Source: Microbacterium sp. BR1 (GTDB lineage Bacteria; Actinomycetota; Actinomycetes; Actinomycetales; Microbacteriaceae). Taken from it: a stretch of DNA of 64,000 nt. A program made the translations under genes and the position numbers. The stretch's first letter is position 1. Each line of letters opens with the position of its first letter. The stretch covers positions 558,001 through 622,000 of the forward strand of contig NZ_NMUN01000004.1 of assembly GCF_002812725.1 (NCBI RefSeq), written 5' to 3'. Shown piece after piece: positions 1 to 64,000 of the stretch. The notes under the pieces were generated by a model that saw only the letters and a list, made by a program, of their open reading frames with translations, had not been told where the DNA came from and did not search any database.

Positions 1-431
1 CTCTGCCGGGCGGAGATGCTCTCGACCTCGCTCACGCGAAGAACGAGATCGAGGCGCGTGACCGCGAGATCGCCAACGAATTCACGAAGGACGCTCAGAT
101 CGCGATGCTCCGGTCCGCCCGCGCGTATCGCGGCGACCGGCTGATCCGTACGGCGTCACCCCACCGCATCCTCGACCCCGCCGCCGGGCCGCTCGTCGCG
201 GTCAAGCTGCACGTCGTGACGCGCAAGTCACTCGGCGGGATCGAGACGGATCTGCAGTCGCGGGCGCTCGGAGCGAGCGGCGAACCGGTTGCGGGCCTGT
301 TCGCCGCGGGCGAGGCCAGCGGGTTCGGCGGCGGCGGCGTACACGGGTACCGCGCGCTCGAGGGCACGTTCCTCGGCGGATGCCTGTTCTCGGGGCGCGC
401 GGCGGGTCGGGCGGCCGCGGCGTCCGTGTGA
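1..431 (+). CDS. FAD-dependent dehydrogenase, C-terminal part
   Basis: The reading frame is open from base 3 and ends at a stop at 429-431, so only the last 142 or so residues of a longer protein are present. The end carries the glycine-rich FAD-closing segment GLFAAGEASGFGGGGVHGYRALEG, here cited only by its key pieces GLFAAGE and FGGGGVHGYRA, followed by a small-residue helix. This is typical of the succinate dehydrogenase/fumarate reductase flavoprotein superfamily, in particular the FAD-binding dehydrogenases related to 3-ketosteroid dehydrogenase. The substrate cannot be told from this fragment. The next gene is convergent. Confidence 0.75.
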   Translation, partial: LPGGDALDLAHAKNEIEARDREIANEFTKDAQIAMLRSARAYRGDRLIRTASPHRILDPAAGPLVAVKLHVVTRKSLGGIETDLQSRALGASGEPVAGLFAAGEASGFGGGGVHGYRALEGTFLGGCLFSGRAAGRAAAASV

Positions 432-457
432 CACTGCCGCCGCGGAACGCTGCTTCG

Positions 458-1099
458 TCAGACGGCGAGCGTCGCGCCGCGCACCAGAACGTGGCCGCGC
501 GCGAAACTCAGTCGAGCCCATGCGCCCGACGAGAGCAGCTGCACCTGTTCGGATCCCACGATGAAGCCGAGCGCGACGGCGGCGAAACCCGCGCCGAGCG
601 GAACGCCCGCCCAGGCTTCGACAGGTTCGCCCCAGACGGACGAACGGACGCGCTGGATAGCCTCGGCGCCCGCGTCGGTCGGCACGAGCTCGGCGACCCG
701 GGCCATCCCCTCGTGTGCACGAGCCGCGACATCCGCGCTCTCGATCGTTCGCACGGGCGTCCATCCGCCGCGCGGGGCCGAGATGCCCGCCCACGTGGCG
801 CGCACGGCTGTCGGGGGCAGCTGAGCCGCCGTTGCGTCGGCCCCGTCTGCCGTGACGCTCGACGCCGTGACCACGAGATCACACACGAGTTCGGGATCGA
901 CCGGGAGCGCGCGCAGCGCGAGGATCGTCGGCGTCCGGTCGAGCAGACCGCGCGGCACCAGAATCGGCGCCCACATCGCGAGTTTGCCGCCGGATGCCTC
1001 GAGCCGCACCTCGGGGTCGCTCAGGCGAGAGGCACGAGACGCAAAGGTGAGGAAGTCGTCGCGCGCCTCGTAGTCGGGGAATCTGAGGGTCTGCGGCAT
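458..1099 (-). CDS. conserved hypothetical protein, 213 aa
   Basis: The protein opens MPQTLRFPDYEARDD and has alternating beta-strand-like segments rich in Val and Ala. I see no signal peptide, transmembrane helix or recognised catalytic motif. It is divergent from the thioesterase II gene, whose start lies about 50 bp away, and convergent with the dehydrogenase fragment. The codon use matches the chromosomal neighbours. I do not recognise the family, so only the existence of the gene is supported. Confidence 0.6.
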   Translation of the reverse strand: MPQTLRFPDYEARDDFLTFASRASRLSDPEVRLEASGGKLAMWAPILVPRGLLDRTPTILALRALPVDPELVCDLVVTASSVTADGADATAAQLPPTAVRATWAGISAPRGGWTPVRTIESADVAARAHEGMARVAELVPTDAGAEAIQRVRSSVWGEPVEAWAGVPLGAGFAAVALGFIVGSEQVQLLSSGAWARLSFARGHVLVRGATLAV

Positions 1100-1149
1100 C
1101 CCCTCTAAGCTATCAACGTGGCGGCGCCCCGGCCGCCGGAGGACTTCTC

Positions 1150-2049
1150 GTGACCGATCCCGCCGTTACCGCACCATCCACCGGCGACCCGGTCGACCGC
1201 TTCCTGAGCGTCATGTCGCTGCGCGGCGGCGAGGCCCGGACGACCGAGGACATCTTCGTCGGGCAATCGGAGCCGATGCCCGGCGGCCGCGTCTTCGGCG
1301 GGCAGGTGCTCGGTCAGGCCGTGATCGCCGCGCAGCGCACGGTTCCCGAAGAGCGGGTCGCGCACTCCCTGCACGGCTATTTTCTGCGGCCGGGCGACTC
1401 GCTCAGGCCCATCACCTTCTCTGTCGATCGCATCAACGATGCACGGTCGTTCTCTGCCCGCCGCATCCAGGCATTTCAGGAGGGCGAGCCGATCTTCTCG
1501 ATGATCGCATCGTTCCAGACGCCCGACGCCGGGCTCGAACACGCCACCCCGATGCCCGAGGGCGTTCCAGAACCGGAATCACTGACCGAGTTTCCGCCCG
1601 GCGCCGACCTGGTTCATCCGATGTCGACGCGAATGCTGACGGATCGCCCGGTCGAGGTACGGCACGTCCTGCCCGCGATCTATGCGCAGGCGGATCCCGA
1701 CGCACGGCCTCAGAACTCCGCGTGGGTGAGGATTCGTCGACGACTGCCGGATGACCCCGCGCTGCACCGCGCGGCGCTCGCCTACATCTCCGACCACACG
1801 ATTCAGGAGTCGGTCCTGCGCGCCCACGGAATCGCGTGGACGCGGCCCGGCATCAAGATCGCGAGCCTGGATTCTGCACTCTGGTGGCATCGACGCGCCC
1901 GCGTCGACGAGTGGTTGCTGTACGTGCAGGAATCGCCGAGTGCGAGCAGCGGCCGAGGACTCGCGACCGGGCGCATCTACACACGCGACGGGCTCCTCGT
2001 GGCGACATGTGCGCAAGAGATCGTCATCCGGGTCCCGGCCGAGCCCTGA
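1150..2049 (+). CDS. tesB: acyl-CoA thioesterase II
   Basis: This 299-residue protein has the length and double hot-dog organisation of TesB, which hydrolyses medium and long acyl-CoA to free fatty acid and CoA in the cytoplasm. The first hot-dog has GRVFGGQVLGQA and HSLHGYFLRPG; the second has the DHTI segment (residues about 214-218) with the conserved aspartate, followed by a glutamine (DHTIQES). It ends with the family-typical ATCAQE motif. The ATG at 1150 sits just after GGAGGACTTC, a good ribosome-binding site. The downstream gene is a convergent, unrelated hot-dog thioesterase. Confidence 0.9.
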   Translation: MTDPAVTAPSTGDPVDRFLSVMSLRGGEARTTEDIFVGQSEPMPGGRVFGGQVLGQAVIAAQRTVPEERVAHSLHGYFLRPGDSLRPITFSVDRINDARSFSARRIQAFQEGEPIFSMIASFQTPDAGLEHATPMPEGVPEPESLTEFPPGADLVHPMSTRMLTDRPVEVRHVLPAIYAQADPDARPQNSAWVRIRRRLPDDPALHRAALAYISDHTIQESVLRAHGIAWTRPGIKIASLDSALWWHRRARVDEWLLYVQESPSASSGRGLATGRIYTRDGLLVATCAQEIVIRVPAEP

Positions 2050-2053
2050 CTCA

Positions 2054-2150
2054 CCGCTGCGACAGGCTCAGCGACCGAGCCCACGCTCCCTGAGCCGACG
2101 CAAGAAACCTGAGCGAAAACGCGCTCCCTGAGCTCGCCACAGGGAGAAGC
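2054..2150. repeat. degenerate CTCCCTGAGC intergenic repeats
   Basis: The convergent gap between the two thioesterase genes holds two exact copies of CGCTCCCTGAGC (2084-2095 and 2122-2133). It also has related fragments such as GACAGGCTCAGCG and CCACAGGGAG that could pair with them. They look like worn copies of the short dispersed intergenic repeats common in Microbacteriaceae and could form a hairpin between the convergent stops. Terminator function is inferred only. Confidence 0.4.
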
Positions 2151-2164
2151 CGGGCTCGTCTGCG

Positions 2165-2678
2165 TCAGCCTCGGCGCGCGTAGACGATCGGATCGTCGAG
2201 CAATGGCGTCCAGGCCGCGCGCTGTTCGTCCGTGAGCCGCCGCGGTCGGCCGGTCTCGGCATCGACAAGCACGAGCACCGCCGTGGAACGGGCATACAAC
2301 TCCTGAGGTTCGACGTCTTGAGAGTCAACGTCGAGAGGGCTGTACACCTCGTAGCAGATCTCGATGCTCGAGCCACCGATGCGACCGAACCACAGCTGCA
2401 CGTCCAGCGGTCGGCGCTGGTACGGCACCGGTCGCAGGTACTCGATCTCTTGGCGGGCGATCAATGAGAGCACACCGTGCTCGATGCCCGAATCGAGTAC
2501 CGCGGTGGCCGGAGCATCCTGACCATCCTGGCCGTTCGCGCGCCAGAACGCGCGGATGCGTGCCTCTTCGAGCAGCTTGAGCATCGAGGTGTTGTTGACG
2601 TGGTTGAACGCGTCGAGGTCTCCCCAGCGGAGCGGCATCGGGACGTGCAGCCGTTTGCGGCCCGCGCTCGCGTCGATG

Positions 2679-2686
<8 letters not shown>
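2165..2686 (-). CDS. acyl-CoA thioesterase, 4HBT hot-dog family
   Basis: The 173-residue protein has the 4-hydroxybenzoyl-CoA thioesterase fold. The active-site region WGDLDAFNHVNNTSML (residues about 21-36) contains the catalytic aspartate and the DxxxHVNN signature of YbgC/FadM-type enzymes, and EYLRPVPYQRRP follows as the long central strand. It should hydrolyse acyl-CoA thioesters in the cytosol; the preferred acyl group is unknown. The start is GTG and overlaps the 3' end of ettA by 8 bp, so the two genes are co-transcribed and probably translationally coupled. Confidence 0.8.
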
Positions 2687-4361
<1,675 letters not shown>

Positions 4362-4480
4362 GTCCCGTCCAGTCTACGGGCGGTGCGCCCCTCGGTCAGC
4401 GCTGCGTCTTGCGCTCCGCGCCGACGCCCGCGCTCAGCGCGAAGGTGTGTGGCGGCGCGGGCGCGCCCTCGACAGTGACG

Positions 4481-4554
4481 CTCTCACCGCTGCGCTCTCA
4501 CGAGCGGCGTTCTCACCAGCGGTGCTCTCACCAGCGGCGCTCTCACCAATCGAT
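4481..4554. repeat. 15-bp tandem repeat CTCTCACCAGCGGCG
   Basis: Four consecutive 15-bp units (4495, 4510, 4525, 4540) follow a 14-bp first copy at 4481. The consensus is YTCTCACCAGCGGYG, with a few substitutions in the outer copies. The stop codon of the lipoprotein gene (4543-4545) lies inside the last unit, so changes in copy number would act just beyond the stop of that minus-strand gene. Confidence 0.75.
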
Positions 4555-5049
4555 CGGGCGCGTATCGCCGATGAGGCACGTGCCACCCTCAAGGATCGGC
4601 AGCACGACAGTGGCCGGTTCGGGAAACGCGGCTCCCGCCTGGCCGATCAGACACTGGTCATCCCAAACCACCGAGAACTGGATGCTATCTGCCGCGTTGC
4701 CGATCGCGGTCTGGTCTCGCGTCACCTGCATCCGACTCTTGTCGAACCCCGCCGCCACGAGCGCGTCTATGTAGGCGCGTCCCGCCATGCGCTCGGGGCC
4801 TGCCCAGACCTGCTGGGTCACGAGCGCGAAGTAGGGCAGGTTCTCGTCGGCCGTCCCGTCGGGATGCAGGGCCGGAGCCGGAGGCGTCGTGGGTGTCGGC
4901 GACGCGGACACCGACGCGCTGGGGACGGCCGACGTCGGGACGTCCTCCGGCTTCGGGGCCTGCGCACACGCCGCGAGCACGAGCGCAGCGACGACCGTGG
5001 TGAGTCCGCCGCCGATGACGAGGAAGGATCGACGCGGCTGCACGAGCAA
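4543..5049 (-). CDS. putative lipoprotein (DUF6993-like)
   Basis: The 168-residue product begins with a basic stretch (MLVQPRRS), a hydrophobic segment and a lipobox ending LVLAAC at residues about 23-28. It should therefore be exported, lipidated on that cysteine and held on the outer face of the membrane. A Ser/Thr/Pro-rich linker (about 35-60) leads to a small globular domain with paired cysteines (DDQCLIG and GGTCLIGDTRPIDW), probably a disulfide. This matches the DUF6993-type lipoproteins of Microbacteriaceae as I remember them. The function is unknown. Confidence 0.65.
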   Translation of the reverse strand: MLVQPRRSFLVIGGGLTTVVAALVLAACAQAPKPEDVPTSAVPSASVSASPTPTTPPAPALHPDGTADENLPYFALVTQQVWAGPERMAGRAYIDALVAAGFDKSRMQVTRDQTAIGNAADSIQFSVVWDDQCLIGQAGAAFPEPATVVLPILEGGTCLIGDTRPIDW

Positions 5050-5190
5050 AGTCTAAGCGCGGGCGCCGGGCCGACCTCGCACGTGCCTACGCCGATCCTC
5101 TGGGCCGCTCCCCCGATCCTCCCGCCTTCGGACGCAAGCACGCCTGCTGGACCGCTCGACGTCCCAGCACCGGGGCCATCACCAGCGCTT

Positions 5191-5304
5191 CACCGTGTCG
5201 CGAGTGCCGCACCGTGTCGCGAGTGCCGCACTGTGTCGCGAGTGCTGCACCGTGTCCCGAGTGCTGCACTGTGCCGCGAGTGCCGCAGCGTGTCACCAAT
5301 GCCG
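5191..5304. repeat. six tandem copies of a 19-bp repeat
   Basis: Units start at 5191, 5210, 5229, 5248, 5267 and 5286, each exactly 19 bp, with consensus CACCGTGTCGCGAGTGCCG. The first two are identical and later units drift at one to five positions; a seventh degrades after 5305. Each unit contains the self-complementary TCGCGA. The array lies between the lipoprotein start (5049) and the ssb stop (5334) and encodes no plausible protein. Confidence 0.85.
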
Positions 5305-5333
5305 CGGCGTGTCGGAGGAACGCAGCCGAATAG

Positions 5334-5864
5334 TCAGAAGGGAACCGGCTCCTGTTCGCGGTCGCGGGCGATGAGCGCCTCGTCGCCCACCGATTCCTCG
5401 CCTGCCAGCCCCGCTCCCGCTCCGACGGATCCGCCCTGCGTGCCAGGCGCGTACCACCCCGCTTGTTCCGCCGGGCCGGAATTCGATGCGGCGGGTGCCG
5501 CGTCGCGCGCGCCGGACCGCTCGAAGCGCGACGTTCCCCACAGCAGATCATGACCGATCGCTTCTGCGTCGATTTCGGCGGTCGTCCCACTGCGGTCGCC
5601 CTTGTCCCAGTTGCGAATCCGCAACCGACCGCTCACGATGACGCGCTCGCCGCGCTGAAGCGATGCGGCCGCGTTGAGGGCCAGGGCGCGAAACGCCGAC
5701 ACGGAGTACCAGTTGGTTTCGCCGTCCACCCATTTCTCGGCGGTGCGATCGAATCGTCGCGGAGAGCTCGCGACGCGGAACATCGTGATCGGGATCCCCG
5801 ATGGGGTGTGCGTGTGCCGCGGATCCCCCGCTATGTTGCCGACGATCGTGATGTGGTCGCTCAT
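5334..5864 (-). CDS. ssb: single-stranded DNA-binding protein
   Basis: A 176-residue OB-fold protein beginning MSDHITIVGNIAGDP, with the SSB strands TNWYSVSAFRALALNAAASLQRG and RVIVSGRLRIRNWDKGD (cited as FRALALNAA and VIVSGRLRIR). A Gly/Ala-rich flexible tail ends REQEPVPF, resembling the acidic tip through which SSB recruits partners. The chosen ATG at 5862-5864 has AAGGAG seven bases upstream; longer versions of the frame lack a site. Actinobacteria often carry such an extra SSB besides the replicative one, so this is probably the paralogue rather than the rpsF-linked gene. Confidence 0.85.
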   Translation of the reverse strand: MSDHITIVGNIAGDPRHTHTPSGIPITMFRVASSPRRFDRTAEKWVDGETNWYSVSAFRALALNAAASLQRGERVIVSGRLRIRNWDKGDRSGTTAEIDAEAIGHDLLWGTSRFERSGARDAAPAASNSGPAEQAGWYAPGTQGGSVGAGAGLAGEESVGDEALIARDREQEPVPF

Positions 5865-6087
5865 GACCCGACTCCTTTCGTAGGGGAGTTCGCCCTCCCC
5901 GCGGAGGGCACGGTGCCCTCTGCTCCCAGCCTGCTGTGCGGACGCGACGCCGGACGAGACAGGGCCGCCTTCCGGGGAGAAGTTCCTCGCGGTCGCGGAT
6001 GGGGAGGACGGGCCACGGACTGGAGGGAACACCTCGGGCGAATGTCGGACGTCGAACATAAATTCGTTGCAGAAGGGAGTTCCCACC

Positions 6088-6402
6088 ATGACCGACGCCG
6101 TGCCCACCGACACGCGAACCGTCTTGCGAACCGACGCGACCCGAACCACGCAGACGCTTCACCCCGCTGTCCCGCCCCCGGCGCCCTCGTCCGGACTTCG
6201 GGTACACCTGATCCCCGTCGGCCCGACGCTCTGGCGTGTCGTCGACATGACGGGGCGCATCATCGGTCATCTACAGCACCGCGATCATGCGCTCGGCTCG
6301 CGATGGGCGGCGCGCCGCTATCGCGACGGCGTCGGCGGGTTCCGCACCGTCGGCGAGTTCTGGACCGTCGACGAAGCAGTCAGCGCGCTGCGCAACGGCT
6401 GA
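6088..6402 (+). CDS. small conserved hypothetical protein, 104 aa
   Basis: The ATG at 6088 follows AGAAGGGAG at a good distance. The first 45 residues are low-complexity Thr/Pro/Arg. The rest (LRVHLIPVGPTLWRVVD, then GRIIGHL and WTVDEAVSALR) forms a compact beta-rich domain of about 60 residues like those seen in small DNA-associated or regulatory proteins of Microbacteriaceae. It is divergent from ssb. I do not recognise a named function. Confidence 0.6.
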   Translation: MTDAVPTDTRTVLRTDATRTTQTLHPAVPPPAPSSGLRVHLIPVGPTLWRVVDMTGRIIGHLQHRDHALGSRWAARRYRDGVGGFRTVGEFWTVDEAVSALRNG

Positions 6403-6456
6403 GCGGTCCGACGATGTGGCGAGCGTCCACGACAGTGGCGCGCGGGTCGGCGCCGA

Positions 6457-7896
6457 TCAGACGACCGCGGCCAACACGGTCTCCGTCACGGGGCGCCCGC
6501 GGTCACGCGCTTCGGGCCAAGCCTCGGCGAGGATCTGCACCGCTCGCTCGAGCTCCGTCACCGGCGCGGTGAACGGGATGCGCATGTGGCGTTCGTGCCC
6601 GCCATCCACACCGAAACGGGGACCGGAAGAGAGGATGAGGCCGCGGCTGCGAACCGCGAGGGCCAGTGGCGAACTGACGGGTGCACCAAGCCCGACCCAG
6701 AGCGACACTCCGCCGTGCACGGTCGGCACCGTCCACTCGGGAAGGGCTTCGGCGAGTGAACGGACCAGCGTGTCGCGCCCGACCCGCAGAAGCTGCGCTC
6801 GCTGTACGAGGATCTCGGGCAGACGCTCGAACGCGAGGATCGCGACTTGCTGTTCCAGTTCGGGGGTGCCCAGCTCTCTCCGCGGTCGGGCGGCGATAAG
6901 TCTCGGCACAAGGTCCAGGTCCGCGCGGATCCATCCGATCCGCAGGCCGCCCCACACGGTCTTGCCCAGCGACCCGATGGTGACGATGTTGCGCTGCACC
7001 GCCGGCCCTAGTCCGACACCGAACGGCACGCTGTCACGGGGCCGGTCGATGTCGAGGTCGGCCGTCGTCTCGTCCACGAGAACCATGGCCCCGGCGTCCG
7101 CCGCGGATTCGGCGAGCAGGCGACGTGCGTGCTCGTCCATCGTCGCTCCAGTCGGGTTCTGGAAGTCCGGCATCAGGTACGCCATGCTCGGTGCCGCGCG
7201 CCGCAGCACGTGATCGGCGCGCTCGAGATCCCATCCATACGCCGCATCCACGGGAATCGCGACGAGCCGCGCGCCCGCCTCGCGAAGGGCATCCGCGGCG
7301 TGGGGATACGTCGGCGTCTCGATCGCGACACGATCCCCGCGGCGCACGATCACATCGGTCACGAGAGAGATGGCGCTCTGCGCGCCCGTCGTGACGACGA
7401 TCTGGTCGGGAATGGTCGGAAGCCCCTGCGCGGCGTAGCGGTCGGCGATCGCGGTGCGGAGCTGGACGGCGCCCACCAGGTCGTAGCCCGAGCGGCCGAC
7501 CCAGCGCGGAGCATCCGAAGCCGCCTCGACGAAAAGTGAACTCAGACCGGGCCATGCCGCGGGACTCGCGCGGTGCAAGTCGATCGTGTCTTCATCACCC
7601 GGTTCGGGGACATCCGCAATCGGGCCGACCGCGCGGACGACGCTGCCCGACCCTCGCAAGCTCGCGATGTGGCCGGACTCGCGAAGATCCCGATAGGCCG
7701 CGGCGACCGTGGTCCGGCTCAGCGAGAGACGCATCGCGAGGTCGCGCTCGGCGGGCAGAGCGGTACCCGGCGCGATGCGGCGGTCGAGGCACAACATGCG
7801 GACGGCATCCGCGAGCCCCCGGTATGCGGGGGCACTGTCCCGCCACTCGCCGAGCAACTGAACGAGCGCGCGCGAAGAGAGTCGAGAGTCAGCCAT
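6457..7896 (-). CDS. MocR/YczR-type GntR regulator with aminotransferase domain
   Basis: The 479-residue product joins an N-terminal GntR winged helix (residues about 25-90, with LPAERDLAMRLSLSRTTVAAAYRDL) to a fold-type I aminotransferase domain. The PLP-binding lysine is in IVTIGSLGKTVWGGLRIGW (key residues SLGK), and DFQNPTG is the usual substrate loop. Such MocR-type regulators sense PLP or a related ligand rather than acting as enzymes. It is divergent from a YczE-like membrane protein gene, an arrangement known for the YczR subgroup, and a strong inverted repeat lies just upstream of its start. Confidence 0.85.
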   Translation of the reverse strand: MADSRLSSRALVQLLGEWRDSAPAYRGLADAVRMLCLDRRIAPGTALPAERDLAMRLSLSRTTVAAAYRDLRESGHIASLRGSGSVVRAVGPIADVPEPGDEDTIDLHRASPAAWPGLSSLFVEAASDAPRWVGRSGYDLVGAVQLRTAIADRYAAQGLPTIPDQIVVTTGAQSAISLVTDVIVRRGDRVAIETPTYPHAADALREAGARLVAIPVDAAYGWDLERADHVLRRAAPSMAYLMPDFQNPTGATMDEHARRLLAESAADAGAMVLVDETTADLDIDRPRDSVPFGVGLGPAVQRNIVTIGSLGKTVWGGLRIGWIRADLDLVPRLIAARPRRELGTPELEQQVAILAFERLPEILVQRAQLLRVGRDTLVRSLAEALPEWTVPTVHGGVSLWVGLGAPVSSPLALAVRSRGLILSSGPRFGVDGGHERHMRIPFTAPVTELERAVQILAEAWPEARDRGRPVTETVLAAVV

Positions 7897-7914
7897 CCAT
7901 CCACTTTTTACGAG

Positions 7915-7951
7915 GATTGGACTCTACCGAAAAGTCCAATCTTCCGATTGG
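7915..7951. promoter_or_regulatory. operator of the divergent yczR/yczE pair
   Basis: A perfect inverted repeat, GATTGGACT (7915-7923) and AGTCCAATC (7933-7941), is separated by 9 bp, and a third half-site GATTGG lies at 7946-7951. It is 19 bp upstream of the MocR-type regulator start and faces the yczE-like gene, so it is the obvious site for autoregulation and control of the transporter-like gene. MocR proteins commonly bind two or three such half-sites. Confidence 0.7.
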
Positions 7952-8028
7952 CTCCCACTCATGTTTCTTTGTCTACCGGCCGACCCTCGCGCACGTCGAC
8001 CGGGCCACACGACTCATCGGCGTCGCCG

Positions 8029-8634
8029 ATGCCCCTCGGGGTGCGCCGTGTCACCCAGCTGATGATCGGCCTGATTCTCTACGGCGTCGGGGTCGCTGTC
8101 GTGGTGGTGGCCGGACTCGGGGTCGACCCCTGGACGGTTCTTGCCGAAGGACTGGCGCTCCGAACGGGCATCGGGCTCGGCTGGATGACGAACATCATCG
8201 GACTTGCTGTCCTGGCCCTCTGGATTCCCCTGCATCAGAAGCCGGGAGTCGGAACCGTCGCGAACATCCTCGTCGTCGGCACGGCACTCCAGTTCGCGCT
8301 GCCGCTCGTGCCGACGCCGGAGAATCTGCTTCAGGCGAGCGGGATGCTCCTCGCCGGCGTGGCGCTCGTCGGTGTCGCGGGCGGCCTCTACATCGGGGCG
8401 CGCTTCGGCGCAGGACCTCGCGACGGCCTGATGACCGGTATTTCGGGGCGCTGGGGATGGCCGCTGTGGTTTGCCCGTACCGCCGTCGAGATCACGGTCC
8501 TGACGATCGGCTGGGCTCTCGGCGGAACGGTCGGCGTGGGAACCGTCGTCTACGCGCTGTCGATCGGCCCCGCGAGCCACGCGGCGCTGCGCGTGTTCGA
8601 CACCCGAGGTGCGGTCCGCATCGGGCGGACATGA
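8029..8634 (+). CDS. YczE/YyaS/YitT family integral membrane protein
   Basis: The 201-residue protein is mostly hydrophobic, with about five membrane helices (for example LMIGLILYGVGVAVVVVAGL near residue 10 and NILVVGTALQFALPL near 80). It has the family signature GARFGAGPRDGLM around residue 125. Members of this family are putative transporters of unknown substrate, often controlled by a divergent MocR/YczR regulator as here. The ATG at 8029 (MPLGVRRVTQLM) is chosen because it begins the conserved part; the frame stays open further upstream but with low-complexity sequence. Confidence 0.8.
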   Translation: MPLGVRRVTQLMIGLILYGVGVAVVVVAGLGVDPWTVLAEGLALRTGIGLGWMTNIIGLAVLALWIPLHQKPGVGTVANILVVGTALQFALPLVPTPENLLQASGMLLAGVALVGVAGGLYIGARFGAGPRDGLMTGISGRWGWPLWFARTAVEITVLTIGWALGGTVGVGTVVYALSIGPASHAALRVFDTRGAVRIGRT

Positions 8635-8645
8635 CTTCGGTTGGG

Positions 8646-8858
8646 TCAGTGCTCCTGGAAGCGCGGCCAGTCGCTCCCCGGCCGCATTCTCGCGTAGAGC
8701 GCGGACTTCGCGACATCCATCGACGGATAGACACCGGCAGATGCCTCGGCCCCGGCCATCGTGACCGTGTATCCGTCGACATCCTTGCGGATCGTGCCGA
8801 CCACGCCGGATGCACCGAACGCCACCCAGATCGTGCGCGTTGTTGTCGCCTGACTCAT
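8646..8858 (-). CDS. small conserved hypothetical protein, 70 aa
   Basis: The start chosen is the second of two adjacent ATG codons (8856-8858), placed seven bases after AAGGAG. The protein (MSQATTTRTIWVAFG... ending DWPRFQEH) has a short beta-strand pattern with GTIRKDVDGYTV and no cysteines or membrane segments. It is convergent with the yczE-like gene. It resembles small Microbacteriaceae proteins of unknown function. Confidence 0.6.
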   Translation of the reverse strand: MSQATTTRTIWVAFGASGVVGTIRKDVDGYTVTMAGAEASAGVYPSMDVAKSALYARMRPGSDWPRFQEH

Positions 8859-8982
8859 CATCGAGCTCCTTCCGACACCCACGACGTTACGCCCGCGCGC
8901 GGCCCGACACCACCCTCTGGTCGAGCTTCACAATGGAAGGGCGAGCCTCACGGGCACCGGCATCGTGCACCCTCTGCCCGGG

Positions 8983-9055
8983 TGCCCCCGACTGGACTCG
9001 AACCAGTAACCGTCGGATTAGAAGGCCGATGCTCTATCCATTGAGCTACGAGGGC
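8983..9055 (-). tRNA. tRNA-Arg (anticodon TCT)
   Basis: On the minus strand the 73-nt sequence folds as a cloverleaf. The acceptor GCCCTCG pairs with CGGGGGC (one G-U), and a D arm GCTC/GAGC follows. The anticodon loop is CTTCTAA with TCT in the centre, and the T arm is CTGGTTCGAGTCCAG. The discriminator is A, and CCA follows only partly in the genome (CC). TCT reads AGA arginine codons. It is convergent with orn. Confidence 0.92.
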
Positions 9056-9124
9056 GCCCATTCAGGTTATCGCCTCGCCGCCGAGGACGCGGAGACGGTC
9101 CATACCCATGGATAAGATGACGAA

Positions 9125-9745
9125 ATGTCAGCGCACGAGAACGACCGGCTCGTTTGGATCGACTGCGAGATGACGGGACTCGACCTCGACCAGGACGAAC
9201 TCGTCGAGATCGCGGTCGTCGTCACCGACTTCGAGCTCCGCGTGCTCGACCCGGGATTCCAGATCGTCATCAAGCCCGACCCCTCTGCGCTCGAGCATAT
9301 GAACGACTTCGTCACGGGGATGCATCAGAGTTCCGGTCTACTCGACGAGATCCCCGACGGGGTGAGCGTCGCCGAGGCCGAGTTCCTCGCACTCGAGTAC
9401 GTTCAGCGCTTCGCCACCGAGGGCAAGGCGCCCCTCGCGGGCAACACGATCGGCACCGACCGGGCCTTTCTCGCCAAGTACATGCCGCGGCTCGATCGTT
9501 TCCTGCACTACCGCAGCGTCGATGTGTCCAGCATCAAAGAGCTCGCGCGCCGCTGGTACCCCCGCGCCTACATCCACGCACCCGCGAAGGATGGCGGTCA
9601 CCGTGCCTTGGCCGACATTCGCGAATCGATCCGCGAACTGGCCTACTACCGGCAGGCAGTCTTCGTGCCGCAGCCCGGGCCCACCAGCGACGGCGCACGG
9701 GCCGCCGCCTCCGCCGCCGTGTCCGCGTTCGCCCCGGGCGTGTAA
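9125..9745 (+). CDS. orn: oligoribonuclease
   Basis: A DEDDh 3'-5' exoribonuclease of 206 residues that degrades RNA dinucleotides in the cytoplasm. The motifs are clear: exo I WIDCEMTGLDLDQDELVE (DxE), exo II GNTIGTDRAFL, and exo III with YIHAPAKDGGHRALADIRESI, cited as the HRALADI core carrying the catalytic His and Asp. The ATG at 9125 begins MSAHENDRLVWIDCEM, and length fits the family. It lies directly upstream of tRNA-His, an order seen in other Microbacteriaceae. Confidence 0.95.
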   Translation: MSAHENDRLVWIDCEMTGLDLDQDELVEIAVVVTDFELRVLDPGFQIVIKPDPSALEHMNDFVTGMHQSSGLLDEIPDGVSVAEAEFLALEYVQRFATEGKAPLAGNTIGTDRAFLAKYMPRLDRFLHYRSVDVSSIKELARRWYPRAYIHAPAKDGGHRALADIRESIRELAYYRQAVFVPQPGPTSDGARAAASAAVSAFAPGV

Positions 9746-9780
9746 TACAATTGGTGGGTTGCCCGCAGATGTGGGTACAT

Positions 9781-9857
9781 GGTGGGTATAGCTCAGTTGG
9801 TAGAGCACCTGGTTGTGGTCCAGGGGGCCGCGGGTTCAAGTCCCGTTACTCACCCCA
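9781..9857 (+). tRNA. tRNA-His (anticodon GTG), 3' end forms attL
   Basis: The sequence gives a full cloverleaf with the extra 5' G typical of tRNA-His (G-1 at 9781 opposite C73 at 9854). The acceptor GTGGGTA pairs with TACTCAC, the anticodon loop is TTGTGGT with GTG centred, and the T arm is CGGGTTCAAGTCCCG. CCA is encoded (9855-9857). The last bases CACCCCA are shared with the right end of the integrated element, so insertion left the tRNA sequence intact. The stop codon of the recombinase on the other strand lies inside this gene. Confidence 0.95.
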
Positions 9858-11529
9858 AACGGGTCAGGTGTGAACTTGCGACCAAGGGGCCACCCTTGGT
9901 CGCGGTTCGCGCCTGGCCCATTTTCTTCGCCTCGGCGGCCCAGCTCAGGGCGTCGGCGTGGAGGCCGGAGAGGCTCAGTCCGTCATACGGGTTCCGGTAG
10001 CCGACGCGCACGTCGTTGTCCTCGTCGATGTAGATCGCCCTGAACAGTGCTTGGTTGCACAGTCGGCGGTTCGCGTCGTCGGCGTGCTCGTAGAGGTCGG
10101 CTGCGTTGGACAGCAGTTTCAGCGAGTCGTCGAGGTTCGCCCGCGCGTCGGCATAGTGGCCGTGGTGAGCGGTGATCCGGTGCTCGATGGTCTCCAACGA
10201 CGCGGTGATCCGGTCCTGCTCCTTCTTGAGCAGGTCGAGCGGGATGGCTCCGGCGTAGTGGGCTTGCAGCAACTTCTGCTGCTCGCCTTCGAGTTGGGTT
10301 CTCCGGGACGCGAGGTCGGCAAGTTCGGCGGCTCCTTCGGCCATCATCTCGTCGAACCGGGCATGGATCATCGCCGAGACCGCCTGCGTCGTCTCGGGAT
10401 CGAGCTGCACCTTGGCATAGAAGCGCTCGATGAGCCGTTCGACCTGCTCGATGAGCATCGCCTGCCGGGTGCAGTCGCCTCTGCCACCATGCCTGCTCGC
10501 GCACACGAAGTACGGGTAGATCGTGCCCTGGCTGCTCTTGGCGTTGCACACCAGTAGCCGCGAGCCGCACTGGCCGCAGAACACCGTCCCCTTCAAGTAG
10601 TGCTCGTGGACTTGCGTTGCATCTGCTGCCGAGCGGTGCGTGCCGAGCACGGTCTGCACCTGGTCCCACACCTCGTTGGGGACGATGGCCTCGTGCGCTC
10701 CGGCATAGGTCACGCCCTGGTAGCGGACGCTGCCCTTGTAGTACGGGTTCGTCAGCATCCGATGCACCGACGACTTCCCGATGGGTCGGGACGGTCGCCG
10801 CGGCGACGCCGCTGTCGTGAGCCCGCGCGCTACGAGCTCCTGGTGAAGCTGGCTCGTCGTCCAGTCGCCGGATGCGAACACCTGGAACGCCCACCGCACC
10901 AACGGGGCTCGCTCCTCGTCGATCTCGACGGTGCGTACTTCCCGCCCGAACTCGTCGCGCACGCCGACGTTGCGGTAGCCGATGGGTGCCTTCGTCACGG
11001 TGCCGCCCTGCGCGGCCTTCTGCGACAGACCCTTGACGACCTCGGTGGCGAGGTTGCGGGAGTAGAACTCCGCGATCGAGGACATGATGCCGTGCAGCAG
11101 CATCCCGGACGGGGTCTCGTCGATGTTCTCCGTGGCCGACACCAGCGTGACGCCGGCGTCCTTGAGGGCGAGGTGGATGGTCACGTCGTCGGCTCGGTTG
11201 CGGGCGAGCCGGTCGACCTTGTGGACGATGCAGTAGTTCGTCTTGTGCTTCGCGACGTACTGGATCATCCGCATCAGTTCGGGCCGGTCGGCCTTGCGCG
11301 CGGACTCGCCCGCGTCGACGAACTCCTCGATGATCGTTGCTCCGAGCTGGTCGGCCTTGCGCTGGTTCGCCTCGCGCTGGGCCGGGATCGAGAAGCCCTC
11401 CGCCTGGCCGCCCTTCTCCGCCTGCTCCTTCGTGGAGACCCGTAGGTAGGAGACGGCGAATGATCCGGGGAACGGGGTGGGCGCTACGAGGCTGTCTATC
11501 GCGGTTCGGTCCGCGTCGATGATCGTCAT
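9850..11529 (-). CDS. large serine recombinase (integrase)
   Basis: The 559-residue protein has an N-terminal resolvase domain with catalytic serine 32 in YLRVSTKEQ and the arginine-bearing HKVDRLARNRADD segment. A recombinase domain follows at about 190-300 (KAPIGYR, MLTNPYYKG), then a zinc ribbon starting FCGQCGSRL and a long helical, coiled-coil-like region (about 400-500). It would integrate and excise the element by double-strand cleavage. The last codon and stop (TGA at 9850-9852) are contributed by the tRNA-His gene. In the excised circle the frame continues through the attachment core into the HTH frame near 58.5 kb, giving 711 residues. Confidence 0.92.
   Translation of the reverse strand: MTIIDADRTAIDSLVAPTPFPGSFAVSYLRVSTKEQAEKGGQAEGFSIPAQREANQRKADQLGATIIEEFVDAGESARKADRPELMRMIQYVAKHKTNYCIVHKVDRLARNRADDVTIHLALKDAGVTLVSATENIDETPSGMLLHGIMSSIAEFYSRNLATEVVKGLSQKAAQGGTVTKAPIGYRNVGVRDEFGREVRTVEIDEERAPLVRWAFQVFASGDWTTSQLHQELVARGLTTAASPRRPSRPIGKSSVHRMLTNPYYKGSVRYQGVTYAGAHEAIVPNEVWDQVQTVLGTHRSAADATQVHEHYLKGTVFCGQCGSRLLVCNAKSSQGTIYPYFVCASRHGGRGDCTRQAMLIEQVERLIERFYAKVQLDPETTQAVSAMIHARFDEMMAEGAAELADLASRRTQLEGEQQKLLQAHYAGAIPLDLLKKEQDRITASLETIEHRITAHHGHYADARANLDDSLKLLSNAADLYEHADDANRRLCNQALFRAIYIDEDNDVRVGYRNPYDGLSLSGLHADALSWAAEAKKMGQARTATKGGPLVASSHLTRLG
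9851..9858. repeat. attL core, 8-bp direct repeat CACCCCAA
   Basis: This copy covers the last acceptor-stem bases, the discriminator and the encoded CCA of tRNA-His plus one base. An identical copy at 58565-58572 ends on the first base of the metallopeptidase start codon. Everything between is element DNA by gene content. Eight bases is within the size expected for the overlap of a serine-integrase site, but so short a match needs an empty-site comparison to confirm it. Confidence 0.65.
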
Positions 11530-11600
11530 GGCTCTTCTCCACAGTCACTGGTCCTGCCGACGCGGACTTGTGAGAGCGGATGTTGATCGTGAGAAGAGCC
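11530..11600. promoter_or_regulatory. 10-bp inverted repeat upstream of the recombinase
   Basis: GGCTCTTCTC (11530-11539) and GAGAAGAGCC (11591-11600) are perfectly complementary and flank 51 bases. The first arm touches the recombinase start codon, so the structure either hides the translation start in the mRNA leader or binds a regulator. A second small hairpin (GCATCCGTCGCGGATGGC on the minus strand) lies near 11680. Confidence 0.5.
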
Positions 11601-11705
11601 CGAAGGCTGTAGGACTAGGCCGAGTCGGCCACGTTTACTTTGCCTCGCCGTGACGGCGAAGCGCTAGGACCACAACATCCGCCATCCGCGACGGATGCCT
11701 CCATT

Positions 11706-11912
11706 CTACGACGACGCGCTCGCGGAGGCACGAGGGCGCTTCGGTCGCGTCGATCCCTCCGAACGGCACGCTCCCGACTGTTGGAGCGCCAGGCGGATCA
11801 GCAGCTCGCAGAGCTTGTCCAGGTCGGGCGGCTCGTGGAACTCGGCGCGGATCGTCAGCTCGCGCTCGCTCTGTTGACGCTGCCCGGTCTTCCGTTCATA
11901 GCGGCGCGCCAC
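11706..11912 (-). CDS. small hypothetical protein, 68 aa
   Basis: The product starts MARRYERKTGQRQQSERE, is highly charged and contains a short helix (DLDKLCELLIRLALQQ) followed by a basic Ser/Ala tail. It lies 3 bp downstream of the DUF4913-like gene, so it is the last member of the SSB block. Small basic proteins of this kind often end such blocks in actinobacterial elements. Its function is unknown. Confidence 0.5.
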   Translation of the reverse strand: MARRYERKTGQRQQSERELTIRAEFHEPPDLDKLCELLIRLALQQSGACRSEGSTRPKRPRASASASS

Positions 11913-11915
11913 GAT

Positions 11916-12479
11916 TCACACCTCGCCCGTCTCCGGGTCGATGCCCGCGAAGAAGGCATCCTCTGCTTCCTGGCGCGCATCCACCATGTCGATCACGAAC
12001 CGAACGAAGTCTTCGTCGCGATCCGTGATCGGTGAGTCCTCGATGGGCTGAGTGGGGTCTTCACCGGGCCAGCTCGTCTGGCGAGTCGGGCGGTCTCGGT
12101 CGAGCCGCGTACCGCAGGCCGACACCCAATCACGAAGGCGGGCACGGGCATCGGCGAAGTCGCGGTGCCAGCCGAGCGGTGCCGACCCATTCTGCTCGGG
12201 GTCGTATGCGCACAGCCAGTGCAGGTGCAGCGCCGACAGTTCCCAGAGGAGCTCGGGGTGACGGTGCCAGTAGGGCGGAACGACGCTGGCCGGAAGTCCG
12301 TAGGTGTGGCGAAGCCAGTCCACCCAACGGTTCAGTTCGAGCAACTCGGCTTCGAGATCGTTGGCGGTCAGCAGATTCCAGTTGACCGGATGCGGCGGCT
12401 CGGGCACGTCGAAACGCGGGGACGCGAGACCTGCCTCGGGTGGCATGTCGTCGTGCTCAGGGTGGAACTGATCGCTCAT
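11916..12479 (-). CDS. DUF4913-like protein
   Basis: The start is the ATG at 12477-12479 (MSDQFHPEHDD), 11 bp after the stop of the SSB-like gene. The 187-residue protein has a core with WVDWLRHTYGLP, PPYWHRHPELLWELSALHLHW and GWHRDFADARARLRDW, cited in short pieces, rich in Trp and His. That pattern is what I associate with DUF4913, a family encoded on actinobacterial plasmids and conjugative elements with unknown role. Assignment is from memory of the pattern only. Confidence 0.6.
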   Translation of the reverse strand: MSDQFHPEHDDMPPEAGLASPRFDVPEPPHPVNWNLLTANDLEAELLELNRWVDWLRHTYGLPASVVPPYWHRHPELLWELSALHLHWLCAYDPEQNGSAPLGWHRDFADARARLRDWVSACGTRLDRDRPTRQTSWPGEDPTQPIEDSPITDRDEDFVRFVIDMVDARQEAEDAFFAGIDPETGEV

Positions 12480-12490
12480 GGCGGGATCGC

Positions 12491-12928
12491 TCACATTCCG
12501 ATGGCAGCCGCGGTGGACGGCGCGGCCTGCTGAGGTCCGGTGAACGCCGCGGCGTCTCGGCCGGAAGTGCGTTCGCTGCGGTCCACCTCGTAGCGGGTGC
12601 GGGCGAGGTCGTGTCCGATGCGCGTCGCGATGAACTCCTCGCCCTCGTACCGCTGGCCGTTGCGCTCGTAGGAGTAGTCGCGCACCCGTCCGTCGGCGAT
12701 GATGTTGTCGCCCTTGGCGAGCCGCTCGGCTCCCTGCTCGGCAGCACCGCGATACGCAATGAGGTCGTGGAACGTCGTCTCCAGTTGCGTGAAGGAGTTG
12801 TCGGGCTCCTTGCGGTAGTGCTCGATGCCGACCTTCATGTAGAGCCGTGCGTCGCCGCGGTCGGTGTAGCTGAGCTGCGGGTCCGAGGCGACAAAGCCGG
12901 AGATGGACTGGTGGGTACGAATGGCCAT
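12491..12928 (-). CDS. SSB-like single-stranded DNA-binding protein of the element
   Basis: The 145-residue protein begins MAIRTHQSISGFVASDP and follows the SSB OB-fold order: LYMKVGIEHYRKEP, ETTFHDLIAYRGAAEQGAERLAKGD and IIADGRVRDYSYERNG, cited as short pieces. The Ala-rich C-terminus lacks the acidic tip of chromosomal SSB. Its likely role is to coat transferred single strands during conjugation. AGGAGG lies seven bases before the ATG. It heads a block with the DUF4913-like and 68-residue genes. Confidence 0.85.
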   Translation of the reverse strand: MAIRTHQSISGFVASDPQLSYTDRGDARLYMKVGIEHYRKEPDNSFTQLETTFHDLIAYRGAAEQGAERLAKGDNIIADGRVRDYSYERNGQRYEGEEFIATRIGHDLARTRYEVDRSERTSGRDAAAFTGPQQAAPSTAAAIGM

Positions 12929-12980
12929 GATGGCGTCCTCCTGAACTCGAGCGACCAGCCGTGTGTGGCCGCTGTGTCAG

Positions 12981-12990
12981 GCAGGTGCGC
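12981..12990 (-). promoter_or_regulatory. GCGCACCTGC leader box before the SSB-like block
   Basis: On the minus strand this reads GCGCACCTGC, about 53 bases upstream of the SSB-like start. The same box precedes several other transfer-gene blocks (17671, 22087, 25671, 27615, 58063) and a variant precedes the relaxase (47116). Confidence 0.5.
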
Positions 12991-13010
12991 TTCGGCACCC
13001 AGACGCAGCG

Positions 13011-14789
13011 TCAGGTGACGGGGCGGTGGCGCAGCAGTGTTTCGAGTTCGTCGCGGTCGCTGCGGAGTTGCGCGGCATCGGGGCGAGTCGGCCAGGCGCG
13101 GAGGTCGGTGACGATGGGCGGCGCGGAGCGCAGCATCGCAATGCCGGTGCCGAATGGCAGGGTGCGGATGCGGTCTGGCGGCAGGATCGGGACGCGGCGG
13201 ATCGAGCGCTGGTTGGAGCGGGTGCCGTGGTCGCCGAGGGTCACGCTGTCGGTGTACTCGTCGCGCTCTCCGATGAGCGTGGAGAGGTCTTGGAGGTCGC
13301 GGCTGTTGGATGCGCCGCCGAGGATGATCTTGACGATGCTAGCGTCCCAGATCGCGCCGGCCTGGTGTTCACTCCACCTGTCGCGAGCCTGTGCGAGGGA
13401 CTGCAAGACCGGCATTGTCGTGATCCCGGTGCCACCGCCTTCGGCCATGAGCGTCGGAAGTGACGGCAGCGGGGCGAGATTCCCGATCTCGTCGAGCGCG
13501 AGCAGTAGCGGCGGGTCGAGCCGTGCTCCGGGCGAGCGGGCGGCAAGTCGGCGGGCGGTTTCGATGAGGTCTTCGACGAATGCCGCGACCAGCGATGCCG
13601 AGGCTCCTGCTCCTGCTCCGGTGGCGAGCAGGTACAGGGTGCCTTGTTCGGTGAGGAAGGTCTCGGGGTCGAAGTGCTCGTGCGGGCCTGGCGTGACGGC
13701 ATCGAGTACGCGCGGGTCTGCGAGGGCGGCGAGGGCGAGGGAGACGCCTTGCCAGATGCTGTCGCGGGTCTTGGGGTCGGCGTCGATCATCGCGGCCAGT
13801 GAGTCGTCCCAGCCCATCGCGGCGTTCGGGTGTGAGTTGAGGATGGCGACGGCTTCGGACGCGGCGCTGGGGTCGAGGGTCCATCTGAACAGCTCGGCTG
13901 GCTGGCGGCCGTCGAGCGCGGCGGCATGCAGCAGGCTTTGGAGTGCGGTGCGGGTTTTGCCTTCCCAGAACCCGCCGGACTCGACCCCTCCGGCGCTGAG
14001 TCCTGTGGCGGCTGCGAGGCCGTTAGCGCGGATCATCGCGGTCAGCGGATCGTCACAGCCGCGAATGGGCGACCAGCGCAGCCCAGCCGGGATGCCTGCG
14101 GCGAGGTGTTGAGGGTCGAACACCGCGACCGGGCCGCCTTTACGGCGTCGGGCGCGGAGGGTCGCGGTGAGGTTGTCGGGCCTCGTGCTGGTGGTCACGA
14201 CCGCGCCGGGTGCGTCGAGGATCGCGTTGATGACGACGTGCAGGCCCTTGCCTGAGCGGGGCGGGCCGATCAGCAGGATCGAGTCTTCGACCGATGCCCA
14301 GACCTTCGTGCCACGGCTGGCACCGAGGAGGTAGCCGACATCCTGCGGTGCGGGCGACTCCAAGGAGGGTCGCAGCGTGGCCGCGCGGTGCAGTAGCGCC
14401 TTGGCGGATGCTGCGGTCTTGACCTCGTGGCTGGTCGCGATCCCGGCCAGTCGGTGCGGGTCGGTCTCTGTCTTCCGCGTGTGTCGCCGTAGCACGATCC
14501 AGACCCAGACGATCCCGGCGGCGAGTCCGCCGAGCAGCGCCGTGCTGACGAGCCAGTAGACGACCGGGTTGAGCCCGTCGGCACCGAGCGCGGTCGCCGG
14601 GTCGGCGGGGTTGAACAGCACGGCAAGCCCCGCCGCTGCGCCGGCGTCGGGCTGCGGTGTGCCGGTGAGGAACGCGGTGACGCTGCCAGCGGCGCGGAGG
14701 ACGAGGGCGATCCCGAACATGCCCATCAGGCCGATGAGGGCGGCGTTGGTGAGTTCGTCGCCCATGCCCCCGGCCTGCCGCTGGTTCAT
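13011..14789 (-). CDS. VirD4/TraG-type conjugative coupling protein
   Basis: The 592-residue product starts MNQRQAGGMGDELTN (ATG 14787-14789). Two N-terminal membrane helices (about 10-35 and 65-90) precede a TraG/VirD4 ATPase domain with Walker A GPPRSGKGLH and Walker B LLLALDEIGNLAP. These hexameric ATPases link the relaxase-DNA complex to the type IV secretion channel. Its ATGA start overlaps the stop of the preceding gene by 4 bp, so it is coupled to the 182-residue protein and VirB4-type ATPase upstream. The frame extends beyond this start, but that part is antisense to the real neighbour. Confidence 0.9.
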   Translation of the reverse strand: MNQRQAGGMGDELTNAALIGLMGMFGIALVLRAAGSVTAFLTGTPQPDAGAAAGLAVLFNPADPATALGADGLNPVVYWLVSTALLGGLAAGIVWVWIVLRRHTRKTETDPHRLAGIATSHEVKTAASAKALLHRAATLRPSLESPAPQDVGYLLGASRGTKVWASVEDSILLIGPPRSGKGLHVVINAILDAPGAVVTTSTRPDNLTATLRARRRKGGPVAVFDPQHLAAGIPAGLRWSPIRGCDDPLTAMIRANGLAAATGLSAGGVESGGFWEGKTRTALQSLLHAAALDGRQPAELFRWTLDPSAASEAVAILNSHPNAAMGWDDSLAAMIDADPKTRDSIWQGVSLALAALADPRVLDAVTPGPHEHFDPETFLTEQGTLYLLATGAGAGASASLVAAFVEDLIETARRLAARSPGARLDPPLLLALDEIGNLAPLPSLPTLMAEGGGTGITTMPVLQSLAQARDRWSEHQAGAIWDASIVKIILGGASNSRDLQDLSTLIGERDEYTDSVTLGDHGTRSNQRSIRRVPILPPDRIRTLPFGTGIAMLRSAPPIVTDLRAWPTRPDAAQLRSDRDELETLLRHRPVT

Positions 14790-15334
14790 GTCAGCCGCCG
14801 CACCGCGAGCGTGCCCGAGATGCGCCCTAACAGGACCACCTCGTGTGTGCCGTCCGATAGCTCGTCGAGGTCGATGAGCGACCGCGCTTCGCCGGTCCCG
14901 GTGGCGTCGGTGTGTGCCACGATCGTCGCGACGGCGACATCCTCGCCGGGCACGAACCCATCGGCGGTGACTTCCGCCAGACGTGGCAGTCGTCGGGCGT
15001 GGCGACTCCGACGTGTCTCCGGCGCAGGGGTCTCGGACGGTGCGACTGCGCGTCGGGGTTTGCGGGTGCGGAGGATGTCGGTGAAGACGCTGCCGTCGTT
15101 CTCGCGCACCTCGACTCGGACTGCGATGGTGCGGTCGTTGGTGATGGCATCCATGAGCGGCCCGAACGTCGCGCGCGTCCAGTCGCCCGCGTCCGGCGAC
15201 GCGAACGGTGTTCCATCGACCGTGGCGGTGAGGGTGCCGTCTGCGGCGACGGTGACGAGGACGTGCGGCAGCTCGACGGGAGCCGCGGCATCGTCTTCGT
15301 TCGGGGTGGATCGGCGCGGGCCGGTGAGGTTCAT
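14786..15334 (-). CDS. hypothetical transfer-operon protein, 182 aa
   Basis: The protein (MNLTGPRRSTPNEDD...) has a beta-rich core with HVLVTVAADGTLTATVDG and FGPLMDAITNDRTIAVRVEV, cited as parts, then an Arg-rich linker and a second beta region ending RISGTLAVRRLT. It has no membrane helix or nucleotide site. It overlaps the VirB4-type gene upstream and the coupling-protein gene downstream by 4 bp each. Its place suggests an accessory role in the transfer channel or at the coupling protein, but no function is recognisable. Confidence 0.65.
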   Translation of the reverse strand: MNLTGPRRSTPNEDDAAAPVELPHVLVTVAADGTLTATVDGTPFASPDAGDWTRATFGPLMDAITNDRTIAVRVEVRENDGSVFTDILRTRKPRRAVAPSETPAPETRRSRHARRLPRLAEVTADGFVPGEDVAVATIVAHTDATGTGEARSLIDLDELSDGTHEVVLLGRISGTLAVRRLT

Positions 15335-16815
15335 CGGTGTCCTCCTGCGGCGCGGCTGCTGGTGTCGAACAGGGCGAGTTCGTCGGGGTGGAGTTGGTGC
15401 TGGCAGACGAAGCTCCTGGCCTTGATCCGCCACAGCCCTTGGCCGACGCCAAGGTTCGGCAAGAGCTGCTGCTCCGTGCCGGTCAGACCGAGGGCGGTCG
15501 CGGTCGGTCCGAGCTGGTCGGACTCCTGCCGGTACACGATCCGCGTTTCCGCGTTCGCGAGTAGTGAGTTCGCCAGGGAGCGCATGGCTGAGCCTTGGTC
15601 GCCCACGTTGTCGAGGTCGGTGAGCTTGTGGAAGATCAGCATGTTCGCGATCCCGTAGTGCCGCGCGAGTCGCCAGTGCGCATCCATCCGCCGCAGCAGC
15701 GCGGGATGGGACATGAGCCGCCAGGCCTCGTCGTAGATCACCCACCGCTGCCCTCCGTTCGGGTCGAGCAGCGCGGACTCCATCCACGCCGACGAGCACG
15801 TCATCAACACCGAAATGAGCGTCGAGTTCTCGGTGACGCGCGAGAGGTCGAGCGAGATCATCGGCAACGACGGATCGAACGCGACCGTCGAAGGGCCGTC
15901 GAACAGCCCGGCCAGGTCACCTGCCACCAGGCGACGCAGCGCGTGACCGACGAGCCGGCCGTCCTCGGCCAACCGGCCGTCGGCATCCGCGCTCGGGGCG
16001 AGGATGCGGTCAACGACCATCGGCAGGATCGGCACATCGTTCTCCCGCACCGTCTGGGTCAGGGCGATGTCGATCGCGGTGTGCTCCAACGGCGACAAAC
16101 CCCGCGCGAGCACGGTCTCCGCGAGTGCGCCGATCAGGTCACGCCGTCGGGCTGCGACAGTGGACGCCCATTGCTCATCCGAGAGACCGCTGGGCCGGTG
16201 GCCTTCATCGAGCGGATTCAGGCGAGTGTTGAGTCCGTGACCGAGGACGATGGCACGTCCGCCGACGGCGTTGGCGACGGCGGTGTGTTCGCCCTTCGGG
16301 TCGCCGGGCACGTACACGCGCCGCCCGAACGGCAACGACCGGGTGTAGAGCGACTTGGCCAGCGAGGACTTGCCGGAACCGACGATCCCGGCCAGCACCA
16401 CGTTGGGTGCGGTGATGATGCCGCGTGCGTAAAGCACCCACGGGTCGTAGACGAAACTCCCGCCCGAGTACAGGTCCTGACCGACGAACACGCCATCCGC
16501 GCCGAGACCGCCCTCAGCAACGAACGGATACGCACCCGCCAGCGTCGCCGACGTGTCCTGATGCCGCGTCAGATGGAACCGGCCCGGAGTGCGTAGTCGC
16601 GCAGCACCAGGCTCACCCGCCTTCGGCAAGTAGACCGTGGAGCGCCGCTCGGCACGCTCATCCTCGGCCTTCGCCTTCGCTGCGACGAGCGCGGTCTTTC
16701 GCTGCTCGGCGTGGAGCCTGGCCTCTGCCTTGCGGCGCTGCTTGCGGAGCTTCCGCCGCTCCTTCGACGGTGCCACCAGGACAGCGGTATGCAGCCGCGC
16801 GCGATCCTCGGTCAC
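15331..16815 (-). CDS. VirB4-type conjugation ATPase (C-terminal half)
   Basis: The 494-residue protein has the ATPase half of VirB4/TraC: Walker A VLAGIVGSGKSSLAKS, arginine-containing YVPGDPKGEH, and Walker B RWVIYDEAWRLMSHPA, cited by key residues GSGKSS and DEAW. VirB4 powers assembly of the transfer apparatus at the inner face of the membrane. The N-terminal half seems to be the separate SCO6880-type gene at 18835-20304, a split arrangement usual in actinobacterial elements. The GTG start at 16813-16815 overlaps the upstream stop (GTGA). Confidence 0.88.
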   Translation of the reverse strand: MTEDRARLHTAVLVAPSKERRKLRKQRRKAEARLHAEQRKTALVAAKAKAEDERAERRSTVYLPKAGEPGAARLRTPGRFHLTRHQDTSATLAGAYPFVAEGGLGADGVFVGQDLYSGGSFVYDPWVLYARGIITAPNVVLAGIVGSGKSSLAKSLYTRSLPFGRRVYVPGDPKGEHTAVANAVGGRAIVLGHGLNTRLNPLDEGHRPSGLSDEQWASTVAARRRDLIGALAETVLARGLSPLEHTAIDIALTQTVRENDVPILPMVVDRILAPSADADGRLAEDGRLVGHALRRLVAGDLAGLFDGPSTVAFDPSLPMISLDLSRVTENSTLISVLMTCSSAWMESALLDPNGGQRWVIYDEAWRLMSHPALLRRMDAHWRLARHYGIANMLIFHKLTDLDNVGDQGSAMRSLANSLLANAETRIVYRQESDQLGPTATALGLTGTEQQLLPNLGVGQGLWRIKARSFVCQHQLHPDELALFDTSSRAAGGHR

Positions 16816-17642
16816 CGCACCAGCCCCCGCGACTGCTTGACCGCCGTGATCTTGGCCGGCTCGAACCACGACCCATCCCGCTTCGGGGTCGGCGGGTCGG
16901 CTCGCTTCGGAGCGCCCGGCGACGAGTACGACACCAGAAGCTCCGGCCCCGGCTGCACCGGAGCCGGTTCGACCAGCTCGGCATCCTGGGGCTCGGCCTC
17001 TGGTTCGGTGTAGCGGCGCAGCAGCGAGACGTAGCCGATATGCGGGTTGACGACCAGCGCGTAGTCGCCCGAGAGCGCAACCCGATCGTTGGTGCCCTCG
17101 CCGGGCTTGTCGTAGACATACCCGTTCTCCAGCGCGGCCTGCGTGGTCTCGTCGCCGTAGTCCCACTGCGCGAGGAAGTCCACCGCATCCACGTGTCCCA
17201 GCTCGCCCAGGATGTGCAACGGCCGGTCGGCCTCCTCGCCCTGGAGGAACACCACGCTGACCCACCGCGACGGCATGACCTCCTCGACGGCGGGCTCGGG
17301 GTGCCAGGCGATCCGCCCCGCGGCGATGAAGCCTTCCGCGAGCCGGTCGTGGGCCCGGTCGACGAGGTTCGCGGCCTGACGCAACTCTTCCGCAGCAGCG
17401 AGCGCCTCCCGCACGCCTGCCTCGTGGCTTCCGGCGTCGTTGAACGCGTGCGCGGCCTTGCGCTCGTGAACATCGGCGATCTGGTCGAGCGCCTGCCGCA
17501 GCGAGCGCATGCCCGAGGACAGATCACCGATCACCCCGTACATCTCGGCGGGCTGATGGAAGCCCCGGCTCGCGTGCGCGAGGCCGCGCAAGGCTTCGGA
17601 CGCCTCGGCGGCGTCGGCAGTCGAATCGAAGAACGTAGGCAT
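16812..17642 (-). CDS. hypothetical transfer-operon protein, 276 aa
   Basis: The N-terminal 150 residues are helical and rich in Ala/Leu (MYGVIGDLSSGMRSLRQAL, cited in part), compatible with a coiled coil. A beta-rich domain follows with SRWVSVVFLQGEEADRPLH, and then a Pro-rich tail. It lies directly upstream of the VirB4-type gene with a 4-bp overlap and is the first gene of that block. The leader holds a GCGCACCTCC box whose ACCTCC could pair with the GGAGGT ribosome-binding site. Function unknown. Confidence 0.7.
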   Translation of the reverse strand: MPTFFDSTADAAEASEALRGLAHASRGFHQPAEMYGVIGDLSSGMRSLRQALDQIADVHERKAAHAFNDAGSHEAGVREALAAAEELRQAANLVDRAHDRLAEGFIAAGRIAWHPEPAVEEVMPSRWVSVVFLQGEEADRPLHILGELGHVDAVDFLAQWDYGDETTQAALENGYVYDKPGEGTNDRVALSGDYALVVNPHIGYVSLLRRYTEPEAEPQDAELVEPAPVQPGPELLVSYSSPGAPKRADPPTPKRDGSWFEPAKITAVKQSRGLVR

Positions 17643-17670
17643 GGTGACCTCCTGGTGCCGTATGACGGGG

Positions 17671-17680
17671 AGGTGCGCAC
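17671..17680 (-). promoter_or_regulatory. GTGCGCACCT leader box before the VirB4 block
   Basis: The minus strand reads GTGCGCACCTCC about 29 bases before the 276-residue protein start. Its ACCTCC is complementary to the GGAGGT ribosome-binding site next to the start codon, which suggests translational control by a hairpin. Confidence 0.5.
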
Positions 17681-17757
17681 CAGCGAACGGAAAATGTCGG
17701 TGGTGCGGCCTAGCGTTGTAGATGACACGAGGGCAAACGAGGCAGGAGCACGACAGA

Positions 17758-18832
17758 GTGAGCGCAAGTCAGTACCGAGGACAGCTTGACCGCAAGCGCA
17801 AACAGCGGATCGACGCGGACAAGAAGGCGGGTGAGTACCGGTCGAAGGAGTCCTCGAAGCGAGCCGATGCCGCCAAGGCGCGGCAGGCTGCCGCAAAGAC
17901 GACGAGCAGTTCCACCCGCAGCAGCAAGTTGCGGGACGCCGAGCGCCGAGAGAAGGAAGCGGAGACTGTGGGCAAGGAGGCCAGCCGCTGGCAGACACGG
18001 GCAGCCGGCTACGCGAAGGACGAGGCCGCGCTACAGACCAAGCTCTCCCGCGCCGAACAGTCGGAGGCCGATGCCGCCGAGAGACGCCGAAAGAGCGAGC
18101 AGCAGCGTGCCGACCGGCGGGCGGCGGCTGAACGTGCCCAGCTTGAGTCGCGGATCAGCGGTGCCGAGGTAGCCGTCAGCCATGCGCTGCGTCAGCTCCC
18201 AGCGCCCAAGCCGGAGAAGCTCAGAGTGCTCATGCTGGGTGCTTCGGCCGAAGGTGACCTCCGCGTTGGAAGGGAGCAGAAGCGCATCCGGGCAGCGGTC
18301 GAGTCGGCTTTGCATCGTGACCAGATCGAACTCGATGTGCGGCCAGCAGCAAACCACGGCTGACTTTGCTGGACGGCATCACGAAAGTTTCCGCCCTCAC
18401 GTGGTCCACTTCTCGGGCCACAGCAAACGACGACCTGATCGTTCTTTTTTTGAGGAATTGAAAGCAGACGAACCCCACGAGGGAGTGATCGTGACGGCGC
18501 GAGCCTTCGCTCGGGCGATCAGCGCAACCGACGATCCTCCGCTCCTCGTGCTGCTGAACTCGTGTCGCTCCGCAGCCCAGATCGACGACCTGGTGGCTCA
18601 AGTCGTGCCGTTCGCGATCGGGATGGCCGACAGCATCGAAGACGCCGATGCGATCAACTACGCCGCACAGTTCTACGCGGCAGTCGCAAACGGGCAGTCC
18701 ATCAACTCTTCGCATCTGTCGGGACAGGCTGCGCTCGAACTCGCGGGACTGGAAAGCGCTGACCTGCCGACCCTTGCTTGGGCACCCGATGTCGATCCAT
18801 CAGCCACGATCCTCGTCAGCCCTGAAGGCTGA
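17758..18832 (+). pseudogene. CHAT-domain protein with coiled-coil N-terminus, frameshifted
   Basis: The first frame (GTG at 17758, AGGAG nine bases upstream) encodes about 200 residues: a Lys/Arg/Ala/Glu-rich coiled coil and the start of a globular domain (RVLMLGASAEGDLRVGREQ). It stops at 18363. The continuation is one base out of phase and carries the caspase-like catalytic pair: histidine in HVVHFSGHSK and cysteine in LLVLLNSCRSA, ending ILVSPEG at 18832. Extra bases in short A and T runs between 18335 and 18435 explain the shift. CHAT proteases act as effectors in bacterial defence. The gene opposes the transfer operon in which it sits. Confidence 0.8.
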
Positions 18833-18834
18833 AC

Positions 18835-20304
18835 TCAGACCCGCCGGCAGAGCGGGAGCGCGGCGGCGGTGAAGGCGGCGGCTTGCTGGCCGACGAGGAG
18901 CCGGGTTTCGCAGGAGGCTTGGATCGCGGCTTGCTCGATGGCGGCGACGGCGGCATCGAGCTCTTCGATGGTGGGTGCGGAGACGGCGATGAGGCCGGTG
19001 TAGCGGAGGATGCCGTGGCCTGCGGTGAGGTCGGCTTCTTGCTGGAGCACGTCGTGGTACTCGGCGGTCTGTGAGGCGTCCTCGATCTGGCCGATCTTCG
19101 CGCGCTGGGCCTGGTCGGAGATGTGCTCGACCTTCTTCTTGCGGATGTCACGAGCAGCAGCGTCGGACCGCATAGGGGTGCAGATCAGTGAGAACGATCG
19201 CTGGATGCCGGTGGACAGCAACACCGGTGACAGGAACCCCGGATACACCAGCGATCGCGGCCACTCGCTGACCCAGAGCACAGCGTGGTGAGCGGAGTCG
19301 GTGCGTAGTCTGCCCCAGGTCTCAGTGACCGCAACCGGCCCCGCGGTCGCAAGCGACTGGCCGAGCCTCCCGTGCCGTTCCAGCGTGGCAGCGATGGCCG
19401 GGTCGTAGGCGGAGCGCAGCATCACCGCGATGTGCCCTGGTGTCAGCCATCCCGACGGCGAGAGGTCGGCAGAGCGGAGCGCGGCGACGAGGGTGTTCAT
19501 CTCTTGGCGCAGCACGGCGGCAGCACCGCGTATCCCGCCTCCCGCAGTCCTGATCTGCCGAGCGCTCGTCTTCATGTCCAGTGACAGCGAGAGTGTGGTG
19601 GCGTGGCGTTCGCCGGCGGGTCCGGCGCGGTCGATGAGTTCTGCGTAGGTGTCGGCCGCCCATGATCCGTCCGGGGTGCCGTGGGTGGCCCACCATTCCG
19701 CGAGTCCGGTGCCGGAGTCCGGCAGAGTCCGCTCCAAGACCTGAAGAGTCGCGATCCGCCCGGAGCGGCAGACGGTGGCCAGCACCCGGCCCCAGGAGCT
19801 GACGCGGCGTTCCTGCTCGCCGGGATCGAGGAGCACGAACGCGGGATGCGTGACCTCGCACACCACCGTCAACGTGGCGGCGTGGGGGTCGTGGATCATC
19901 CCGACTCCGGTCTCGGGGTCGGTGTACTCGCGCAGTCGCGCCATGTCGCCGGGCAGTGCGAGGGTTCCGACGGGGCGTGGGATGACGATCCTGCGTCGGT
20001 ACAGCAGTTGTCCGCCGGTGGTGCGCCACAGCCACCAGCAGGCGATGGGCAGCCACTCCACGATCGGCCGGCCTGCGATGGGTATCCAGGTCAGCGCGGC
20101 GGCGAGTACCCAGATGGGGGCGGTGTAGGCGAGCAGCATGCCGCCGCCGGCGTAGAACGCGCCGATGAGTGTGGCTCCGCCGATGGCGAGCGTGATGAGC
20201 TGGGTCAGCGACAGGCCGAGGAGGATGCCGCGGCGGGTGAGGCGGGAGAACTTCACCGGCACGAGTTCGCCCGCGGTGGGACGGTCGTGGTTCGTGCTGC
20301 TCAT
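18835..20304 (-). CDS. SCO6880-type conjugation protein (PrgI plus VirB4 N-terminal part)
   Basis: The 489-residue protein opens with two or three membrane helices (GILLGLSLTQLITLAIGG, MLLAYTAPIWVLAAALTW), as in PrgI/VirB3-like proteins. A long cytoplasmic part resembling the N-terminal VirB4 region without a Walker A motif follows (SSWGRVLATVCRSGRI, ending QQAAAFTAAALPLCRRV). SCO6880-family proteins occur beside VirB4 ATPases in actinobacterial conjugative elements, so it should be a structural part of the channel at the cytoplasmic membrane. It follows the TrbL-like gene by 3 bp. The CHAT gene separates it from the rest of the operon. Confidence 0.8.
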   Translation of the reverse strand: MSSTNHDRPTAGELVPVKFSRLTRRGILLGLSLTQLITLAIGGATLIGAFYAGGGMLLAYTAPIWVLAAALTWIPIAGRPIVEWLPIACWWLWRTTGGQLLYRRRIVIPRPVGTLALPGDMARLREYTDPETGVGMIHDPHAATLTVVCEVTHPAFVLLDPGEQERRVSSWGRVLATVCRSGRIATLQVLERTLPDSGTGLAEWWATHGTPDGSWAADTYAELIDRAGPAGERHATTLSLSLDMKTSARQIRTAGGGIRGAAAVLRQEMNTLVAALRSADLSPSGWLTPGHIAVMLRSAYDPAIAATLERHGRLGQSLATAGPVAVTETWGRLRTDSAHHAVLWVSEWPRSLVYPGFLSPVLLSTGIQRSFSLICTPMRSDAAARDIRKKKVEHISDQAQRAKIGQIEDASQTAEYHDVLQQEADLTAGHGILRYTGLIAVSAPTIEELDAAVAAIEQAAIQASCETRLLVGQQAAAFTAAALPLCRRV

Positions 20305-20307
20305 CGT

Positions 20308-21675
20308 CTACTCCTTCGGTGGGCGTGGCGCGGGCGGCGGGGGCTGCTTCGGTGGCGGTGACGGGTCGGTGCTCGGCGGTCGTGGTGCCGGGCTCGACGG
20401 AGGTGCCGCAGGTGCGGCTGCGGGCGGTGGCGGTGTCTGCGCGGCTGCGTCGGCGGCGTGCTCACCCTGGGCTCCCAGCGCGGTTCCGGCCTTCGGCCCG
20501 GCGGTCGCGGCACCCTTTGCGATGCTCGCCCCGACTACCACCCCTGCGGCTACGGGACCGGCTGCGGCTGCGCCGCCGCTCGCTGCGGCACCTCCACCAG
20601 CCGCGCCTCCGCCGCTCGCGGCGGGTGCCGGTGCCGGGGTCTTCGGCGGTGGCGGTGCGCTGCTTCCTCCGCCGGAGCCTCCGCCCGCGCTCCCGCCGCC
20701 GGTTCCGTCGAGCACCTTCTTCGGGTCGCCGCCGCCCTGCGGCTTGGTCGGGACGGGGATCGGGCGGTTGAGGGCGCTCTTGGCGTCCTGCTCGGAACCG
20801 ATCGCGTGGTACATGTCGAACCCGACGAACGCGATGAACTTGTAGGTGAGATACGGGGCGAACGCGGCCATCGCCATCAGCACGATCCCCGCGATGGGAT
20901 CACTTACCGAGGCGAGGTCGGCGTCGATCGGTGCGGAGACCTGGGTGATCGCGACGAGGAACATCACGACGAGCACGAGCTTGGAGCAGATCAGCGCGAC
21001 GACGAACATCGCCCACTTCCCGATCCAGCCTCGCGAGGCGTCCCACGAGGCACCAGAGAAGGCGAGCGGCGCGAACGCGACCGCAACCAGCAGGAGTGCT
21101 TTCCTGACGAGGAGGGAGAGCCACACGATCGCGGCGGCGGTGATCGCGAGGCCGGCCATGAAGATCTTGATGATGGCACCGACGCCGGGTGCGGCGATGT
21201 TGATCCCGACCAGTCCTGCGGCGAGGAGTGCGATCTTGTCGCCCATCGACTCGGTGGTTTCGCCGGCGGCCTGCACGATCCCGATGCACATCTGGTCGAC
21301 GACTTCCAGCAGCAGCGCGGTCAGCGTGATGACGACGAACGACCCGAGGACGGACTTCGCCAGCCCGAGTGCGGCGCGGGTGAGGGCGGTGGGGTCGCGT
21401 CGGATCAGGCCGGTGATGAGTTGGAGGCAGAAGAAGATCAGCATCACGAAGACCGCGATGCCGAACAGCAGGTTGTAGACGGCGATGTAGCCGGGCTTGG
21501 TGACATCCACGAGGGTCGTGGTGTCGAAGACCGACCAGACGGCCTCGAACAGCCACCCGGCGGCGGCACCCATCGCTTGGGCGAGCCAGTCGAATGGGGC
21601 CGCGACCAGAGAGGCGGCTCCTTCGCCGACGGCATCGCAGACCGAGGAGATCACGGGAACGTCGCACACGCCCAT
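20308..21675 (-). CDS. TrbL/VirB6-like polytopic channel protein
   Basis: The 455-residue product has about six membrane helices between residues 45 and 300 (LLFGIAVFVMLIFFCLQLI, VLGSFVVITLTALLLEVV, IVLMAMAAFAPYLTYKFI). A long C-terminal tail is almost entirely Gly, Pro and Ala. This is the pattern of TrbL/VirB6 inner-membrane components in Gram-positive elements. I chose ATG 21673-21675 (MGVCDVPVISS), which starts the conserved part; a GTG three codons earlier is possible. The low-complexity tail may explain compositional bias near 20.3-20.7 kb. Confidence 0.8.
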   Translation of the reverse strand: MGVCDVPVISSVCDAVGEGAASLVAAPFDWLAQAMGAAAGWLFEAVWSVFDTTTLVDVTKPGYIAVYNLLFGIAVFVMLIFFCLQLITGLIRRDPTALTRAALGLAKSVLGSFVVITLTALLLEVVDQMCIGIVQAAGETTESMGDKIALLAAGLVGINIAAPGVGAIIKIFMAGLAITAAAIVWLSLLVRKALLLVAVAFAPLAFSGASWDASRGWIGKWAMFVVALICSKLVLVVMFLVAITQVSAPIDADLASVSDPIAGIVLMAMAAFAPYLTYKFIAFVGFDMYHAIGSEQDAKSALNRPIPVPTKPQGGGDPKKVLDGTGGGSAGGGSGGGSSAPPPPKTPAPAPAASGGGAAGGGAAASGGAAAAGPVAAGVVVGASIAKGAATAGPKAGTALGAQGEHAADAAAQTPPPPAAAPAAPPSSPAPRPPSTDPSPPPKQPPPPAPRPPKE

Positions 21676-21706
21676 CACGGACACCAGCTCTCGACGACAG
21701 GCGGGG

Positions 21707-22027
21707 TCAGACGGACTGGCCGACGTTCCAGAAGAAGTTGATGAGCGTCACGCTCGCGCCGCAGATCACCGCCGCGCCGCAGGAAACGAGGACGCCGATC
21801 TTCCCGCGCGAGGCGAGGTGCGGGTTGGAGGAGTTCGCGCCGAAGCCCCACACGATCGCGGACACGATCAGCGCGAGCACGCTGAGGATCAGGCCGATGG
21901 TCATCACCGCGCCGACGATGGTGCGCAGCTGGTTGATGCCCGGCAGGCCATTGGTATTGGGGTCGATGTTGATGTCCATCGGCACCAGCAACGGCGCGGA
22001 CATGACGGTAGTGAGCAGATCGAACAC
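21707..22027 (-). CDS. DUF6112 small membrane protein
   Basis: The 106-residue protein starts at a GTG (22025-22027) with AAGGAG seven bases upstream. After a polar segment (MDINIDPNTNGLPG) come two membrane helices (TIVGAVMTIGLILSVLALIVSA and IGVLVSCGAAVICGASVTL, cited approximately) separated by a basic loop. It is similar in layout to the 88-residue protein at 23076-23342. Two-helix small proteins beside VirB4 and TrbL are often the pilin-like VirB2/TrbC subunit; that role is inferred. Confidence 0.75.
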   Translation of the reverse strand: MFDLLTTVMSAPLLVPMDINIDPNTNGLPGINQLRTIVGAVMTIGLILSVLALIVSAIVWGFGANSSNPHLASRGKIGVLVSCGAAVICGASVTLINFFWNVGQSV

Positions 22028-22086
22028 GGTAGGTCTCCTTGGCGACGGGCGGCCCGCCCACGAACTCGCAGACGGGGTACACGCGA

Positions 22087-22096
22087 CAGGTGCGCG
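22087..22096 (-). promoter_or_regulatory. GCGCACCTG leader box before DUF6112/TrbL block
   Basis: The minus strand reads CGCGCACCTG about 60 bases before the GTG start of the DUF6112 gene. One frame through it reads ARTCRVYPV, sharing the Thr-Cys codon pair seen at other boxes. Confidence 0.45.
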
Positions 22097-22194
22097 CTCG
22101 TCGCCGTCCCGTCCCCGCGGTGGCCGCCCGTAGCCTTGGAGTATCTGTGCGTCGCTCGCCCGCACGGGACCGCCGGACGAGAGGTGCAAGGAAC

Positions 22195-23061
22195 ATGAGT
22201 CAGTACGGGGTGGATTACCTCCAGCGATTGCGTGCCGCTGTTGAGAAGTTCGAGGAAGCGTTCGACGCCTGGATGAGCACTCAGGTTGAGTCGGATCACA
22301 TGTCGGCGCGCGGACTCTTTCCCACTGTGTGGACAAAGGAAGGCCAGGATCAGAGCGAGGTTCAACGGCTCGAACTCGGTGTCGCGGAGGCTGCTGGCCT
22401 GGCGGCGAGCGCTGTGTCAGTGACCGGCGCCTACATTGGGATCGCTGGACTCGGAGCGATCGACCCGATCTCCAACTGGTCATTTATGTCTGCGCCCAAG
22501 GCCCCCATCGCGCCTCGGGATATTCGGACTACGACCGCCAACGTCAAGGGCAGGCTCGACGCGATGATCGTCGACGCCGAGTCACGTACGGACTCTGACA
22601 TTCCGACCTTCGCTCCCGCACAGTTTCACCCCGTGGTCTGGGCTGGTGCTTCCGCCCATTGGACGACGCATCAGTACCGAGTTGCAGTTCGTGAAGCGGC
22701 CGAAGGCCTCACGGTCCACTGGAAGGAACGTCTCGGCCGGAACGATGTCGATGACACGGTCTTCTGGCAGCAGACGTTATCGCCGGGCGCTCCTGAACCG
22801 GGCAAGCCGAAGCTCACCTGGCCGGGAAGGTCGGATGACAAGACGGTGAAGAGCATGCGCGGTGGTCTTGAACCGCTCGCTAAGGCCCTCAACGCGCTGG
22901 CCACTGGTCTGAACCTCACGGTCCGCAACGTGACGACGCACACGCGCACCGAACTGTCCGAGCAGGAAGCGATGGAGCGCCTCGCGGCATACAGTTACCT
23001 CGCGCGCCTGCTCGACCAGTGCGAGACAGCGAGCGCCGACGCGGAGGAATCGGACCGATGA
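22195..23061 (+). CDS. TIGR02391-like protein, cargo inside transfer operon
   Basis: The 288-residue protein starts MSQYGVDYLQRLRAAVEKF with GCAAGGAAC before the ATG. The second half has the pattern I associate with TIGR02391 (Ymh): VAGASAHWTTHQYRVAVREAAEGL near residue 150, cited by HQYRVAVREAAEGL, then SMRGGLEPLAKALNALATGLNLTVRN and THTRTELSEQEAMERLAAYSYLARLL. Such proteins recur in defence islands but have no settled activity. It lies between the two DUF6112 genes on the opposite strand, which marks it as inserted cargo. Confidence 0.65.
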   Translation: MSQYGVDYLQRLRAAVEKFEEAFDAWMSTQVESDHMSARGLFPTVWTKEGQDQSEVQRLELGVAEAAGLAASAVSVTGAYIGIAGLGAIDPISNWSFMSAPKAPIAPRDIRTTTANVKGRLDAMIVDAESRTDSDIPTFAPAQFHPVVWAGASAHWTTHQYRVAVREAAEGLTVHWKERLGRNDVDDTVFWQQTLSPGAPEPGKPKLTWPGRSDDKTVKSMRGGLEPLAKALNALATGLNLTVRNVTTHTRTELSEQEAMERLAAYSYLARLLDQCETASADAEESDR

Positions 23062-23075
23062 CCGCGACGCCGCAG

Positions 23076-23342
23076 CTACAAACTTGAACCGACTGTGAGT
23101 AGCCAGTTCATCCAGGCCACGCCACCTCCGGCGAGGACTGCCGCGCCGACGGAGACGAGGACACCGATGCGGCCCTTGCTAGCTGTGGCGTAGTTGCCGT
23201 GGGCTGTCGCGATGGCCCAGACGATCGCGGAGACGATGAGCATGAGGACTGCGACGATCAGGACGAATGTCAGGAGCGCGCCGACGACGGCGCGGAGGTC
23301 GCCGATGCCGCCGAGCCCGTCGAAGTCGGGGAAGACACCCAT
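23076..23342 (-). CDS. DUF6112 small membrane protein (second copy)
   Basis: The 88-residue product (MGVFPDFDGLGGIGDLR...) has two membrane helices, VVGALLTFVLIVAVLMLIVSA and VLVSVGAAVLAGGGVAWMNWL (approximate limits), separated by a basic loop ending SKGRIGVLV. The shared IGVLVS element and order of segments show it to be a paralogue of the 21707-22027 product. It follows the peptidoglycan hydrolase gene closely. A pilin-like or channel-lining role is inferred from the context. Confidence 0.75.
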   Translation of the reverse strand: MGVFPDFDGLGGIGDLRAVVGALLTFVLIVAVLMLIVSAIVWAIATAHGNYATASKGRIGVLVSVGAAVLAGGGVAWMNWLLTVGSSL

Positions 23343-23348
23343 CGTCGA

Positions 23349-24958
23349 TCACCCCACCTTGACGGTGACATGGAGGTGGTCGTAGTGGCCTCCGGTGATG
23401 GAGGCGGGGTCGTGCATCCCTCCGCCGTTGTAGGGTCGCCAGCCCTCGGCGTCACGGGCGACGGACCAGATTTGGCCTTGCCAGGTCAGGTACTCGACGC
23501 CGAGCACGTCGGCGTTGTCCTTCATCCAGTTGGTGACCTTCCAGCCGGCGTCGAGCTGGGCCGGGGTGGGGCGCTGGCCGATGCGGTTGCCGAAGGTGAT
23601 GTCGCACGCCCTGCCGAGGGGATGCTCGGACTTCGTGCCGGGGCGGGGCGAGTAGCAGCCCCAGCCGGTGTCGGGGAACGCGGCGAGGGTCTGCTGGTAG
23701 AGGTGGAGCATGCGGGCGGTGATCTTGCCCGAGCTGGTGGGATCGTCGACGAGCCGGTCGGGGTCTCCATCGACACCGGTCGGCGTGCCCGCAGTGGCGT
23801 TGTTGCAGGCGGTGGGTGATCCGCTGGTCGCCGTCGGCAGGTTCGCGGCCCCGTGCTCGTTGAGCCAGGCTGCGGCGTCGATGGCCTCGCCGTTGGTGCC
23901 GCCGGGCCGGACCTCGAAGTGCAGATGTGCGCCGGTGGACATGCCCGAGGAGCCGACATCGCCGATGTGCTGGCCCGCGCTCACGCGGTCGCCGGCGCGG
24001 ACGTGGATGCCGCTCTGCCACATGTGGGCGTTGCGGTCGCGACGGTGTGGCCTTCGATGGTGTGCTCGATGACGATGAGGCCGCCGTATCCGCCGGAGAA
24101 CTCCGCGACGGTGACGGTGCCGTCTGCGGCGGCGAGGATCGGGGTGCCGTCGGGGGCGGCGAAGTCGGTGCCGGTGTGCATCTTCCGTTCGCCCGTGATC
24201 GGGTGCACGCGCATCCCGAACGGCGAGGTCAGCACCCAGGTGCCCTCGGGCAGCGGGAACACCACCCGCGACGACGAGACCGCCGGGCCACCCACGCCAC
24301 CAGCGGCACTGCCGACGTTGGTGAGGGCGGCCAGGATGCTGTCAGCGATGGCCGCGTAGTTGCGGTATCGGTCAGGGTAGGCGGACACCTCGACGGCTTG
24401 GGCGGCTTCGCCGGGGTCCATCTGTTGCCAGCCGGGGATGTCGAGCAGGCCGCGCGGTGAGGGGTAGTTCGGTCCGGTCGGCCCGCCGAAGAACGCGCGC
24501 GCCTGATACTGCGGGTCCATCAACTCGGCGACCGTGCCCCACCCGGATTGCGGGCGCATCTGGAACAGGCCGAGGGAGTCGTGGTCGCCGCCGTTGCCGT
24601 CGTTCGGGTAGTTGGCCGACTCGGGGTAGGTGCCGGTGTTGGTGAGCATCCGCAGCGTGGACTCGGTGAGCGCGGCCATCAGCGCGATCTTGATTCCTGG
24701 CCGGCCCACGTCGGTGATGCCGTTGCCGACCGTGATGATCGTGGCCGCGTGCGTGAGCTGCTGACGATTCAGGGTGAAGGTCTCGCCGTTCGCGGTGGTC
24801 ACGGTGAGCGCGTCCGGGATCGGGCCAAGATTCACGGTCCCGGCGGGGATGGCGCAGTAGGCGGCAGCGGGGTTCATCAGCACCCCGATCCCGAGGAGGG
24901 CTGCGGCAGGTGCGAAGAACAGCAGCGCCAGGGCTGCGATGGCGGCTTTGCGGAACAC
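23349..24958 (-). pseudogene. VirB1-like peptidoglycan hydrolase (lysozyme-like plus M23), frameshifted
   Basis: The N-terminus has a membrane anchor/signal (AAIAALALLFFAPAAALLG). A transglycosylase-like domain (LTESTLRMLTNTG, SLGLFQMRPQSGWG) and an M23 LytM peptidase domain (GMRVHPITGERKMHTGTDFAAP) follow. The reading frame is lost near 24029-24034, where one base is missing, just before AHMW; the second frame continues with AHLHFEVRPGG and a C-terminal DHLHVTV. Total length, 1610 bp, is one short of a whole number of codons, as expected. The enzyme would locally open the wall for the conjugation channel. GTG start at 24956-24958 follows AAGGGG. Confidence 0.8.
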
Positions 24959-24971
24959 GACGTCAACCCCT

Positions 24972-25664
24972 TCATCGCAGCGGGTTGTCGAGCTGCGACA
25001 GCCGCAGCAGGTGGCAGGTCGGATAGGTCGGGGCGCAGACGACGAACACGGTGAACGCGACCGGATGCTCACTGGTGACCGGCTGGCCGTTCCAGACCCC
25101 GGCTCGGCGGCGGGTGCCCTCGATCGTGACGGCCGTCGTTCCTGCCGCGAGCTGCCCCGGCTGAGCCTGCGCGACGGCGTCGGCCCAGGCGTCGGGGACG
25201 TACGCGCTGTCGATGGTGAGGTGCTGGCGGGTGGCGTACTGCCGCAGCTCGATCCAGGCGTCGCGGGTCGGCAGGTAGACGGCCACGTCGGAGGCCAGCC
25301 CGGCTTGCTCGTCCCCGCTGGGGTCACCGACTGCGAGGATCGCCGAGGTGTAGTCCAGCGGCCACAGCCCCGACGCCGTGTCCCACGCAAACAGCGTGGA
25401 CGCGACGCCCTGAGCGAAAGTCGCAGGATCGGCCGAACGTGGAACTGCTGGAACCCGCGGCGGCGTGGGCGTGCTCGGTGCCACGGTCGGCGGTGCTGTG
25501 GTGACTGGGCCGGGCTCCGGGTCGGGATCGGGGCTGGTCTTGCTTCGGGGGCCGGTGAGGAGTCCGTAGACGCCGACGCTGGCGAGGAGTAGCAGGACGA
25601 TGCCGACAGCGATGAGGGCGACGAGTCGGCGGCGGTGGCGGGGATCGGTGGGTGCAGGGCTCAT
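24972..25664 (-). CDS. membrane-anchored transfer protein, VirB8/TcpC-like candidate
   Basis: The 230-residue product has a short basic N-terminus (MSPAPTDPRHRRR), one membrane helix (LVALIAVGIVLLLLASVGVYGLL), a Pro/Thr-rich linker and an extracytoplasmic domain of about 150 residues with NTF2-like alternation (FAWDTASGLWPLDYTSAIL, WADAVAQAQPGQLAAG). That architecture and its place before the wall hydrolase fit VirB8/TcpC proteins, but sequence alone does not prove it. Two cysteines near the end (CAPTYPTCHLL) may bridge. Confidence 0.6.
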   Translation of the reverse strand: MSPAPTDPRHRRRLVALIAVGIVLLLLASVGVYGLLTGPRSKTSPDPDPEPGPVTTAPPTVAPSTPTPPRVPAVPRSADPATFAQGVASTLFAWDTASGLWPLDYTSAILAVGDPSGDEQAGLASDVAVYLPTRDAWIELRQYATRQHLTIDSAYVPDAWADAVAQAQPGQLAAGTTAVTIEGTRRRAGVWNGQPVTSEHPVAFTVFVVCAPTYPTCHLLRLSQLDNPLR

Positions 25665-25670
25665 GCCGAG

Positions 25671-25681
25671 CAGGTGCGCAC
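25671..25681 (-). promoter_or_regulatory. GTGCGCACCTG leader box, possible 7-codon leader ORF
   Basis: The minus strand has ATGGTGCGCACCTGC running into CTCGGCATGA. Read from the first ATG it encodes MVRTCSA and stops on the TGA that overlaps the start ATG of the membrane-anchored protein. This suggests a leader peptide coupled to the gene. Confidence 0.5.
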
Positions 25682-25700
25682 CATGCACCGGGTGTTGTCG

Positions 25701-26702
25701 TCAGAGTGCGCGGAGGCGTGGCCGCTCCGTCATGCCTTCGCGGGCGGCTCGGAGTGCGTCGGCGAATCGGAGGGTGCCGTCGGTGGTGGCGAGGAAGTTC
25801 TCGAACTGCTCGTCGGTCAGCTCACGCGCGAGTGTGTCGGCGTCATAGTGGGTCCACCAGTTCGTCAGTTCGCCCCAGGTCTGGACGAACGCGCGCAGGG
25901 GGTAGCGGACGGGTTGCCCGTCACCGCTGACGAGCGGCAACGGCTTGGGTGGGGTGCGCTTGCCCTTCTTGATCGACTTCGCGTGGGCCACGGCGGCTTC
26001 GGCGCGGGCGTGCATCTCGGCCTCGCGCCGCTCCCGTGCGGTGGTGTCGGCATCGCGGATCGCTTGATAGATCGGGTGCACCGGATCGCCGGCCTCGATC
26101 CGCTCCAGCCCTGCAGCGGCCTCCGCACGCAACGTCTCGGGCTGAGTGGGGTTGTTGGCGATGTCTTCGAGGTAGCCGATCTTGTCGAGTGTCTTGTACG
26201 ACGCGCCACCGGGAATCATCGCTGCGGCTTGCTCGTCGGCTCGCCCGCGCGGGGTGTCTGACGGTGCGGGAAATTTTCCCGCACCGTCGTTTCCGGGCTG
26301 GTTCTCGCTGCTGAACTGCGTGGCGGACTTCCGTCGGGCGGCGTCTTCGGCCATGACCTGCTTGAGTTCGCGGTAGAGGCCGGCGGCTTCGAGCTGGGTG
26401 TAGGGCTTGTGGAGCATGTTGTCGTCCTGCTCGGCGAGGAGCTGCCCGAGCCGGTCGGATAGGCCGCTGCGAACCCAGACGTTAACGGTTCGCCAGCCGA
26501 GCTTCTTGATCGCGGCCAGGCGTCGTGCTCCGCACACGAGCACGCCGTCGATGGTGATCGTGAGCGGTTGCAGCAGGCCGTCGCGTCCGATGGACGCGGC
26601 GAGTGCGTCGATGTCGCCGAGGTCGGCGCGGTGCCGGGTGCCGACGAGGATCGAATCGACGGTGCGGTCGAGCTGAATGCTGCCGATCAGTGGCTCGGTC
26701 AC
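25701..26702 (-). CDS. parB: ParB/RepB-like partition protein
   Basis: A 333-residue ParB-family protein. The N-terminal ParB/sulfiredoxin-like CTPase domain holds LAASIGRDGLLQPLTITIDG and the GARRLAAIKKLGW box (residues about 35-75), followed by a helix-turn-helix region (YTQLEAAGLYRELKQVM). The C-terminal half is charged and less conserved. ParB proteins bind centromere-like sites and help keep excised or replicating elements. No ParA gene is visible in the element, so it may act alone or use the host ParA. Its start overlaps the upstream gene by 4 bp. Confidence 0.85.
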   Translation of the reverse strand: MTEPLIGSIQLDRTVDSILVGTRHRADLGDIDALAASIGRDGLLQPLTITIDGVLVCGARRLAAIKKLGWRTVNVWVRSGLSDRLGQLLAEQDDNMLHKPYTQLEAAGLYRELKQVMAEDAARRKSATQFSSENQPGNDGAGKFPAPSDTPRGRADEQAAAMIPGGASYKTLDKIGYLEDIANNPTQPETLRAEAAAGLERIEAGDPVHPIYQAIRDADTTARERREAEMHARAEAAVAHAKSIKKGKRTPPKPLPLVSGDGQPVRYPLRAFVQTWGELTNWWTHYDADTLARELTDEQFENFLATTDGTLRFADALRAAREGMTERPRLRAL

Positions 26703-27592
26703 GACGACTCACCGCCTCCACTACTCGGCGCGGCCAGAGCGAGCGCGAGGATCAGATCGTCGTCGCGGAGCAGCAGGTCGAGCGTCTCGCCCAACAGAAG
26801 CCGGAGCAGGACGCCGCGACCGCTGCTGGTAGCCACGTAGGCCGGGTGCGGGTTCCCGAGTAGCGCTCTCAGCAGGGCGGCCCAGGAGCGGCGCGGGAGG
26901 TCGAGCAGTGCCCGCGCGTGCCGGTCGCGGCGAAGCGTCTCGTAGGCGGACTGGCGGGTGCCGGCCTTCATCAACGCTCCACAGATGTGCTCGACCGCGG
27001 CCCGTGCGGTGTCGGTCGGCCAGTCGAGCAGGCACAGCATCGCGATTGCGTCCTCGGCCGCCGACCCGGCGGACATGCACGCCTGCGCCGACCCGAGACT
27101 GTCGCGCGGCTCCGGTTCGAGGTCACTGGGACGCAGGTCGGTGGTGTGGAACGCGGGGTGGTAGTCGGCCAGTGCGGTGTCGCGTTCGGAGAATCGTTCG
27201 GGGTCGTGGAACGCCGAGACGTGCGCGCGGCGGGCCTGGTGCACGGAGCAGAGCAGGCCTTGGGCGCGTTCCTCGTAGACGCAGGTGATCCGCACGGCGT
27301 GGGTGATGATCGCCCACGGGTCGTTGGCCTCGCGGGTCGAGCGGTTCTGCATCGCGTCGAACGCCGCCGTCACTGCTTCCCAGGTGTCGAGCTTGTGTTT
27401 CCTCGCGAGAGCGCGGTACTTGTCGGCGGCGAACTCCATCAGGTCGCGGGCTACCGGGTCGTGAACCCAGGCATCCTCGCCGCCCTCGGCGAGGCGGTTG
27501 AGCAGGGCGCGTAGGCCCTCGCCGGTGGTGAAGTCCTCAGCCCCGTCGGCCATCGGAGCGGTGTTCGTGCTGGTGCGGGTTGGTGTGGTCAT
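26699..27592 (-). CDS. hypothetical protein, 297 aa
   Basis: The product starts MTTPTRTSTNTAPMADG. Its central region (KHKLDTWEAVTAAFDAMQ and DPWAIITHAVRITCVYEERAQGLL, cited in parts) is helical and recalls small sigma-factor-like or replication-accessory proteins. The C-terminal half is Leu-rich (GVLLRLLLGETLDLLLRDD). It is coupled to parB by a 4-bp overlap and opens a new block preceded by a leader box. I do not recognise a family. Confidence 0.6.
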   Translation of the reverse strand: MTTPTRTSTNTAPMADGAEDFTTGEGLRALLNRLAEGGEDAWVHDPVARDLMEFAADKYRALARKHKLDTWEAVTAAFDAMQNRSTREANDPWAIITHAVRITCVYEERAQGLLCSVHQARRAHVSAFHDPERFSERDTALADYHPAFHTTDLRPSDLEPEPRDSLGSAQACMSAGSAAEDAIAMLCLLDWPTDTARAAVEHICGALMKAGTRQSAYETLRRDRHARALLDLPRRSWAALLRALLGNPHPAYVATSSGRGVLLRLLLGETLDLLLRDDDLILALALAAPSSGGGESS

Positions 27593-27614
27593 GGTGTCGG
27601 CACCTCCTGGCAGG

Positions 27615-27625
27615 CAGGTGCGCAC
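27615..27625 (-). promoter_or_regulatory. GTGCGCACCTG leader box overlapping an RBS hairpin
   Basis: The minus strand leader GCACCTGCCTGCCAGG pairs with the following AGGAGGTGC, so the ribosome-binding site of the 297-residue protein (start 27592) would be buried in a stem. One frame reads VRTCLPGGADT directly into the start codon. Confidence 0.5.
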
Positions 27626-27685
27626 TCGCTCCCACGAGCGCGTCTCGCATGCCGATGCCTTCGCAGCCATGACCTGTCACCACCG

Positions 27686-28090
27686 TCAACTCATCGAGAC
27701 CCCAGGGCGGGACATCTGCGACGCCGGTGCGGTGCTGCGTCCGAACGCCGAGATCGGCGGCAACCGCCGGGCACGATCCCCGAGACGACGAAAGCCTGCC
27801 CCAATCGGGGTGCGCGTGCGGCGTGCTAGCTCGGCCTGAAAGTCGAGGCCACGACCGGCCGCGTGCGCCGAGTGCCGGGCGATCAGGTCGGTGGGGCGCA
27901 CCCACTCCACGCCCCGCCCGCGAACGATCGCGTGCTGCTTGTCGTCGCGGGCGACCTGCGCGGCCCGCACCGCTTCCGGCGTACTCGTCACCTCGACGGG
28001 CTCGGGGCGCTCCCGCGTCTCCTCGGACAGCAGCCGTGCCGGATCGGGCCTCGCGGGATCGATGTGCTGTGGGTTGTCGGTGGTGTTCAT
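27686..28090 (-). CDS. small hypothetical protein, 134 aa
   Basis: The product (MNTTDNPQHIDPARPD...) has a polar N-terminal half and a basic C-terminal half (ARRTRTPIGAGFRRLGDRARRLPP). No membrane helix or motif is evident. The start ATG overlaps the stop of the DUF2637-like gene by 4 bp, so it is translated as part of the ArdC/prim-pol block and probably ends it. Function unknown. Confidence 0.55.
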   Translation of the reverse strand: MNTTDNPQHIDPARPDPARLLSEETRERPEPVEVTSTPEAVRAAQVARDDKQHAIVRGRGVEWVRPTDLIARHSAHAAGRGLDFQAELARRTRTPIGAGFRRLGDRARRLPPISAFGRSTAPASQMSRPGVSMS

Positions 28091-28761
28091 GGGGTGGTCT
28101 CCTCCCGCTCGGCGGCGGTGTCGGTGGTGTCAGTGAGGTGCGCGACGGCGAACCAGCGGCCCACGGTCGAGGGATGCACCCCGAGCTCGCGGGCGATCCG
28201 CTTGTTCGACCAGCCCGCCTCTCGCAGCTCCCACCCCATCGCGCGCCGATCCGCCACACCGTCATCGCGACCGGTGGTCTCCGGCTCGCCAGCGGGCAGC
28301 TCTGGCATGGACTCGACGGTGACGGCCCCGCTTGCGGCGGCGGCAGATTCGACGTCGGTGGTGCGGGTGAGGATCACGGTCAGGTGCGTGATGGCCAGCA
28401 GAACGACGGGCGGCACTGCGGCGACCGAGGCCGCGAGCATCCTTGGCACGTCGGCGTCTGCGGCGACGACGGCGTGAATGGCATTTGCCGTGACCGAGAC
28501 GAGTGCGCCGCCGACCAGCAGCGCCCACGGGTACCAGGCCGAGCGTTGCCCGGCGAGGGCGACGACGGCGACCGTGGCGACGACGATGATGCCGTCCACG
28601 ATCAGCGGCCACGCCCACGCCTGCCCAGCCCCGATCCCGGAGCGAGCGGCCAGATCGGCCAACGACGTGAACGATAGCCAGAACGCTCCGGCGGCGATGA
28701 ACACCGTCCCCGCGGCCGCTGTCATCGCTGCCCAGCGCCGCCCGTCCGATTCTCGCCTCAC
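28087..28761 (-). CDS. DUF2637-like membrane protein with C-terminal HTH
   Basis: The 224-residue protein starts at a GTG (28759-28761) overlapping the upstream stop. Four membrane helices (AAGTVFIAAGAFWLSFTSL, LIVDGIIVVATVAVVALAG, ALLVGGALVSVTANAIHAVV, VAAVPPVVLLAITHLTVIL) follow the DUF2637 layout. Its cytoplasmic tail has a helix-turn-helix (REAGWSNKRIARELGVHPSTVGRWF, key part RELGVHPSTVGRW). Similar proteins accompany replication genes on actinobacterial plasmids and elements. It could tether DNA to the membrane; that is inference. Confidence 0.75.
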   Translation of the reverse strand: MRRESDGRRWAAMTAAAGTVFIAAGAFWLSFTSLADLAARSGIGAGQAWAWPLIVDGIIVVATVAVVALAGQRSAWYPWALLVGGALVSVTANAIHAVVAADADVPRMLAASVAAVPPVVLLAITHLTVILTRTTDVESAAAASGAVTVESMPELPAGEPETTGRDDGVADRRAMGWELREAGWSNKRIARELGVHPSTVGRWFAVAHLTDTTDTAAEREETTP

Positions 28762-29690
28762 AGCGCTGCCCTCCCGAAGGCTGCGGACGGTGGGCTCGCC
28801 GCGCGACCGAACCACCGCCCCGCGCTCCGGGTCTGGCCGCCTGACGTGGCCTCGTGCGCGGGCTGGGTGGCTCGGTAGGCCGAGCGCACGGTCGTGGTGA
28901 TCTCGCGATCGCCCAGACCCGCCGACTGCGCCGCAGCACCCAAGGCATCGAGCGCGTCGGAGAGCGAGACGCCGTTCTCGGCGAGGCGGCAGGCGGCCCA
29001 GAACAGACCCCGGTTCCGCTCGCCCTCACCCCGTCCAGCGACCCAGGCCGCCAACCGCTCAGAATCCAGATCCATCGAGCCGCTGCTCGCGCGTGGTGGA
29101 GCGACGGGGCGCGGATCGATGAAGTCCCGCAGCCGGGCCGCATCCACGGTGCCGACCGAGTGAGCGGCGATGTCGGCGACCTCGTAGCGGCGGACGTTGC
29201 CGTCGATGATTCGCCGGGAAGGCGGAGCGATGATGTAGCCGCCGTCGCCCCGGAAGTCGACGCCCGCGGTGGCTGCCTGCCACGACCGCTGCTCGCGGCC
29301 CGGGGTCGCCGGGAAGTACACGTGCGCGCCTCCGGTGGGTGTGCGCACGAGCAGACCCGCGCCATCGACGAGCCCCGCGTCGGTGGCGCGCTGGAACGCC
29401 GCGCGGCCGTCGTGGGGGCCGTGGACATCGACATCGACGACGACAACGCCGGATGGAGCGCCGGTCGGGATGCCGATGTTCGCGTTCGGTGTGCGCGACC
29501 ACCACGCGGCAACCTGTTCCGGGTCGCTGCTCGCATCGAGGAACCCACGGCGGGTCAGCGGACGCTTCCCCTCGACGACGCACGGAAACACGGGCACGCC
29601 AGCCGCCGCGAGGCTCCGCGCCGCGAGCCCCAGGCTCGGTGAACGATCCACGCGAATGAGCGCCGCCAGGACATCGAATGCTTCGGGCAT
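28758..29690 (-). CDS. bifunctional DNA primase/polymerase, N-terminal prim-pol domain
   Basis: The 310-residue protein (MPEAFDVLAALIRVD...) has the archaeo-eukaryotic prim-pol fold. The N-terminal GVPVFPCVVEGKRPLTRRGFLDAS (key KRPLT) and WWSRTPNANIGIPTG segments precede the metal motif VVVVDVDVHG (DxD), and a GGAHVYF strand and GVDFRGDGGYIIAPPS complete the site. It would prime replication of the excised element. No fused helicase domain is present. The ATG at 29688-29690 overlaps the ardC-like stop (TGATG). Confidence 0.88.
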   Translation of the reverse strand: MPEAFDVLAALIRVDRSPSLGLAARSLAAAGVPVFPCVVEGKRPLTRRGFLDASSDPEQVAAWWSRTPNANIGIPTGAPSGVVVVDVDVHGPHDGRAAFQRATDAGLVDGAGLLVRTPTGGAHVYFPATPGREQRSWQAATAGVDFRGDGGYIIAPPSRRIIDGNVRRYEVADIAAHSVGTVDAARLRDFIDPRPVAPPRASSGSMDLDSERLAAWVAGRGEGERNRGLFWAACRLAENGVSLSDALDALGAAAQSAGLGDREITTTVRSAYRATQPAHEATSGGQTRSAGRWFGRAASPPSAAFGRAAL

Positions 29691-30769
29691 CACAGCCTCC
29701 GCCCTGCCAGCGCTGGCGCCGACGCAGCACGCGGACGATCGGTCTCCACCGAGTTCGCAGCCGTACGGGAGGTGCGCGGACTGGGAGCGTCGCGTTCGAG
29801 TCCGGGCGGGGTGCCGTCGCCGACCTGGAGCGTGTCGAGCTGGTCGAGGATCGCCAGCGCGGTCTTCCGCACCCGCTCGCCGGTGGACTGCACCACCTGG
29901 ACGGGCTCTTGGCCGTCCACGCGGGCGGCCCAGGTCGAGACGTACGGGATCGTGTACCCGGTGGTGTCCATGCCGTGCGCGGCACCGATCATCAGCGCGA
30001 CGGACTCGGCTTCGACCTCGCGGATGCCGCGATGCTGACGTGCTTCCTCGTCGTCGGGATCGTGCATCAGCACGTGCGCCAGCTCGTGCGCGAGCGTCTT
30101 GACCTGCGCAGCAGGGTCCATGTTCTCCCGCACCGCTACCGTGCGCTCCTCATAGTCGGTCATGCCGTTCGCGCCGGAGATCATCCCCTCGTGTGGCACC
30201 CGCAGCACCTCGAACCCCGCGCCGCGAATCTGCCCGGCCAGCCCGTCCCACAGCCCCGAGGGTGCTTCGCCTTCCAGCAGCGTCGGAGCGGGCGGAACTG
30301 GCAATGGTTCTCCGTCGGTCTGGGAGGCATCCCACACGTAGGCCGGCCGGGCTCCGACCATCCGCGAGCGCACCACCTCGCCGGCCTTCGGCGTCTCCCT
30401 CGGCCCGAGCCGCCGCCACGAGCCCGCATCGGCAGGGGTCGCGGTGGCGAACCGGCCCGTCACGGGCGCGAAGATCATGTAGCCCGGCTGGCCCTTCATC
30501 ACCTGCCGACCGAGCCCCTGCCACTGCCGGTACCCGGCAACCAGGGTGGGGAAGGGTTCGGGCACGCGGCCTGCCTCGAACGCGGCTTCGTGCTGCACCC
30601 AGATCAGCATCGTGTTGTTGAACGACCGCGACCGGAACCGCGCCGCGAAGGCGAGCGCCTGGCGCCAGTCGTCACCCGAGACCAGCGACTCGACCGCGCC
30701 GGTCAGCTTCTCGTGCAGCTCGTCGAGCTTCGCCTCTCGCGCCGCGCGGGCGTCCTCGTTCGATGCCAT
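29690..30769 (-). CDS. ArdC-like antirestriction/ssDNA-binding zinc peptidase
   Basis: The N-terminal part (residues about 20-160: FNNTMLIWVQHEAAFEAGRV, YRQWQGLGRQVMKGQPGY) is the ArdC-type ssDNA-binding domain (DUF1738-like). The C-terminal part holds the metallopeptidase motif KTLAHELAHVLMHD and a downstream glutamate helix (REVEAESVALMIGAAHG). ArdC proteins protect incoming single-stranded DNA from restriction during conjugation. It starts at ATG 30767-30769 and heads the prim-pol block, which matches early expression after transfer. The divergent region holds the four operators of the XRE regulator. Confidence 0.85.
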   Translation of the reverse strand: MASNEDARAAREAKLDELHEKLTGAVESLVSGDDWRQALAFAARFRSRSFNNTMLIWVQHEAAFEAGRVPEPFPTLVAGYRQWQGLGRQVMKGQPGYMIFAPVTGRFATATPADAGSWRRLGPRETPKAGEVVRSRMVGARPAYVWDASQTDGEPLPVPPAPTLLEGEAPSGLWDGLAGQIRGAGFEVLRVPHEGMISGANGMTDYEERTVAVRENMDPAAQVKTLAHELAHVLMHDPDDEEARQHRGIREVEAESVALMIGAAHGMDTTGYTIPYVSTWAARVDGQEPVQVVQSTGERVRKTALAILDQLDTLQVGDGTPPGLERDAPSPRTSRTAANSVETDRPRAASAPALAGRRL

Positions 30770-30913
30770 GCTCCGGCCTCCTCTTCGGCGGGCCGCGACG
30801 CGGCTGCGCGCGGCGGTACACCTGGCAGGTAGGCGCGAACACCCGCGCCCAGACCGTGAGCTGGACATCGTTCACCTCCTTGAGGCAGCCCGAGCCGAGA
30901 CCGGGACGCAACA

Positions 30914-30927
30914 TTGAGCATGCTCAA
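30914..30927. promoter_or_regulatory. operator copy 1, TTGAGCATGCTCAA
   Basis: A perfect 14-bp palindrome, lying between the divergent ardC-like gene and the XRE regulator gene. Three near-identical copies follow at 30960, 30982 and 31005. Confidence 0.8.
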
Positions 30928-30959
30928 AATGCCCCGGAGTCCTGTTCTAACACTGACCG

Positions 30960-30973
30960 TTGAGCATGCGCAA
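30960..30973. promoter_or_regulatory. operator copy 2, TTGAGCATGCGCAA
   Basis: One mismatch from the perfect palindrome; the centre is 46 bp from copy 1. Confidence 0.8.
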
Positions 30974-30981
30974 GCCTTGAT

Positions 30982-30995
30982 TTGTGCATGCTCAA
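30982..30995. promoter_or_regulatory. operator copy 3, TTGTGCATGCTCAA
   Basis: One mismatch from the palindrome, 22 bp centre to centre from copy 2, about two helical turns. Confidence 0.8.
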
Positions 30996-31004
30996 CGAGT
31001 ACGG

Positions 31005-31018
31005 TTGAGCATGCACAA
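31005..31018. promoter_or_regulatory. operator copy 4, TTGAGCATGCACAA
   Basis: One mismatch from the palindrome, 23 bp centre to centre from copy 3. It ends 61 bp before the regulator start codon. Confidence 0.8.
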
Positions 31019-31079
31019 CCACCTTCTGGGTGGACTACATCGATGCCTTGCCCGTTGCGAAGGGAAGGGGGTCACCGTC

Positions 31080-31511
31080 ATGACCGAAGACGAGAGCCAG
31101 GCTGCGGCCGAAGACCTCGCCAAACGTCTGCGGCTCCTGATGGATGTCGCCGTCGCCGAGTCCGGCACGGAGCCGACCTACTCGCAGATCGCCGGCTACC
31201 TCCAAGAACGAGGCACCAACCTGTCGCGGTCGCGCTGGACGTACATGGTCAACGGCCACCGCTACGTCCAAGACCCCGCCGTCTTCGAAGGGCTCGCGGA
31301 GTTCTTCGACGTGGACGCCGCGTTCCTGCTCGGCGAGGACGGTGCTGCCACTCCCGAGAAGGTCTCTGCGCAGCTCGACCTGGTTCGGTCCATGCGTGCC
31401 GCGAAGGTGAAGTCCTACGCTGCCCGCACCCTCGGCGATATCTCGCCGAAAGCACTCCACGCCATCACCAAGTTCCTGGACGAGGAAATGACACACATGC
31501 CCGAGCACTGA
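31080..31511 (+). CDS. XRE-type helix-turn-helix regulator of the element
   Basis: The ATG at 31080 follows GAAGGGAAGGGGG. The 143-residue protein has an N-terminal HTH (residues about 30-90: PTYSQIAGYLQERGTNLSRSRW, key SQIAGYL and RSRWTYMVNG) of the actinobacterial XRE kind, then a helical C-terminal part (LDLVRSMRAAKVKSYAARTLGD) likely for dimerisation. It is followed by an ImmA/IrrE-type peptidase gene, the same logic as ImmR/ImmA of ICEBs1, in which the peptidase cleaves the repressor. The four upstream palindromes are its probable sites. Confidence 0.8.
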   Translation: MTEDESQAAAEDLAKRLRLLMDVAVAESGTEPTYSQIAGYLQERGTNLSRSRWTYMVNGHRYVQDPAVFEGLAEFFDVDAAFLLGEDGAATPEKVSAQLDLVRSMRAAKVKSYAARTLGDISPKALHAITKFLDEEMTHMPEH

Positions 31512-31570
31512 CCGGTACCGCACGATGGAGCCGCCACCGGTCCCTGCTCCCTACAGAGAAGGGGCGAACC

Positions 31571-32035
31571 GTGAAGATCGAACAGACCGTATCGGCGGCC
31601 GTCGCGGGCCTTGAGCTCGGCAATACCTTCGCCCTTGACGATCTCCTCCACACCGTCCAAGACCGGCGGCACCGTAGGCTCCGCGTCGTCGAACTCGCAG
31701 ACCTCGACACCCACGACGGCCTCTGCGCGCTCTGGCTCTCCACCGATGCCGAAGACGTCGTGCTTCACGCCCGCAGCGACTCCGCGCTGCATCGCCAGCA
31801 GTTCGTGCTCCACGAGCTCGCCCACATGATCCTTGGCCACGGCGAAGGCGACGGCTGTGCAGTCGGGGAGGTACTGCTGCCCAACATCCCGCCGTACACC
31901 AGAGGTCGCCTGCTCAGGCGGCAAGACCTCGACAGCGAAACCGAGATCGCCGCCGAGTCCCTCGCCGACCGGCTCGCCGCCGGCATCCGAGGGTCGGTGT
32001 TCGCAGAGTCCAGATACTCGGAGATATTCGGATGA
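31571..32035 (+). CDS. ImmA/IrrE-type metallopeptidase
   Basis: The GTG at 31571 follows AGAAGGGG. The 154-residue product has the zinc motif QFVLHELAHMILGH (HExxH type) at residues about 76-90 and the downstream glutamate region SETEIAAESLADRLAAG. COG2856 peptidases cleave the cognate XRE repressor to switch on element genes. It is separated from the XRE gene by 59 bp and coupled to the membrane-protein gene by a 4-bp overlap (ATGA). Confidence 0.85.
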   Translation: MKIEQTVSAAVAGLELGNTFALDDLLHTVQDRRHRRLRVVELADLDTHDGLCALWLSTDAEDVVLHARSDSALHRQQFVLHELAHMILGHGEGDGCAVGEVLLPNIPPYTRGRLLRRQDLDSETEIAAESLADRLAAGIRGSVFAESRYSEIFG

Positions 32036-33042
32036 TCCAGACGCTCGTCGCAACGCTCATGTGGGCGCTCGTGGCGAGCCTGCTCATCTTCCGACGCAAA
32101 CGCACCGACCGAAGCATCACCTACGCCGCCCTCACCATCGCCATCGCGATGACGCTCAACGTGGATGCCGCCTACAGCGCCGTCGATCGACTGCTCGGTG
32201 GCACCAACCTCGCCACCCTGATCGCGGACGCGCTCCTGATGACCGGGCTGTTCTTCCTCGGCCGCGGCGTCATGAAGACCGGCGAGTACCGGCCCAGGCT
32301 CGTCCGAGCCGCCGTCAGCATCCCCGTCCTGCTCGTCGCGCTGCTCGCGATCACCGCATCGTTCCTGCTCATCGACCGCGGCACCACTACCACACGATTT
32401 ATGATCGACCTCGGCGCACAGCCAGCGGCGGCGGTCTACTCGATCATCAACTTCACCTACTGCCTCGTCATTGTCGTGGCGATGCTCGTCCTCGCCATAA
32501 GGCAGTACCGGCACAACACCGGCATCCAGCACCTCCCCGCGGCACTGTTGAGCCTGGGGTCGGCGTTCGGCGTCGCGCTCTGCCTCGCCGTGATCGTCAT
32601 GGACGTTGCCCACGCCACGGGCCACCTCGACCTCATGCACACTATCCAGTCCGCCTACGATCCGCTCTCCGTCCTGACCTTCGTGTTCCTCTGTGCCGGG
32701 TTCGCGATCCAGCCTGCCGTCCGTCGCGCTCAGCACCGCGCCCGGCAGAGGCAGACCGTCGCCCTCACAGCGCAGCTGGAGTCGCTTTGGCACCAGGCGA
32801 CGCGCGCACGGCCCGGGCTGAGCCAGGCCGACCCCCTCGCCGCCAGTAGCGAAGACCCCGAAGGGCACCTCCACCGAGTGATCGTCGAAATCCGCGACGC
32901 GATGATCGACCCTCGCATCACCTTCGACATCAGCACCGACGACCGCGACCTGCTCGAACGCGCCGAGAGCCACCTCGTCGGAAGCGACAGTGCCCTCGCG
33001 ACGACCTCGCCCGTTCCCTACGTCGAGGAGCGGGAGTCGTGA
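32032..33042 (+). CDS. polytopic membrane protein (MAB_1171c-like)
   Basis: The 336-residue protein has about seven membrane helices in the first 230 residues (MIQTLVATLMWALVASLLIF, ALTIAIAMTLNVD, AAVSIPVLLVALLAITASFLL, VYSIINFTYCLVIVVAMLVLAI and others). The cytoplasmic C-terminus of about 100 residues is charged, with LTAQLESLWHQATRARPG. That layout fits the MAB_1171c family of actinobacterial proteins called putative transporters, which sit beside XRE/ImmA genes. It may sense or move a signal; no substrate is known. It overlaps its neighbours on both sides. Confidence 0.7.
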   Translation: MIQTLVATLMWALVASLLIFRRKRTDRSITYAALTIAIAMTLNVDAAYSAVDRLLGGTNLATLIADALLMTGLFFLGRGVMKTGEYRPRLVRAAVSIPVLLVALLAITASFLLIDRGTTTTRFMIDLGAQPAAAVYSIINFTYCLVIVVAMLVLAIRQYRHNTGIQHLPAALLSLGSAFGVALCLAVIVMDVAHATGHLDLMHTIQSAYDPLSVLTFVFLCAGFAIQPAVRRAQHRARQRQTVALTAQLESLWHQATRARPGLSQADPLAASSEDPEGHLHRVIVEIRDAMIDPRITFDISTDDRDLLERAESHLVGSDSALATTSPVPYVEERES

Positions 33043-34175
33043 TAGGCCGCATCGCTCTCGGCGCTGGGGCCGCGGCGGCAGCGGTTGCCGGGGTCGGGTG
33101 GGCCATCGCGCGGCGGCTCACCGCACCCGTCGGCCCACGAATGTTCGACCTCACCGTTCGAGGCGTCGAGTACACCGACGACGGCGACCTGATCGTGCTC
33201 GACCGCACCGACCAGGCCGCCGCGCCAGGCATCTACAATCTCTGGTTCGAGCACGGCGGCTGGGCGCAGCTCGCCACAGATACCGTCGATCGAGGACCCA
33301 CCCGCGTCGCTCGCAGGATCACGGGCACCACATCGGGTTTCACTCCGAAGACCGGCGATTGCGCCTCCTGGAGCGGCATCTACTACGCCACCCCAGCCGA
33401 CGCCGGACTCCACACACGCGACATCACCATCACGACCCCCGCAGGACCATGCCCGGCCTGGCGCATCGACGGCGACCTCGCGACCTGGGCCATCCACATC
33501 CACGGCCTCGGCAGCACCCGCGCCGGCACCCTCCGCGGCGTCCTCGCCGCAACCGAACTCGGCTACACCTCCCTCGTCGTCAGCTACCGCAACACAGCAG
33601 AAGGGCCGCGAGTTGGCACCGGCCGGACGACCTTCGGCTACGCAGAGACGAGCGACGTTGACGAGGCCATCGGGTACGCCGTCCGACGAGGAGCCGAACA
33701 GGTCGTGATCTTCGGCTGGTCGATGGGTGCCGCTGTCGCTCTCCAGCTCGCCGACCACCCGCGACATCCGGGACTGATCGCCGCGCTCGTACTCGACTCC
33801 CCAGTCCTCAACTGGACCGAAGTCATCAAGTCCAACTGCGCCCGCAGCGGATGGCCTGCAGCAGCCGGGCACCTCGCGATCCCGTGGCTCACCCTCGACC
33901 CACTGGCACGCACAGTCGGCCTGCCAGGACGCATCCCACTTCCCACCTTCGACTGGACATCCCGAGCCGTAGAGCTCAACACGCCGACCCTGATCCTCCA
34001 CGGCACCCGAGACGACTCCGTGCCGATCCGGCTCTCACAAGCACTCCGAGACGCTCGCCCGGACCTCGTTGAGCTTGAGACCTTCGATGCCGGCCACACC
34101 CTCTGCTGGAACAGCGATCTGGACCGCTGGCGGAACACGGTGACCGCCTGGCTCAAGGTGCGCATCCCACGCTGA
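33039..34175 (+). CDS. alpha/beta hydrolase with N-terminal membrane segment
   Basis: The 378-residue protein starts at a GTG overlapping the upstream stop (GTGA). A membrane-spanning or signal segment (IALGAGAAAAAVAGVGWAIA) is followed by a beta-rich region and a hydrolase domain. The nucleophile elbow is GWSMGAA (Ser around residue 229), the acid lies in LHGTRDDSVP and the histidine in FDAGHTLCWN. The substrate is not predictable; a lactone or peptide signal is possible given the regulator/peptidase/membrane-protein operon. It ends the control operon. Confidence 0.8.
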   Translation: MIGRIALGAGAAAAAVAGVGWAIARRLTAPVGPRMFDLTVRGVEYTDDGDLIVLDRTDQAAAPGIYNLWFEHGGWAQLATDTVDRGPTRVARRITGTTSGFTPKTGDCASWSGIYYATPADAGLHTRDITITTPAGPCPAWRIDGDLATWAIHIHGLGSTRAGTLRGVLAATELGYTSLVVSYRNTAEGPRVGTGRTTFGYAETSDVDEAIGYAVRRGAEQVVIFGWSMGAAVALQLADHPRHPGLIAALVLDSPVLNWTEVIKSNCARSGWPAAAGHLAIPWLTLDPLARTVGLPGRIPLPTFDWTSRAVELNTPTLILHGTRDDSVPIRLSQALRDARPDLVELETFDAGHTLCWNSDLDRWRNTVTAWLKVRIPR

Positions 34176-34310
34176 TCGGCAGAACGCAGCGGCCACTCTC
34201 GAAACCCGTCTCGTTCGGCCACGCCCGGAGAAACCCAACTCAAGCCGTACCTCAGCCGGTATCATCGTGGGTGTTGGCCTGCCTGGGCCATTGAGCGAGG
34301 GAGGACCAAC

Positions 34311-34571
34311 GTGGCTGAGCCGTGGCTGTCCGCAGACGACATCGCCGCCCACCTCGGGGTCACCAAGGACACCGTCTACACCTGGATCGCCGAGAAGGCC
34401 ATGCCCGCCCACAAGGTCGGACGCCTCTGGAAGTTCCAAGCCAGCGAGATAGACGACTGGGTGCGCGCGGGTGCGGCGGCCAGTGACCAAGAGCTCCACG
34501 TAGCCCATCCCGGTGTCGGTGGACGCTCCTACGCTCATGACAACGACGAGCACGGGGAGGGGGGAAGATGA
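34311..34571 (+). CDS. excisionase-family HTH DNA-binding protein
   Basis: The GTG at 34311 follows GGGAGG. The 86-residue protein has a MerR-like winged HTH of the excisionase type: WLSADDIAAHLGVTKDTVYTWI, key LGVTKDTVYTW, and the wing KVGRLWKFQASEIDDWV. It is coupled to a DNA methylase gene by a 4-bp overlap. Here it more likely regulates or recruits the restriction-modification operon than acts as Xis, because excision by serine integrases uses a different type of factor. Confidence 0.8.
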   Translation: MAEPWLSADDIAAHLGVTKDTVYTWIAEKAMPAHKVGRLWKFQASEIDDWVRAGAAASDQELHVAHPGVGGRSYAHDNDEHGEGGR

Positions 34572-35212
34572 ACCTGAAAGACGCCCAGCGCTTGGTGAAG
34601 TCCAAGCAACGCGTTGCGGACCACGGCGAGGTGTTCACGCCGGCGTGGATGGTCGAGGACATGCTCGACCTCGTTAAGCACGAGTCTGAGCGGATCGACT
34701 CCCGCGTACTCGAACCCGCCTGCGGCTCGGGCAACTTCCTCATCCCCGTCCTGGCTCGCAAGCTCGCCACGGTCGAGCTTCGGCACGGCAAGAGCGAGTT
34801 CGAGAAGCGCCACTACGCATTGTTCGCGCTCATGTGCACCTACGGTATCGAACTTCTCGCAGACAACGCCGAAGAGTGCCGCCACAATCTCGCCGAGGTG
34901 TTCAACACATTCTTGGGTATCGGCAACGATGACCAGTGGGCGCGAGCGGCCCGCGCGGTTCTCGCCGTGAACATCGTCCAGGGCGATGCCTTGACCATGA
35001 CCGTGCCAAGCGGCCAGCCGATCACCTTTCCTGAGTGGGGCTACCTCGGCAAAGGCAAGTTCCAGAGGCGCGACTTTCGCTACGACGACCTCACTCAGCG
35101 CGCCTCGTACGAGGGAACCCTATTCGGCGAGCTCGATGACGAGGACCTGTTCGTCCCCGCGCAGACTTACCCGACGATGACCGTCAGTCAGATCGCCGAG
35201 GCCGCCGCGTGA
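34568..35212 (+). CDS. N6-adenine DNA methylase, small subunit-like
   Basis: The 214-residue protein contains the AdoMet-binding motif [20 protein letters not shown] and the upstream motif X-like region [15 protein letters not shown] recognisable NPPY catalytic motif is absent, and the end ([15 protein letters not shown]) suggests a domain split from the following gene. It probably works as part of a two-piece methylase with the next product. Coupling at both ends (ATGA with the HTH gene, GTGA with the next) supports co-assembly. Confidence 0.75.
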
Positions 35213-36884
35213 CCCTTGCACCTTTCACCATCCGAGGGCACAACCCGGATGTGTTGACGTGCATCGCGAACCTCTCCAACGATGAGGTCTTCACCCCGCC
35301 GGAGTTCGCGAACCAGATGCTCGACACGCTTGCCGCCGCGTGGGCAGACGCCAACGACGGCGCCGACATCTGGACCAACCCCGATGTCACGTTCCTCGAT
35401 CCTTTCACCAAGTCGGGGGTCTTCCTTCGCGAGATCACTCGCCGCCTCACCGACGGACTGATCCTGACGTTCCCTGACCTCGCCCAGCGCGTCGATCACA
35501 TCCTCACCCGTCAGGTTTTCGGCATCGGGATCACACAGCTCACTGCACTGCTGGCTCGCCGGAGTGTCTATTGCTCGAAGTTCGCCAACGGCCCGCACTC
35601 GATCGCCAGGTCGTTCACGACCGAGGACGGCAACATCTGGTTCGATCGCACGGACCACGCCTGGGGCGGTGGCAAACGCGAGTTTCGGGTTGATCCGCTT
35701 ACGCGCGAAGAGATCGCCGTCTATACCAACCGCAAGTGCACCTACTGCGGTGCTAGCGAAGGCAGCTACGCACGCGGTGACGACTTGGAAACTCACGCCT
35801 ACGCATTCATCCATACCGACGACATCAGAGCTCGGATCGCCGAGCTGTTCGGAGACAACATGCAGTTCGACGTCATCATCGGCAACCCGCCCTATCAGTT
35901 GGGGATGGAGGCGGTGGTGGCGGCGCGTCGGCCACGCCCATCTACAATCTCTTCGTCGAGAAGGCACTCGCGCTCGACCCTCGCTATGCCGTGATGATCA
36001 CCCCGTCGCGATGGTTCTCGGGCGGGAAGGGTCTGGACGATTTCCGGGATCGGATGCTCGCCGACCACCGCTTTGCGAAACTCATCGACTATCCGCAGCT
36101 GTACGACGTCTTTCCTGGCGTGAAGATTCGAGGCGGCGTGTCGTACTGGTTGTGGAGTCGAGACCATGAGGGACCGTGCGAGGTCACCACCAAGATCGGA
36201 GACGAGGCTATCGGCGTACCCGCACTTCGGATGCTTGACGCCTATGACGTGCTCGTGCGTCGCAACGAGGGCGTGCGGATTCTGGACAAGGTGAGGGCGC
36301 ACAGAGTTGACGGAGAGTCGGAGCCTCTCCTCGGCGATGTGGTGTCTGCCAGGAAGCCATTTGGGCTGACGAACCAAAGGGGCAAGGCGACTCCGGTCGG
36401 GTTGAATGATCCAGTCCTGGTGTATGGAAACCAGACTGAGTCGTACATGGAGCGATCTGCGATTACGAGCAACGTCGAATGGGTCGACAAGTGGAAGGTC
36501 TTATTGGTCAAGGCCCACGGAACGAGTGGCCGCGATGACGTTACGATTCTGGGCGAACCGGTCGTGGCCGGCCCAGGTACCGCGTGTACCGAGACCTACC
36601 TCGTGATCGGGGTTGTGGACTCCGAAACAGAGGCTCGGAATCTGGCCATCTACATGCGGACGCGCTTCGTTCGATTCCTCGTCTCGCTTCGCAAGATCAC
36701 CCAGAACATCACTCGCGACTCCTACCTGTTTGTCCCAAGGCTCTCGATGGATCGAGTCTGGACTGATCGTGACCTCTATGAGCGCTACGACATCGATAGT
36801 GAGCAGGTTTCATTCATAGAGTCGTTGATCGCCGAGCGTCCGAGCAACGACGTGCCTGGTTCCGATGAGGACGGCGATGAGTAG
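35209..36884 (+). pseudogene. Eco57I-type adenine methylase, frameshifted after NPPY
   Basis: The GTG at 35209 overlaps the previous stop. The N-terminal part has [15 protein letters not shown] and a motif I variant [15 protein letters not shown]; the catalytic motif is [12 protein letters not shown] near 35888. Immediately after it the frame shifts: GGGG where five G are needed gives an out-of-frame tail in the first frame. The proper continuation ([36 protein letters not shown]-type strands, target-recognition region) runs in another frame to 36884. At 1676 bp the gene is one base short of whole codons. Confidence 0.82.
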
Positions 36885-39447
36885 AGACATCGATCAGCTT
36901 CTCCCGGAGAAGCCCGAGGCACGACTGCGTATCTATGCGTGGTCGCCGAACGATCCACCAGTCGGCTACGCGGGCCTTCTCAAGGTGGGACAGACGACGA
37001 AGGCGGATGTGAACGCGCGCATCCGCGAGTCTCAGGGGCAGATGCAACAGGCATACACGCTGCACGTTGATGAGCTCGCCGAACGAGGCGACGGGACGGT
37101 GTTTCGCGACTCAGATGTGCGCCAACGGCTGATCGACAAGGGCTTCGAGAACCCGATCTTCGGCTCAGCGCGAGAGTGGATGCGGTGCACCCCAGACGAT
37201 GTGCGCACGGCGATCACTGAGCTTCGCACAGGCGTGAAGCTCAGTGGAACCCATCATGAGAAGTTTCCGATGCGCCCGGAGCAAGCCAGCGCCGTGGACA
37301 AGGCCGAGGGCTACTACGAGTCCATCTGGGCCGAGGACTCTCACGCGGTGCCACGGTTCCTGTGGAACGCCAAGATGCGCTTCGGGAAGACCTTCGCCTC
37401 CTACCAACTCGCGAAGCGGCTCGGCGCCAAACGCATCCTCGTGGTCACCTTCAAGCCCGCAGTGGAGGACGCCTGGCAGACCGACCTGGAGTCTCACGCC
37501 GACTTCGACGGCTGGCAGTACCTCTCCTCGGCCGCCGGGGGCAACCCAGATGAGGCGGACAAGACTCGGCCACTGGTCTACTTCGGTTCGTTCCAGGACC
37601 TACTCGGGCGAGATCGGAAGACCGGCCTCATCAAGGCGAAGAACGAGTGGGTCCACACCACCAACTGGGACCTCGTCATCTTCGATGAATACCACTTCGG
37701 TGCGTGGCGAGAGTCCGCCAAGGAGCTGTTCGAGGGCGAGGACGAGAAAGTCAAGCAGAAGGAACTGGCCGCGGAGTACAACGACGGCCTCGTGGCTTTC
37801 GACGAGGAGCTTGACGAACTCGGCAACGACGAGGACGACTTCCTGCCGATCACCACCCGCGCCTACCTGTACCTGTCGGGCACGCCATTCAAGGCGCTGG
37901 CAACCGGTGAGTTTATCGAGGAGCAAATCTTCAACTGGACCTACACCGATGAGCAGCGCGCCAAGGCCGAGTACGCCGTCGCGCAACCGGACGCCTGGAA
38001 CCCGTACGGGGCACTCCCGGAGATGCGTCTGTTCACGTACCAGATGCCTGACGAGTTGATTGCCGTTGCGAATCAGGGAGAGTTCGACGAGTTCGACCTC
38101 AACGAGTTCTTCGAGGCAAAGGGCGCCGGCAAGGACGCCGAGTTCACCCGCAAGACCGACGTGCAGAAGTGGCTCGATCTCGTCCGCGGCGCTCACCTGC
38201 CCACCCAGGTCGACGCGATGCGAATGGGCACCCGCCCGCCATTCCCGTACTCCGATGTCCGACTCCTGCCGTACCTTCAGCACTCGTTCTGGTTCCTGCC
38301 CAACGTTGCTGCCTGCGAGGCAATGTCGAACCTGCTCGCGGAGAAGCAGAACGTGTTCTGGCACGACTACAAGGTCCTCGTCGTCGCGGGTCCCGGCGCG
38401 GGCATCGGGCTGGATGCTCTCCCGCCAGTGCGGGCGGCGATCGGCGACGGCCACGACACGAAGACGATCACCCTGTCGTGCGGCAAGCTCACCACGGGCG
38501 TCACCGTCAAGCAGTGGTCCTCGATCCTGATGTTGCGCAACCTCAACTCACCCGAGACCTACTTCCAGGCAGCCTTCCGTGTGCAGTCACCGTGGTCGAT
38601 CAAGAACCCCGACGGCGACAACCCAAGCGCCGAAGCCGTCCTCAAGCCGGTGTGCTTCGTGTTCGACTTCGCGCCGACCCGCGCGCTGCGTCAGATCGCC
38701 GACTACGGCGCGGGCCTCTCACCGGAGACGCCGAACCCCGAGCAAGCCGTAGAGGAACTCGTGAAGTTCCTGCCCGTGTTGGCCTACGACGGGTCGAACA
38801 TGACCCAGGTCGATGCCGGCGGCATCCTCGATATCGCCATGTCGGGCACCTCCGCGACCCTCCTGGCCCGCAAGTGGGAGTCCGCGATCCTCGTCAACGT
38901 CGACAACGAAACCCTGCGCAAGATCATGAACAGCCCCGACGCCCTCAACGCCGTCATGAACATCGAGGGTTTCCGTGCACTCGGCAACGACATCTTCGAG
39001 ACCGTCGTGAACAAGAGTGACGCCGTGAAGAAGGTGAAGAAGGAGAAGGGCGAGGACATCACTCCGGCGGAGAAGAAGGAGCTGACGGCGGAGGAGAAGG
39101 AGTACAAGTCCAAGCGGAAGCAGATTCAGGAGAAGCTGGTCAAGTTCGCCACCCGCATCCCTGCATTCATGTACCTGACCGACTTCCGTGAGAACACTCT
39201 TACCGACGTCATCACCAAGCTCGAACCCGGCCTGTTCCGCACCGTCACCGGACTGACCGTCGAGGACTTCCACCTCCTCGTGAATCTCGGCGTCTTTAAC
39301 GCCACCCATATGAACCAGGCCGTCTTCGCCTTCCGCCGCTACGAGGACTCCTCCTTGTCCTACACCGGCATCGAGTCCCACAAGGGCCTGCGTCGCTACG
39401 GCCTCTACGACACCGTCGTCGCCGTCAACGACGAGACCGTAGTCTGA
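36877..39447 (+). CDS. GIY-YIG-like nuclease fused to DEAD/DEAH helicase, restriction-type
   Basis: The 856-residue product starts at ATG 36877, GAGG six bases ahead. Residues about 20-110 resemble the T5orf172/GIY-YIG nuclease fold (GYAGLLKVGQTTKADVNARI). Next come helicase motifs: RFLWNAKMRFGKTFASYQLA (Walker A-like, key MRFGKT), WDLVIFDEYHFG (DExH), and YLSGTPFKAL (motif III), with a second RecA domain (TLSCGKLTTGVTVKQW, motif VI-like FQAAFRVQSPW). A Lys/Glu-rich region lies near residue 720. It looks like the restriction subunit of the preceding methylases. Confidence 0.82.
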   Translation: MSRDIDQLLPEKPEARLRIYAWSPNDPPVGYAGLLKVGQTTKADVNARIRESQGQMQQAYTLHVDELAERGDGTVFRDSDVRQRLIDKGFENPIFGSAREWMRCTPDDVRTAITELRTGVKLSGTHHEKFPMRPEQASAVDKAEGYYESIWAEDSHAVPRFLWNAKMRFGKTFASYQLAKRLGAKRILVVTFKPAVEDAWQTDLESHADFDGWQYLSSAAGGNPDEADKTRPLVYFGSFQDLLGRDRKTGLIKAKNEWVHTTNWDLVIFDEYHFGAWRESAKELFEGEDEKVKQKELAAEYNDGLVAFDEELDELGNDEDDFLPITTRAYLYLSGTPFKALATGEFIEEQIFNWTYTDEQRAKAEYAVAQPDAWNPYGALPEMRLFTYQMPDELIAVANQGEFDEFDLNEFFEAKGAGKDAEFTRKTDVQKWLDLVRGAHLPTQVDAMRMGTRPPFPYSDVRLLPYLQHSFWFLPNVAACEAMSNLLAEKQNVFWHDYKVLVVAGPGAGIGLDALPPVRAAIGDGHDTKTITLSCGKLTTGVTVKQWSSILMLRNLNSPETYFQAAFRVQSPWSIKNPDGDNPSAEAVLKPVCFVFDFAPTRALRQIADYGAGLSPETPNPEQAVEELVKFLPVLAYDGSNMTQVDAGGILDIAMSGTSATLLARKWESAILVNVDNETLRKIMNSPDALNAVMNIEGFRALGNDIFETVVNKSDAVKKVKKEKGEDITPAEKKELTAEEKEYKSKRKQIQEKLVKFATRIPAFMYLTDFRENTLTDVITKLEPGLFRTVTGLTVEDFHLLVNLGVFNATHMNQAVFAFRRYEDSSLSYTGIESHKGLRRYGLYDTVVAVNDETVV

Positions 39448-39477
39448 CCACCCGTCAGCCCGTATCGAGAGAGCCGC

Positions 39478-39736
39478 ATGTCCTTCCAGACCCGGCGCAG
39501 CATCGAGGAGATGCTCACCGCCATCCACAAGCGCGAGTATCTGATGCCAGCTATCCATCGTGAATTTGTCTGAAGCACGGATACCCTGTCGGCTCCTTCC
39601 TGCTCTGGAACTTCAAGCCCGAGACCGCGCAGTCGTACACGTTCTACGAGTTCCTGACGAACTACCACGAGCGCGACAACCTTACGCGGACAAGACAACG
39701 GTTCCCTCCGGGCAGCAAGACCCTTCAGCCGATTGG
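39478..39736 (+). pseudogene. DUF262 (GmrSD-type) nuclease, 5' fragment
   Basis: Starting at ATG 39478 the sequence reads MSFQTRRSIEEML and YLMPAIHREFV, the conserved opening of DUF262 proteins, then a premature TGA where W is expected. Other frames continue with GYPVGSFLLWNFKPE and YTFYEFLTNYHERDN, both standard DUF262 segments, and KTTVPSGQ. The expected stretch between REFVW and GYPVG is deleted and two one-base losses occur. The gene then ends abruptly at the merR stop. Its 3' end is found at 45478-45782. Confidence 0.78.
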
Positions 39737-40126
39737 TCAGAGGTACCGGCAGATCGACTCGGGTGTGCAGGCCTCCGGCGACGTCTGTGCTGCGTTCGCG
39801 CGGAGCTCGGCGACGCTGGTACGGAGCAGGCGGAGATGCTCAAGCTGCTCGTCGATCTCGACCAGTCGCCGGTCGAGGAGGTCTCGAACATGACCGCACG
39901 GCGACCCGCCCGCGTCACGTACTTCGAGGATCTCGGCGGTTTGCGCGAGGGTGACCCCTGCTGCGCGGGCCCGGTCGATGAACTCGAGCCGCTGCACCGC
40001 CTCGTCGCCGTAGTTGCGGTACCCGGCCGGGGTACGCTCCGGAGGTTGGAGCAGCCCGCGCTCCTCGTAATACCGCAGCGTGGACGCCCTCGTCTTCGCC
40101 TTCCCCGCGAGTTCTCCGATCCGCAT
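39737..40126 (-). CDS. merR: MerR-family metal-responsive regulator
   Basis: The start is the ATG at 40124-40126 (MRIGELAGKAKTRASTLRYYEERGL) after GGAGGTGACG. The 129-residue protein has the MerR HTH, the coiled-coil dimerisation helix (RRLVEIDEQLEHLRLLRTSV) and cysteines at GSPCGH and EACTPESICRYL, which is compatible with Hg(II) binding. It is divergent from merA with a MerR-type promoter between. Selectivity for mercury is inferred from the neighbour. Confidence 0.85.
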   Translation of the reverse strand: MRIGELAGKAKTRASTLRYYEERGLLQPPERTPAGYRNYGDEAVQRLEFIDRARAAGVTLAQTAEILEVRDAGGSPCGHVRDLLDRRLVEIDEQLEHLRLLRTSVAELRANAAQTSPEACTPESICRYL

Positions 40127-40145
40127 CGTCACCTCCGCCACCGAC

Positions 40146-40176
40146 TTGACCTTCAAGCATACTTTAAGGTCCATTC
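40146..40176 (+). promoter_or_regulatory. MerR-type promoter/operator of merA
   Basis: A near-perfect inverted repeat, GACCTTCAAG (40148) and CTTTAAGGTC (ending 40171), lies between a -35-like TTGACC (40146-40151) and a -10-like CCATTC (40171-40176). The spacer of 19 bp is longer than normal, as is usual for promoters twisted open by MerR. Confidence 0.7.
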
Positions 40177-40224
40177 TTTCAGGAGTGGCCGCATGAGTGG
40201 CCGGTTCGAACTTGAGGAGGCATC

Positions 40225-41601
40225 GTGACACAGCACACAGAGGTTGATCTCGTGGTGATCGGGACGGGCGGGGCGGCGATGTCCGCAGCGATCCACGCGC
40301 GCCTCGAGGGGGCCAGCGTGGTCGCCATCGAATCGGGAACCCTCGGCGGTACCTGCGTGAACGTGGGTTGTGTGCCGTCCAAGACGCTTCTCGCGGCCGC
40401 GCACACCCGGCACTCCGCCCTCACGAACCCGTTCTCAGGCGCCCCCAGCTCTGCTGGGATGGTCGATCTCAGCGCGCTCATCGAGCAGAAGGATGATCTG
40501 GTTGGGATGCTCCGCCAGACCAAGTACGCCGACATCGCCGCTGCCTACGGGTTTGACATCCTCCCGGGCACTGCAACGTTCACAGACGCGGGAACCCTGC
40601 TCGTGGATGGACGACCGGTGCGCGCGAAGTCGTATCTCGTCGCCACCGGCGCCGAGCCGCACGTGCCGGCAATCCCTGGGCTTGAGCAGGTTGATTACCT
40701 CACGTCGACCACAGCGATGGAACTGACGGAACTGCCCGCGTCGCTCGTGGTGATCGGCGGTGGCTTCGTCGGCCTGGAACAGGCGCAGCTGTTCGCCCGG
40801 CTCGGAGTAGAGGTCACCGTCATCGGTCGGCTCGCCCCGCACGCCGAACCGGAACTGTCATCCGAGCTCCGCAAGGCCTTCCTGGCCGAGGGGATCAGCG
40901 TCATCGGCGACCGCGCAGCCACGATCACCCAGCACGAGGGCCTGGTCCAGGTGACGACCCGCAACGGGAAGGACGCGACCGGTGAACGTGTCCTCGTTGC
41001 CACCGGTCGCACCCCGCGCACCGAAGGGCTCAACCTTCCTGCTGCGGGTATCGCGACCGACGAGCGCGGCTTCGTCATCGTAGACGAGCAGCAGCGGACC
41101 ACGAACCCGGCTGTGTTCGCCGCCGGTGACGTCACTGACGTGCCCCAGTACGTGTACGTCGCCGCGAGGACTGGGAAGATCGCCGCGCACAACGCCCTGG
41201 GTCACGACGAGCGAGTCGACTACACCGGGTTGCCGTCTGTGCTGTTCACCTCACCCCAACTGGCCTCCGCCGGGATCACCGAAGCCAGCGCCATCGCCGC
41301 CGGATACCGGTGCGCCTGCCGATTCCTACGACTTTCCGACGTGCCCAGGGCCATCGCCAACCACGACACACGCGGCGGCATCAAGGTCGTCGCCGACGCC
41401 GACACCGGCAAAGTCCTCGGTATCCACGCCCTCGCCGACACCGCTGGGGAGATGATGCTCGCCGCAACCTACGCCATCACCGCCGGATTCACCGTCACCC
41501 AACTCGCCGACACCTGGGCCCCCTACCTCACCATGGCCGAAGGCATCCGCCTCACCGCGAACCTCTTCCGCAACGAACTCCCCACCTCCTGCTGCGCCTG
41601 A
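40225..41601 (+). CDS. merA: mercuric reductase
   Basis: A 458-residue FAD-disulfide oxidoreductase. The FAD site is VVIGTGGAAMSAAIHA, the redox disulfide GGTCVNVGCVPSKTLL, the NAD(P)H site VVIGGGFVGLEQAQLFARLG, and the protein ends LPTSCCA with the C-terminal vicinal cysteines diagnostic of MerA. It reduces Hg(II) to volatile Hg(0) in the cytoplasm with NADPH. It lacks the N-terminal heavy-metal-associated domain of longer MerA forms. GTG start at 40225 follows GGAGG. No merT, merP or merB gene is visible, so uptake must be by other routes. Confidence 0.92.
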   Translation: MTQHTEVDLVVIGTGGAAMSAAIHARLEGASVVAIESGTLGGTCVNVGCVPSKTLLAAAHTRHSALTNPFSGAPSSAGMVDLSALIEQKDDLVGMLRQTKYADIAAAYGFDILPGTATFTDAGTLLVDGRPVRAKSYLVATGAEPHVPAIPGLEQVDYLTSTTAMELTELPASLVVIGGGFVGLEQAQLFARLGVEVTVIGRLAPHAEPELSSELRKAFLAEGISVIGDRAATITQHEGLVQVTTRNGKDATGERVLVATGRTPRTEGLNLPAAGIATDERGFVIVDEQQRTTNPAVFAAGDVTDVPQYVYVAARTGKIAAHNALGHDERVDYTGLPSVLFTSPQLASAGITEASAIAAGYRCACRFLRLSDVPRAIANHDTRGGIKVVADADTGKVLGIHALADTAGEMMLAATYAITAGFTVTQLADTWAPYLTMAEGIRLTANLFRNELPTSCCA

Positions 41602-41823
41602 CACAAGAGCCGGGCCCAGCGATGTGGTGATCCAAGTGATATCCGCGACGCCTTCAACACCGGCACCGACCGCGTGATCGACGCCTACGCGGTCAGCGTG
41701 GGCTCAGTTGAGGCAGCGGCGCCGAGCACGTCGTCTGGGCCGCTCACACGCGGAGCGCACCGGGACACTCAGCCGCCAGGTAGCAACCACAGCACGCTGC
41801 CATCTACGCAGTCGGCTACGAGT
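41602..41823. other. gene-free gap between merA and cadD
   Basis: 222 bp with no convincing gene. A plus-strand frame reads DIRDAFNTGTDRVIDAYAV, which might be a relic of a longer gene, but I cannot name it. Confidence 0.4.
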
Positions 41824-42426
41824 TCAGAGGCCGAAGGCACCACCACTGACGAGGATGAAGATGCCCAGGCCGATGAGCACGATCGGGAACAGGATGTGTT
41901 CCCAGCGTTCCAGGAGTTCGGCGATCGGTCGGCGGGTGGCGACGAACTTGCCCAGGCCGACGAGGGCGGCGACCAGGGCGAGGAACACGATGCAGTACGC
42001 CACCACGGCCGCTGGGCCCACGCTGAGGAAGACCGGGACGTAGACGCCGATGTTGTCCCCGCCGTTGGCGAAGGTCACCCCGGCCACCGTCCACACCCCA
42101 ACCTTCTTGCCCTCGACCTTTGCCTCATCGTCATCGTCGGCACCGCGGTTGCGCCAGGCTTGCCACGCAGCCCAAAGTCCCAACCCCAGCGGAATGAGTC
42201 CGAAGTAGGGGATGACCTCCGGCGGCAGGAACGCTCCCGCCCCGAGCGTCACCAGCACGGAAGCGCCCAGGATGCCAGCGAACCCGAGGTACTGTCCGAC
42301 CAGGATTCGGGCGGTGGTCCCGCGCCGGCCCGCGCCTCGGGCGAAGAACAAGGAGAGCACGATGATGTCATCGATGTTCGTGGCGATGAATAGGCCGATC
42401 GCCTGCAGGACGGAGGACAGGATCAT
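41824..42426 (-). CDS. cadD: CadD-family cadmium resistance transporter
   Basis: The 200-residue membrane protein has five or six helices (VLQAIGLFIATNIDDIIVLSLFF at the N-terminus, LPPEVIPYFGLIPLGLGLWAAW, FANGGDNIGVYVPVFLSVG). The paired NIDD and GGDNIGVY motifs are typical of CadD, in which the acidic residues line the metal path. It should export or sequester Cd(II). A charged cytoplasmic loop (GADDDDEAKVEGKK) is notable. It lies downstream of lspA and the P-type ATPase in the same direction. Confidence 0.85.
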   Translation of the reverse strand: MILSSVLQAIGLFIATNIDDIIVLSLFFARGAGRRGTTARILVGQYLGFAGILGASVLVTLGAGAFLPPEVIPYFGLIPLGLGLWAAWQAWRNRGADDDDEAKVEGKKVGVWTVAGVTFANGGDNIGVYVPVFLSVGPAAVVAYCIVFLALVAALVGLGKFVATRRPIAELLERWEHILFPIVLIGLGIFILVSGGAFGL

Positions 42427-42502
42427 GCGCCCACCGCCGCGTTACAGCCGCCTGGCGGCCCAGCGGTTCCGGCAGCCGCGTGCCGTTGATACTCTGCGAC
42501 CA

Positions 42503-43078
42503 TCATTGTCCGTTCCTGGTGTGGTTTGGGCCTCGGAGGTAAAGCAGTACGCCCAGGGCGACGCCGAAACCGAGGATGACGTCGGCAAGGTTGCCGATGA
42601 ACAGGTTGCCGTAGGCGAGGAAGTCGGTGACATGACCGCGGCCGAATCCGGGAGGGGCGAACAGCCGGTCCAGGAGGTTGCCGACTGCGCCGCCCCACAC
42701 CAGGCCGATCGCGACCGCCCACCCGGCCGATGGAGCGCGCGCGGCGGCGATGAGCAGGGCGATGGACGCCGCGGTCGCGATGACGGTGAGCAGCCACGTT
42801 GAATCGGACCCTAAGGACATGACGGTGCCGGGGTTGAACGCGAGCTGTAAGCCGAGCCAGTCTCCCAAGAGCGGGATTGCGGTCATCCTCGCTGAGCTGA
42901 GCTGAGCGAGGGCGAGTGCCTTGCTGCCTTGGTCGATCAGCACCGCGCCGGCGGCGACGGCGCACGCGAGCAGGAACCAGCGGAGCCGGACGCGCGCCGC
43001 CGCCGGGCCGGCAGAACTCGCTTCCACGGCATCCGCTTTTCCCGGGGAGGGAGCGGAGCCGTCAAGGGGATCGGTCAT
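42503..43078 (-). CDS. lspA: lipoprotein signal peptidase (metal-island LspA)
   Basis: The 191-residue membrane protein has four helices and the aspartic protease motifs of signal peptidase II: FNPGTVMSL (motif with Asn), GGAVGNLLDRLF and GNLADVILGFG with the catalytic Asp pair. It removes signal peptides from prolipoproteins. LspA paralogues often accompany heavy-metal P-type ATPases on resistance islands, where the reason is unknown. It overlaps the ATPase gene by 4 bp. Its N-terminus has a polar stretch of about 30 residues. Confidence 0.88.
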   Translation of the reverse strand: MTDPLDGSAPSPGKADAVEASSAGPAAARVRLRWFLLACAVAAGAVLIDQGSKALALAQLSSARMTAIPLLGDWLGLQLAFNPGTVMSLGSDSTWLLTVIATAASIALLIAAARAPSAGWAVAIGLVWGGAVGNLLDRLFAPPGFGRGHVTDFLAYGNLFIGNLADVILGFGVALGVLLYLRGPNHTRNGQ

Positions 43079-44979
43079 GCCTTCGTGCGCCGCGCCGCGC
43101 GGAGCCCGTTGAGGATGACGACGACTTCAGCGACCTCGTGTACAAGCACGACCGCGGCGAGCCCGAGGACTCCGGTGATCGCGAGCGGCAGCAGCGCCAC
43201 GATGATCGCGATCGACAACACGACGTTCTGGTTGATGATGTTGCGGCCGCGGCGGGCGTGGGCGAGGGCCTGTGGGATGAGGCGCAGGTCGTGGCCGGTG
43301 AACGCGACGTCGGCCGACTCGATCGCAGCATCGGCGCCCTTGGCTCCCATAGCGATCCCCACATCCGCGGCCGCCAGCGCGGGAGCGTCGTTGATGCCGT
43401 CCCCGATCATGGCAGTGGGCTGAGACTTCGACAACTTCGCGACGGCGGTGGCCTTGTCCTCGGGGCGCAGCTCGGCGCGCACGTCCCTGATGCCGGCCTG
43501 GTCGGCCAGCGCTGCGGCGGTGCGGGCGTTGTCGCCGGTGAGCATCGTCACCCCGATCCCGCGGCGGTTCAGCGTGGCGATGACCTCGGGAACCTCTGGG
43601 CGCAGTTCGTCACGCACCCCGATCGCCCCGGCCGGCTGGTCGCCTCGGTGCACGATGACGACGGTCATCCCCTCGGACTCCATCGCCCGCACCTGGTCGG
43701 CCAGTGATCCGGCATCCAGCCAGCGGGGGCTACCGACGGCGAGACGGGCACTACCGAGCGTGCCGGTGATGCCGCGCCCGGCGGTCTCGGTGACGTCGTG
43801 CGCGGTCGGGGCGTCGGGGACGGCCTTCGTGATCGCGGCGGCCAGCGGGTGCGTGCTGTGACCTTCCAGGCTCGCCGCCCACGCCAGCACCTCATTCTCG
43901 GTCGCGCCGGTGGTGACGACGCGGGTCACCGTGGGCTCGTTGCGGGTCAGCGTGCCGGTCTTGTCGACGGCGAGGTGGCGGATGCCGCCGAACCGCTCGA
44001 ACGCGGCCCCGGACTTCACGACCACACCGAACTTCGACGCCGCGCCGATCGCGGAAACAACGGTGACCGGGACGGCGATCGCCAGCGCGCACGGCGAGGC
44101 TGCGACCAGCACCACCAGAGCGCGGGTGATCCACAGCTCAGGGTCGCCGCTCAACAGCGACCCAAGCACGCCGACCAGCACGGCGAGGATCATCACGCCG
44201 GGCACCAGCGGGCGGGCGATCCGGTCGGCCAGGCGGGCACGGTCGCCCTTCTCGGCCTGCGCCTGCTCGACCAGCTCCACGATGGTGGTGAGCGAGTTGT
44301 CGGTGCCGGCGGCGGTGGCCTCGACCTCGAGCACGCCGGTGGTGTTGATTGACCCGGCCGAGACGTCGGTGCCCGGTTCGACCTCGACCGGGATCGATTC
44401 ACCCGTGATCGCGGACGTGTCCAGGCTGCTTCGCCCGGCCCGCACGGTGCCGTCGGTGGCGATCCGTTCGCCCGGCCGGACCACCAGGACATCCCCGACG
44501 CGCAGCTCCTTCGCCTCGACCTCGGCGGTGGCGTCGCCGCGCTTGACGAGTGCGGTGTCGGGCACGAGCTTCAACAGCGCCCGCAACCCTGCGCGGGCGC
44601 GGTCCATCGCCTTGTCCTCCAGCGCCTCCGCAATGGAGTACAGGAATGCCAGCGCGGCGGCCTCCTCGACGTAGCCGAGGATCACCGCGCCGGTCGCGCT
44701 GATCGTCATCAGCAGCCCGATGCCGAACTTGCCCTTGGTGAACAGCTTGCGCAGCGCGCCCGGCACGAACGTGTAAGCGCCCAGCAGCAGGCCGATCCAG
44801 AACAGCACCAGGCCCGCGGTCTCCGCGCCGGTCCACTCGCACACCAGGCCGGCGGCGAACGCGACGCCGGAGGCGATCGGGATCAGAACGCTCGGGCTCC
44901 GATACCACGGCCGGTCATCGTCATCATCGTGGTCGTCGAGGTCGACGTGCTCGACCTGCGAACCTGTGACCGCGCTCAC
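43075..44979 (-). CDS. heavy-metal-translocating P-type ATPase (Cd/Zn type)
   Basis: The 634-residue P1B ATPase has eight likely helices. It carries the ion-binding motif ASPCALAIAVP, phosphorylation site AVDKTGTLTRNE, actuator TGES, HP motif in EGHSTHPLAAAI and hinge MIGDGINDAPALAAADVG. The SPC motif with the GVVVKSG follow-up is typical of Cd/Zn/Pb exporters. There is no N-terminal metal-binding domain; instead a short acidic, Asp/His-rich stretch (DLDDHDDDDD) precedes helix 1. The GTG start (44977-44979) overlaps the CmtR-like stop, so regulator and pump are coupled. Confidence 0.9.
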   Translation of the reverse strand: MSAVTGSQVEHVDLDDHDDDDDRPWYRSPSVLIPIASGVAFAAGLVCEWTGAETAGLVLFWIGLLLGAYTFVPGALRKLFTKGKFGIGLLMTISATGAVILGYVEEAAALAFLYSIAEALEDKAMDRARAGLRALLKLVPDTALVKRGDATAEVEAKELRVGDVLVVRPGERIATDGTVRAGRSSLDTSAITGESIPVEVEPGTDVSAGSINTTGVLEVEATAAGTDNSLTTIVELVEQAQAEKGDRARLADRIARPLVPGVMILAVLVGVLGSLLSGDPELWITRALVVLVAASPCALAIAVPVTVVSAIGAASKFGVVVKSGAAFERFGGIRHLAVDKTGTLTRNEPTVTRVVTTGATENEVLAWAASLEGHSTHPLAAAITKAVPDAPTAHDVTETAGRGITGTLGSARLAVGSPRWLDAGSLADQVRAMESEGMTVVIVHRGDQPAGAIGVRDELRPEVPEVIATLNRRGIGVTMLTGDNARTAAALADQAGIRDVRAELRPEDKATAVAKLSKSQPTAMIGDGINDAPALAAADVGIAMGAKGADAAIESADVAFTGHDLRLIPQALAHARRGRNIINQNVVLSIAIIVALLPLAITGVLGLAAVVLVHEVAEVVVILNGLRAARRTKA

Positions 44980-45335
44980 GCCCGCACCTCCCCCGCCTGG
45001 CAACCCTCGACCCCGCAGTCCGGGTCCATGCACGGCACGCTCTCGTCGACCGCAAGCGTGACATCCACCAGCGCCGTCAGCGCGCGGGCCAGGTGCGGGT
45101 CTGCCACCTCGTAGCGGGTCTGTCGGCCCTCGGGCTCGGCCACCACGATCCCGCACCCGCGCAGGCATGTCAGATGGTTCGACACGTTCGAGCGCGACAA
45201 CCCCAGCTCGCGGGACAGCACCGCCGGGTAGCTCGGCCCGGCCAGCAGGGTCAGCAGAATGCGGGAGCGGGTCGGGTCGGCCATAGCTCGGCCGAGCCGG
45301 TTCATCACGTCGAGTCGATCGGAAATAGTCAGCAT
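44976..45335 (-). CDS. ArsR/SmtB-family regulator, CmtR-like
   Basis: A 119-residue winged-helix repressor (MLTISDRLDVMNRLGRAMADPTRSRILL, recognition helix LGLSRSNVSNHLTCLRGCG). Cysteines at LTCLRGCG and the C-terminal CMDPDCGVEGC resemble the Cd/Pb-sensing arrangement of Mycobacterium CmtR (Cys57, Cys61, Cys102). The EGRQTRYEVADPHLARAL stretch is also CmtR-like. It should release DNA when Cd or Pb binds, switching on pump, lspA and cadD. The ATG at 45333-45335 lies inside its probable operator. Confidence 0.88.
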   Translation of the reverse strand: MLTISDRLDVMNRLGRAMADPTRSRILLTLLAGPSYPAVLSRELGLSRSNVSNHLTCLRGCGIVVAEPEGRQTRYEVADPHLARALTALVDVTLAVDESVPCMDPDCGVEGCQAGEVRA

Positions 45336-45359
45336 ACGATGACTATACACTGTACGATG
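45325..45359. promoter_or_regulatory. operator of the CmtR-like regulator
   Basis: An inverted repeat ATAGTCA (45325-45331) and TGACTAT (45340-45346) spans the start codon, and the 7-mer TACGATG occurs at 45335 and again at 45353, 18 bp apart. AT-rich compared with its surroundings. Binding would block both translation start and transcription of the metal operon. Confidence 0.6.
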
Positions 45360-45477
45360 TATATTCGGCGCCAGGTGTCCTCACGAGCGGCGAGTCAGTT
45401 GACAGCTCCCTACCAGCGAGCGTGGCGAAGTGCTCGAAGATCCGTCGTGGAGAATATGTCCCGTTCCTCGGTGCCGG

Positions 45478-45782
45478 CGTCCCGCTCGATTAAGGTCGAC
45501 GACTACTTGGCCGCCGCATGCCTGCTGCCGAACCTTCAGTTGCTGGGTGGGGCCGCCAACATCGAGAAGCAGGATGGACTGCCTGCGGAGTGGATGGACA
45601 CCGCCTTCCCGAGCGAGAACAAGCGAGCTACGTACCTTGCCGAGGACGACCTCGACGGCCTTCCGCTCGACTTGGCCGACTTCACCTCGTTCTTCGAGCA
45701 GCGCAAGCAGCGAGTCCGGGTCCGCCTGCTCGCCGCTCTGGGAACGACACCGGGAGCACCGGAGGACGCCGCTCTCGCGTAG
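45478..45782 (+). pseudogene. DUF262 (GmrSD-type) nuclease, 3' fragment
   Basis: The reading frame ending at TAG 45780-45782 contains SIKVDDYLAAACLLPNLQLLGG, key LPNLQLLGG, then NIEKQDGLPAEWM and FTSFFEQRKQRVRVRLLAALG. This is the usual end of DUF262/DUF1524 nucleases. There is no plausible start for this part alone. With the fragment at 39478 it brackets the metal island in the same orientation. At least the central several hundred residues are missing. Confidence 0.75.
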
Positions 45783-45789
45783 CCCATGT

Positions 45790-46881
45790 TCACGCGGCGA
45801 GCAGTGACAGCGCGGACACAGCCTGGAGGGGTAGCACTCCGTTGCCGAGGGCGGTGATCTGTTGATTCTGCGTCAGGTCGCCGCTATCGGTGACCCATCC
45901 AGTCGGCAGGCCCATGAGCCATTCGACGAATGCCGGTGCTGGGCGGGGGCCGTCGGCGTCGTTCAGGAGGGCTGGCGCTTGCGCGGGTCGCCCGGTGATG
46001 TGTTCCCAACGAGTGATGGCGTCGGCGTAGCGTCCCCATCGCTGAACAGTCCGTCGATCAGCGACCACAGCGTCTCCGATTCGGCTCTCCTGTTCGATGA
46101 GCCACCCGGTCCGTGGAGGGCGAAGTCGATGATCTGGTGCGACAGCGCAATCGTCCCTCGTCTCGCTCGCACCTGGTCGAGAGTCTCTCCACCGCGCGAT
46201 GAGTCCGTCGCCAGCGGGGTGCGGAACAGTGCGCCGGGCGAGGGCGAAGATGCGGAAGCGTTGGTGAGGAGCGCCGACAAGGGAAGCCGGTAAGCCGATC
46301 CATCCTGCATCCAGCCGCAAGTCGGCCAGATCGCCGAGAACGGCGCCGAGAGCCCGAAGAGGTCGAGTTGCGTAGTCTCCCAGATGCCACGGGTCGGGTT
46401 CCACGTTGCGAAGGGTTGCGCCGTCGGGGGATGCATCGCCTGGGTTGCGTCGGTCATGGTTATCTCCTTCTGCGGATGGCCGCGTCGCGGGTGAGGACAG
46501 CAGCCCGCGGACGTTCTCGATGACGACCCATTCGGGCTGGAGCGCGTCGATGGCTACGGCCATGTGCGCCCAGAGACCCGAGCGCGTACCCGGAGCAAGG
46601 CCGGCGCGCTTGCCTACCGTGGAAACGTCTTGGCACGGGAATCCGCCGATGAGGATGTCCACGGGCTCGACCTGACTCCAGTCGATGGCCGTGATGTCGC
46701 CAAGATTCGGAGCTTCGGGCCAGTGGTGCGAGAAGACGCGGGCGACGGGCGCGTTGAGTTCGGAGAACCACACGGTCGTGGCGTTGAATACGTGCTCGAC
46801 GGCGAGGTCGAGGCCGCCGTAGCCGCTGAACAGCGACCCGATCCTGAGTCGTGGTTCGCCGCTGATGTCGAGGTCGTGCAT
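45790..46881 (-). CDS. C5-cytosine DNA methyltransferase
   Basis: The 363-residue protein has motif I LRIGSLFSGYGGLDLAVEHV, catalytic motif IV IGGFPCQDVSTVGKRAG with the nucleophilic Cys, motif VI WVVIENVRGLL, motif VIII-like PHQRFRIFALAR, and motif IX/X near the end (TALGNGVLPLQA). It methylates cytosine at carbon 5 in a short target. No matching endonuclease gene is adjacent, so it may be an orphan that shields the element against host enzymes. The chosen ATG (46879-46881) has GGAG eight bases upstream; an earlier ATG at 46914 is possible. Confidence 0.88.
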   Translation of the reverse strand: MHDLDISGEPRLRIGSLFSGYGGLDLAVEHVFNATTVWFSELNAPVARVFSHHWPEAPNLGDITAIDWSQVEPVDILIGGFPCQDVSTVGKRAGLAPGTRSGLWAHMAVAIDALQPEWVVIENVRGLLSSPATRPSAEGDNHDRRNPGDASPDGATLRNVEPDPWHLGDYATRPLRALGAVLGDLADLRLDAGWIGLPASLVGAPHQRFRIFALARRTVPHPAGDGLIARWRDSRPGASETRDDCAVAPDHRLRPPRTGWLIEQESRIGDAVVADRRTVQRWGRYADAITRWEHITGRPAQAPALLNDADGPRPAPAFVEWLMGLPTGWVTDSGDLTQNQQITALGNGVLPLQAVSALSLLAA

Positions 46882-47148
46882 AAAGTCTGCTCCGGTGAAG
46901 GTCGTCCCCGGCATCCGTGCCTCGTTGAGCACTGATGCCGAGCTGGCCAACTGTCAGGTGCACAACTCCGGCACGCCCGCAGCTCGTCGAGCCACGCGAG
47001 CGACACCGCCCGACGCCCCCATCTCCGGCCTTCGCTCTGACCGCCATCCGAGGTCACACGCGTCTTGCAGATCGAGGTAGCCGGGCATTACCGCGGCAGA
47101 GGTCACCGGGTGAGGGTGCTCACCTGCCCGGCAGGAGCGGAGGTGAGC
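46882..47148. other. divergent region before the relaxase, candidate oriT
   Basis: The 267 bp between the divergent methyltransferase and relaxase contain no gene. Close to the relaxase there is a stem-loop GGTGAG-GGTG-CTCACC (47110-47125) nested with CCTGC-CCG-GCAGG (47123-47135). MobF relaxase genes often lie next to their nicking site, so this gap is the best place for oriT, but no known nic sequence was recognised. Confidence 0.4.
47116..47128 (+). promoter_or_regulatory. GTGCTCACCTGCC leader box before the relaxase
   Basis: A one-base variant of the GTGCGCACCTGCC box seen before the minus-strand transfer blocks, here on the plus strand 21 bp before the relaxase start. CCTGC pairs with the next GCAGG, close to the GGAGGTG ribosome-binding site. 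Confidence 0.5.
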
Positions 47149-50100
47149 ATGACGGTTTCGATGCGCGTGATGTCGGCAGGTGACGGCTATAAGTACCTGC
47201 TCAAGACCGTCGCGGCAGCCGACGGCAACAGGCCGCTCTCGACGCCACTCACTCGCTACTACATGGAAGTAGGCACCCCGCCCGGCCGCTGGGTCGGCGC
47301 GGGCGTAGCGGCCCTCGGCAAGGGCGAGATTCAGTTGGGCGACCGAGTATCAGAACACCAACTCCAGCTACTGATGGGGACTGGCCATGATCCGATCACC
47401 GACCAGCCGCTCGGTCGTTCCTTCCCGACCTACAGGAGCCAGGCGGAGCGGATCGAGGCGCGCATCGCCGACCTCGAACCGACGATGACGCCTGGCGCCA
47501 AGGGCGAGGCCGTCGCGCAGATCGTTGCCGAGGAGACTGCCCGGAGCACACGACGCGCGGTAGCTGGCTTCGACTTCACCTTCTCGATCCCGAAGTCCGC
47601 GTCAGTGTTGTGGGCGGTCGCAGACGCCGGGGTCCAAGCGCTGATCGCGGAGGCGCATCATCGAGCGGTTGCGGAGGTGGCTGCGTTCATGGAACGCGAG
47701 GTTGCAGCCACCCGCACGGGCGCAACCGCCGGTGACGGCGCGGTTGCACAGGTCGATGTCACCGGGCTCATCGCAACCGCCTTCGATCACTTCGACTCCC
47801 GCGCCGGCGACCCCCACCTCCACACGCACGTCGTCATCAGCAACAAGGCCAAGACCGTCCTCGATGGGAAATGGCGATCGCTCGACGGCAGACCGATGCA
47901 CGCCGCCGTCGTCGCGCTCTCCGAACTGCACGAAGCTGCGTTCGCCGACCACATGACGCGCACCTTCGGCGTCTCGTGGGAGGCCCGCGAGATGGGGCGG
48001 GACCGGAACCCAGCGTGGGCTATCACCGGCGTGCCGGAGGAACTGGTCGCGGAGTTCTCCACCCGCGCTCGCCACATCGACGCCGAGAAGAACCGGCTCA
48101 TCGCCGAGTACGTTGCCCAGCACGGACACCAACCATCGAACGCGACGATCCTCAAACTGCGAGCCCAGGCCACGCTGGCTACGAGGCCTGAGAAGCAGGT
48201 CCGATCCTTGGCTGACCTGACCGCTGAGTGGCGGGATCGCGCGTCCAAGACCCTCGATCGGGACGCGACGACGTGGGCACGCGAGATGACCGACAACGAC
48301 AAACCGCTCCTGCTGCGCGCCGACGACGTGCCGCTCGACGTGATCGGCGAGATTGGGCGTTCAGTCGTCGAGGTGGTCGGCGAGAAGCGCTCGACCTGGC
48401 GACGGTGGAATCTCATGGCCGAGGCATCCCGGCAGACAATGGGTTGGCGATTCGCCACCATGCAGGATCGGGAAGCCATCGTCGCGATGGTCACCGACGC
48501 CGCCGAGCTCGTCTCGCTTCGGTTGACCCCGCCCGAACTCGCGGCCTCGCCGGTCGTGTTCCGTCGGCCTGACGGCACCTCAGTGTTCCGTCCGAAGAGC
48601 TCTACCGTGTTCACCTCCGAGTCCCAGCTTGCTGCCGAGGACAGACTCCTCGAACGAGCTGCCAACCTGGCCGGGCCGACGGTGCCGCTTGCCACGGTCG
48701 AGAAGATCACCGCCAGACCCGACGCGGACGGCCTGATGCTCGGCGACGACCAAGCCGACGCCTTGGCCCGCATCGCGGTGTCGGGACGGGTGCTCGACGT
48801 GCTTGTCGGTCCCGCCGGGGCGGGCAAGACCACCGCCATGAATGCGCTCCGTCGCGCTTGGGAAGCCGAGCACGGCCCCGGCTCGGTCGTCGGCCTGGCC
48901 CCGTCAGCGGTTGCCGCCCAGGTCCTCGCCGACGATCTCGGGATCGAGACTGAGAACACGGCGAAGTGGTGGCAGAACCACCTCCTCCACGGCACCACCT
49001 TCGAGGCGGGTCAGCTCGTCGTCATCGACGAAGCCTCCCTCGCCGGCACCCTGTCACTGGACCGCATCACCCACCTCGCCCAGGAAGCGGGCGCGAAGGT
49101 GCTGCTGGTCGGCGACTACGCCCAACTGCAATCCGTGGACGCCGGCGGCGCTTTCGCAATGATCGCCAGAGACCGGGCCGACACCCCCGAACTGGTCGAC
49201 GTCCACCGCTTCACCCATACCTGGGAGAAGACCGCCTCACTCGAGCTACGTCACGGACGCACGGCGGCTATCGACACCTACCTCGCCCACGAGCGCATCA
49301 CCGACGGCGACTCCGAGGCCATGACCGACGCCGCCTACAACGCCTGGCGCGCCGACCGCGACGCCGGACTCGTCTCGGTGCTGATCGCCGAAACCCACGA
49401 AGACGTGACCACGCTGAACCGTCGCGCCCGCGCCGACCTGATCCTCAACAAGACGCTGAACCCCGACCGCGAAGTCGAGCTGCGCGACGGCACCGCCGCA
49501 GGCGTCGGCGACACCATCATCACGCGACTCAACAAGCGCGAACTGCGCACCCTGGCCGGGCGGGACTGGGTGCGCAACGGCGACATCTGGACCATCACCG
49601 CCGTCGGCGACGACGGGACCATCACCATCGCACGCGACTACGGAACCGGCACCGTTGTTCGCGACGACGGCACCAGCAGGGCTCGGAAGCGAAGGAGCAG
49701 GTTCGGCGGCAGCATCGTCCTCCCAGCCTCGTACGTGGCCGAGCATGTCGATCTCGGCTACGCAGTCACCGCCTACCGAGCGCAAGGCATCACGACCGAC
49801 ACCGCACACGTGTTGGTCGAACCGACCTCGACGAGAGAGACCTTCTACGTCGCGATGACCCGAGGACGGCACTCGAACCACGCCTACGTGACTCTCGACC
49901 GCGCAGACGACCATGCCCAGCCGCACCCTGGCGACGACCCGCATGCCACCGCGCGAAGCGTGCTCTACGGCGTTCTCCAGCACAGCGGAGCCGAACTCTC
50001 GGCGCACGAGACCATCGTCGCCGAACAGGAACAGTGGGGCTCGATCGCCCAGCTCGCCGCCGAGTACGAGACCATCGCCGCCGCAGCCCAACACGACCGC

Positions 50101-50760
50101 TGGGCAACCCTCATCCGCTGCTCCGGACTCACCGACGAACAGGCCGAGAACGCCATCGAGTCCGAAGCGTTCGGCCCGCTCACGGCCGAACTCCGACGCG
50201 CCGAGGCCAACCATCACAACGTCGACGTACTGCTGCCACGCCTCGTCGCAGCGCGCGGGTTCGACGACGCCGACGACATCGCCGCCGTACTCCACTACCG
50301 GGTCGAACGGGCGACCGCCCGGCCCGCAGGCTCGGGCAGGACTCGCAAGCCACCGCGACTCATCGCCGGCCTCATCCCACAGGCGCACGGAGTCATCGAC
50401 CCCGAGATGTACGCGGCGCTCGACGAGCGAGAGGAGCTGATCGAGGCGCGCGCCGATGCCGCGCTCGAAGCTGCGCTCGCCGAGAACGCGCCGTGGACGG
50501 ACGCTCTTGGAGCGCAGCCGAACGACCGGCGACGAGCCGCCACCTGGCGCAAGGCCGCCCGCGCGGTCGCCGCCTACCGAGACCGCTACCGCATCACCGA
50601 CGACGCACCTCTCGGTGCTCCGCCCGAGTCAGCCGCCCAGAAGATCGACGCCGCGCGAGCGCGATCCGCCTACGAAGGAATGCGCAGACAAGTTGGGGGC
50701 GTGGAGAGCATGATCGCCTCCGCCACTTCAGTGCAGCGCGATGCACCTAGGAGTCTCTGA
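47149..50760 (+). CDS. MobF relaxase-helicase (TrwC/TraI-type)
   Basis: The 1203-residue protein starts at ATG 47149 (MTVSMRVMSAGDGYKYLL) after GGAGGTGAGC. The N-terminal relaxase domain has candidate catalytic tyrosines in TRYYMEVG and the three-histidine metal site in DPHLHTHVVISN. The helicase has Walker A VGPAGAGKTTAM and DEASLAGT, with motif VI-like FYVAMTRGRHSNHAYV. It would nick oriT, stay bound to the 5' end and unwind DNA during transfer. The C-terminal 300 residues are helical and less conserved. It is the only relaxase in the element. Confidence 0.93.
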   Translation: MTVSMRVMSAGDGYKYLLKTVAAADGNRPLSTPLTRYYMEVGTPPGRWVGAGVAALGKGEIQLGDRVSEHQLQLLMGTGHDPITDQPLGRSFPTYRSQAERIEARIADLEPTMTPGAKGEAVAQIVAEETARSTRRAVAGFDFTFSIPKSASVLWAVADAGVQALIAEAHHRAVAEVAAFMEREVAATRTGATAGDGAVAQVDVTGLIATAFDHFDSRAGDPHLHTHVVISNKAKTVLDGKWRSLDGRPMHAAVVALSELHEAAFADHMTRTFGVSWEAREMGRDRNPAWAITGVPEELVAEFSTRARHIDAEKNRLIAEYVAQHGHQPSNATILKLRAQATLATRPEKQVRSLADLTAEWRDRASKTLDRDATTWAREMTDNDKPLLLRADDVPLDVIGEIGRSVVEVVGEKRSTWRRWNLMAEASRQTMGWRFATMQDREAIVAMVTDAAELVSLRLTPPELAASPVVFRRPDGTSVFRPKSSTVFTSESQLAAEDRLLERAANLAGPTVPLATVEKITARPDADGLMLGDDQADALARIAVSGRVLDVLVGPAGAGKTTAMNALRRAWEAEHGPGSVVGLAPSAVAAQVLADDLGIETENTAKWWQNHLLHGTTFEAGQLVVIDEASLAGTLSLDRITHLAQEAGAKVLLVGDYAQLQSVDAGGAFAMIARDRADTPELVDVHRFTHTWEKTASLELRHGRTAAIDTYLAHERITDGDSEAMTDAAYNAWRADRDAGLVSVLIAETHEDVTTLNRRARADLILNKTLNPDREVELRDGTAAGVGDTIITRLNKRELRTLAGRDWVRNGDIWTITAVGDDGTITIARDYGTGTVVRDDGTSRARKRRSRFGGSIVLPASYVAEHVDLGYAVTAYRAQGITTDTAHVLVEPTSTRETFYVAMTRGRHSNHAYVTLDRADDHAQPHPGDDPHATARSVLYGVLQHSGAELSAHETIVAEQEQWGSIAQLAAEYETIAAAAQHDRWATLIRCSGLTDEQAENAIESEAFGPLTAELRRAEANHHNVDVLLPRLVAARGFDDADDIAAVLHYRVERATARPAGSGRTRKPPRLIAGLIPQAHGVIDPEMYAALDEREELIEARADAALEAALAENAPWTDALGAQPNDRRRAATWRKAARAVAAYRDRYRITDDAPLGAPPESAAQKIDAARARSAYEGMRRQVGGVESMIASATSVQRDAPRSL

Positions 50761-50918
50761 CCTCGCCATCGAGACCCGACCGTCGAAGGTCGACGAGCTT
50801 GCTCGGTGTCGGTGCGTCGCCTCCGCCGACCTGGAGGAGCGTGGGACCATTGAGGCGTCATGACAACTACTCACTAGGCGCAGCACTCTGGTCGGTCGCC
50901 TGAGAACAGGGACGCTCG

Positions 50919-51770
50919 GTGACGACCACCACTCAGAGACCCAAGAAGATACCGCCGTTCCCCACGGAGATGGTCAAGGGCGTGTGTGATGTGCTCGCGC
51001 AGACGGACTTTCCTGGCCTCACAGGTTCAGAGATCGACTCCCTTCTTCGCATGGTTCGAGTCGATCAGCGGGAGACTGGCGCGAACAAGCGCGAGAGTCT
51101 GTACGTCACTCTGCACAATGTTCAGGCCCGACAGCAGGCAGGCAACGTTGTCGGTGCCTTCATCGCCAGGGCCATGAGTCCAGGCAGGTACGTGACTCAG
51201 CCGAACCGGTTCAACGATCTGCGCGATCGGCTCAATGAGTTCCTCGTGTTCTATGGCTATTCGATCAACGAGACCGGCAAGCTCGTGACGGGGAAGAAGG
51301 CATCCACAATCGAGGAAGGGGCAGCGCTCGCGGGGCGTCTTCAGACCGAGCTGAAGCGTCGCGGCTGTCACTCCGAACTGCTCCGCTATTGCGATGAGGA
51401 ACTTGTCAATCGCTCGCTGTTCCACGCGATGTCTGAGGCGTCGAAGAGCATCCCGGCCAGGGTCCGGGCGATAACAGGGCTCGCCGGCGACGGCGCAACG
51501 CTCTACGACGGGGTGTTCGGCACCAATCGCGAACGACCCATCTGGTCGATCAATGGTCACGGATCGGAATCCGAGATCAGTGCGCACCGAGGATTTAAGA
51601 ACCTGCTGGTAGGCATCCACGGGCACTTTCGAAACCCGCGAGCGCACTCCAACAGAATCCTGATTGACGAAGAGCTCGCTGACTTCTACGACGCCTTCTC
51701 CTTCTTCTCCTATGTCCATCGTCAACTCGACGCCGTGAAGCGGCTGACCAGCGAGGAGCCAACGCCATGA
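50919..51770 (+). CDS. TIGR02391-like protein coupled to the Qat operon
   Basis: The 283-residue protein starts at GTG 50919. The N-terminal part may be an HTH-like region (DFPGLTGSEIDSLLRMVRV), and the C-terminal half has SLFHAMSEASKSIPARVRAITGL and the Ymh-like end GFKNLLVGIHGHFRNPRAHS with the HGHFRNPRAH motif. TIGR02391 proteins recur in defence loci; the RNPRAH segment is reminiscent of nucleic-acid-processing HEPN-type sites, although that is only an analogy. Its stop overlaps the qatA start (ATGA). Confidence 0.7.
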   Translation: MTTTTQRPKKIPPFPTEMVKGVCDVLAQTDFPGLTGSEIDSLLRMVRVDQRETGANKRESLYVTLHNVQARQQAGNVVGAFIARAMSPGRYVTQPNRFNDLRDRLNEFLVFYGYSINETGKLVTGKKASTIEEGAALAGRLQTELKRRGCHSELLRYCDEELVNRSLFHAMSEASKSIPARVRAITGLAGDGATLYDGVFGTNRERPIWSINGHGSESEISAHRGFKNLLVGIHGHFRNPRAHSNRILIDEELADFYDAFSFFSYVHRQLDAVKRLTSEEPTP

Positions 51771-53497
51771 CTGACTCCGCGACACTGCGGCTCTGGGACG
51801 ACAACCCTAGCCTCGACGACTTCCTCGGATTTGACGCTGTCGTCGACCCAATCGTGAAGGCGATCGGTACGGCCAACGTCGATCCGCTCGCGATCGGCGT
51901 TCACAGCCCCTGGGGCGGCGGCAAGTCCACGGTGCTCAATCTTCTAGAGAGTCGCTTGGAAGCCGCGGGGCGGTACGTCGTCATACGAACGGACCCTTGG
52001 CAGTACGACAACCACGATGACGTACGCGGCTCACTGATTGCCGAAGTGCTCGACCAACTTGGGGCCGCATTCCAAGCGGATAGCACCGTGAAGGATCGCG
52101 TCGCGGACCTCCTGAAGCGCATCAGCTGGACCCGCGTTGGGCTCGCCCTTGGCAAGGGCGCCCTCACCATGCAGTGGAAACCGGACGAGTTGATTGACGC
52201 GTTCACCCCGAAGGCACGCTCGGATGACAAGTCCATGAGCGGATTCAAGGACTCCTTCGGCAAGCTCATAGGCGGGCTACCAGACGTTGATCGAGTAGTC
52301 GTGATGGTTGACGATCTGGACCGTTGCCTGCCTCCTGCCGTCATGGCAACACTCGAAGGAATCAAGCTGTTCCTCGCTGTGCCCAAGATGGTGTTCGTCG
52401 TGGCTGCCGACCAAGAGATGGTCCGGGACTCCATCGCGGTCAGCCTCGGCGAGACCAACCGCAGCGGGGCTTTTGCCACCCGCTATCTAGAGAAGATCGT
52501 TCAACTTCCAGTGACCCTACCGAGGTTGGCAACAGCCGACGCCGAGGCATACATCGGCCTGCTGCTCACTCAAACCGAGGGAGCAACCCCAGACGAGATC
52601 GAAGCACTCGCAAACCACTGTTCCAGTCGCCGTCAACTGGGTCTATCGCCGCTGCTGGGAGACCTTGGCAAGCTAAGCCCGAAGCCGAGCGAGGAGAGCC
52701 TGAGCTTGGCTGCCCAGTTGGCCGAAGGGCTGTCCGCCGACCGATTGGCCAACCCTCGTCAGATCAAGCGCTTCCTCAACGCCTTCGGGGTGCGGTCGAT
52801 GGTGGCTCACTCCCGGAAGGTCTCCATCGCTCCCGCAGTTCTCATGAAGATGTTGCTACTGGAGGACCTCCACCGATCCTCCTTCGAGACGTTGGCCGCA
52901 ACTCCGAGACCTGAGAGGACTGCGCTACTTACCGCATGGGAAGGGTGGGCGCACGGTGAAGACGGTGTGACCCGCCCAGACAAAATCGGCGAAGACACCC
53001 ACCACTGGGCGGCGAGCGAACCATCGCTCGCGGAGCTTGACCTAAGCCTCTACCTGGACCTCGCCGCATCGCTCCTAAACGTCCGCGCTGGCGAGGACAC
53101 AAGTGACACAGTGATCCGTCTCGTCACGGACCTCCTTGGCACGGGTACCGCAGCTCGCGAAGCAGCACTCGTCGAGCTGACTGCGCTCGGTGAAGCCGAA
53201 CAGCGAGCAGCGATGGAGCTGAGCCTCAGGCAAGGCCGACGACTCGACGACCTCGACGTCTTGTTCGAGATGACAATCCAGTGGGCCGACAAGACACCCA
53301 GCCTCGTCGAACTCGTCATCGAGGCCGCCGGCGAACTACTCCGTCGGCTGACCACGGGAACGGTAGTCAACATGAACGGCGCCACACTGAAAGCTCAGTA
53401 CCAGCCGATCCTCCAACGACTTGCCACCGAAGACGGCATAGACGACATGGTGGCACAAGCGGCCAAGATGGAGATAGAGAGCACCAATGGGCACTAA
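51767..53497 (+). CDS. qatA: QatA, KAP-family P-loop ATPase
   Basis: The 576-residue protein has the KAP NTPase pattern: Walker A IGVHSPWGGGKSTVLNLLES near residue 50, and Walker B VVVMVDDLDRCLPPAVM near 180. It also has helical insertions and sensor segments (FATRYLEKIVQLPVTLP and NPRQIKRFLNAFGV). In Qat anti-phage systems the ATPase is the first gene of qatABCD. The four genes here overlap in this order, which is the basis for the assignment. It may detect a phage trigger and energise the QatBC step. Confidence 0.9.
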   Translation: MTDSATLRLWDDNPSLDDFLGFDAVVDPIVKAIGTANVDPLAIGVHSPWGGGKSTVLNLLESRLEAAGRYVVIRTDPWQYDNHDDVRGSLIAEVLDQLGAAFQADSTVKDRVADLLKRISWTRVGLALGKGALTMQWKPDELIDAFTPKARSDDKSMSGFKDSFGKLIGGLPDVDRVVVMVDDLDRCLPPAVMATLEGIKLFLAVPKMVFVVAADQEMVRDSIAVSLGETNRSGAFATRYLEKIVQLPVTLPRLATADAEAYIGLLLTQTEGATPDEIEALANHCSSRRQLGLSPLLGDLGKLSPKPSEESLSLAAQLAEGLSADRLANPRQIKRFLNAFGVRSMVAHSRKVSIAPAVLMKMLLLEDLHRSSFETLAATPRPERTALLTAWEGWAHGEDGVTRPDKIGEDTHHWAASEPSLAELDLSLYLDLAASLLNVRAGEDTSDTVIRLVTDLLGTGTAAREAALVELTALGEAEQRAAMELSLRQGRRLDDLDVLFEMTIQWADKTPSLVELVIEAAGELLRRLTTGTVVNMNGATLKAQYQPILQRLATEDGIDDMVAQAAKMEIESTNGH

Positions 53498-54332
53498 CGG
53501 AGCGTTTGGCGGGAGTGGCGCCGCCGCTTGGGATCAGGTACGTGACGAATGGACCTCATTGGGGGGCCAGTCCACTGATGCACCGAGTAATGACGCCCCG
53601 GGAATCGATGGCGACCCGGCTTACGACGCACTCCTCTCTGCAATCGCTGGAGCTCTGATTGGCGAGGACCCCGATGCGCGCCGTCCCTCTGTCCCGTCGT
53701 TCGCACTGTCGGATACCCTGCCGCGTCGCGGTGGTGGCCGAGGAGGCGGCGGGGGCTCGTCAGGCGGCGGGGGTGCTTCAGGAGGTGGCGGCTCATCGGG
53801 TGGTGGGCGCCGGGTCACGGCACAGGCAGCTCGGGGCGGCAGCGCTATCGGTGCCGCAACGGCGTACCGAGATCGCGACTCCGCAACGCTCGCTGGCTAC
53901 GGACTGACGTTGGAGGAGTTGGACGCGCTGTCACCGCGAATGCGGTGCGCGCGGATTCTCGATGTCGCGATCGGGCAGGCCGGGCACCCAGATGAGCAAG
54001 CGATGCGCCAGGCGTCTCTGGAACAGATCAAAGTCCTGCTCGCAAGCGGCCCCGAGTCCAGCAATCTCTCAGGGCTTGAGGCGATCCGCAACTTCATAGG
54101 TGAACTGACCGTCCGACTCGGTTTGATAGAACTACGAGACCAGATACTCGCTAACTCCGTTACGGCAAAGCAGGCGCACCAGCGCGAAACAGGACTTCGA
54201 CAGTGGGTCAAAGCCAAGGTCAACAAGCTCGACCTCGGCAGCTACGGCACCGTCACGACGCGAGACTTCCACCAAGTCGCACGCCAGATGAGCGCCGACG
54301 TGCTGCGACTCCTGAAAGGCGAGCGATCGTGA
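53487..54332 (+). CDS. qatB: QatB, Qat system protein with Gly/Ser-rich linker
   Basis: The 281-residue protein starts at ATG 53487, 11 bp inside qatA. Residues about 75-110 form a Gly/Ser repeat linker (GGGRGGGGGSSGGGG), followed by a helical domain with RMRCARILDVAIGQAGH and LRLGLIELRDQILANS-like helices. QatB proteins have no known catalytic motif and are defined by position between the ATPase and QueC-like genes. The reported role is as partner and substrate in QatC-dependent modification. Confidence 0.85.
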   Translation: MGTNGAFGGSGAAAWDQVRDEWTSLGGQSTDAPSNDAPGIDGDPAYDALLSAIAGALIGEDPDARRPSVPSFALSDTLPRRGGGRGGGGGSSGGGGASGGGGSSGGGRRVTAQAARGGSAIGAATAYRDRDSATLAGYGLTLEELDALSPRMRCARILDVAIGQAGHPDEQAMRQASLEQIKVLLASGPESSNLSGLEAIRNFIGELTVRLGLIELRDQILANSVTAKQAHQRETGLRQWVKAKVNKLDLGSYGTVTTRDFHQVARQMSADVLRLLKGERS

Positions 54333-55603
54333 CAGCATCCGGGGCCTATGTCGTTAGGGCTCAAGGCGACAAGAAGTCACGGCTCCAGGGATACGACACC
54401 CTCAAGTGGCCAACCGCGCCCGGCCACACGAAGTCCGTCGTGTCAGACCTCGCTTGGAACCTCGCACCTCTGCAAGACGTTGCCCCCGCAGTGGCGGACC
54501 TTGTCCACATCGCCGCCGGCGCATACATGGCCGATCGCAGCACCAGGCGCGGAGCCCGCTTCAGCCGAGACATCGCGCTCCACGTTACGGTCGTGGCCCC
54601 AGAACTGTGGACCGAGGAGCTCCTCGACACGACCTCGGAGCTTCTAGGCTGGCTTACCGGCGACACCTGGAACCTAACCGTGGCCGGAGGAGCCGAGGTC
54701 GACTTCGAGGAGACCCTGAAGGTCGGCGAGAACGGCTCGGTTGCGCTCTTGAGCGGCGGGCTGGACTCGTTCCTCGGTGCGATCCAACTGCTGATGTCGG
54801 GCGCCGAGACGATCTTCGTTGGGCACAAGGACAGCGCCACGTCGATCCGCGGTGCGCAGTCCACTGTCGGAACCTGGCTGGGCCAGTCTTTCGCTCCTGC
54901 ACCGTCCTACACGCGAGTCCAACTCGCACAAGCAATCAGGCGCCGTGAGCCGAGCAGTCGCAGCAGGGCCTTCATGTTTCTGAGCCTGGGCGTCGCTGTC
55001 GCGAGCAGCCTTGGTTCACGGAGCTTGATTATCCCCGAGAACGGCTACACAGGAATCAATCTGCCACTGAGACCCAATCGAGGCGGCGCCTTGTCAACCC
55101 GCTCCACCCATCCCGAGACGTTCAGGCGCGTCGCAGAGATTCTGACCGCACTGAACATCGACGTCACCGTCACGAACCCGTTCGAATGGATGACGAAGGG
55201 CGAAATGATGCAGAGCATCCGTGGCCTCCGCCCACCGTCCGGCTGGCAGGAGACTGCAGCCGCCACGCTCTCGTGTAGCAAGCTCGGCGGCAACTGGTTC
55301 GGAGGATCGCCCAATCTCAACTGCGGTCTCTGTGTGCCTTGCATGGTGCGCCGCGCAACGTTCATCAAGGCCGAGGTTCCGGACAAGACTCAGTACCTCT
55401 GTCACGCGATATCCGGAACCCACCTCGCCGAACTCATTGACGCCCGACGGGGCGATATCGAGGCCGTCCGATATGCAATCGAGGCTGGAGCGGACGCGGA
55501 CGCAATCGACTCCGGAACCTGGCCACCCGACTACGATCTCGATCGCGTTGAGGGCCTTGTTCAGCGGGGACTGGATGAGCTCGCGATGTTGGAGCTCCCA
55601 TGA
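54329..55603 (+). CDS. qatC: QatC, QueC-like PP-loop enzyme
   Basis: The 424-residue protein uses GTG 54329 overlapping the qatB stop (GTGA). The PP-loop ATP-pyrophosphatase motif is VALLSGGLDSFLGAIQL near residue 140. A zinc cluster like that of QueC lies near the end: TLSCSKLG and NCGLCVPCMVRRATF. QueC makes preQ0 in queuosine synthesis; in Qat systems the homologue is used in defence. An N-terminal domain of about 130 residues is specific to this group. Confidence 0.92.
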   Translation: MTASGAYVVRAQGDKKSRLQGYDTLKWPTAPGHTKSVVSDLAWNLAPLQDVAPAVADLVHIAAGAYMADRSTRRGARFSRDIALHVTVVAPELWTEELLDTTSELLGWLTGDTWNLTVAGGAEVDFEETLKVGENGSVALLSGGLDSFLGAIQLLMSGAETIFVGHKDSATSIRGAQSTVGTWLGQSFAPAPSYTRVQLAQAIRRREPSSRSRAFMFLSLGVAVASSLGSRSLIIPENGYTGINLPLRPNRGGALSTRSTHPETFRRVAEILTALNIDVTVTNPFEWMTKGEMMQSIRGLRPPSGWQETAAATLSCSKLGGNWFGGSPNLNCGLCVPCMVRRATFIKAEVPDKTQYLCHAISGTHLAELIDARRGDIEAVRYAIEAGADADAIDSGTWPPDYDLDRVEGLVQRGLDELAMLELP

Positions 55604-56358
55604 GCAATCGCCAAGACCGACTCCCGACTCTGGACTGCCATGCCCACGTCGCACCAGACGTGACTCACAGCCAACTCGCCACTCTCGGTCACTCTCACGT
55701 CTTCGCGGTTACCCGCAGTCTCTCCGAGGCACGACTTGTCATGAACCGCGACGACCGCGGTCTTACCTGGGGTATCGGCGTCCACCCAGCGGTCGCGACT
55801 GCGCGTGCGGAGTACAACCCAGAAGTGTTTCGTCAGCTCCTTCCTCGGTTTGCGCTTGTGGGAGAGGTCGGTCTGGACCGTCGCGGCGCTCGCGACGAGC
55901 AAGAGCAAATACTCAGTGACGTCCTCGACGCCTGCGACGGCAAGCCAGTCATGATCTCCATCCACTCCACCGGGCGCACACGCGAAGTCCTCGACCTGGT
56001 GAAGCAACGCGCCCATCCCGGCGTCATTCTCCACTGGTTTCTTGGTACGTCTAGCGAGTTGACTGAGGCAATGAGACTTGGGACCTACTTCTCGGTGAAC
56101 AGCGCGATGAGTGACGCTCTGCTAACGGCTATGCCTCGTGACCGAGTGCTGCCCGAGACCGACTTCCCGGCACGGCAGGTACGTGCGCGGACACCCGGTG
56201 AGACGACCGCATTGGAGAAACGCCTTGCTACCCTGTGGCGGGCTTCGAACCAGGAAACTCGCCATCAGCTTTGGACGAATCTGAAGCGCCTCGCTGTCGT
56301 GACCGGCGCTATCGACGTAGTGTCCGAGTCGCTAGCCGACACCCTTCTGACCGTCTGA
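55600..56358 (+). CDS. qatD: QatD, TatD-family metal-dependent hydrolase
   Basis: A 252-residue TIM-barrel hydrolase. Metal ligands appear in LDCHAHVAP, a central ALVGEVGLDRRGA, the HSTGRTREVL and ILHWFLG histidines, and LPETDFPAR. The family includes 3'-5' DNases such as TatD. It is the last gene of qatABCD, its ATG overlapping the qatC stop. The chain is complete, so the system is predicted functional, unlike several other cargo genes here. Confidence 0.9.
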   Translation: MSNRQDRLPTLDCHAHVAPDVTHSQLATLGHSHVFAVTRSLSEARLVMNRDDRGLTWGIGVHPAVATARAEYNPEVFRQLLPRFALVGEVGLDRRGARDEQEQILSDVLDACDGKPVMISIHSTGRTREVLDLVKQRAHPGVILHWFLGTSSELTEAMRLGTYFSVNSAMSDALLTAMPRDRVLPETDFPARQVRARTPGETTALEKRLATLWRASNQETRHQLWTNLKRLAVVTGAIDVVSESLADTLLTV

Positions 56359-56648
56359 GGCGAGGGCCTACCGGGGCTCCACTACCGCAGGGTCGGAGTC
56401 GTGACAGCGCCCTCCGCGCGCTCCCGGCGCTCAACGAAGCCGCCACCTCTCAGCACGCCGCAGGGGCTGAAGGCTTCCCACATGCGGGTCGCGCCCGGGC
56501 CCTTCGGAGCCTTCCAAATGTCGACACCTCGGCGTACCCTGGAAGGCGAGGCGGATTTCTCCTTACCTTTGGGCCGCTCGCGGCAGACCTTCGGGTCACT
56601 CTCCACGCACCGTCTCGACAATGACTCGCGTGTTGAGAGGAGCCCATC
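56359..56648. other. gene-free gap after qatD
   Basis: 290 bp with no recognised gene. Open frames exist on both strands (for example a minus-strand frame containing GVDIWKAPKGPGATRMW) but have no supported start or family. The end includes the GAGAGGAG ribosome-binding site of the next gene. Confidence 0.4.
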
Positions 56649-57011
56649 ATGATCCGCCTACTGTGGACGGCCAGCGCCGAGGTTCGCTACTTCCTGCGCC
56701 GCTACATGCCGAGCAATGTCCTGCTCGACCTGATCCGCACCCGGAAGGGACTGAAGTGGGGCGTGCCAGCGATGCTTCTTGCCGGCCCCTACCTGGCCGT
56801 CGCCTTCTGGTGCACCACGCTCATCGAGAGTGGCGGCCCGGGGTGGCTCCACCTCGTAGTCCTGCTCTGCATCTGGAACGCTCTCAAGATGCTGGCCATC
56901 GGCCCTGTGAGCGTCGTTCTCCTCACGAAAGCTCGCGCCCGTGCGTACCGCGCGCAGCGGCAGGAACGCTCCGATATGACACTGCGCGAACTCACTCGAA
57001 GCCCTCGCTGA
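56649..57011 (+). CDS. small membrane protein often labelled sulfate permease
   Basis: The 120-residue protein starts at ATG 56649 after GAGAGGAG. It has a basic N-terminus (FLRRYMPSNVLLDLIRTRKGLKWG) and two membrane helices (PAMLLAGPYLAVAFWCTTLI and WLHLVVLLCIWNALKMLAIGPVSVVLL), then a basic tail. Similar proteins of actinobacterial elements carry the name sulfate permease in databases, which their size makes unlikely. A link to the transfer apparatus is conceivable. Confidence 0.6.
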   Translation: MIRLLWTASAEVRYFLRRYMPSNVLLDLIRTRKGLKWGVPAMLLAGPYLAVAFWCTTLIESGGPGWLHLVVLLCIWNALKMLAIGPVSVVLLTKARARAYRAQRQERSDMTLRELTRSPR

Positions 57012-57047
57012 GTTCAAGTGCCAGGCGGCCTGTGCCGACCCGGCGCG

Positions 57048-58034
57048 CTACAGCGTGCGCGTCGGAGCAGGCGAAGGTGGGCGGACCTGCTCCATGTCGA
57101 GTCGCTCTCGTGACACCTGGCCTGGTCCAACCAGACTCGCGAGGTCCGAAGTATCCGCCACCAGGGACGCTATGCCATCGCGCAGCAAACGATGCGGCCC
57201 AACGCTCGCGGCACTCGTGACCGGGCCAGGGACGGCTCCGACACGTCGGCCGAGTTCGGCGGCTCGCTGGGCAACCACAAGTGAACCTGACCGACCGCCT
57301 GCCTCGACGATGACCGTCGCAGAGGACAGCGCAGCCATCAGCCGGGCGCGGGCGATGACCCGGTGCCGAGACGGAACGGCGCCGGGCGGAACCTCGCTTG
57401 CAAGAAGACCGACATCAGCGACGCGATCAAGCAGGTCGCGATGGCCGACGGGGTACGGACGATCGACTCCGTTGGCGAGGATGGCGATCGTGTCGCCACC
57501 CGCCGCGAGGGCTGCCAGATGTGACGCGCCTTCGATCCCGTAGGCGCCTCCCGCAACGACAACTCGTTCGTCTGCGGCAACGGAACTGGCGAGTTCCCGA
57601 GCTACGTAGTCGCCGTAGGACGTGCATGCCCGAGCGCCGGCGATCGTGACGAAATCGCTCATCGGACGGGAGAGGAAGGATGACGCGCCGCGAGTCCACA
57701 GCAGGTAGGGCGCAACTTCACCAAGATCGTCGACGGCGGTAGGCCAGTCGCTATCGCCTGGGACGAGTGCTCGAACTCCCGATTGCTGCACCTGGTCGAT
57801 ACGCGCGGCGAGTTCCTTCGCGTCTGGCACGCTGAGGTGGTCGCGCCAGACCTGCGCGTCCACAGGGCTCAGCCCGACTACTGCACCGTCGTGTTCAGCG
57901 AGCCAAAGCGTTTCAACTGCGCCGAGCCGGGCCAAGATGCGTCCTGTCACCGGGTCATTGGGCTCGACGAGCATCGACAGCACCATCCTCGCAGTGCGCT
58001 CATCGCTCGCGACATCACTCAAGCTGGCCATCAT
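57048..58034 (-). CDS. DprA-like DNA-processing protein
   Basis: The 328-residue protein has a Rossmann-like DprA/Smf domain with VTIAGARACTSYGDYVARELA, VVAGGAYGIEGASHLAALAAGG, IAILANGVDRPYP, and VIVEAGGRSGSLVVAQRAAELGR. DprA binds ssDNA and loads RecA in transformation; element-borne copies may protect or process entering single strands. It lacks the usual C-terminal winged helix. Two ATG codons (58034 and 58031) follow GAGAGGAA; a GCGCACCT box lies 30 bp upstream. Confidence 0.85.
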   Translation of the reverse strand: MMASLSDVASDERTARMVLSMLVEPNDPVTGRILARLGAVETLWLAEHDGAVVGLSPVDAQVWRDHLSVPDAKELAARIDQVQQSGVRALVPGDSDWPTAVDDLGEVAPYLLWTRGASSFLSRPMSDFVTIAGARACTSYGDYVARELASSVAADERVVVAGGAYGIEGASHLAALAAGGDTIAILANGVDRPYPVGHRDLLDRVADVGLLASEVPPGAVPSRHRVIARARLMAALSSATVIVEAGGRSGSLVVAQRAAELGRRVGAVPGPVTSAASVGPHRLLRDGIASLVADTSDLASLVGPGQVSRERLDMEQVRPPSPAPTRTL

Positions 58035-58062
58035 CGGTTCCTCTCGGCGCTCGTTACCGACG

Positions 58063-58070
58063 AGGTGCGC
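58063..58070 (-). promoter_or_regulatory. GCGCACCT leader box before the DprA-like gene
   Basis: The minus strand has GCGCACCT 28 bases before the dprA-like start, the same octamer as in the transfer-block leaders. Confidence 0.4.
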
Positions 58071-58107
58071 AGAGCGCTACCGACGGATCAGCAACTCGGA
58101 ACCGCAG

Positions 58108-58437
58108 CTAGGAGTCATCGCTCGCTTCGTCCACGATGAGTCCGGCCTCGACCAGCGCCGCACGTACGGCCTTACGATCCACGCCCATCCGGCGACCGAT
58201 CGCGCGCATCGAGACGCCCGCTCGGGCGAGTCGCACCGCCTCCGCCTTCTCGTCGATCCCCAGCCCCGGGCGGCGGCTAGGCACGTTGCGGCGACGCAGG
58301 TGCGCGAACACCGTGGCGCGATGGATGCCATACCTCTCGGCGAGTGCCTTGACGCTCATCCCTGCCAGGTAGTCGCCGACGAGCGCGTCCACCTCAGCGG
58401 CGGTGAGGAAAGTTTGAGCCGTCTCGACAGTCCTCAC
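58108..58437 (-). CDS. helix-turn-helix protein, split-off recombinase C-terminus
   Basis: From a GTG at 58435-58437 this encodes 109 residues with two HTH units: LAGMSVKALAERYGIHRATVFAHL and ARAGVSMRAIGRRMGVDRKAV, key parts ERYGIHRATV and RRMGVDRKAV, resembling the DNA-binding tails of Hin-type and other serine recombinases. The frame remains open upstream through 58564 into the attachment core, where it is in phase with the recombinase frame at 9850. It could be expressed alone when integrated, or as the tail of a fused recombinase in the circle. Confidence 0.75.
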   Translation of the reverse strand: MRTVETAQTFLTAAEVDALVGDYLAGMSVKALAERYGIHRATVFAHLRRRNVPSRRPGLGIDEKAEAVRLARAGVSMRAIGRRMGVDRKAVRAALVEAGLIVDEASDDS

Positions 58438-58564
58438 AACGGGGCCACGATCGTCCTTCGGAGCGGTATCCTGGGGGCGTCGAGAGACCTCGTAGACCCC
58501 ACGGTCTAGGCGGTTGACCAGGGTCTTTGTCTTGGGGGCGGAGTTGCCGAACGTACTACTCAGG

Positions 58565-58572
58565 CACCCCAA
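58565..58572. repeat. attR core, 8-bp direct repeat CACCCCAA
   Basis: Second copy of the attL core. Its last A is the first base of the metallopeptidase ATG. Left of it is element sequence, right of it chromosomal coding sequence. Confidence 0.65.
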
Positions 58573-58922
58573 TGATTGATCTGAATGCCGAGGCGTTCGA
58601 GGCGCTGGTCGTCTCAGAACTCGATGCGCTCCCCGACGAGATGGTCGAGGGGCTCGACAATGTCGTCTTCGTGGTGGAGGACCGCCCCGAGGACGGCACT
58701 CTCGATCTGCTCGGACTGTACGACGGCACGTCACTCACCGAGCGGGACCGCTACGGGATCGGCGAGTTGCCCGATCGCATCATCGTCTATCGCGAGCCCC
58801 ACCTCGCGGCCTGCGAGAACGAAGACGAGCTTCGCGACGAGGTGCATACGACCCTCGTGCATGAGATCGCCCACTTCTACGGCATCGATGATGAGCGTCT
58901 GCACGAATTGGGCTGGGCATGA
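58572..58922 (+). CDS. zincin-type metallopeptidase (DUF1025 family)
   Basis: The 116-residue protein (MIDLNAEAFEALVVSELDAL...) has the HExxH-containing segment TTLVHEIAHFYGIDDERLHELGW, key HEIAHFYGIDD, typical of the short MMP-like zincins of actinobacteria. Its substrate is unknown. The conserved start ATG lies on the attR core, so the sequence upstream is now element DNA with no ribosome-binding site. In the empty chromosome it would directly follow tRNA-His. It is coupled to clpS by a 4-bp overlap. Confidence 0.88.
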   Translation: MIDLNAEAFEALVVSELDALPDEMVEGLDNVVFVVEDRPEDGTLDLLGLYDGTSLTERDRYGIGELPDRIIVYREPHLAACENEDELRDEVHTTLVHEIAHFYGIDDERLHELGWA

Positions 58923-59218
58923 TGTCGACCGCCCTCCCCGACATCGACCGAGACGTGCGGCAAGAGCAGAACCCCCAGCATCCGGCCGTCTGGCAGACCG
59001 TCGTCTGGAACGACCCGGTCAACCTGATGAGCTACGTCGTGCACGTGTTCCGGACCTACTTCGGCTTTTCGGTCGATCGCGCTACCGCACTCATGATGGA
59101 TGTCCACGAACGTGGACACGCGATCGTGGCCGAGGGCCCACGCGAGCAGATGGAGTTGCACGCGCAGGCGATGCACGACTACGGCCTGTGGGCCACCGTT
59201 CGGAGGGTTCCCCAATGA
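58919..59218 (+). CDS. clpS: ATP-dependent Clp protease adaptor ClpS
   Basis: The 99-residue protein has the ClpS core VVWNDPVNLMSYVVHVFRTYFG, with the N-degron pocket residues Asn-Asp-Pro near position 30, and LMMDVHERGHAIVAEG. ClpS delivers N-end rule substrates to ClpAP/ClpCP. It starts at the first of two ATG codons overlapping the metallopeptidase stop and overlaps DUF2017 by 4 bp. Confidence 0.93.
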   Translation: MMSTALPDIDRDVRQEQNPQHPAVWQTVVWNDPVNLMSYVVHVFRTYFGFSVDRATALMMDVHERGHAIVAEGPREQMELHAQAMHDYGLWATVRRVPQ

Positions 59219-59745
59219 CCGACAATGCGCTCATTCTGACGATCTCGCGCCTCGAGGCTCAGCAACTCGCCGACCTCGTCGCCCAGTTCTCGGAGTTGCT
59301 CGAGCCCCACGCCGTCGCGGATGCCGAGGCGTCCGACGCGGCCGATGATCCGGCGCTCGCCCGCCTGGCGCCTAACCCCTACCCCGACGACGAAGAGGCC
59401 GCTGCCGAGTTCCACGACGCGACGCGCCACGATCTGCTCGAGCGCCGCCAGCACGACGCCCTTCGGGTGCTGGCCGACCTGGCGCCGTCGTTCGCCTCCG
59501 GCGACCCGCACGCGCTCCATCCGACCATCGCCCCGCAGGACGACACGATCGATCTCGCGATCGAGGGTGACGCCGGGTGGGCCTGGATGCGTACTCTCAC
59601 CGCCATTCGGCTCGTGATCGCCACACGACTCGGCGTAGTGGGCGACGACGACGACCACGATCCGAACGATGACCGCTTCGCCGTGTACGACTGGATCGGC
59701 TTCCGCCTGGACGGGATCGTCCGCGCTCTCGAGACCGCCGACTGA
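59215..59745 (+). CDS. DUF2017 family protein
   Basis: A 176-residue acidic protein (MTDNALILTISRLEAQQLADL). It has LARLAPNPYPDDEEAAAEFHDATRHDLLERR (key NPYPDDEEA) and a C-terminal YDWIGFRLDGIVRALE. DUF2017 regularly follows clpS in actinobacteria and may act in the same proteolysis pathway, but its function is not established. Confidence 0.88.
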   Translation: MTDNALILTISRLEAQQLADLVAQFSELLEPHAVADAEASDAADDPALARLAPNPYPDDEEAAAEFHDATRHDLLERRQHDALRVLADLAPSFASGDPHALHPTIAPQDDTIDLAIEGDAGWAWMRTLTAIRLVIATRLGVVGDDDDHDPNDDRFAVYDWIGFRLDGIVRALETAD

Positions 59746-59804
59746 CGGACCGCGGAGTGCTCGTTACGGGATGACCGCCCGCCATGCTCTCGCGGAGCGG
59801 TCGC

Positions 59805-60407
59805 TCAGGGCATCGAGACGATGAGCGTCGCCCGCCCCTCGGGATCGTCCGCGAGGATGTGCGCACGCTCCTGAGCCGCCCACCGGTCCCAGTGGGGTCG
59901 GTAGGTATCACCGTCGCGTTGCAGTGCGCGTCGCTTGCGGGCCTCGACAGGGGCGTCGACCCAGACGGCGATATCGCACAGACGCCGTGTCTGGGCGGTG
60001 ATGATGCCCGAGCCCTCGACGATGAGCGGGAGCGATGGATCGACCGCGTGCGCCTCGGCCGGCGCATCCATCTCCCAGTCATGGCGACGCCACACACCCA
60101 TCAGCCCTCGGGCGTGGGGCACGAGGATGTCCTGGCGTGCGATCTCGACCCCGGACCCGAGGCCGTCCCACCCGGGATAGATGGAATCGAGCGCCACCAG
60201 TTGCACTCGACCCGCGGATGGCCACTGCCGCACGAGTGCCGCCGCCAAGCGCGACTTCCCTGCACCGCTCTGACCATCGATGAGCACGACGGGGTTGAGG
60301 GCGTCGAGGCCGCGCACGTCGCGCACGATGCGCGCGACCGCGGCTTCGGACGCCGCGACGAGAGGGTCGTCCGGCGTCTGCCTACTTCTTGAGGGCGCGG
60401 ATGACAC
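59805..60407 (-). CDS. P-loop kinase-like protein (uridine kinase-like)
   Basis: The product has Walker A LIDGQSGAGKSRLAAAL near residue 50, LDSIYPGWDGL, LIVEGSGIITAQTRRL and the RDGDTYRPHWDRWAAQE lid region. This resembles uridine kinase or related small NTP-dependent kinases. The substrate is not certain. The start is unclear; GTG at 60405-60407, overlapping the previous gene's end by 26 bp, is used here. It ends close to 59805 and is convergent with DUF2017. Confidence 0.7.
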   Translation of the reverse strand: MSSAPSRSRQTPDDPLVAASEAAVARIVRDVRGLDALNPVVLIDGQSGAGKSRLAAALVRQWPSAGRVQLVALDSIYPGWDGLGSGVEIARQDILVPHARGLMGVWRRHDWEMDAPAEAHAVDPSLPLIVEGSGIITAQTRRLCDIAVWVDAPVEARKRRALQRDGDTYRPHWDRWAAQERAHILADDPEGRATLIVSMP

Positions 60408-60702
60408 GGCTGAGCGCCCGGCCGGCGACCCACAAGAAGGGGATACCGACGCCGAGCAGCGCGATGATGTTCGGCTCGAAACGCAGGTCGTCACCCCGGC
60501 GGATGTACGCGCCGAAGGGCATCGAGTAGCCGCCACCGCCGCCACCCTCGTTGCCCTTCTCGTCCGACCCGCCGCCGAAGCCGTGCCACGTCGCGGCGAC
60601 GGGGATGATACGCACGCCGTCGACGTCCTGCTGATCGCCGTAGGCGCTGCTGACGCCGAAGTGAACGGACTGCTTGGCGAGCTCCTGTGCAATGTTGGGC
60701 AT
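60382..60702 (-). CDS. GerW/YtfJ-like protein
   Basis: The 106-residue protein has the family order QSVHFGVSSAYGD, GVRIIPVAATWHGFGGG, a glycine run (EGGGGGGYSMPFGAYI) and a C-terminal membrane helix (IIALLGVGIPFLWVAGRAL). These YtfJ/GerW-type proteins also occur in non-sporulating actinobacteria, where their role is unclear. Confidence 0.82.
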   Translation of the reverse strand: MPNIAQELAKQSVHFGVSSAYGDQQDVDGVRIIPVAATWHGFGGGSDEKGNEGGGGGGYSMPFGAYIRRGDDLRFEPNIIALLGVGIPFLWVAGRALSRVIRALKK

Positions 60703-60754
60703 CCCCCCACGCTAGCGCGCGATCCCGTCAGTGACGAGAGGTTTGCGGATGCGA

Positions 60755-62014
60755 TCAGTCGTGGGACGCGGGTGGACGGGGGTGCGACGGAAGGGCCGTC
60801 GGCCGCTCCGACCGGCCGACGAAGGTGGCACGCATGACGGCGGCGCCGCCGAATCGCGCGGACGCCGCATCGAGGGTGTCTTCGAGCTTTCGACGATCTT
60901 CGTCGTCATCCCACAACGACTGCCCTCGCGCCGCTGGACGGAGGTTCTCGGCGCGCACACCGAGCAGGCGAATCGGTTGCCGTGCGTCGATCGAGGTGAA
61001 GAGATCACGCGCCTCGTCACCGATTCGCTGACCGACGTCCGTCGGTTCGGACAGTGTGCGAGACCTGCTGATCGTCGTGAAATCCGCAAAGCGGACCTTG
61101 ATCGCCACGGTCGCGGCGTCCCATCCCCCCGCGCGCAGCCGCCGGGCAACGCGATCGGACAGGCGCAGGAGTTCGGAACGGAGGAATGCGGGGTCCGAGA
61201 CATCCTCGTGAAAGGTCTCTTCGTGGCCGATACTCTTCTCGACCCGGGTCGTGGACACTTCGCGGGGATCGATCCCTCGAGCCAACTGTGCGAGCCGCTC
61301 GCCCGAAGCAGCGCCCACGATCCGATCGAGGACGTCGCGCGGGGTCTCGACGATGTCGGCGATCGTGCGGATGCCTCGCGCCTCGAGCGCCTCGGCGGAC
61401 TTGGGACCGACACCCCACATGGCGCGCACCGACCGCGGTCCCAGGAAGGCCGCTGTCTCTGCCGCCGGGACGATCAGCATGCCATCGGGCTTGCTGATGG
61501 TCGACGCCATCTTCGCGACGTGCTTGGTCGCGGCGACCCCGACGCTGCAGGTCAGGCCCGTCTGTTCCTTGACGCGCTGGCGCAGCATCCGGGCGATCTC
61601 GCCGGGGCTCCCCCAGAGTCGTCGGGCGCCGCGGACGTCGAGGAACGCCTCGTCGATCGACAGCGGCTCCACGAGCGGTGTGACGTCGTGGAAGATCCGC
61701 ATGACATCCGCCGAGAGCGCGAGGTAGCGGTCGAAATGCGGCGGGACGACGATCGCGCGGGGGCACAGGCGCAGCGCCTGTGAAACGGGCATCGCGGATC
61801 GGACACCGAAACGGCGTGCCTCGTACGAAGCGCTCGAGACGACCGACCGCCCCTCGGGCGCGCCGATGATGATGGGCTTGCCGCGCAGCGCGGGATTGTC
61901 GAGCACCTCGACTGCTGCATAGAACGCGTCCATATCGACATGCAGGATTCCCGTGCCCGAGTCGTCGGCGTCGTCGGCGGAGACGATCCGCCCGCTCCCG
62001 TCGCCGCGTCCCAT
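60755..62014 (-). CDS. dinB: DNA polymerase IV
   Basis: The 419-residue Y-family polymerase has ILHVDMDAFYAAVEVLDNP with the first catalytic Asp. SYEARRFGVRSAMP, PLSIDEAFLDV with the Asp-Glu pair, and helix-hairpin-helix MWGVGPKSAEALEARGI follow. The little-finger domain lies at about 290-400. It copies damaged templates with low fidelity. The start is ATG 62012-62014 (MGRGDGSG). No beta-clamp motif is obvious at the C-terminus beyond a basic Pro-rich tail. Confidence 0.92.
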   Translation of the reverse strand: MGRGDGSGRIVSADDADDSGTGILHVDMDAFYAAVEVLDNPALRGKPIIIGAPEGRSVVSSASYEARRFGVRSAMPVSQALRLCPRAIVVPPHFDRYLALSADVMRIFHDVTPLVEPLSIDEAFLDVRGARRLWGSPGEIARMLRQRVKEQTGLTCSVGVAATKHVAKMASTISKPDGMLIVPAAETAAFLGPRSVRAMWGVGPKSAEALEARGIRTIADIVETPRDVLDRIVGAASGERLAQLARGIDPREVSTTRVEKSIGHEETFHEDVSDPAFLRSELLRLSDRVARRLRAGGWDAATVAIKVRFADFTTISRSRTLSEPTDVGQRIGDEARDLFTSIDARQPIRLLGVRAENLRPAARGQSLWDDDEDRRKLEDTLDAASARFGGAAVMRATFVGRSERPTALPSHPRPPASHD

Positions 62015-62110
62015 GCTCCCATTCTCGCCTGGGGCACCGACACTCGCTCGCCTGCTTGGCGTTCTCACCGTTTCCATAGGCCCTGAAGAGACAACCATCA
62101 CGCGCCGTAC

Positions 62111-62126
62111 ATACCCTCGGGGGTAT
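62111..62126. promoter_or_regulatory. CsoR-like copper operator ATACCCTCGGGGGTAT
   Basis: The 16-mer is a palindrome with one mismatch and matches the ATACCCCC-GGGGGTAT style of CsoR copper-sensor operators. It lies 19 bp before the start codon of the DUF2202 lipoprotein gene. Confidence 0.6.
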
Positions 62127-62144
62127 TGCAACGGAGGTAATGAG

Positions 62145-62750
62145 ATGAACACCGGACCCACCCGAACGCGGTCGCTGACGACACTCGCCCTGTCGTTCGT
62201 CGCCCTGTCCACCCTCGTCCTGGCGGGCTGCTCAGCAGACGACACCGCGGCAGAAGGGACGGTCGCAGCGACCCAGGAGCGCGTCGAGTGTGCCGCGCAG
62301 GACACCGCGCCCAGCGAACCGACAGATCCGGCCGCGTCGGCCGAATCACGGCTGCCGTACCTGATCGAAGAAGAGAAGCTCGCACACGACGTGTACACCG
62401 CGCTCGGCGAGATGTGGGACGTCAGGGTCTTCTCCAACATCGCCGCATCCGAGACCACTCACGAGGGTGCGGTCGCCGAAATCCTCCCCGCATACGATCT
62501 CGCGGACCCTCGTACCGACGAGCTCGCAGTCTTCACCGACGCATCGCTCCAGGCGATGTACGACGACCTGATCGCCCTCGGATCGCGGTCGCTGGCGGAC
62601 GCGATCCAGGTGGGCATCACGATCGAGAAGACCGACATCGCCGACCTCTCCGCCACGATCCCCGGAGCGCCCGCTGACATCGCCGCCCTGCTGAAACGGC
62701 TGCTCACCGCCTCCGAGAACCACCTGGCCGCCTTCGAGCGGCAGGCATGA
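62145..62750 (+). CDS. DUF2202 lipoprotein
   Basis: The ATG at 62145 follows GGAGGTAATGAG. A signal peptide with lipobox STLVLAGCS (Cys about 28) precedes a four-helix DUF2202 domain, a ferritin-like fold. Its features are EEEKLAHDVYTALGEMWDV (acidic and His ligands), FSNIAASETTHEGAV and SENHLAAFERQ. These resemble the metal-coordinating helices of ferritin-like proteins. The copper-type operator upstream suggests a link to extracytoplasmic metal handling. Confidence 0.82.
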   Translation: MNTGPTRTRSLTTLALSFVALSTLVLAGCSADDTAAEGTVAATQERVECAAQDTAPSEPTDPAASAESRLPYLIEEEKLAHDVYTALGEMWDVRVFSNIAASETTHEGAVAEILPAYDLADPRTDELAVFTDASLQAMYDDLIALGSRSLADAIQVGITIEKTDIADLSATIPGAPADIAALLKRLLTASENHLAAFERQA

Positions 62751-62753
62751 TCG

Positions 62754-64000
62754 CTACAGCTGGGCGGCGCGCTCCAGGACCAGTTCGCGCACGCGGGCCG
62801 CGTCGGCCTGACCGCGCATGGCCTTCATGACCGCGCCGATCACCGCACCGGCCGCCTGAACCTTGCCGTCGCGAATCTTCTCCAGAACATCGGGCTGCGC
62901 CTTCAGCGCCTCGTCGATGGCGGCGATCAGGGCGCCGTCGTCCGAGACGACGGCCAGGCCACGCGCGTCCACGACCTCTTGCGGGCCCCCCTCCCCCGCG
63001 ATGACGCCCTCGAGCACCTGGCGCGCAAGTTTGTCATTGAGGGTTCCGGCATCCACGAGAGCCTGCACGGCCGCGACATCCGCGGGTGCGATCAGATCGG
63101 ATGCCTCTCGCCCGGCGACGTTCGCGAGACGCGTGATCTCGCCCGTCCACCACTTGCGTGCCGCGGTCGGCGAAGCGCCGGCCTCGATGGTCGCGGCGAC
63201 CTCGGCAAGAAGACCGTTGTTGGCAACATCCTGGAACTCGAGGTCCGTGAAGCCCCACTCGGCCTTCAGCCGACGGCGCCGAGCGGGCGGAGCCTCGGGC
63301 AGCGCGGCACGCAGCTCTTCGATCAGCTCGGGCGCGGGCACCACGGGAAGCAGATCGGGCTCCGGGAAGTAGCGGTAGTCGTCGGCATCCGACTTCGGAC
63401 GACCGGGCGACGTCGTGCCGGTGTCTTCGTGCCAGTGTCGCGTCTCCTGCCTGATCGTGCCGCCCGAGGCGAGGATCGCGGCCTGACGCTGGATCTCGTA
63501 CCGAACGGCACGCTCGACCGAGCGCATCGAGTTGACGTTCTTCGTCTCGGTGCGCGTGCCGAGCTTCTCTTGACCGCGCGGGCGCAGCGACACGTTCGCG
63601 TCGCAGCGGAGGTTGCCGCGCTCCATCTTCGCGTCCGAGATATCGAGCGCCAGCACGATGTCGCGGATCGTCTGCACGTACGCCTTGGCGATCTCGGGCG
63701 CGCGGTGCTCCGCCCCGTAGATCGGCTTGGTCACGATCTCGACGAGCGGGACGCCCGCGCGGTTGTAGTCGACGAGCGAATACTCGGCACCCTGGATGCG
63801 TCCGGTCGCGCCCCCGACGTGGGTGAGCTTGCCCGCATCCTCTTCCATGTGCGCGCGTTCGATCGGCACGACGACCTCGGTACCGTCCTCGAGCTCGACG
63901 GTCACGCTGCCCTCGAAGGCGATCGGCTCGTCGTACTGCGAGATCTGGTAGTTCTTGCCCAGATCGGGGTAGAAGTAGTTCTTGCGCGCGAAGCGGCTCG
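62754..64000 (-). CDS. gatB: Asp/Glu-tRNA amidotransferase subunit B, 3' part
   Basis: The gene runs off the window's right end, and the last 415 or so residues are present. The start includes [18 protein letters not shown], key [10 protein letters not shown]. It continues with [53 protein letters not shown] and the YqeY-like C-terminal tail. GatB works with GatA and GatC to convert Glu-tRNA(Gln) to Gln-tRNA(Gln). Confidence 0.95.

What the first reader, a model, noticed from the sequence alone, without database searches (positions are those of the whole stretch)
30914..34175. Four-operator control module: XRE regulator, ImmA peptidase, membrane protein, alpha/beta hydrolase
Four 14-bp palindromes (consensus TTGAGCATGCTCAA), three at 22-23 bp spacing, sit between ardC and the regulator. 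XRE plus ImmA recalls ICEBs1 repressor cleavage, but two more coupled genes, a seven-helix membrane protein and a membrane-anchored hydrolase, are not part of that scheme. They could sense, export or destroy an extracellular signal, making a population- or damage-responsive switch for the element.
Basis: partly seen in the sequence, partly recalled or inferred. Interest (0 to 1): 0.75.

Follow-up and report, generated by a model that had tools for sequence, protein, structure and literature searches.

The report
Membrane-coupled switch of conjugative elements
A piece of mobile bacterial DNA carries a four-gene control box (a DNA-binding repressor, a protease likely to destroy it, a receptor-like membrane protein and a lipase-like enzyme) that recurs on many mobile elements and may be an undescribed way of deciding when to move in response to an outside signal.

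Summary
Four 14-bp CATG-centred palindromes (30914, 30960, 30982, 31005) precede genes for an EspR-like XRE protein, an ImmA/M78 protease, a 7TM protein (MAB_1171c/DUF6545 family) and an alpha/beta hydrolase. Of 79 related loci 76 have at least three of the sites; of 71 that reach far enough 70 carry the three following genes in order. The sites cover two opposed predicted promoters, one for the regulator operon and one for ardC and the leftward transfer genes. One relative (L060) is the only one of 67 with a changed recognition-helix residue (T54M) and has ACATGT in place of GCATGC in its operators; eight divergent plasmid homologues without Thr there also have ACATGT. An HExxH protease gene lies directly upstream of the 7TM gene in 36 of 40 actinomycete loci and 19 of 20 plasmid loci; the fourth gene is exchangeable. 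Best model: XRE represses transfer; the 7TM protein senses an outside ligand and gates ImmA, which removes XRE; the enzyme handles the ligand. The DNA part is well supported; protease gating, ligand and enzyme role are inferred. New variant of the ImmR/ImmA switch.

The parts
30914..30927 (.). operator 1, exact palindrome TTGAGCATGCTCAA, downstream of the predicted leftward start
30960..30973 (.). operator 2, holds the predicted leftward -35
30982..30995 (.). operator 3, between rightward -35 and -10
31005..31018 (.). operator 4, over the predicted rightward start
30977..31005 (+). predicted rightward promoter TTGATT-17-TACGGT
   Evidence: conserved pattern in 71 of 79 loci, position
30944..30973 (-). 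predicted leftward promoter TTGCGC with extended -10 TGTTAGAAC
   Evidence: conserved pattern in 67 of 79 loci, position
31080..31511 (+). EspR-like XRE regulator, 143 aa
   Evidence: phmmer to EspR 3r1f E=0.0039 over residues 8-121
31571..32035 (+). ImmA/M78-like metalloprotease, 154 aa, HELAH motif
   Evidence: PF06114 E=0.0092, below cut-off; HExxH in 59 of 59 rows
32032..33042 (+). 7TM protein, MAB_1171c family, cytosolic DUF6545 part
   Evidence: NF042915 103.9 bits, cut-off 100; model
33039..34175 (+). alpha/beta hydrolase with predicted N-terminal membrane helix
   Evidence: Abhydrolase_1 E=2.5e-11; S228, D325, H353 invariant in 37 of 37 rows; model
29690..30868 (-). ardC, first gene of the leftward run
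   Evidence: ArdcN E=2.4e-7, Peptidase_M78 E=2.8e-8
28758..29693 (-). Prim-Pol gene, second gene of the leftward run
   Evidence: PF09250 E=3.7e-35

Best explanation
A membrane-coupled repressor/protease switch of a putative integrative conjugative element. (1) The EspR-like XRE protein binds four CATG-centred palindromes and represses both its own operon and the leftward ardC/transfer genes (binding well supported, about 0.9; repression inferred from site positions). (2) The ImmA-type protease removes XRE, probably by cleavage (inferred by analogy with ICEBs1, about 0.7). (3) The 7TM protein is a receptor-like partner of ImmA: a ligand on the outer face changes its cytosolic DUF6545 part and so gates ImmA (inferred from the gene pairing, topology and fold, about 0.55). 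(4) The hydrolase, like the MpaB, PAP2-like, amidohydrolase or FAD enzymes found in that place elsewhere, makes, alters or removes the ligand, perhaps a small lipid-like molecule (about 0.4). A carrier could thereby judge its surroundings before transfer. The confidence given is for steps 1-3 together in outline.
For: Operators: 76 of 79 related loci have at least 3 sites, 62 have 4, 72 an exact copy; sites lie over two opposed conserved promoters. Binding: residue 54 in the recognition helix is Thr in 66 of 67 XREs and Met in L060, whose four operators carry ACATGT (three fully, one on one side) in place of GCATGC; eight plasmid homologues with F, F, Q, S, S, H, H, H there and a good CATG palindrome by the operon all have ACATGT, two of them with the same 46-bp spacing. 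Coupling: ImmA, 7TM and hydrolase follow XRE in 70 of 71 loci with 4-bp overlaps in the window; median dN/dS against the window 0.10, 0.20, 0.29, 0.28. ImmA with 7TM: 36 of 40 class-wide loci and 19 of 20 plasmid loci whatever the gene order. Receptor-like: N-out, C-in loop charges; VIA Z 14.1 to Ste2 over 208 residues, 3.7 A; Asp289 of the cytosolic EIRD motif in 37 of 38 class-wide rows. Enzyme: invariant catalytic triad, exchangeable enzymes. ICEBs1: RapI raises the activity of ImmA, which cleaves ImmR (PMC6540685, passages).
Against: No experiment. No Foldseek match of the 7TM model reaches E 0.001 (best 0.038), and the tool warns that Z below about 13 can be generic for helical bundles. 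NCBI calls the family a putative transporter. In one search, 12 of 20 plasmid XREs had no convincing CATG palindrome, and L057 has one ACATGC half-site with Thr54. Four of 40 class-wide loci have no ImmA directly upstream and 11 of 40 no EspR-like XRE in the stretch. The charges about the hydrolase's membrane helix (+1.5 before, +3.3 after) hint at a cytosolic catalytic part, which fits handling of an outside signal less well. No signal gene was found, and L183 has no enzyme between its genes.
Confidence: 0.55

Rival explanations
1. An ordinary XRE/ImmA switch that answers to an intracellular cue; the 7TM protein is a transporter or a membrane tether for ImmA, and the hydrolase is a fitness gene that shares the operon.
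For: XRE and ImmA alone form known switches (PMC6540685, passages). NCBI names the 7TM family a putative transporter. A knockout of MAB_1171c in M. abscessus lowered biofilm mass, read by its authors as transport (PMC8707978, passages). The hydrolase has relatives in 29 of 40 genomes of the family.
Against: ImmA and 7TM are neighbours in 36 of 40 class-wide loci; the 27 chromosomal hydrolases form a clade apart from those of the module; the block is kept in 70 of 71 loci.
Confidence: 0.28
2. The 7TM protein senses the state of the membrane or a cell-envelope lipid rather than a released signal, and the enzymes in the fourth place act on membrane lipids.
For: Enzymes in the fourth place include PAP2-like and MpaB proteins and a hydrolase whose fold matches a monoglyceride lipase; the hydrolase has a predicted membrane helix.
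Against: Several invariant 7TM residues lie at the predicted outer side (D45, D52, N59, D66, H194), which would also suit a pocket for a released ligand; not decisive.
Confidence: 0.15

Closest known systems
ImmR/ImmA with RapI-PhrI of ICEBs1
   Same: An XRE-type repressor and an ImmA protease control a conjugative element; a further element-borne protein governs ImmA (PMC6540685, passages).
   Different: RapI is a cytosolic peptide-binding protein and PhrI a peptide; here a 7TM protein and an enzyme stand beside ImmA. The repressor is EspR-like.
EspR of Mycobacterium tuberculosis
   Same: Sequence match over residues 8-121; EspR also regulates its own promoter (PMC3315491, passages).
   Different: EspR is described as a nucleoid-associated protein with hundreds of sites and the motif TTTGC[TC][GA]; here 14-bp palindromes with 0-1 mismatch occur only in the two module copies of the genome.
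DdrO/IrrE of Deinococcus (recalled, not examined here)
   Same: A separate metalloprotease inactivates an XRE repressor.
   Different: Recalled as a chromosomal radiation response without a 7TM partner.
MAB_1171c family (NF042915), DUF6545
   Same: The 7TM protein passes the curated cut-off (103.9 against 100).
   Different: The family has no established function that I found; the copy in the second element scores 90.7, below the cut-off.

Membership tests
ImmR/ImmA-type repressor-protease switch | HTH repressor gene next to an M78 protease gene with HExxH | tested here: met
   both Pfam matches are below the gathering score
ImmR/ImmA-type repressor-protease switch | Several operators in the divergent intergenic region | tested here: met
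ImmR/ImmA-type repressor-protease switch | The protease cleaves the repressor | not testable with these tools
   needs a protease assay
ImmR/ImmA-type repressor-protease switch | Rap-Phr cassette (ICEBs1 form) | not tested
   no dedicated search was made
EspR family | Sequence similarity over HTH and C-terminal part | tested here: met
   3r1f E=0.0039, residues 8-121; weak
EspR family | Nucleoid-associated binding at hundreds of sites | not testable with these tools
   0-1 mismatch sites occur only in the two module copies, but a loose motif cannot be judged by sequence
MAB_1171c family | NF042915 score over the cut-off | tested here: met
   103.9 against 100
HisKA_7TM (PF16927) | Pfam gathering score | tested here: not met
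   16.4 against 28.6
GPCR-like 7TM fold | Significant match to solved GPCR structures | tested here: inconclusive
   Foldseek best E 0.038; VIA Z 14.1 to Ste2, 208 residues, 3.7 A, 50 of 50 rows shown are GPCRs
Alpha/beta hydrolase fold | Family score and Ser-Asp-His triad | tested here: met
Integrative conjugative element | Recombinase, relaxase and coupling protein | tested here: met
   Resolvase/Recombinase, TrwC, TraG-type hits
Integrative conjugative element | Defined ends with direct repeats | tested here: inconclusive
   tRNA-His end found once exactly; no convincing end repeat

The most novel reading that the evidence does not exclude
An undescribed actinobacterial signalling family: an N-out, GPCR-like seven-helix receptor directly governs an intracellular ImmA protease that destroys an EspR-type repressor, with an exchangeable enzyme that makes or clears a lipid-like pheromone. 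Conjugative elements use it to tell carriers from non-carriers, and the same ImmA-7TM pair on chromosomes, once found beside espR itself, passes on other outside signals.
Probability: 0.33. Interest if true: 0.92.

Novelty: new variant of a known kind. Interest (0 to 1): 0.74.

Why it matters
If true, it adds a membrane receptor and a signal-handling enzyme to the repressor/protease switch that governs many mobile elements, and gives a role to an uncharacterised membrane family found in 33 of 197 sampled genomes of the class. It makes a sharp prediction, one residue against one base pair, that a gel-shift can test. It also links EspR, a well-studied regulator, to a family whose frequent neighbours are a protease and a 7TM protein.

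Tried and rejected
Chance palindromes: rejected. A genome-wide regulon: not supported at 0-1 mismatch. 7TM and hydrolase as hitch-hiking cargo: disfavoured, whereas the restriction-modification genes downstream come and go. Phage origin: no 7TM relative in the phage collection; PHROGs gave no match for XRE, ImmA or 7TM and an esterase/lipase match (phrog_789) for the hydrolase. Right end of the element: not found. The Fisher test on the residue-54 table is discarded, since the sequences are related and its first row was entered by hand. The 50 rows shown named no transporter; that proves nothing.

Rows dropped; 12 of 20 plasmid loci (L168, L169, L174-L181, L183, L184) gave no site or only weak or distant ones; L173 also has a GC-core palindrome with 1 mismatch at 1576, away from the XRE gene, not counted; 81 upstream stretches, 72 distinct, 44 representatives shown; proteins outside length limits and duplicates left out of the profiles (67 XRE, 59 ImmA, 59 7TM, 61 hydrolase rows kept). 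The iterated ImmA and XRE profiles were trained on hits in the same stretches. One search listed 56 family matches outside the own genome; I fetched 40 stretches. Of 72 plasmid records I fetched 20. Of 16 neighbour proteins I scanned 10. One search used 18 of the 37 rows of the hydrolase alignment. The promoter patterns were written after seeing the alignment.

Literature: ten searches of openly licensed PMC papers only. No paper holds 'DUF6545' and one holds 'MAB_1171c'; I saw no description of an ImmA-7TM pair in the listings. PMC8707978, PMC6540685 and PMC3315491 were seen as found passages; the rest as search listings.
Full report
What is there. The window carries a putative integrative conjugative element: a serine recombinase whose gene ends inside tRNA-His, a run of mostly - strand genes with Prim-Pol, ParB-like and TraG-type products, and a TrwC relaxase at 47065-50760. 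Between divergent ardC and the restriction-modification cargo lies the reported block, at the reported coordinates. A second copy lies about 230 kb away in the same genome, in collinear surroundings; 30900-34154 aligns to it as one piece at 77% identity, while ArdC gave no match there.

Operators and promoters. At 0-1 mismatch the operators occur in the genome only here and in the second copy. Of 79 related loci with 200 bp upstream, 76 have at least three sites within 2 mismatches, 62 have four and 72 an exact one; the three others are L047, L060 and L085. Spacings cluster at 22-23 and 43-47 bp. The alignment of 44 representatives shows two opposed promoters: rightward TTGATT-17-TACGGT, pattern found in 71 of 79 loci, and leftward TTGCGC with an extended -10, in 67 of 79; shuffled stretches give 0.13% and 0.05%. 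The patterns were written after seeing the alignment, so they describe conservation. The leftward -10 fills the wider gap between operators 1 and 2; operator 2 holds the leftward -35, operator 3 the rightward spacer, operator 4 the predicted rightward start. A protein on these sites could shut both directions.

What binds. XRE matches EspR. Among 67 aligned XREs residue 54 is Thr in 66 and Met in L060 alone. It lies in the recognition helix SRSRWTYM; that its place is a usual base-contacting one is recalled from other repressors. L060 is the only locus with ACATGT cores: three of its four operators fully, the fourth on one side. L057 has one ACATGC half-site with Thr54. Of 20 plasmid homologues (under 60% identity), eight have a good CATG palindrome near the operon; residue 54 is F (L165, L166), Q (L167), H (L171, L173, L182) or S (L170, L172), and all eight have ACATGT; L171 and L182 keep the 46-bp spacing; L170 and L172 differ in the outer bases. 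The other 12 gave no convincing site. This is good sequence evidence, not an experiment.

The block. ImmA, 7TM and hydrolase follow XRE in order in 70 of 71 loci that extend at least 3.2 kb; the exception is L047. Median dN/dS against the window: XRE 0.10 (68 pairs), ImmA 0.20 (69), 7TM 0.29 (64), hydrolase 0.28 (63). XREs 96-100% identical occur in genera of several actinobacterial families.

ImmA goes with the 7TM protein. The 7TM protein passes NF042915, a family with a match in 33 of 197 sampled genomes of the class, the own genome included. Of 40 loci examined, 36 have an HExxH ImmA-like gene directly upstream on the same strand; L119, L139, L141 and L144 do not; 29 have an EspR-like XRE in the stretch. 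On plasmids 19 of 20 loci have XRE, ImmA and 7TM with ImmA just before 7TM, although XRE and the enzyme change place; L167 has XRE alone; L171 has the pair twice. In L157 the pair lies convergent to a gene nearly identical to M. tuberculosis EspR.

The 7TM protein. Its model (pLDDT 81.7, pTM 0.74, 38 sequences) has seven main helices, the last running far into the cytosol; loop charges give N-out, C-in. Of the first 50 Foldseek rows 49 are GPCRs and one a designed protein, none with E below 0.038. VIA gives Z 14.1 to Ste2 (208 residues, 3.7 A) and GPCRs in all 50 rows shown. I call it receptor-like, not a GPCR. Asp289 is kept in 37 of 38 class-wide rows.

The enzyme. S228, D325 and H353 are invariant in 37 rows; the model (pLDDT 90.1) is closest to Pf2001 esterase, then M. 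tuberculosis monoglyceride lipase and acylaminoacyl peptidase. In a tree of 53 hydrolases the 18 from ICEs form one clade (100/100) and the seven from plasmid modules fall in three lineages; 27 chromosomal ones form a clade (100/99), and the one further 'chromosomal' row, L188, which joins a plasmid lineage, has ImmA and 7TM beside it. Other neighbours: MPAB_Lcp (L165, L171, L173, L182 by Pfam; L166 by annotation only, no Pfam match); PAP2 (L178 over the cut-off; L126-L128, L170, L180, L181 below it); amidohydrolase (L121, L123), amidase (L124), FAD-type (L144, L168, L131). L133 and L155 have unrelated neighbours.

How it most likely works. XRE holds both promoters shut. ImmA removes XRE when allowed. 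The 7TM protein, so seldom found without ImmA, is the likely gate, as RapI is for ImmA of ICEBs1 (PMC6540685, passages). The enzyme would handle the ligand. Shown by sequence: operators, promoters, co-variation, coupling, selection. Inferred: repression, cleavage, gating, ligand. Nothing here shows a response to cell density or DNA damage.

Comparison. It resembles the ImmR/ImmA switch and meets its testable features; it differs by the membrane partner, the enzyme and the EspR-like repressor. I file it as a new variant.

Noticed in passing
   Followed up: partly
G000:C4:356139-359409 (L005): Second copy of the module in the same genome with the same four operator sequences and an 87% identical XRE with the same recognition helix, so the two elements may control each other.
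   Followed up: partly
34311-39447: HTH gene (MADS1-like, 74.4 bits against a cut-off of 80) and a methylase/helicase cargo; the Eco57I-type domain is spread over two overlapping frames at 35209-36884.
   Followed up: no
39737-45168: Metal-resistance cargo: MerR-family regulator, MerA (over the cut-off), CadD-like protein, lipoprotein signal peptidase-like gene and a heavy-metal P-type ATPase.
   Followed up: no
51767-55603: QatA-like and QatC-like genes of the Qat anti-phage system, both below the curated cut-offs.
   Followed up: no
9782-11529: A large serine recombinase gene ends inside tRNA-His; the right end of the element was not found.
   Followed up: partly
L171:4494-7548 (plasmid pACHL01): The ImmA-7TM pair occurs twice in a row, followed by one MpaB-type gene.
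   Followed up: no
L065:5828-5929: Operator array with another choice of places (spacings 22, 22, 44), one of them where the leftward -10 normally lies.
   Followed up: no
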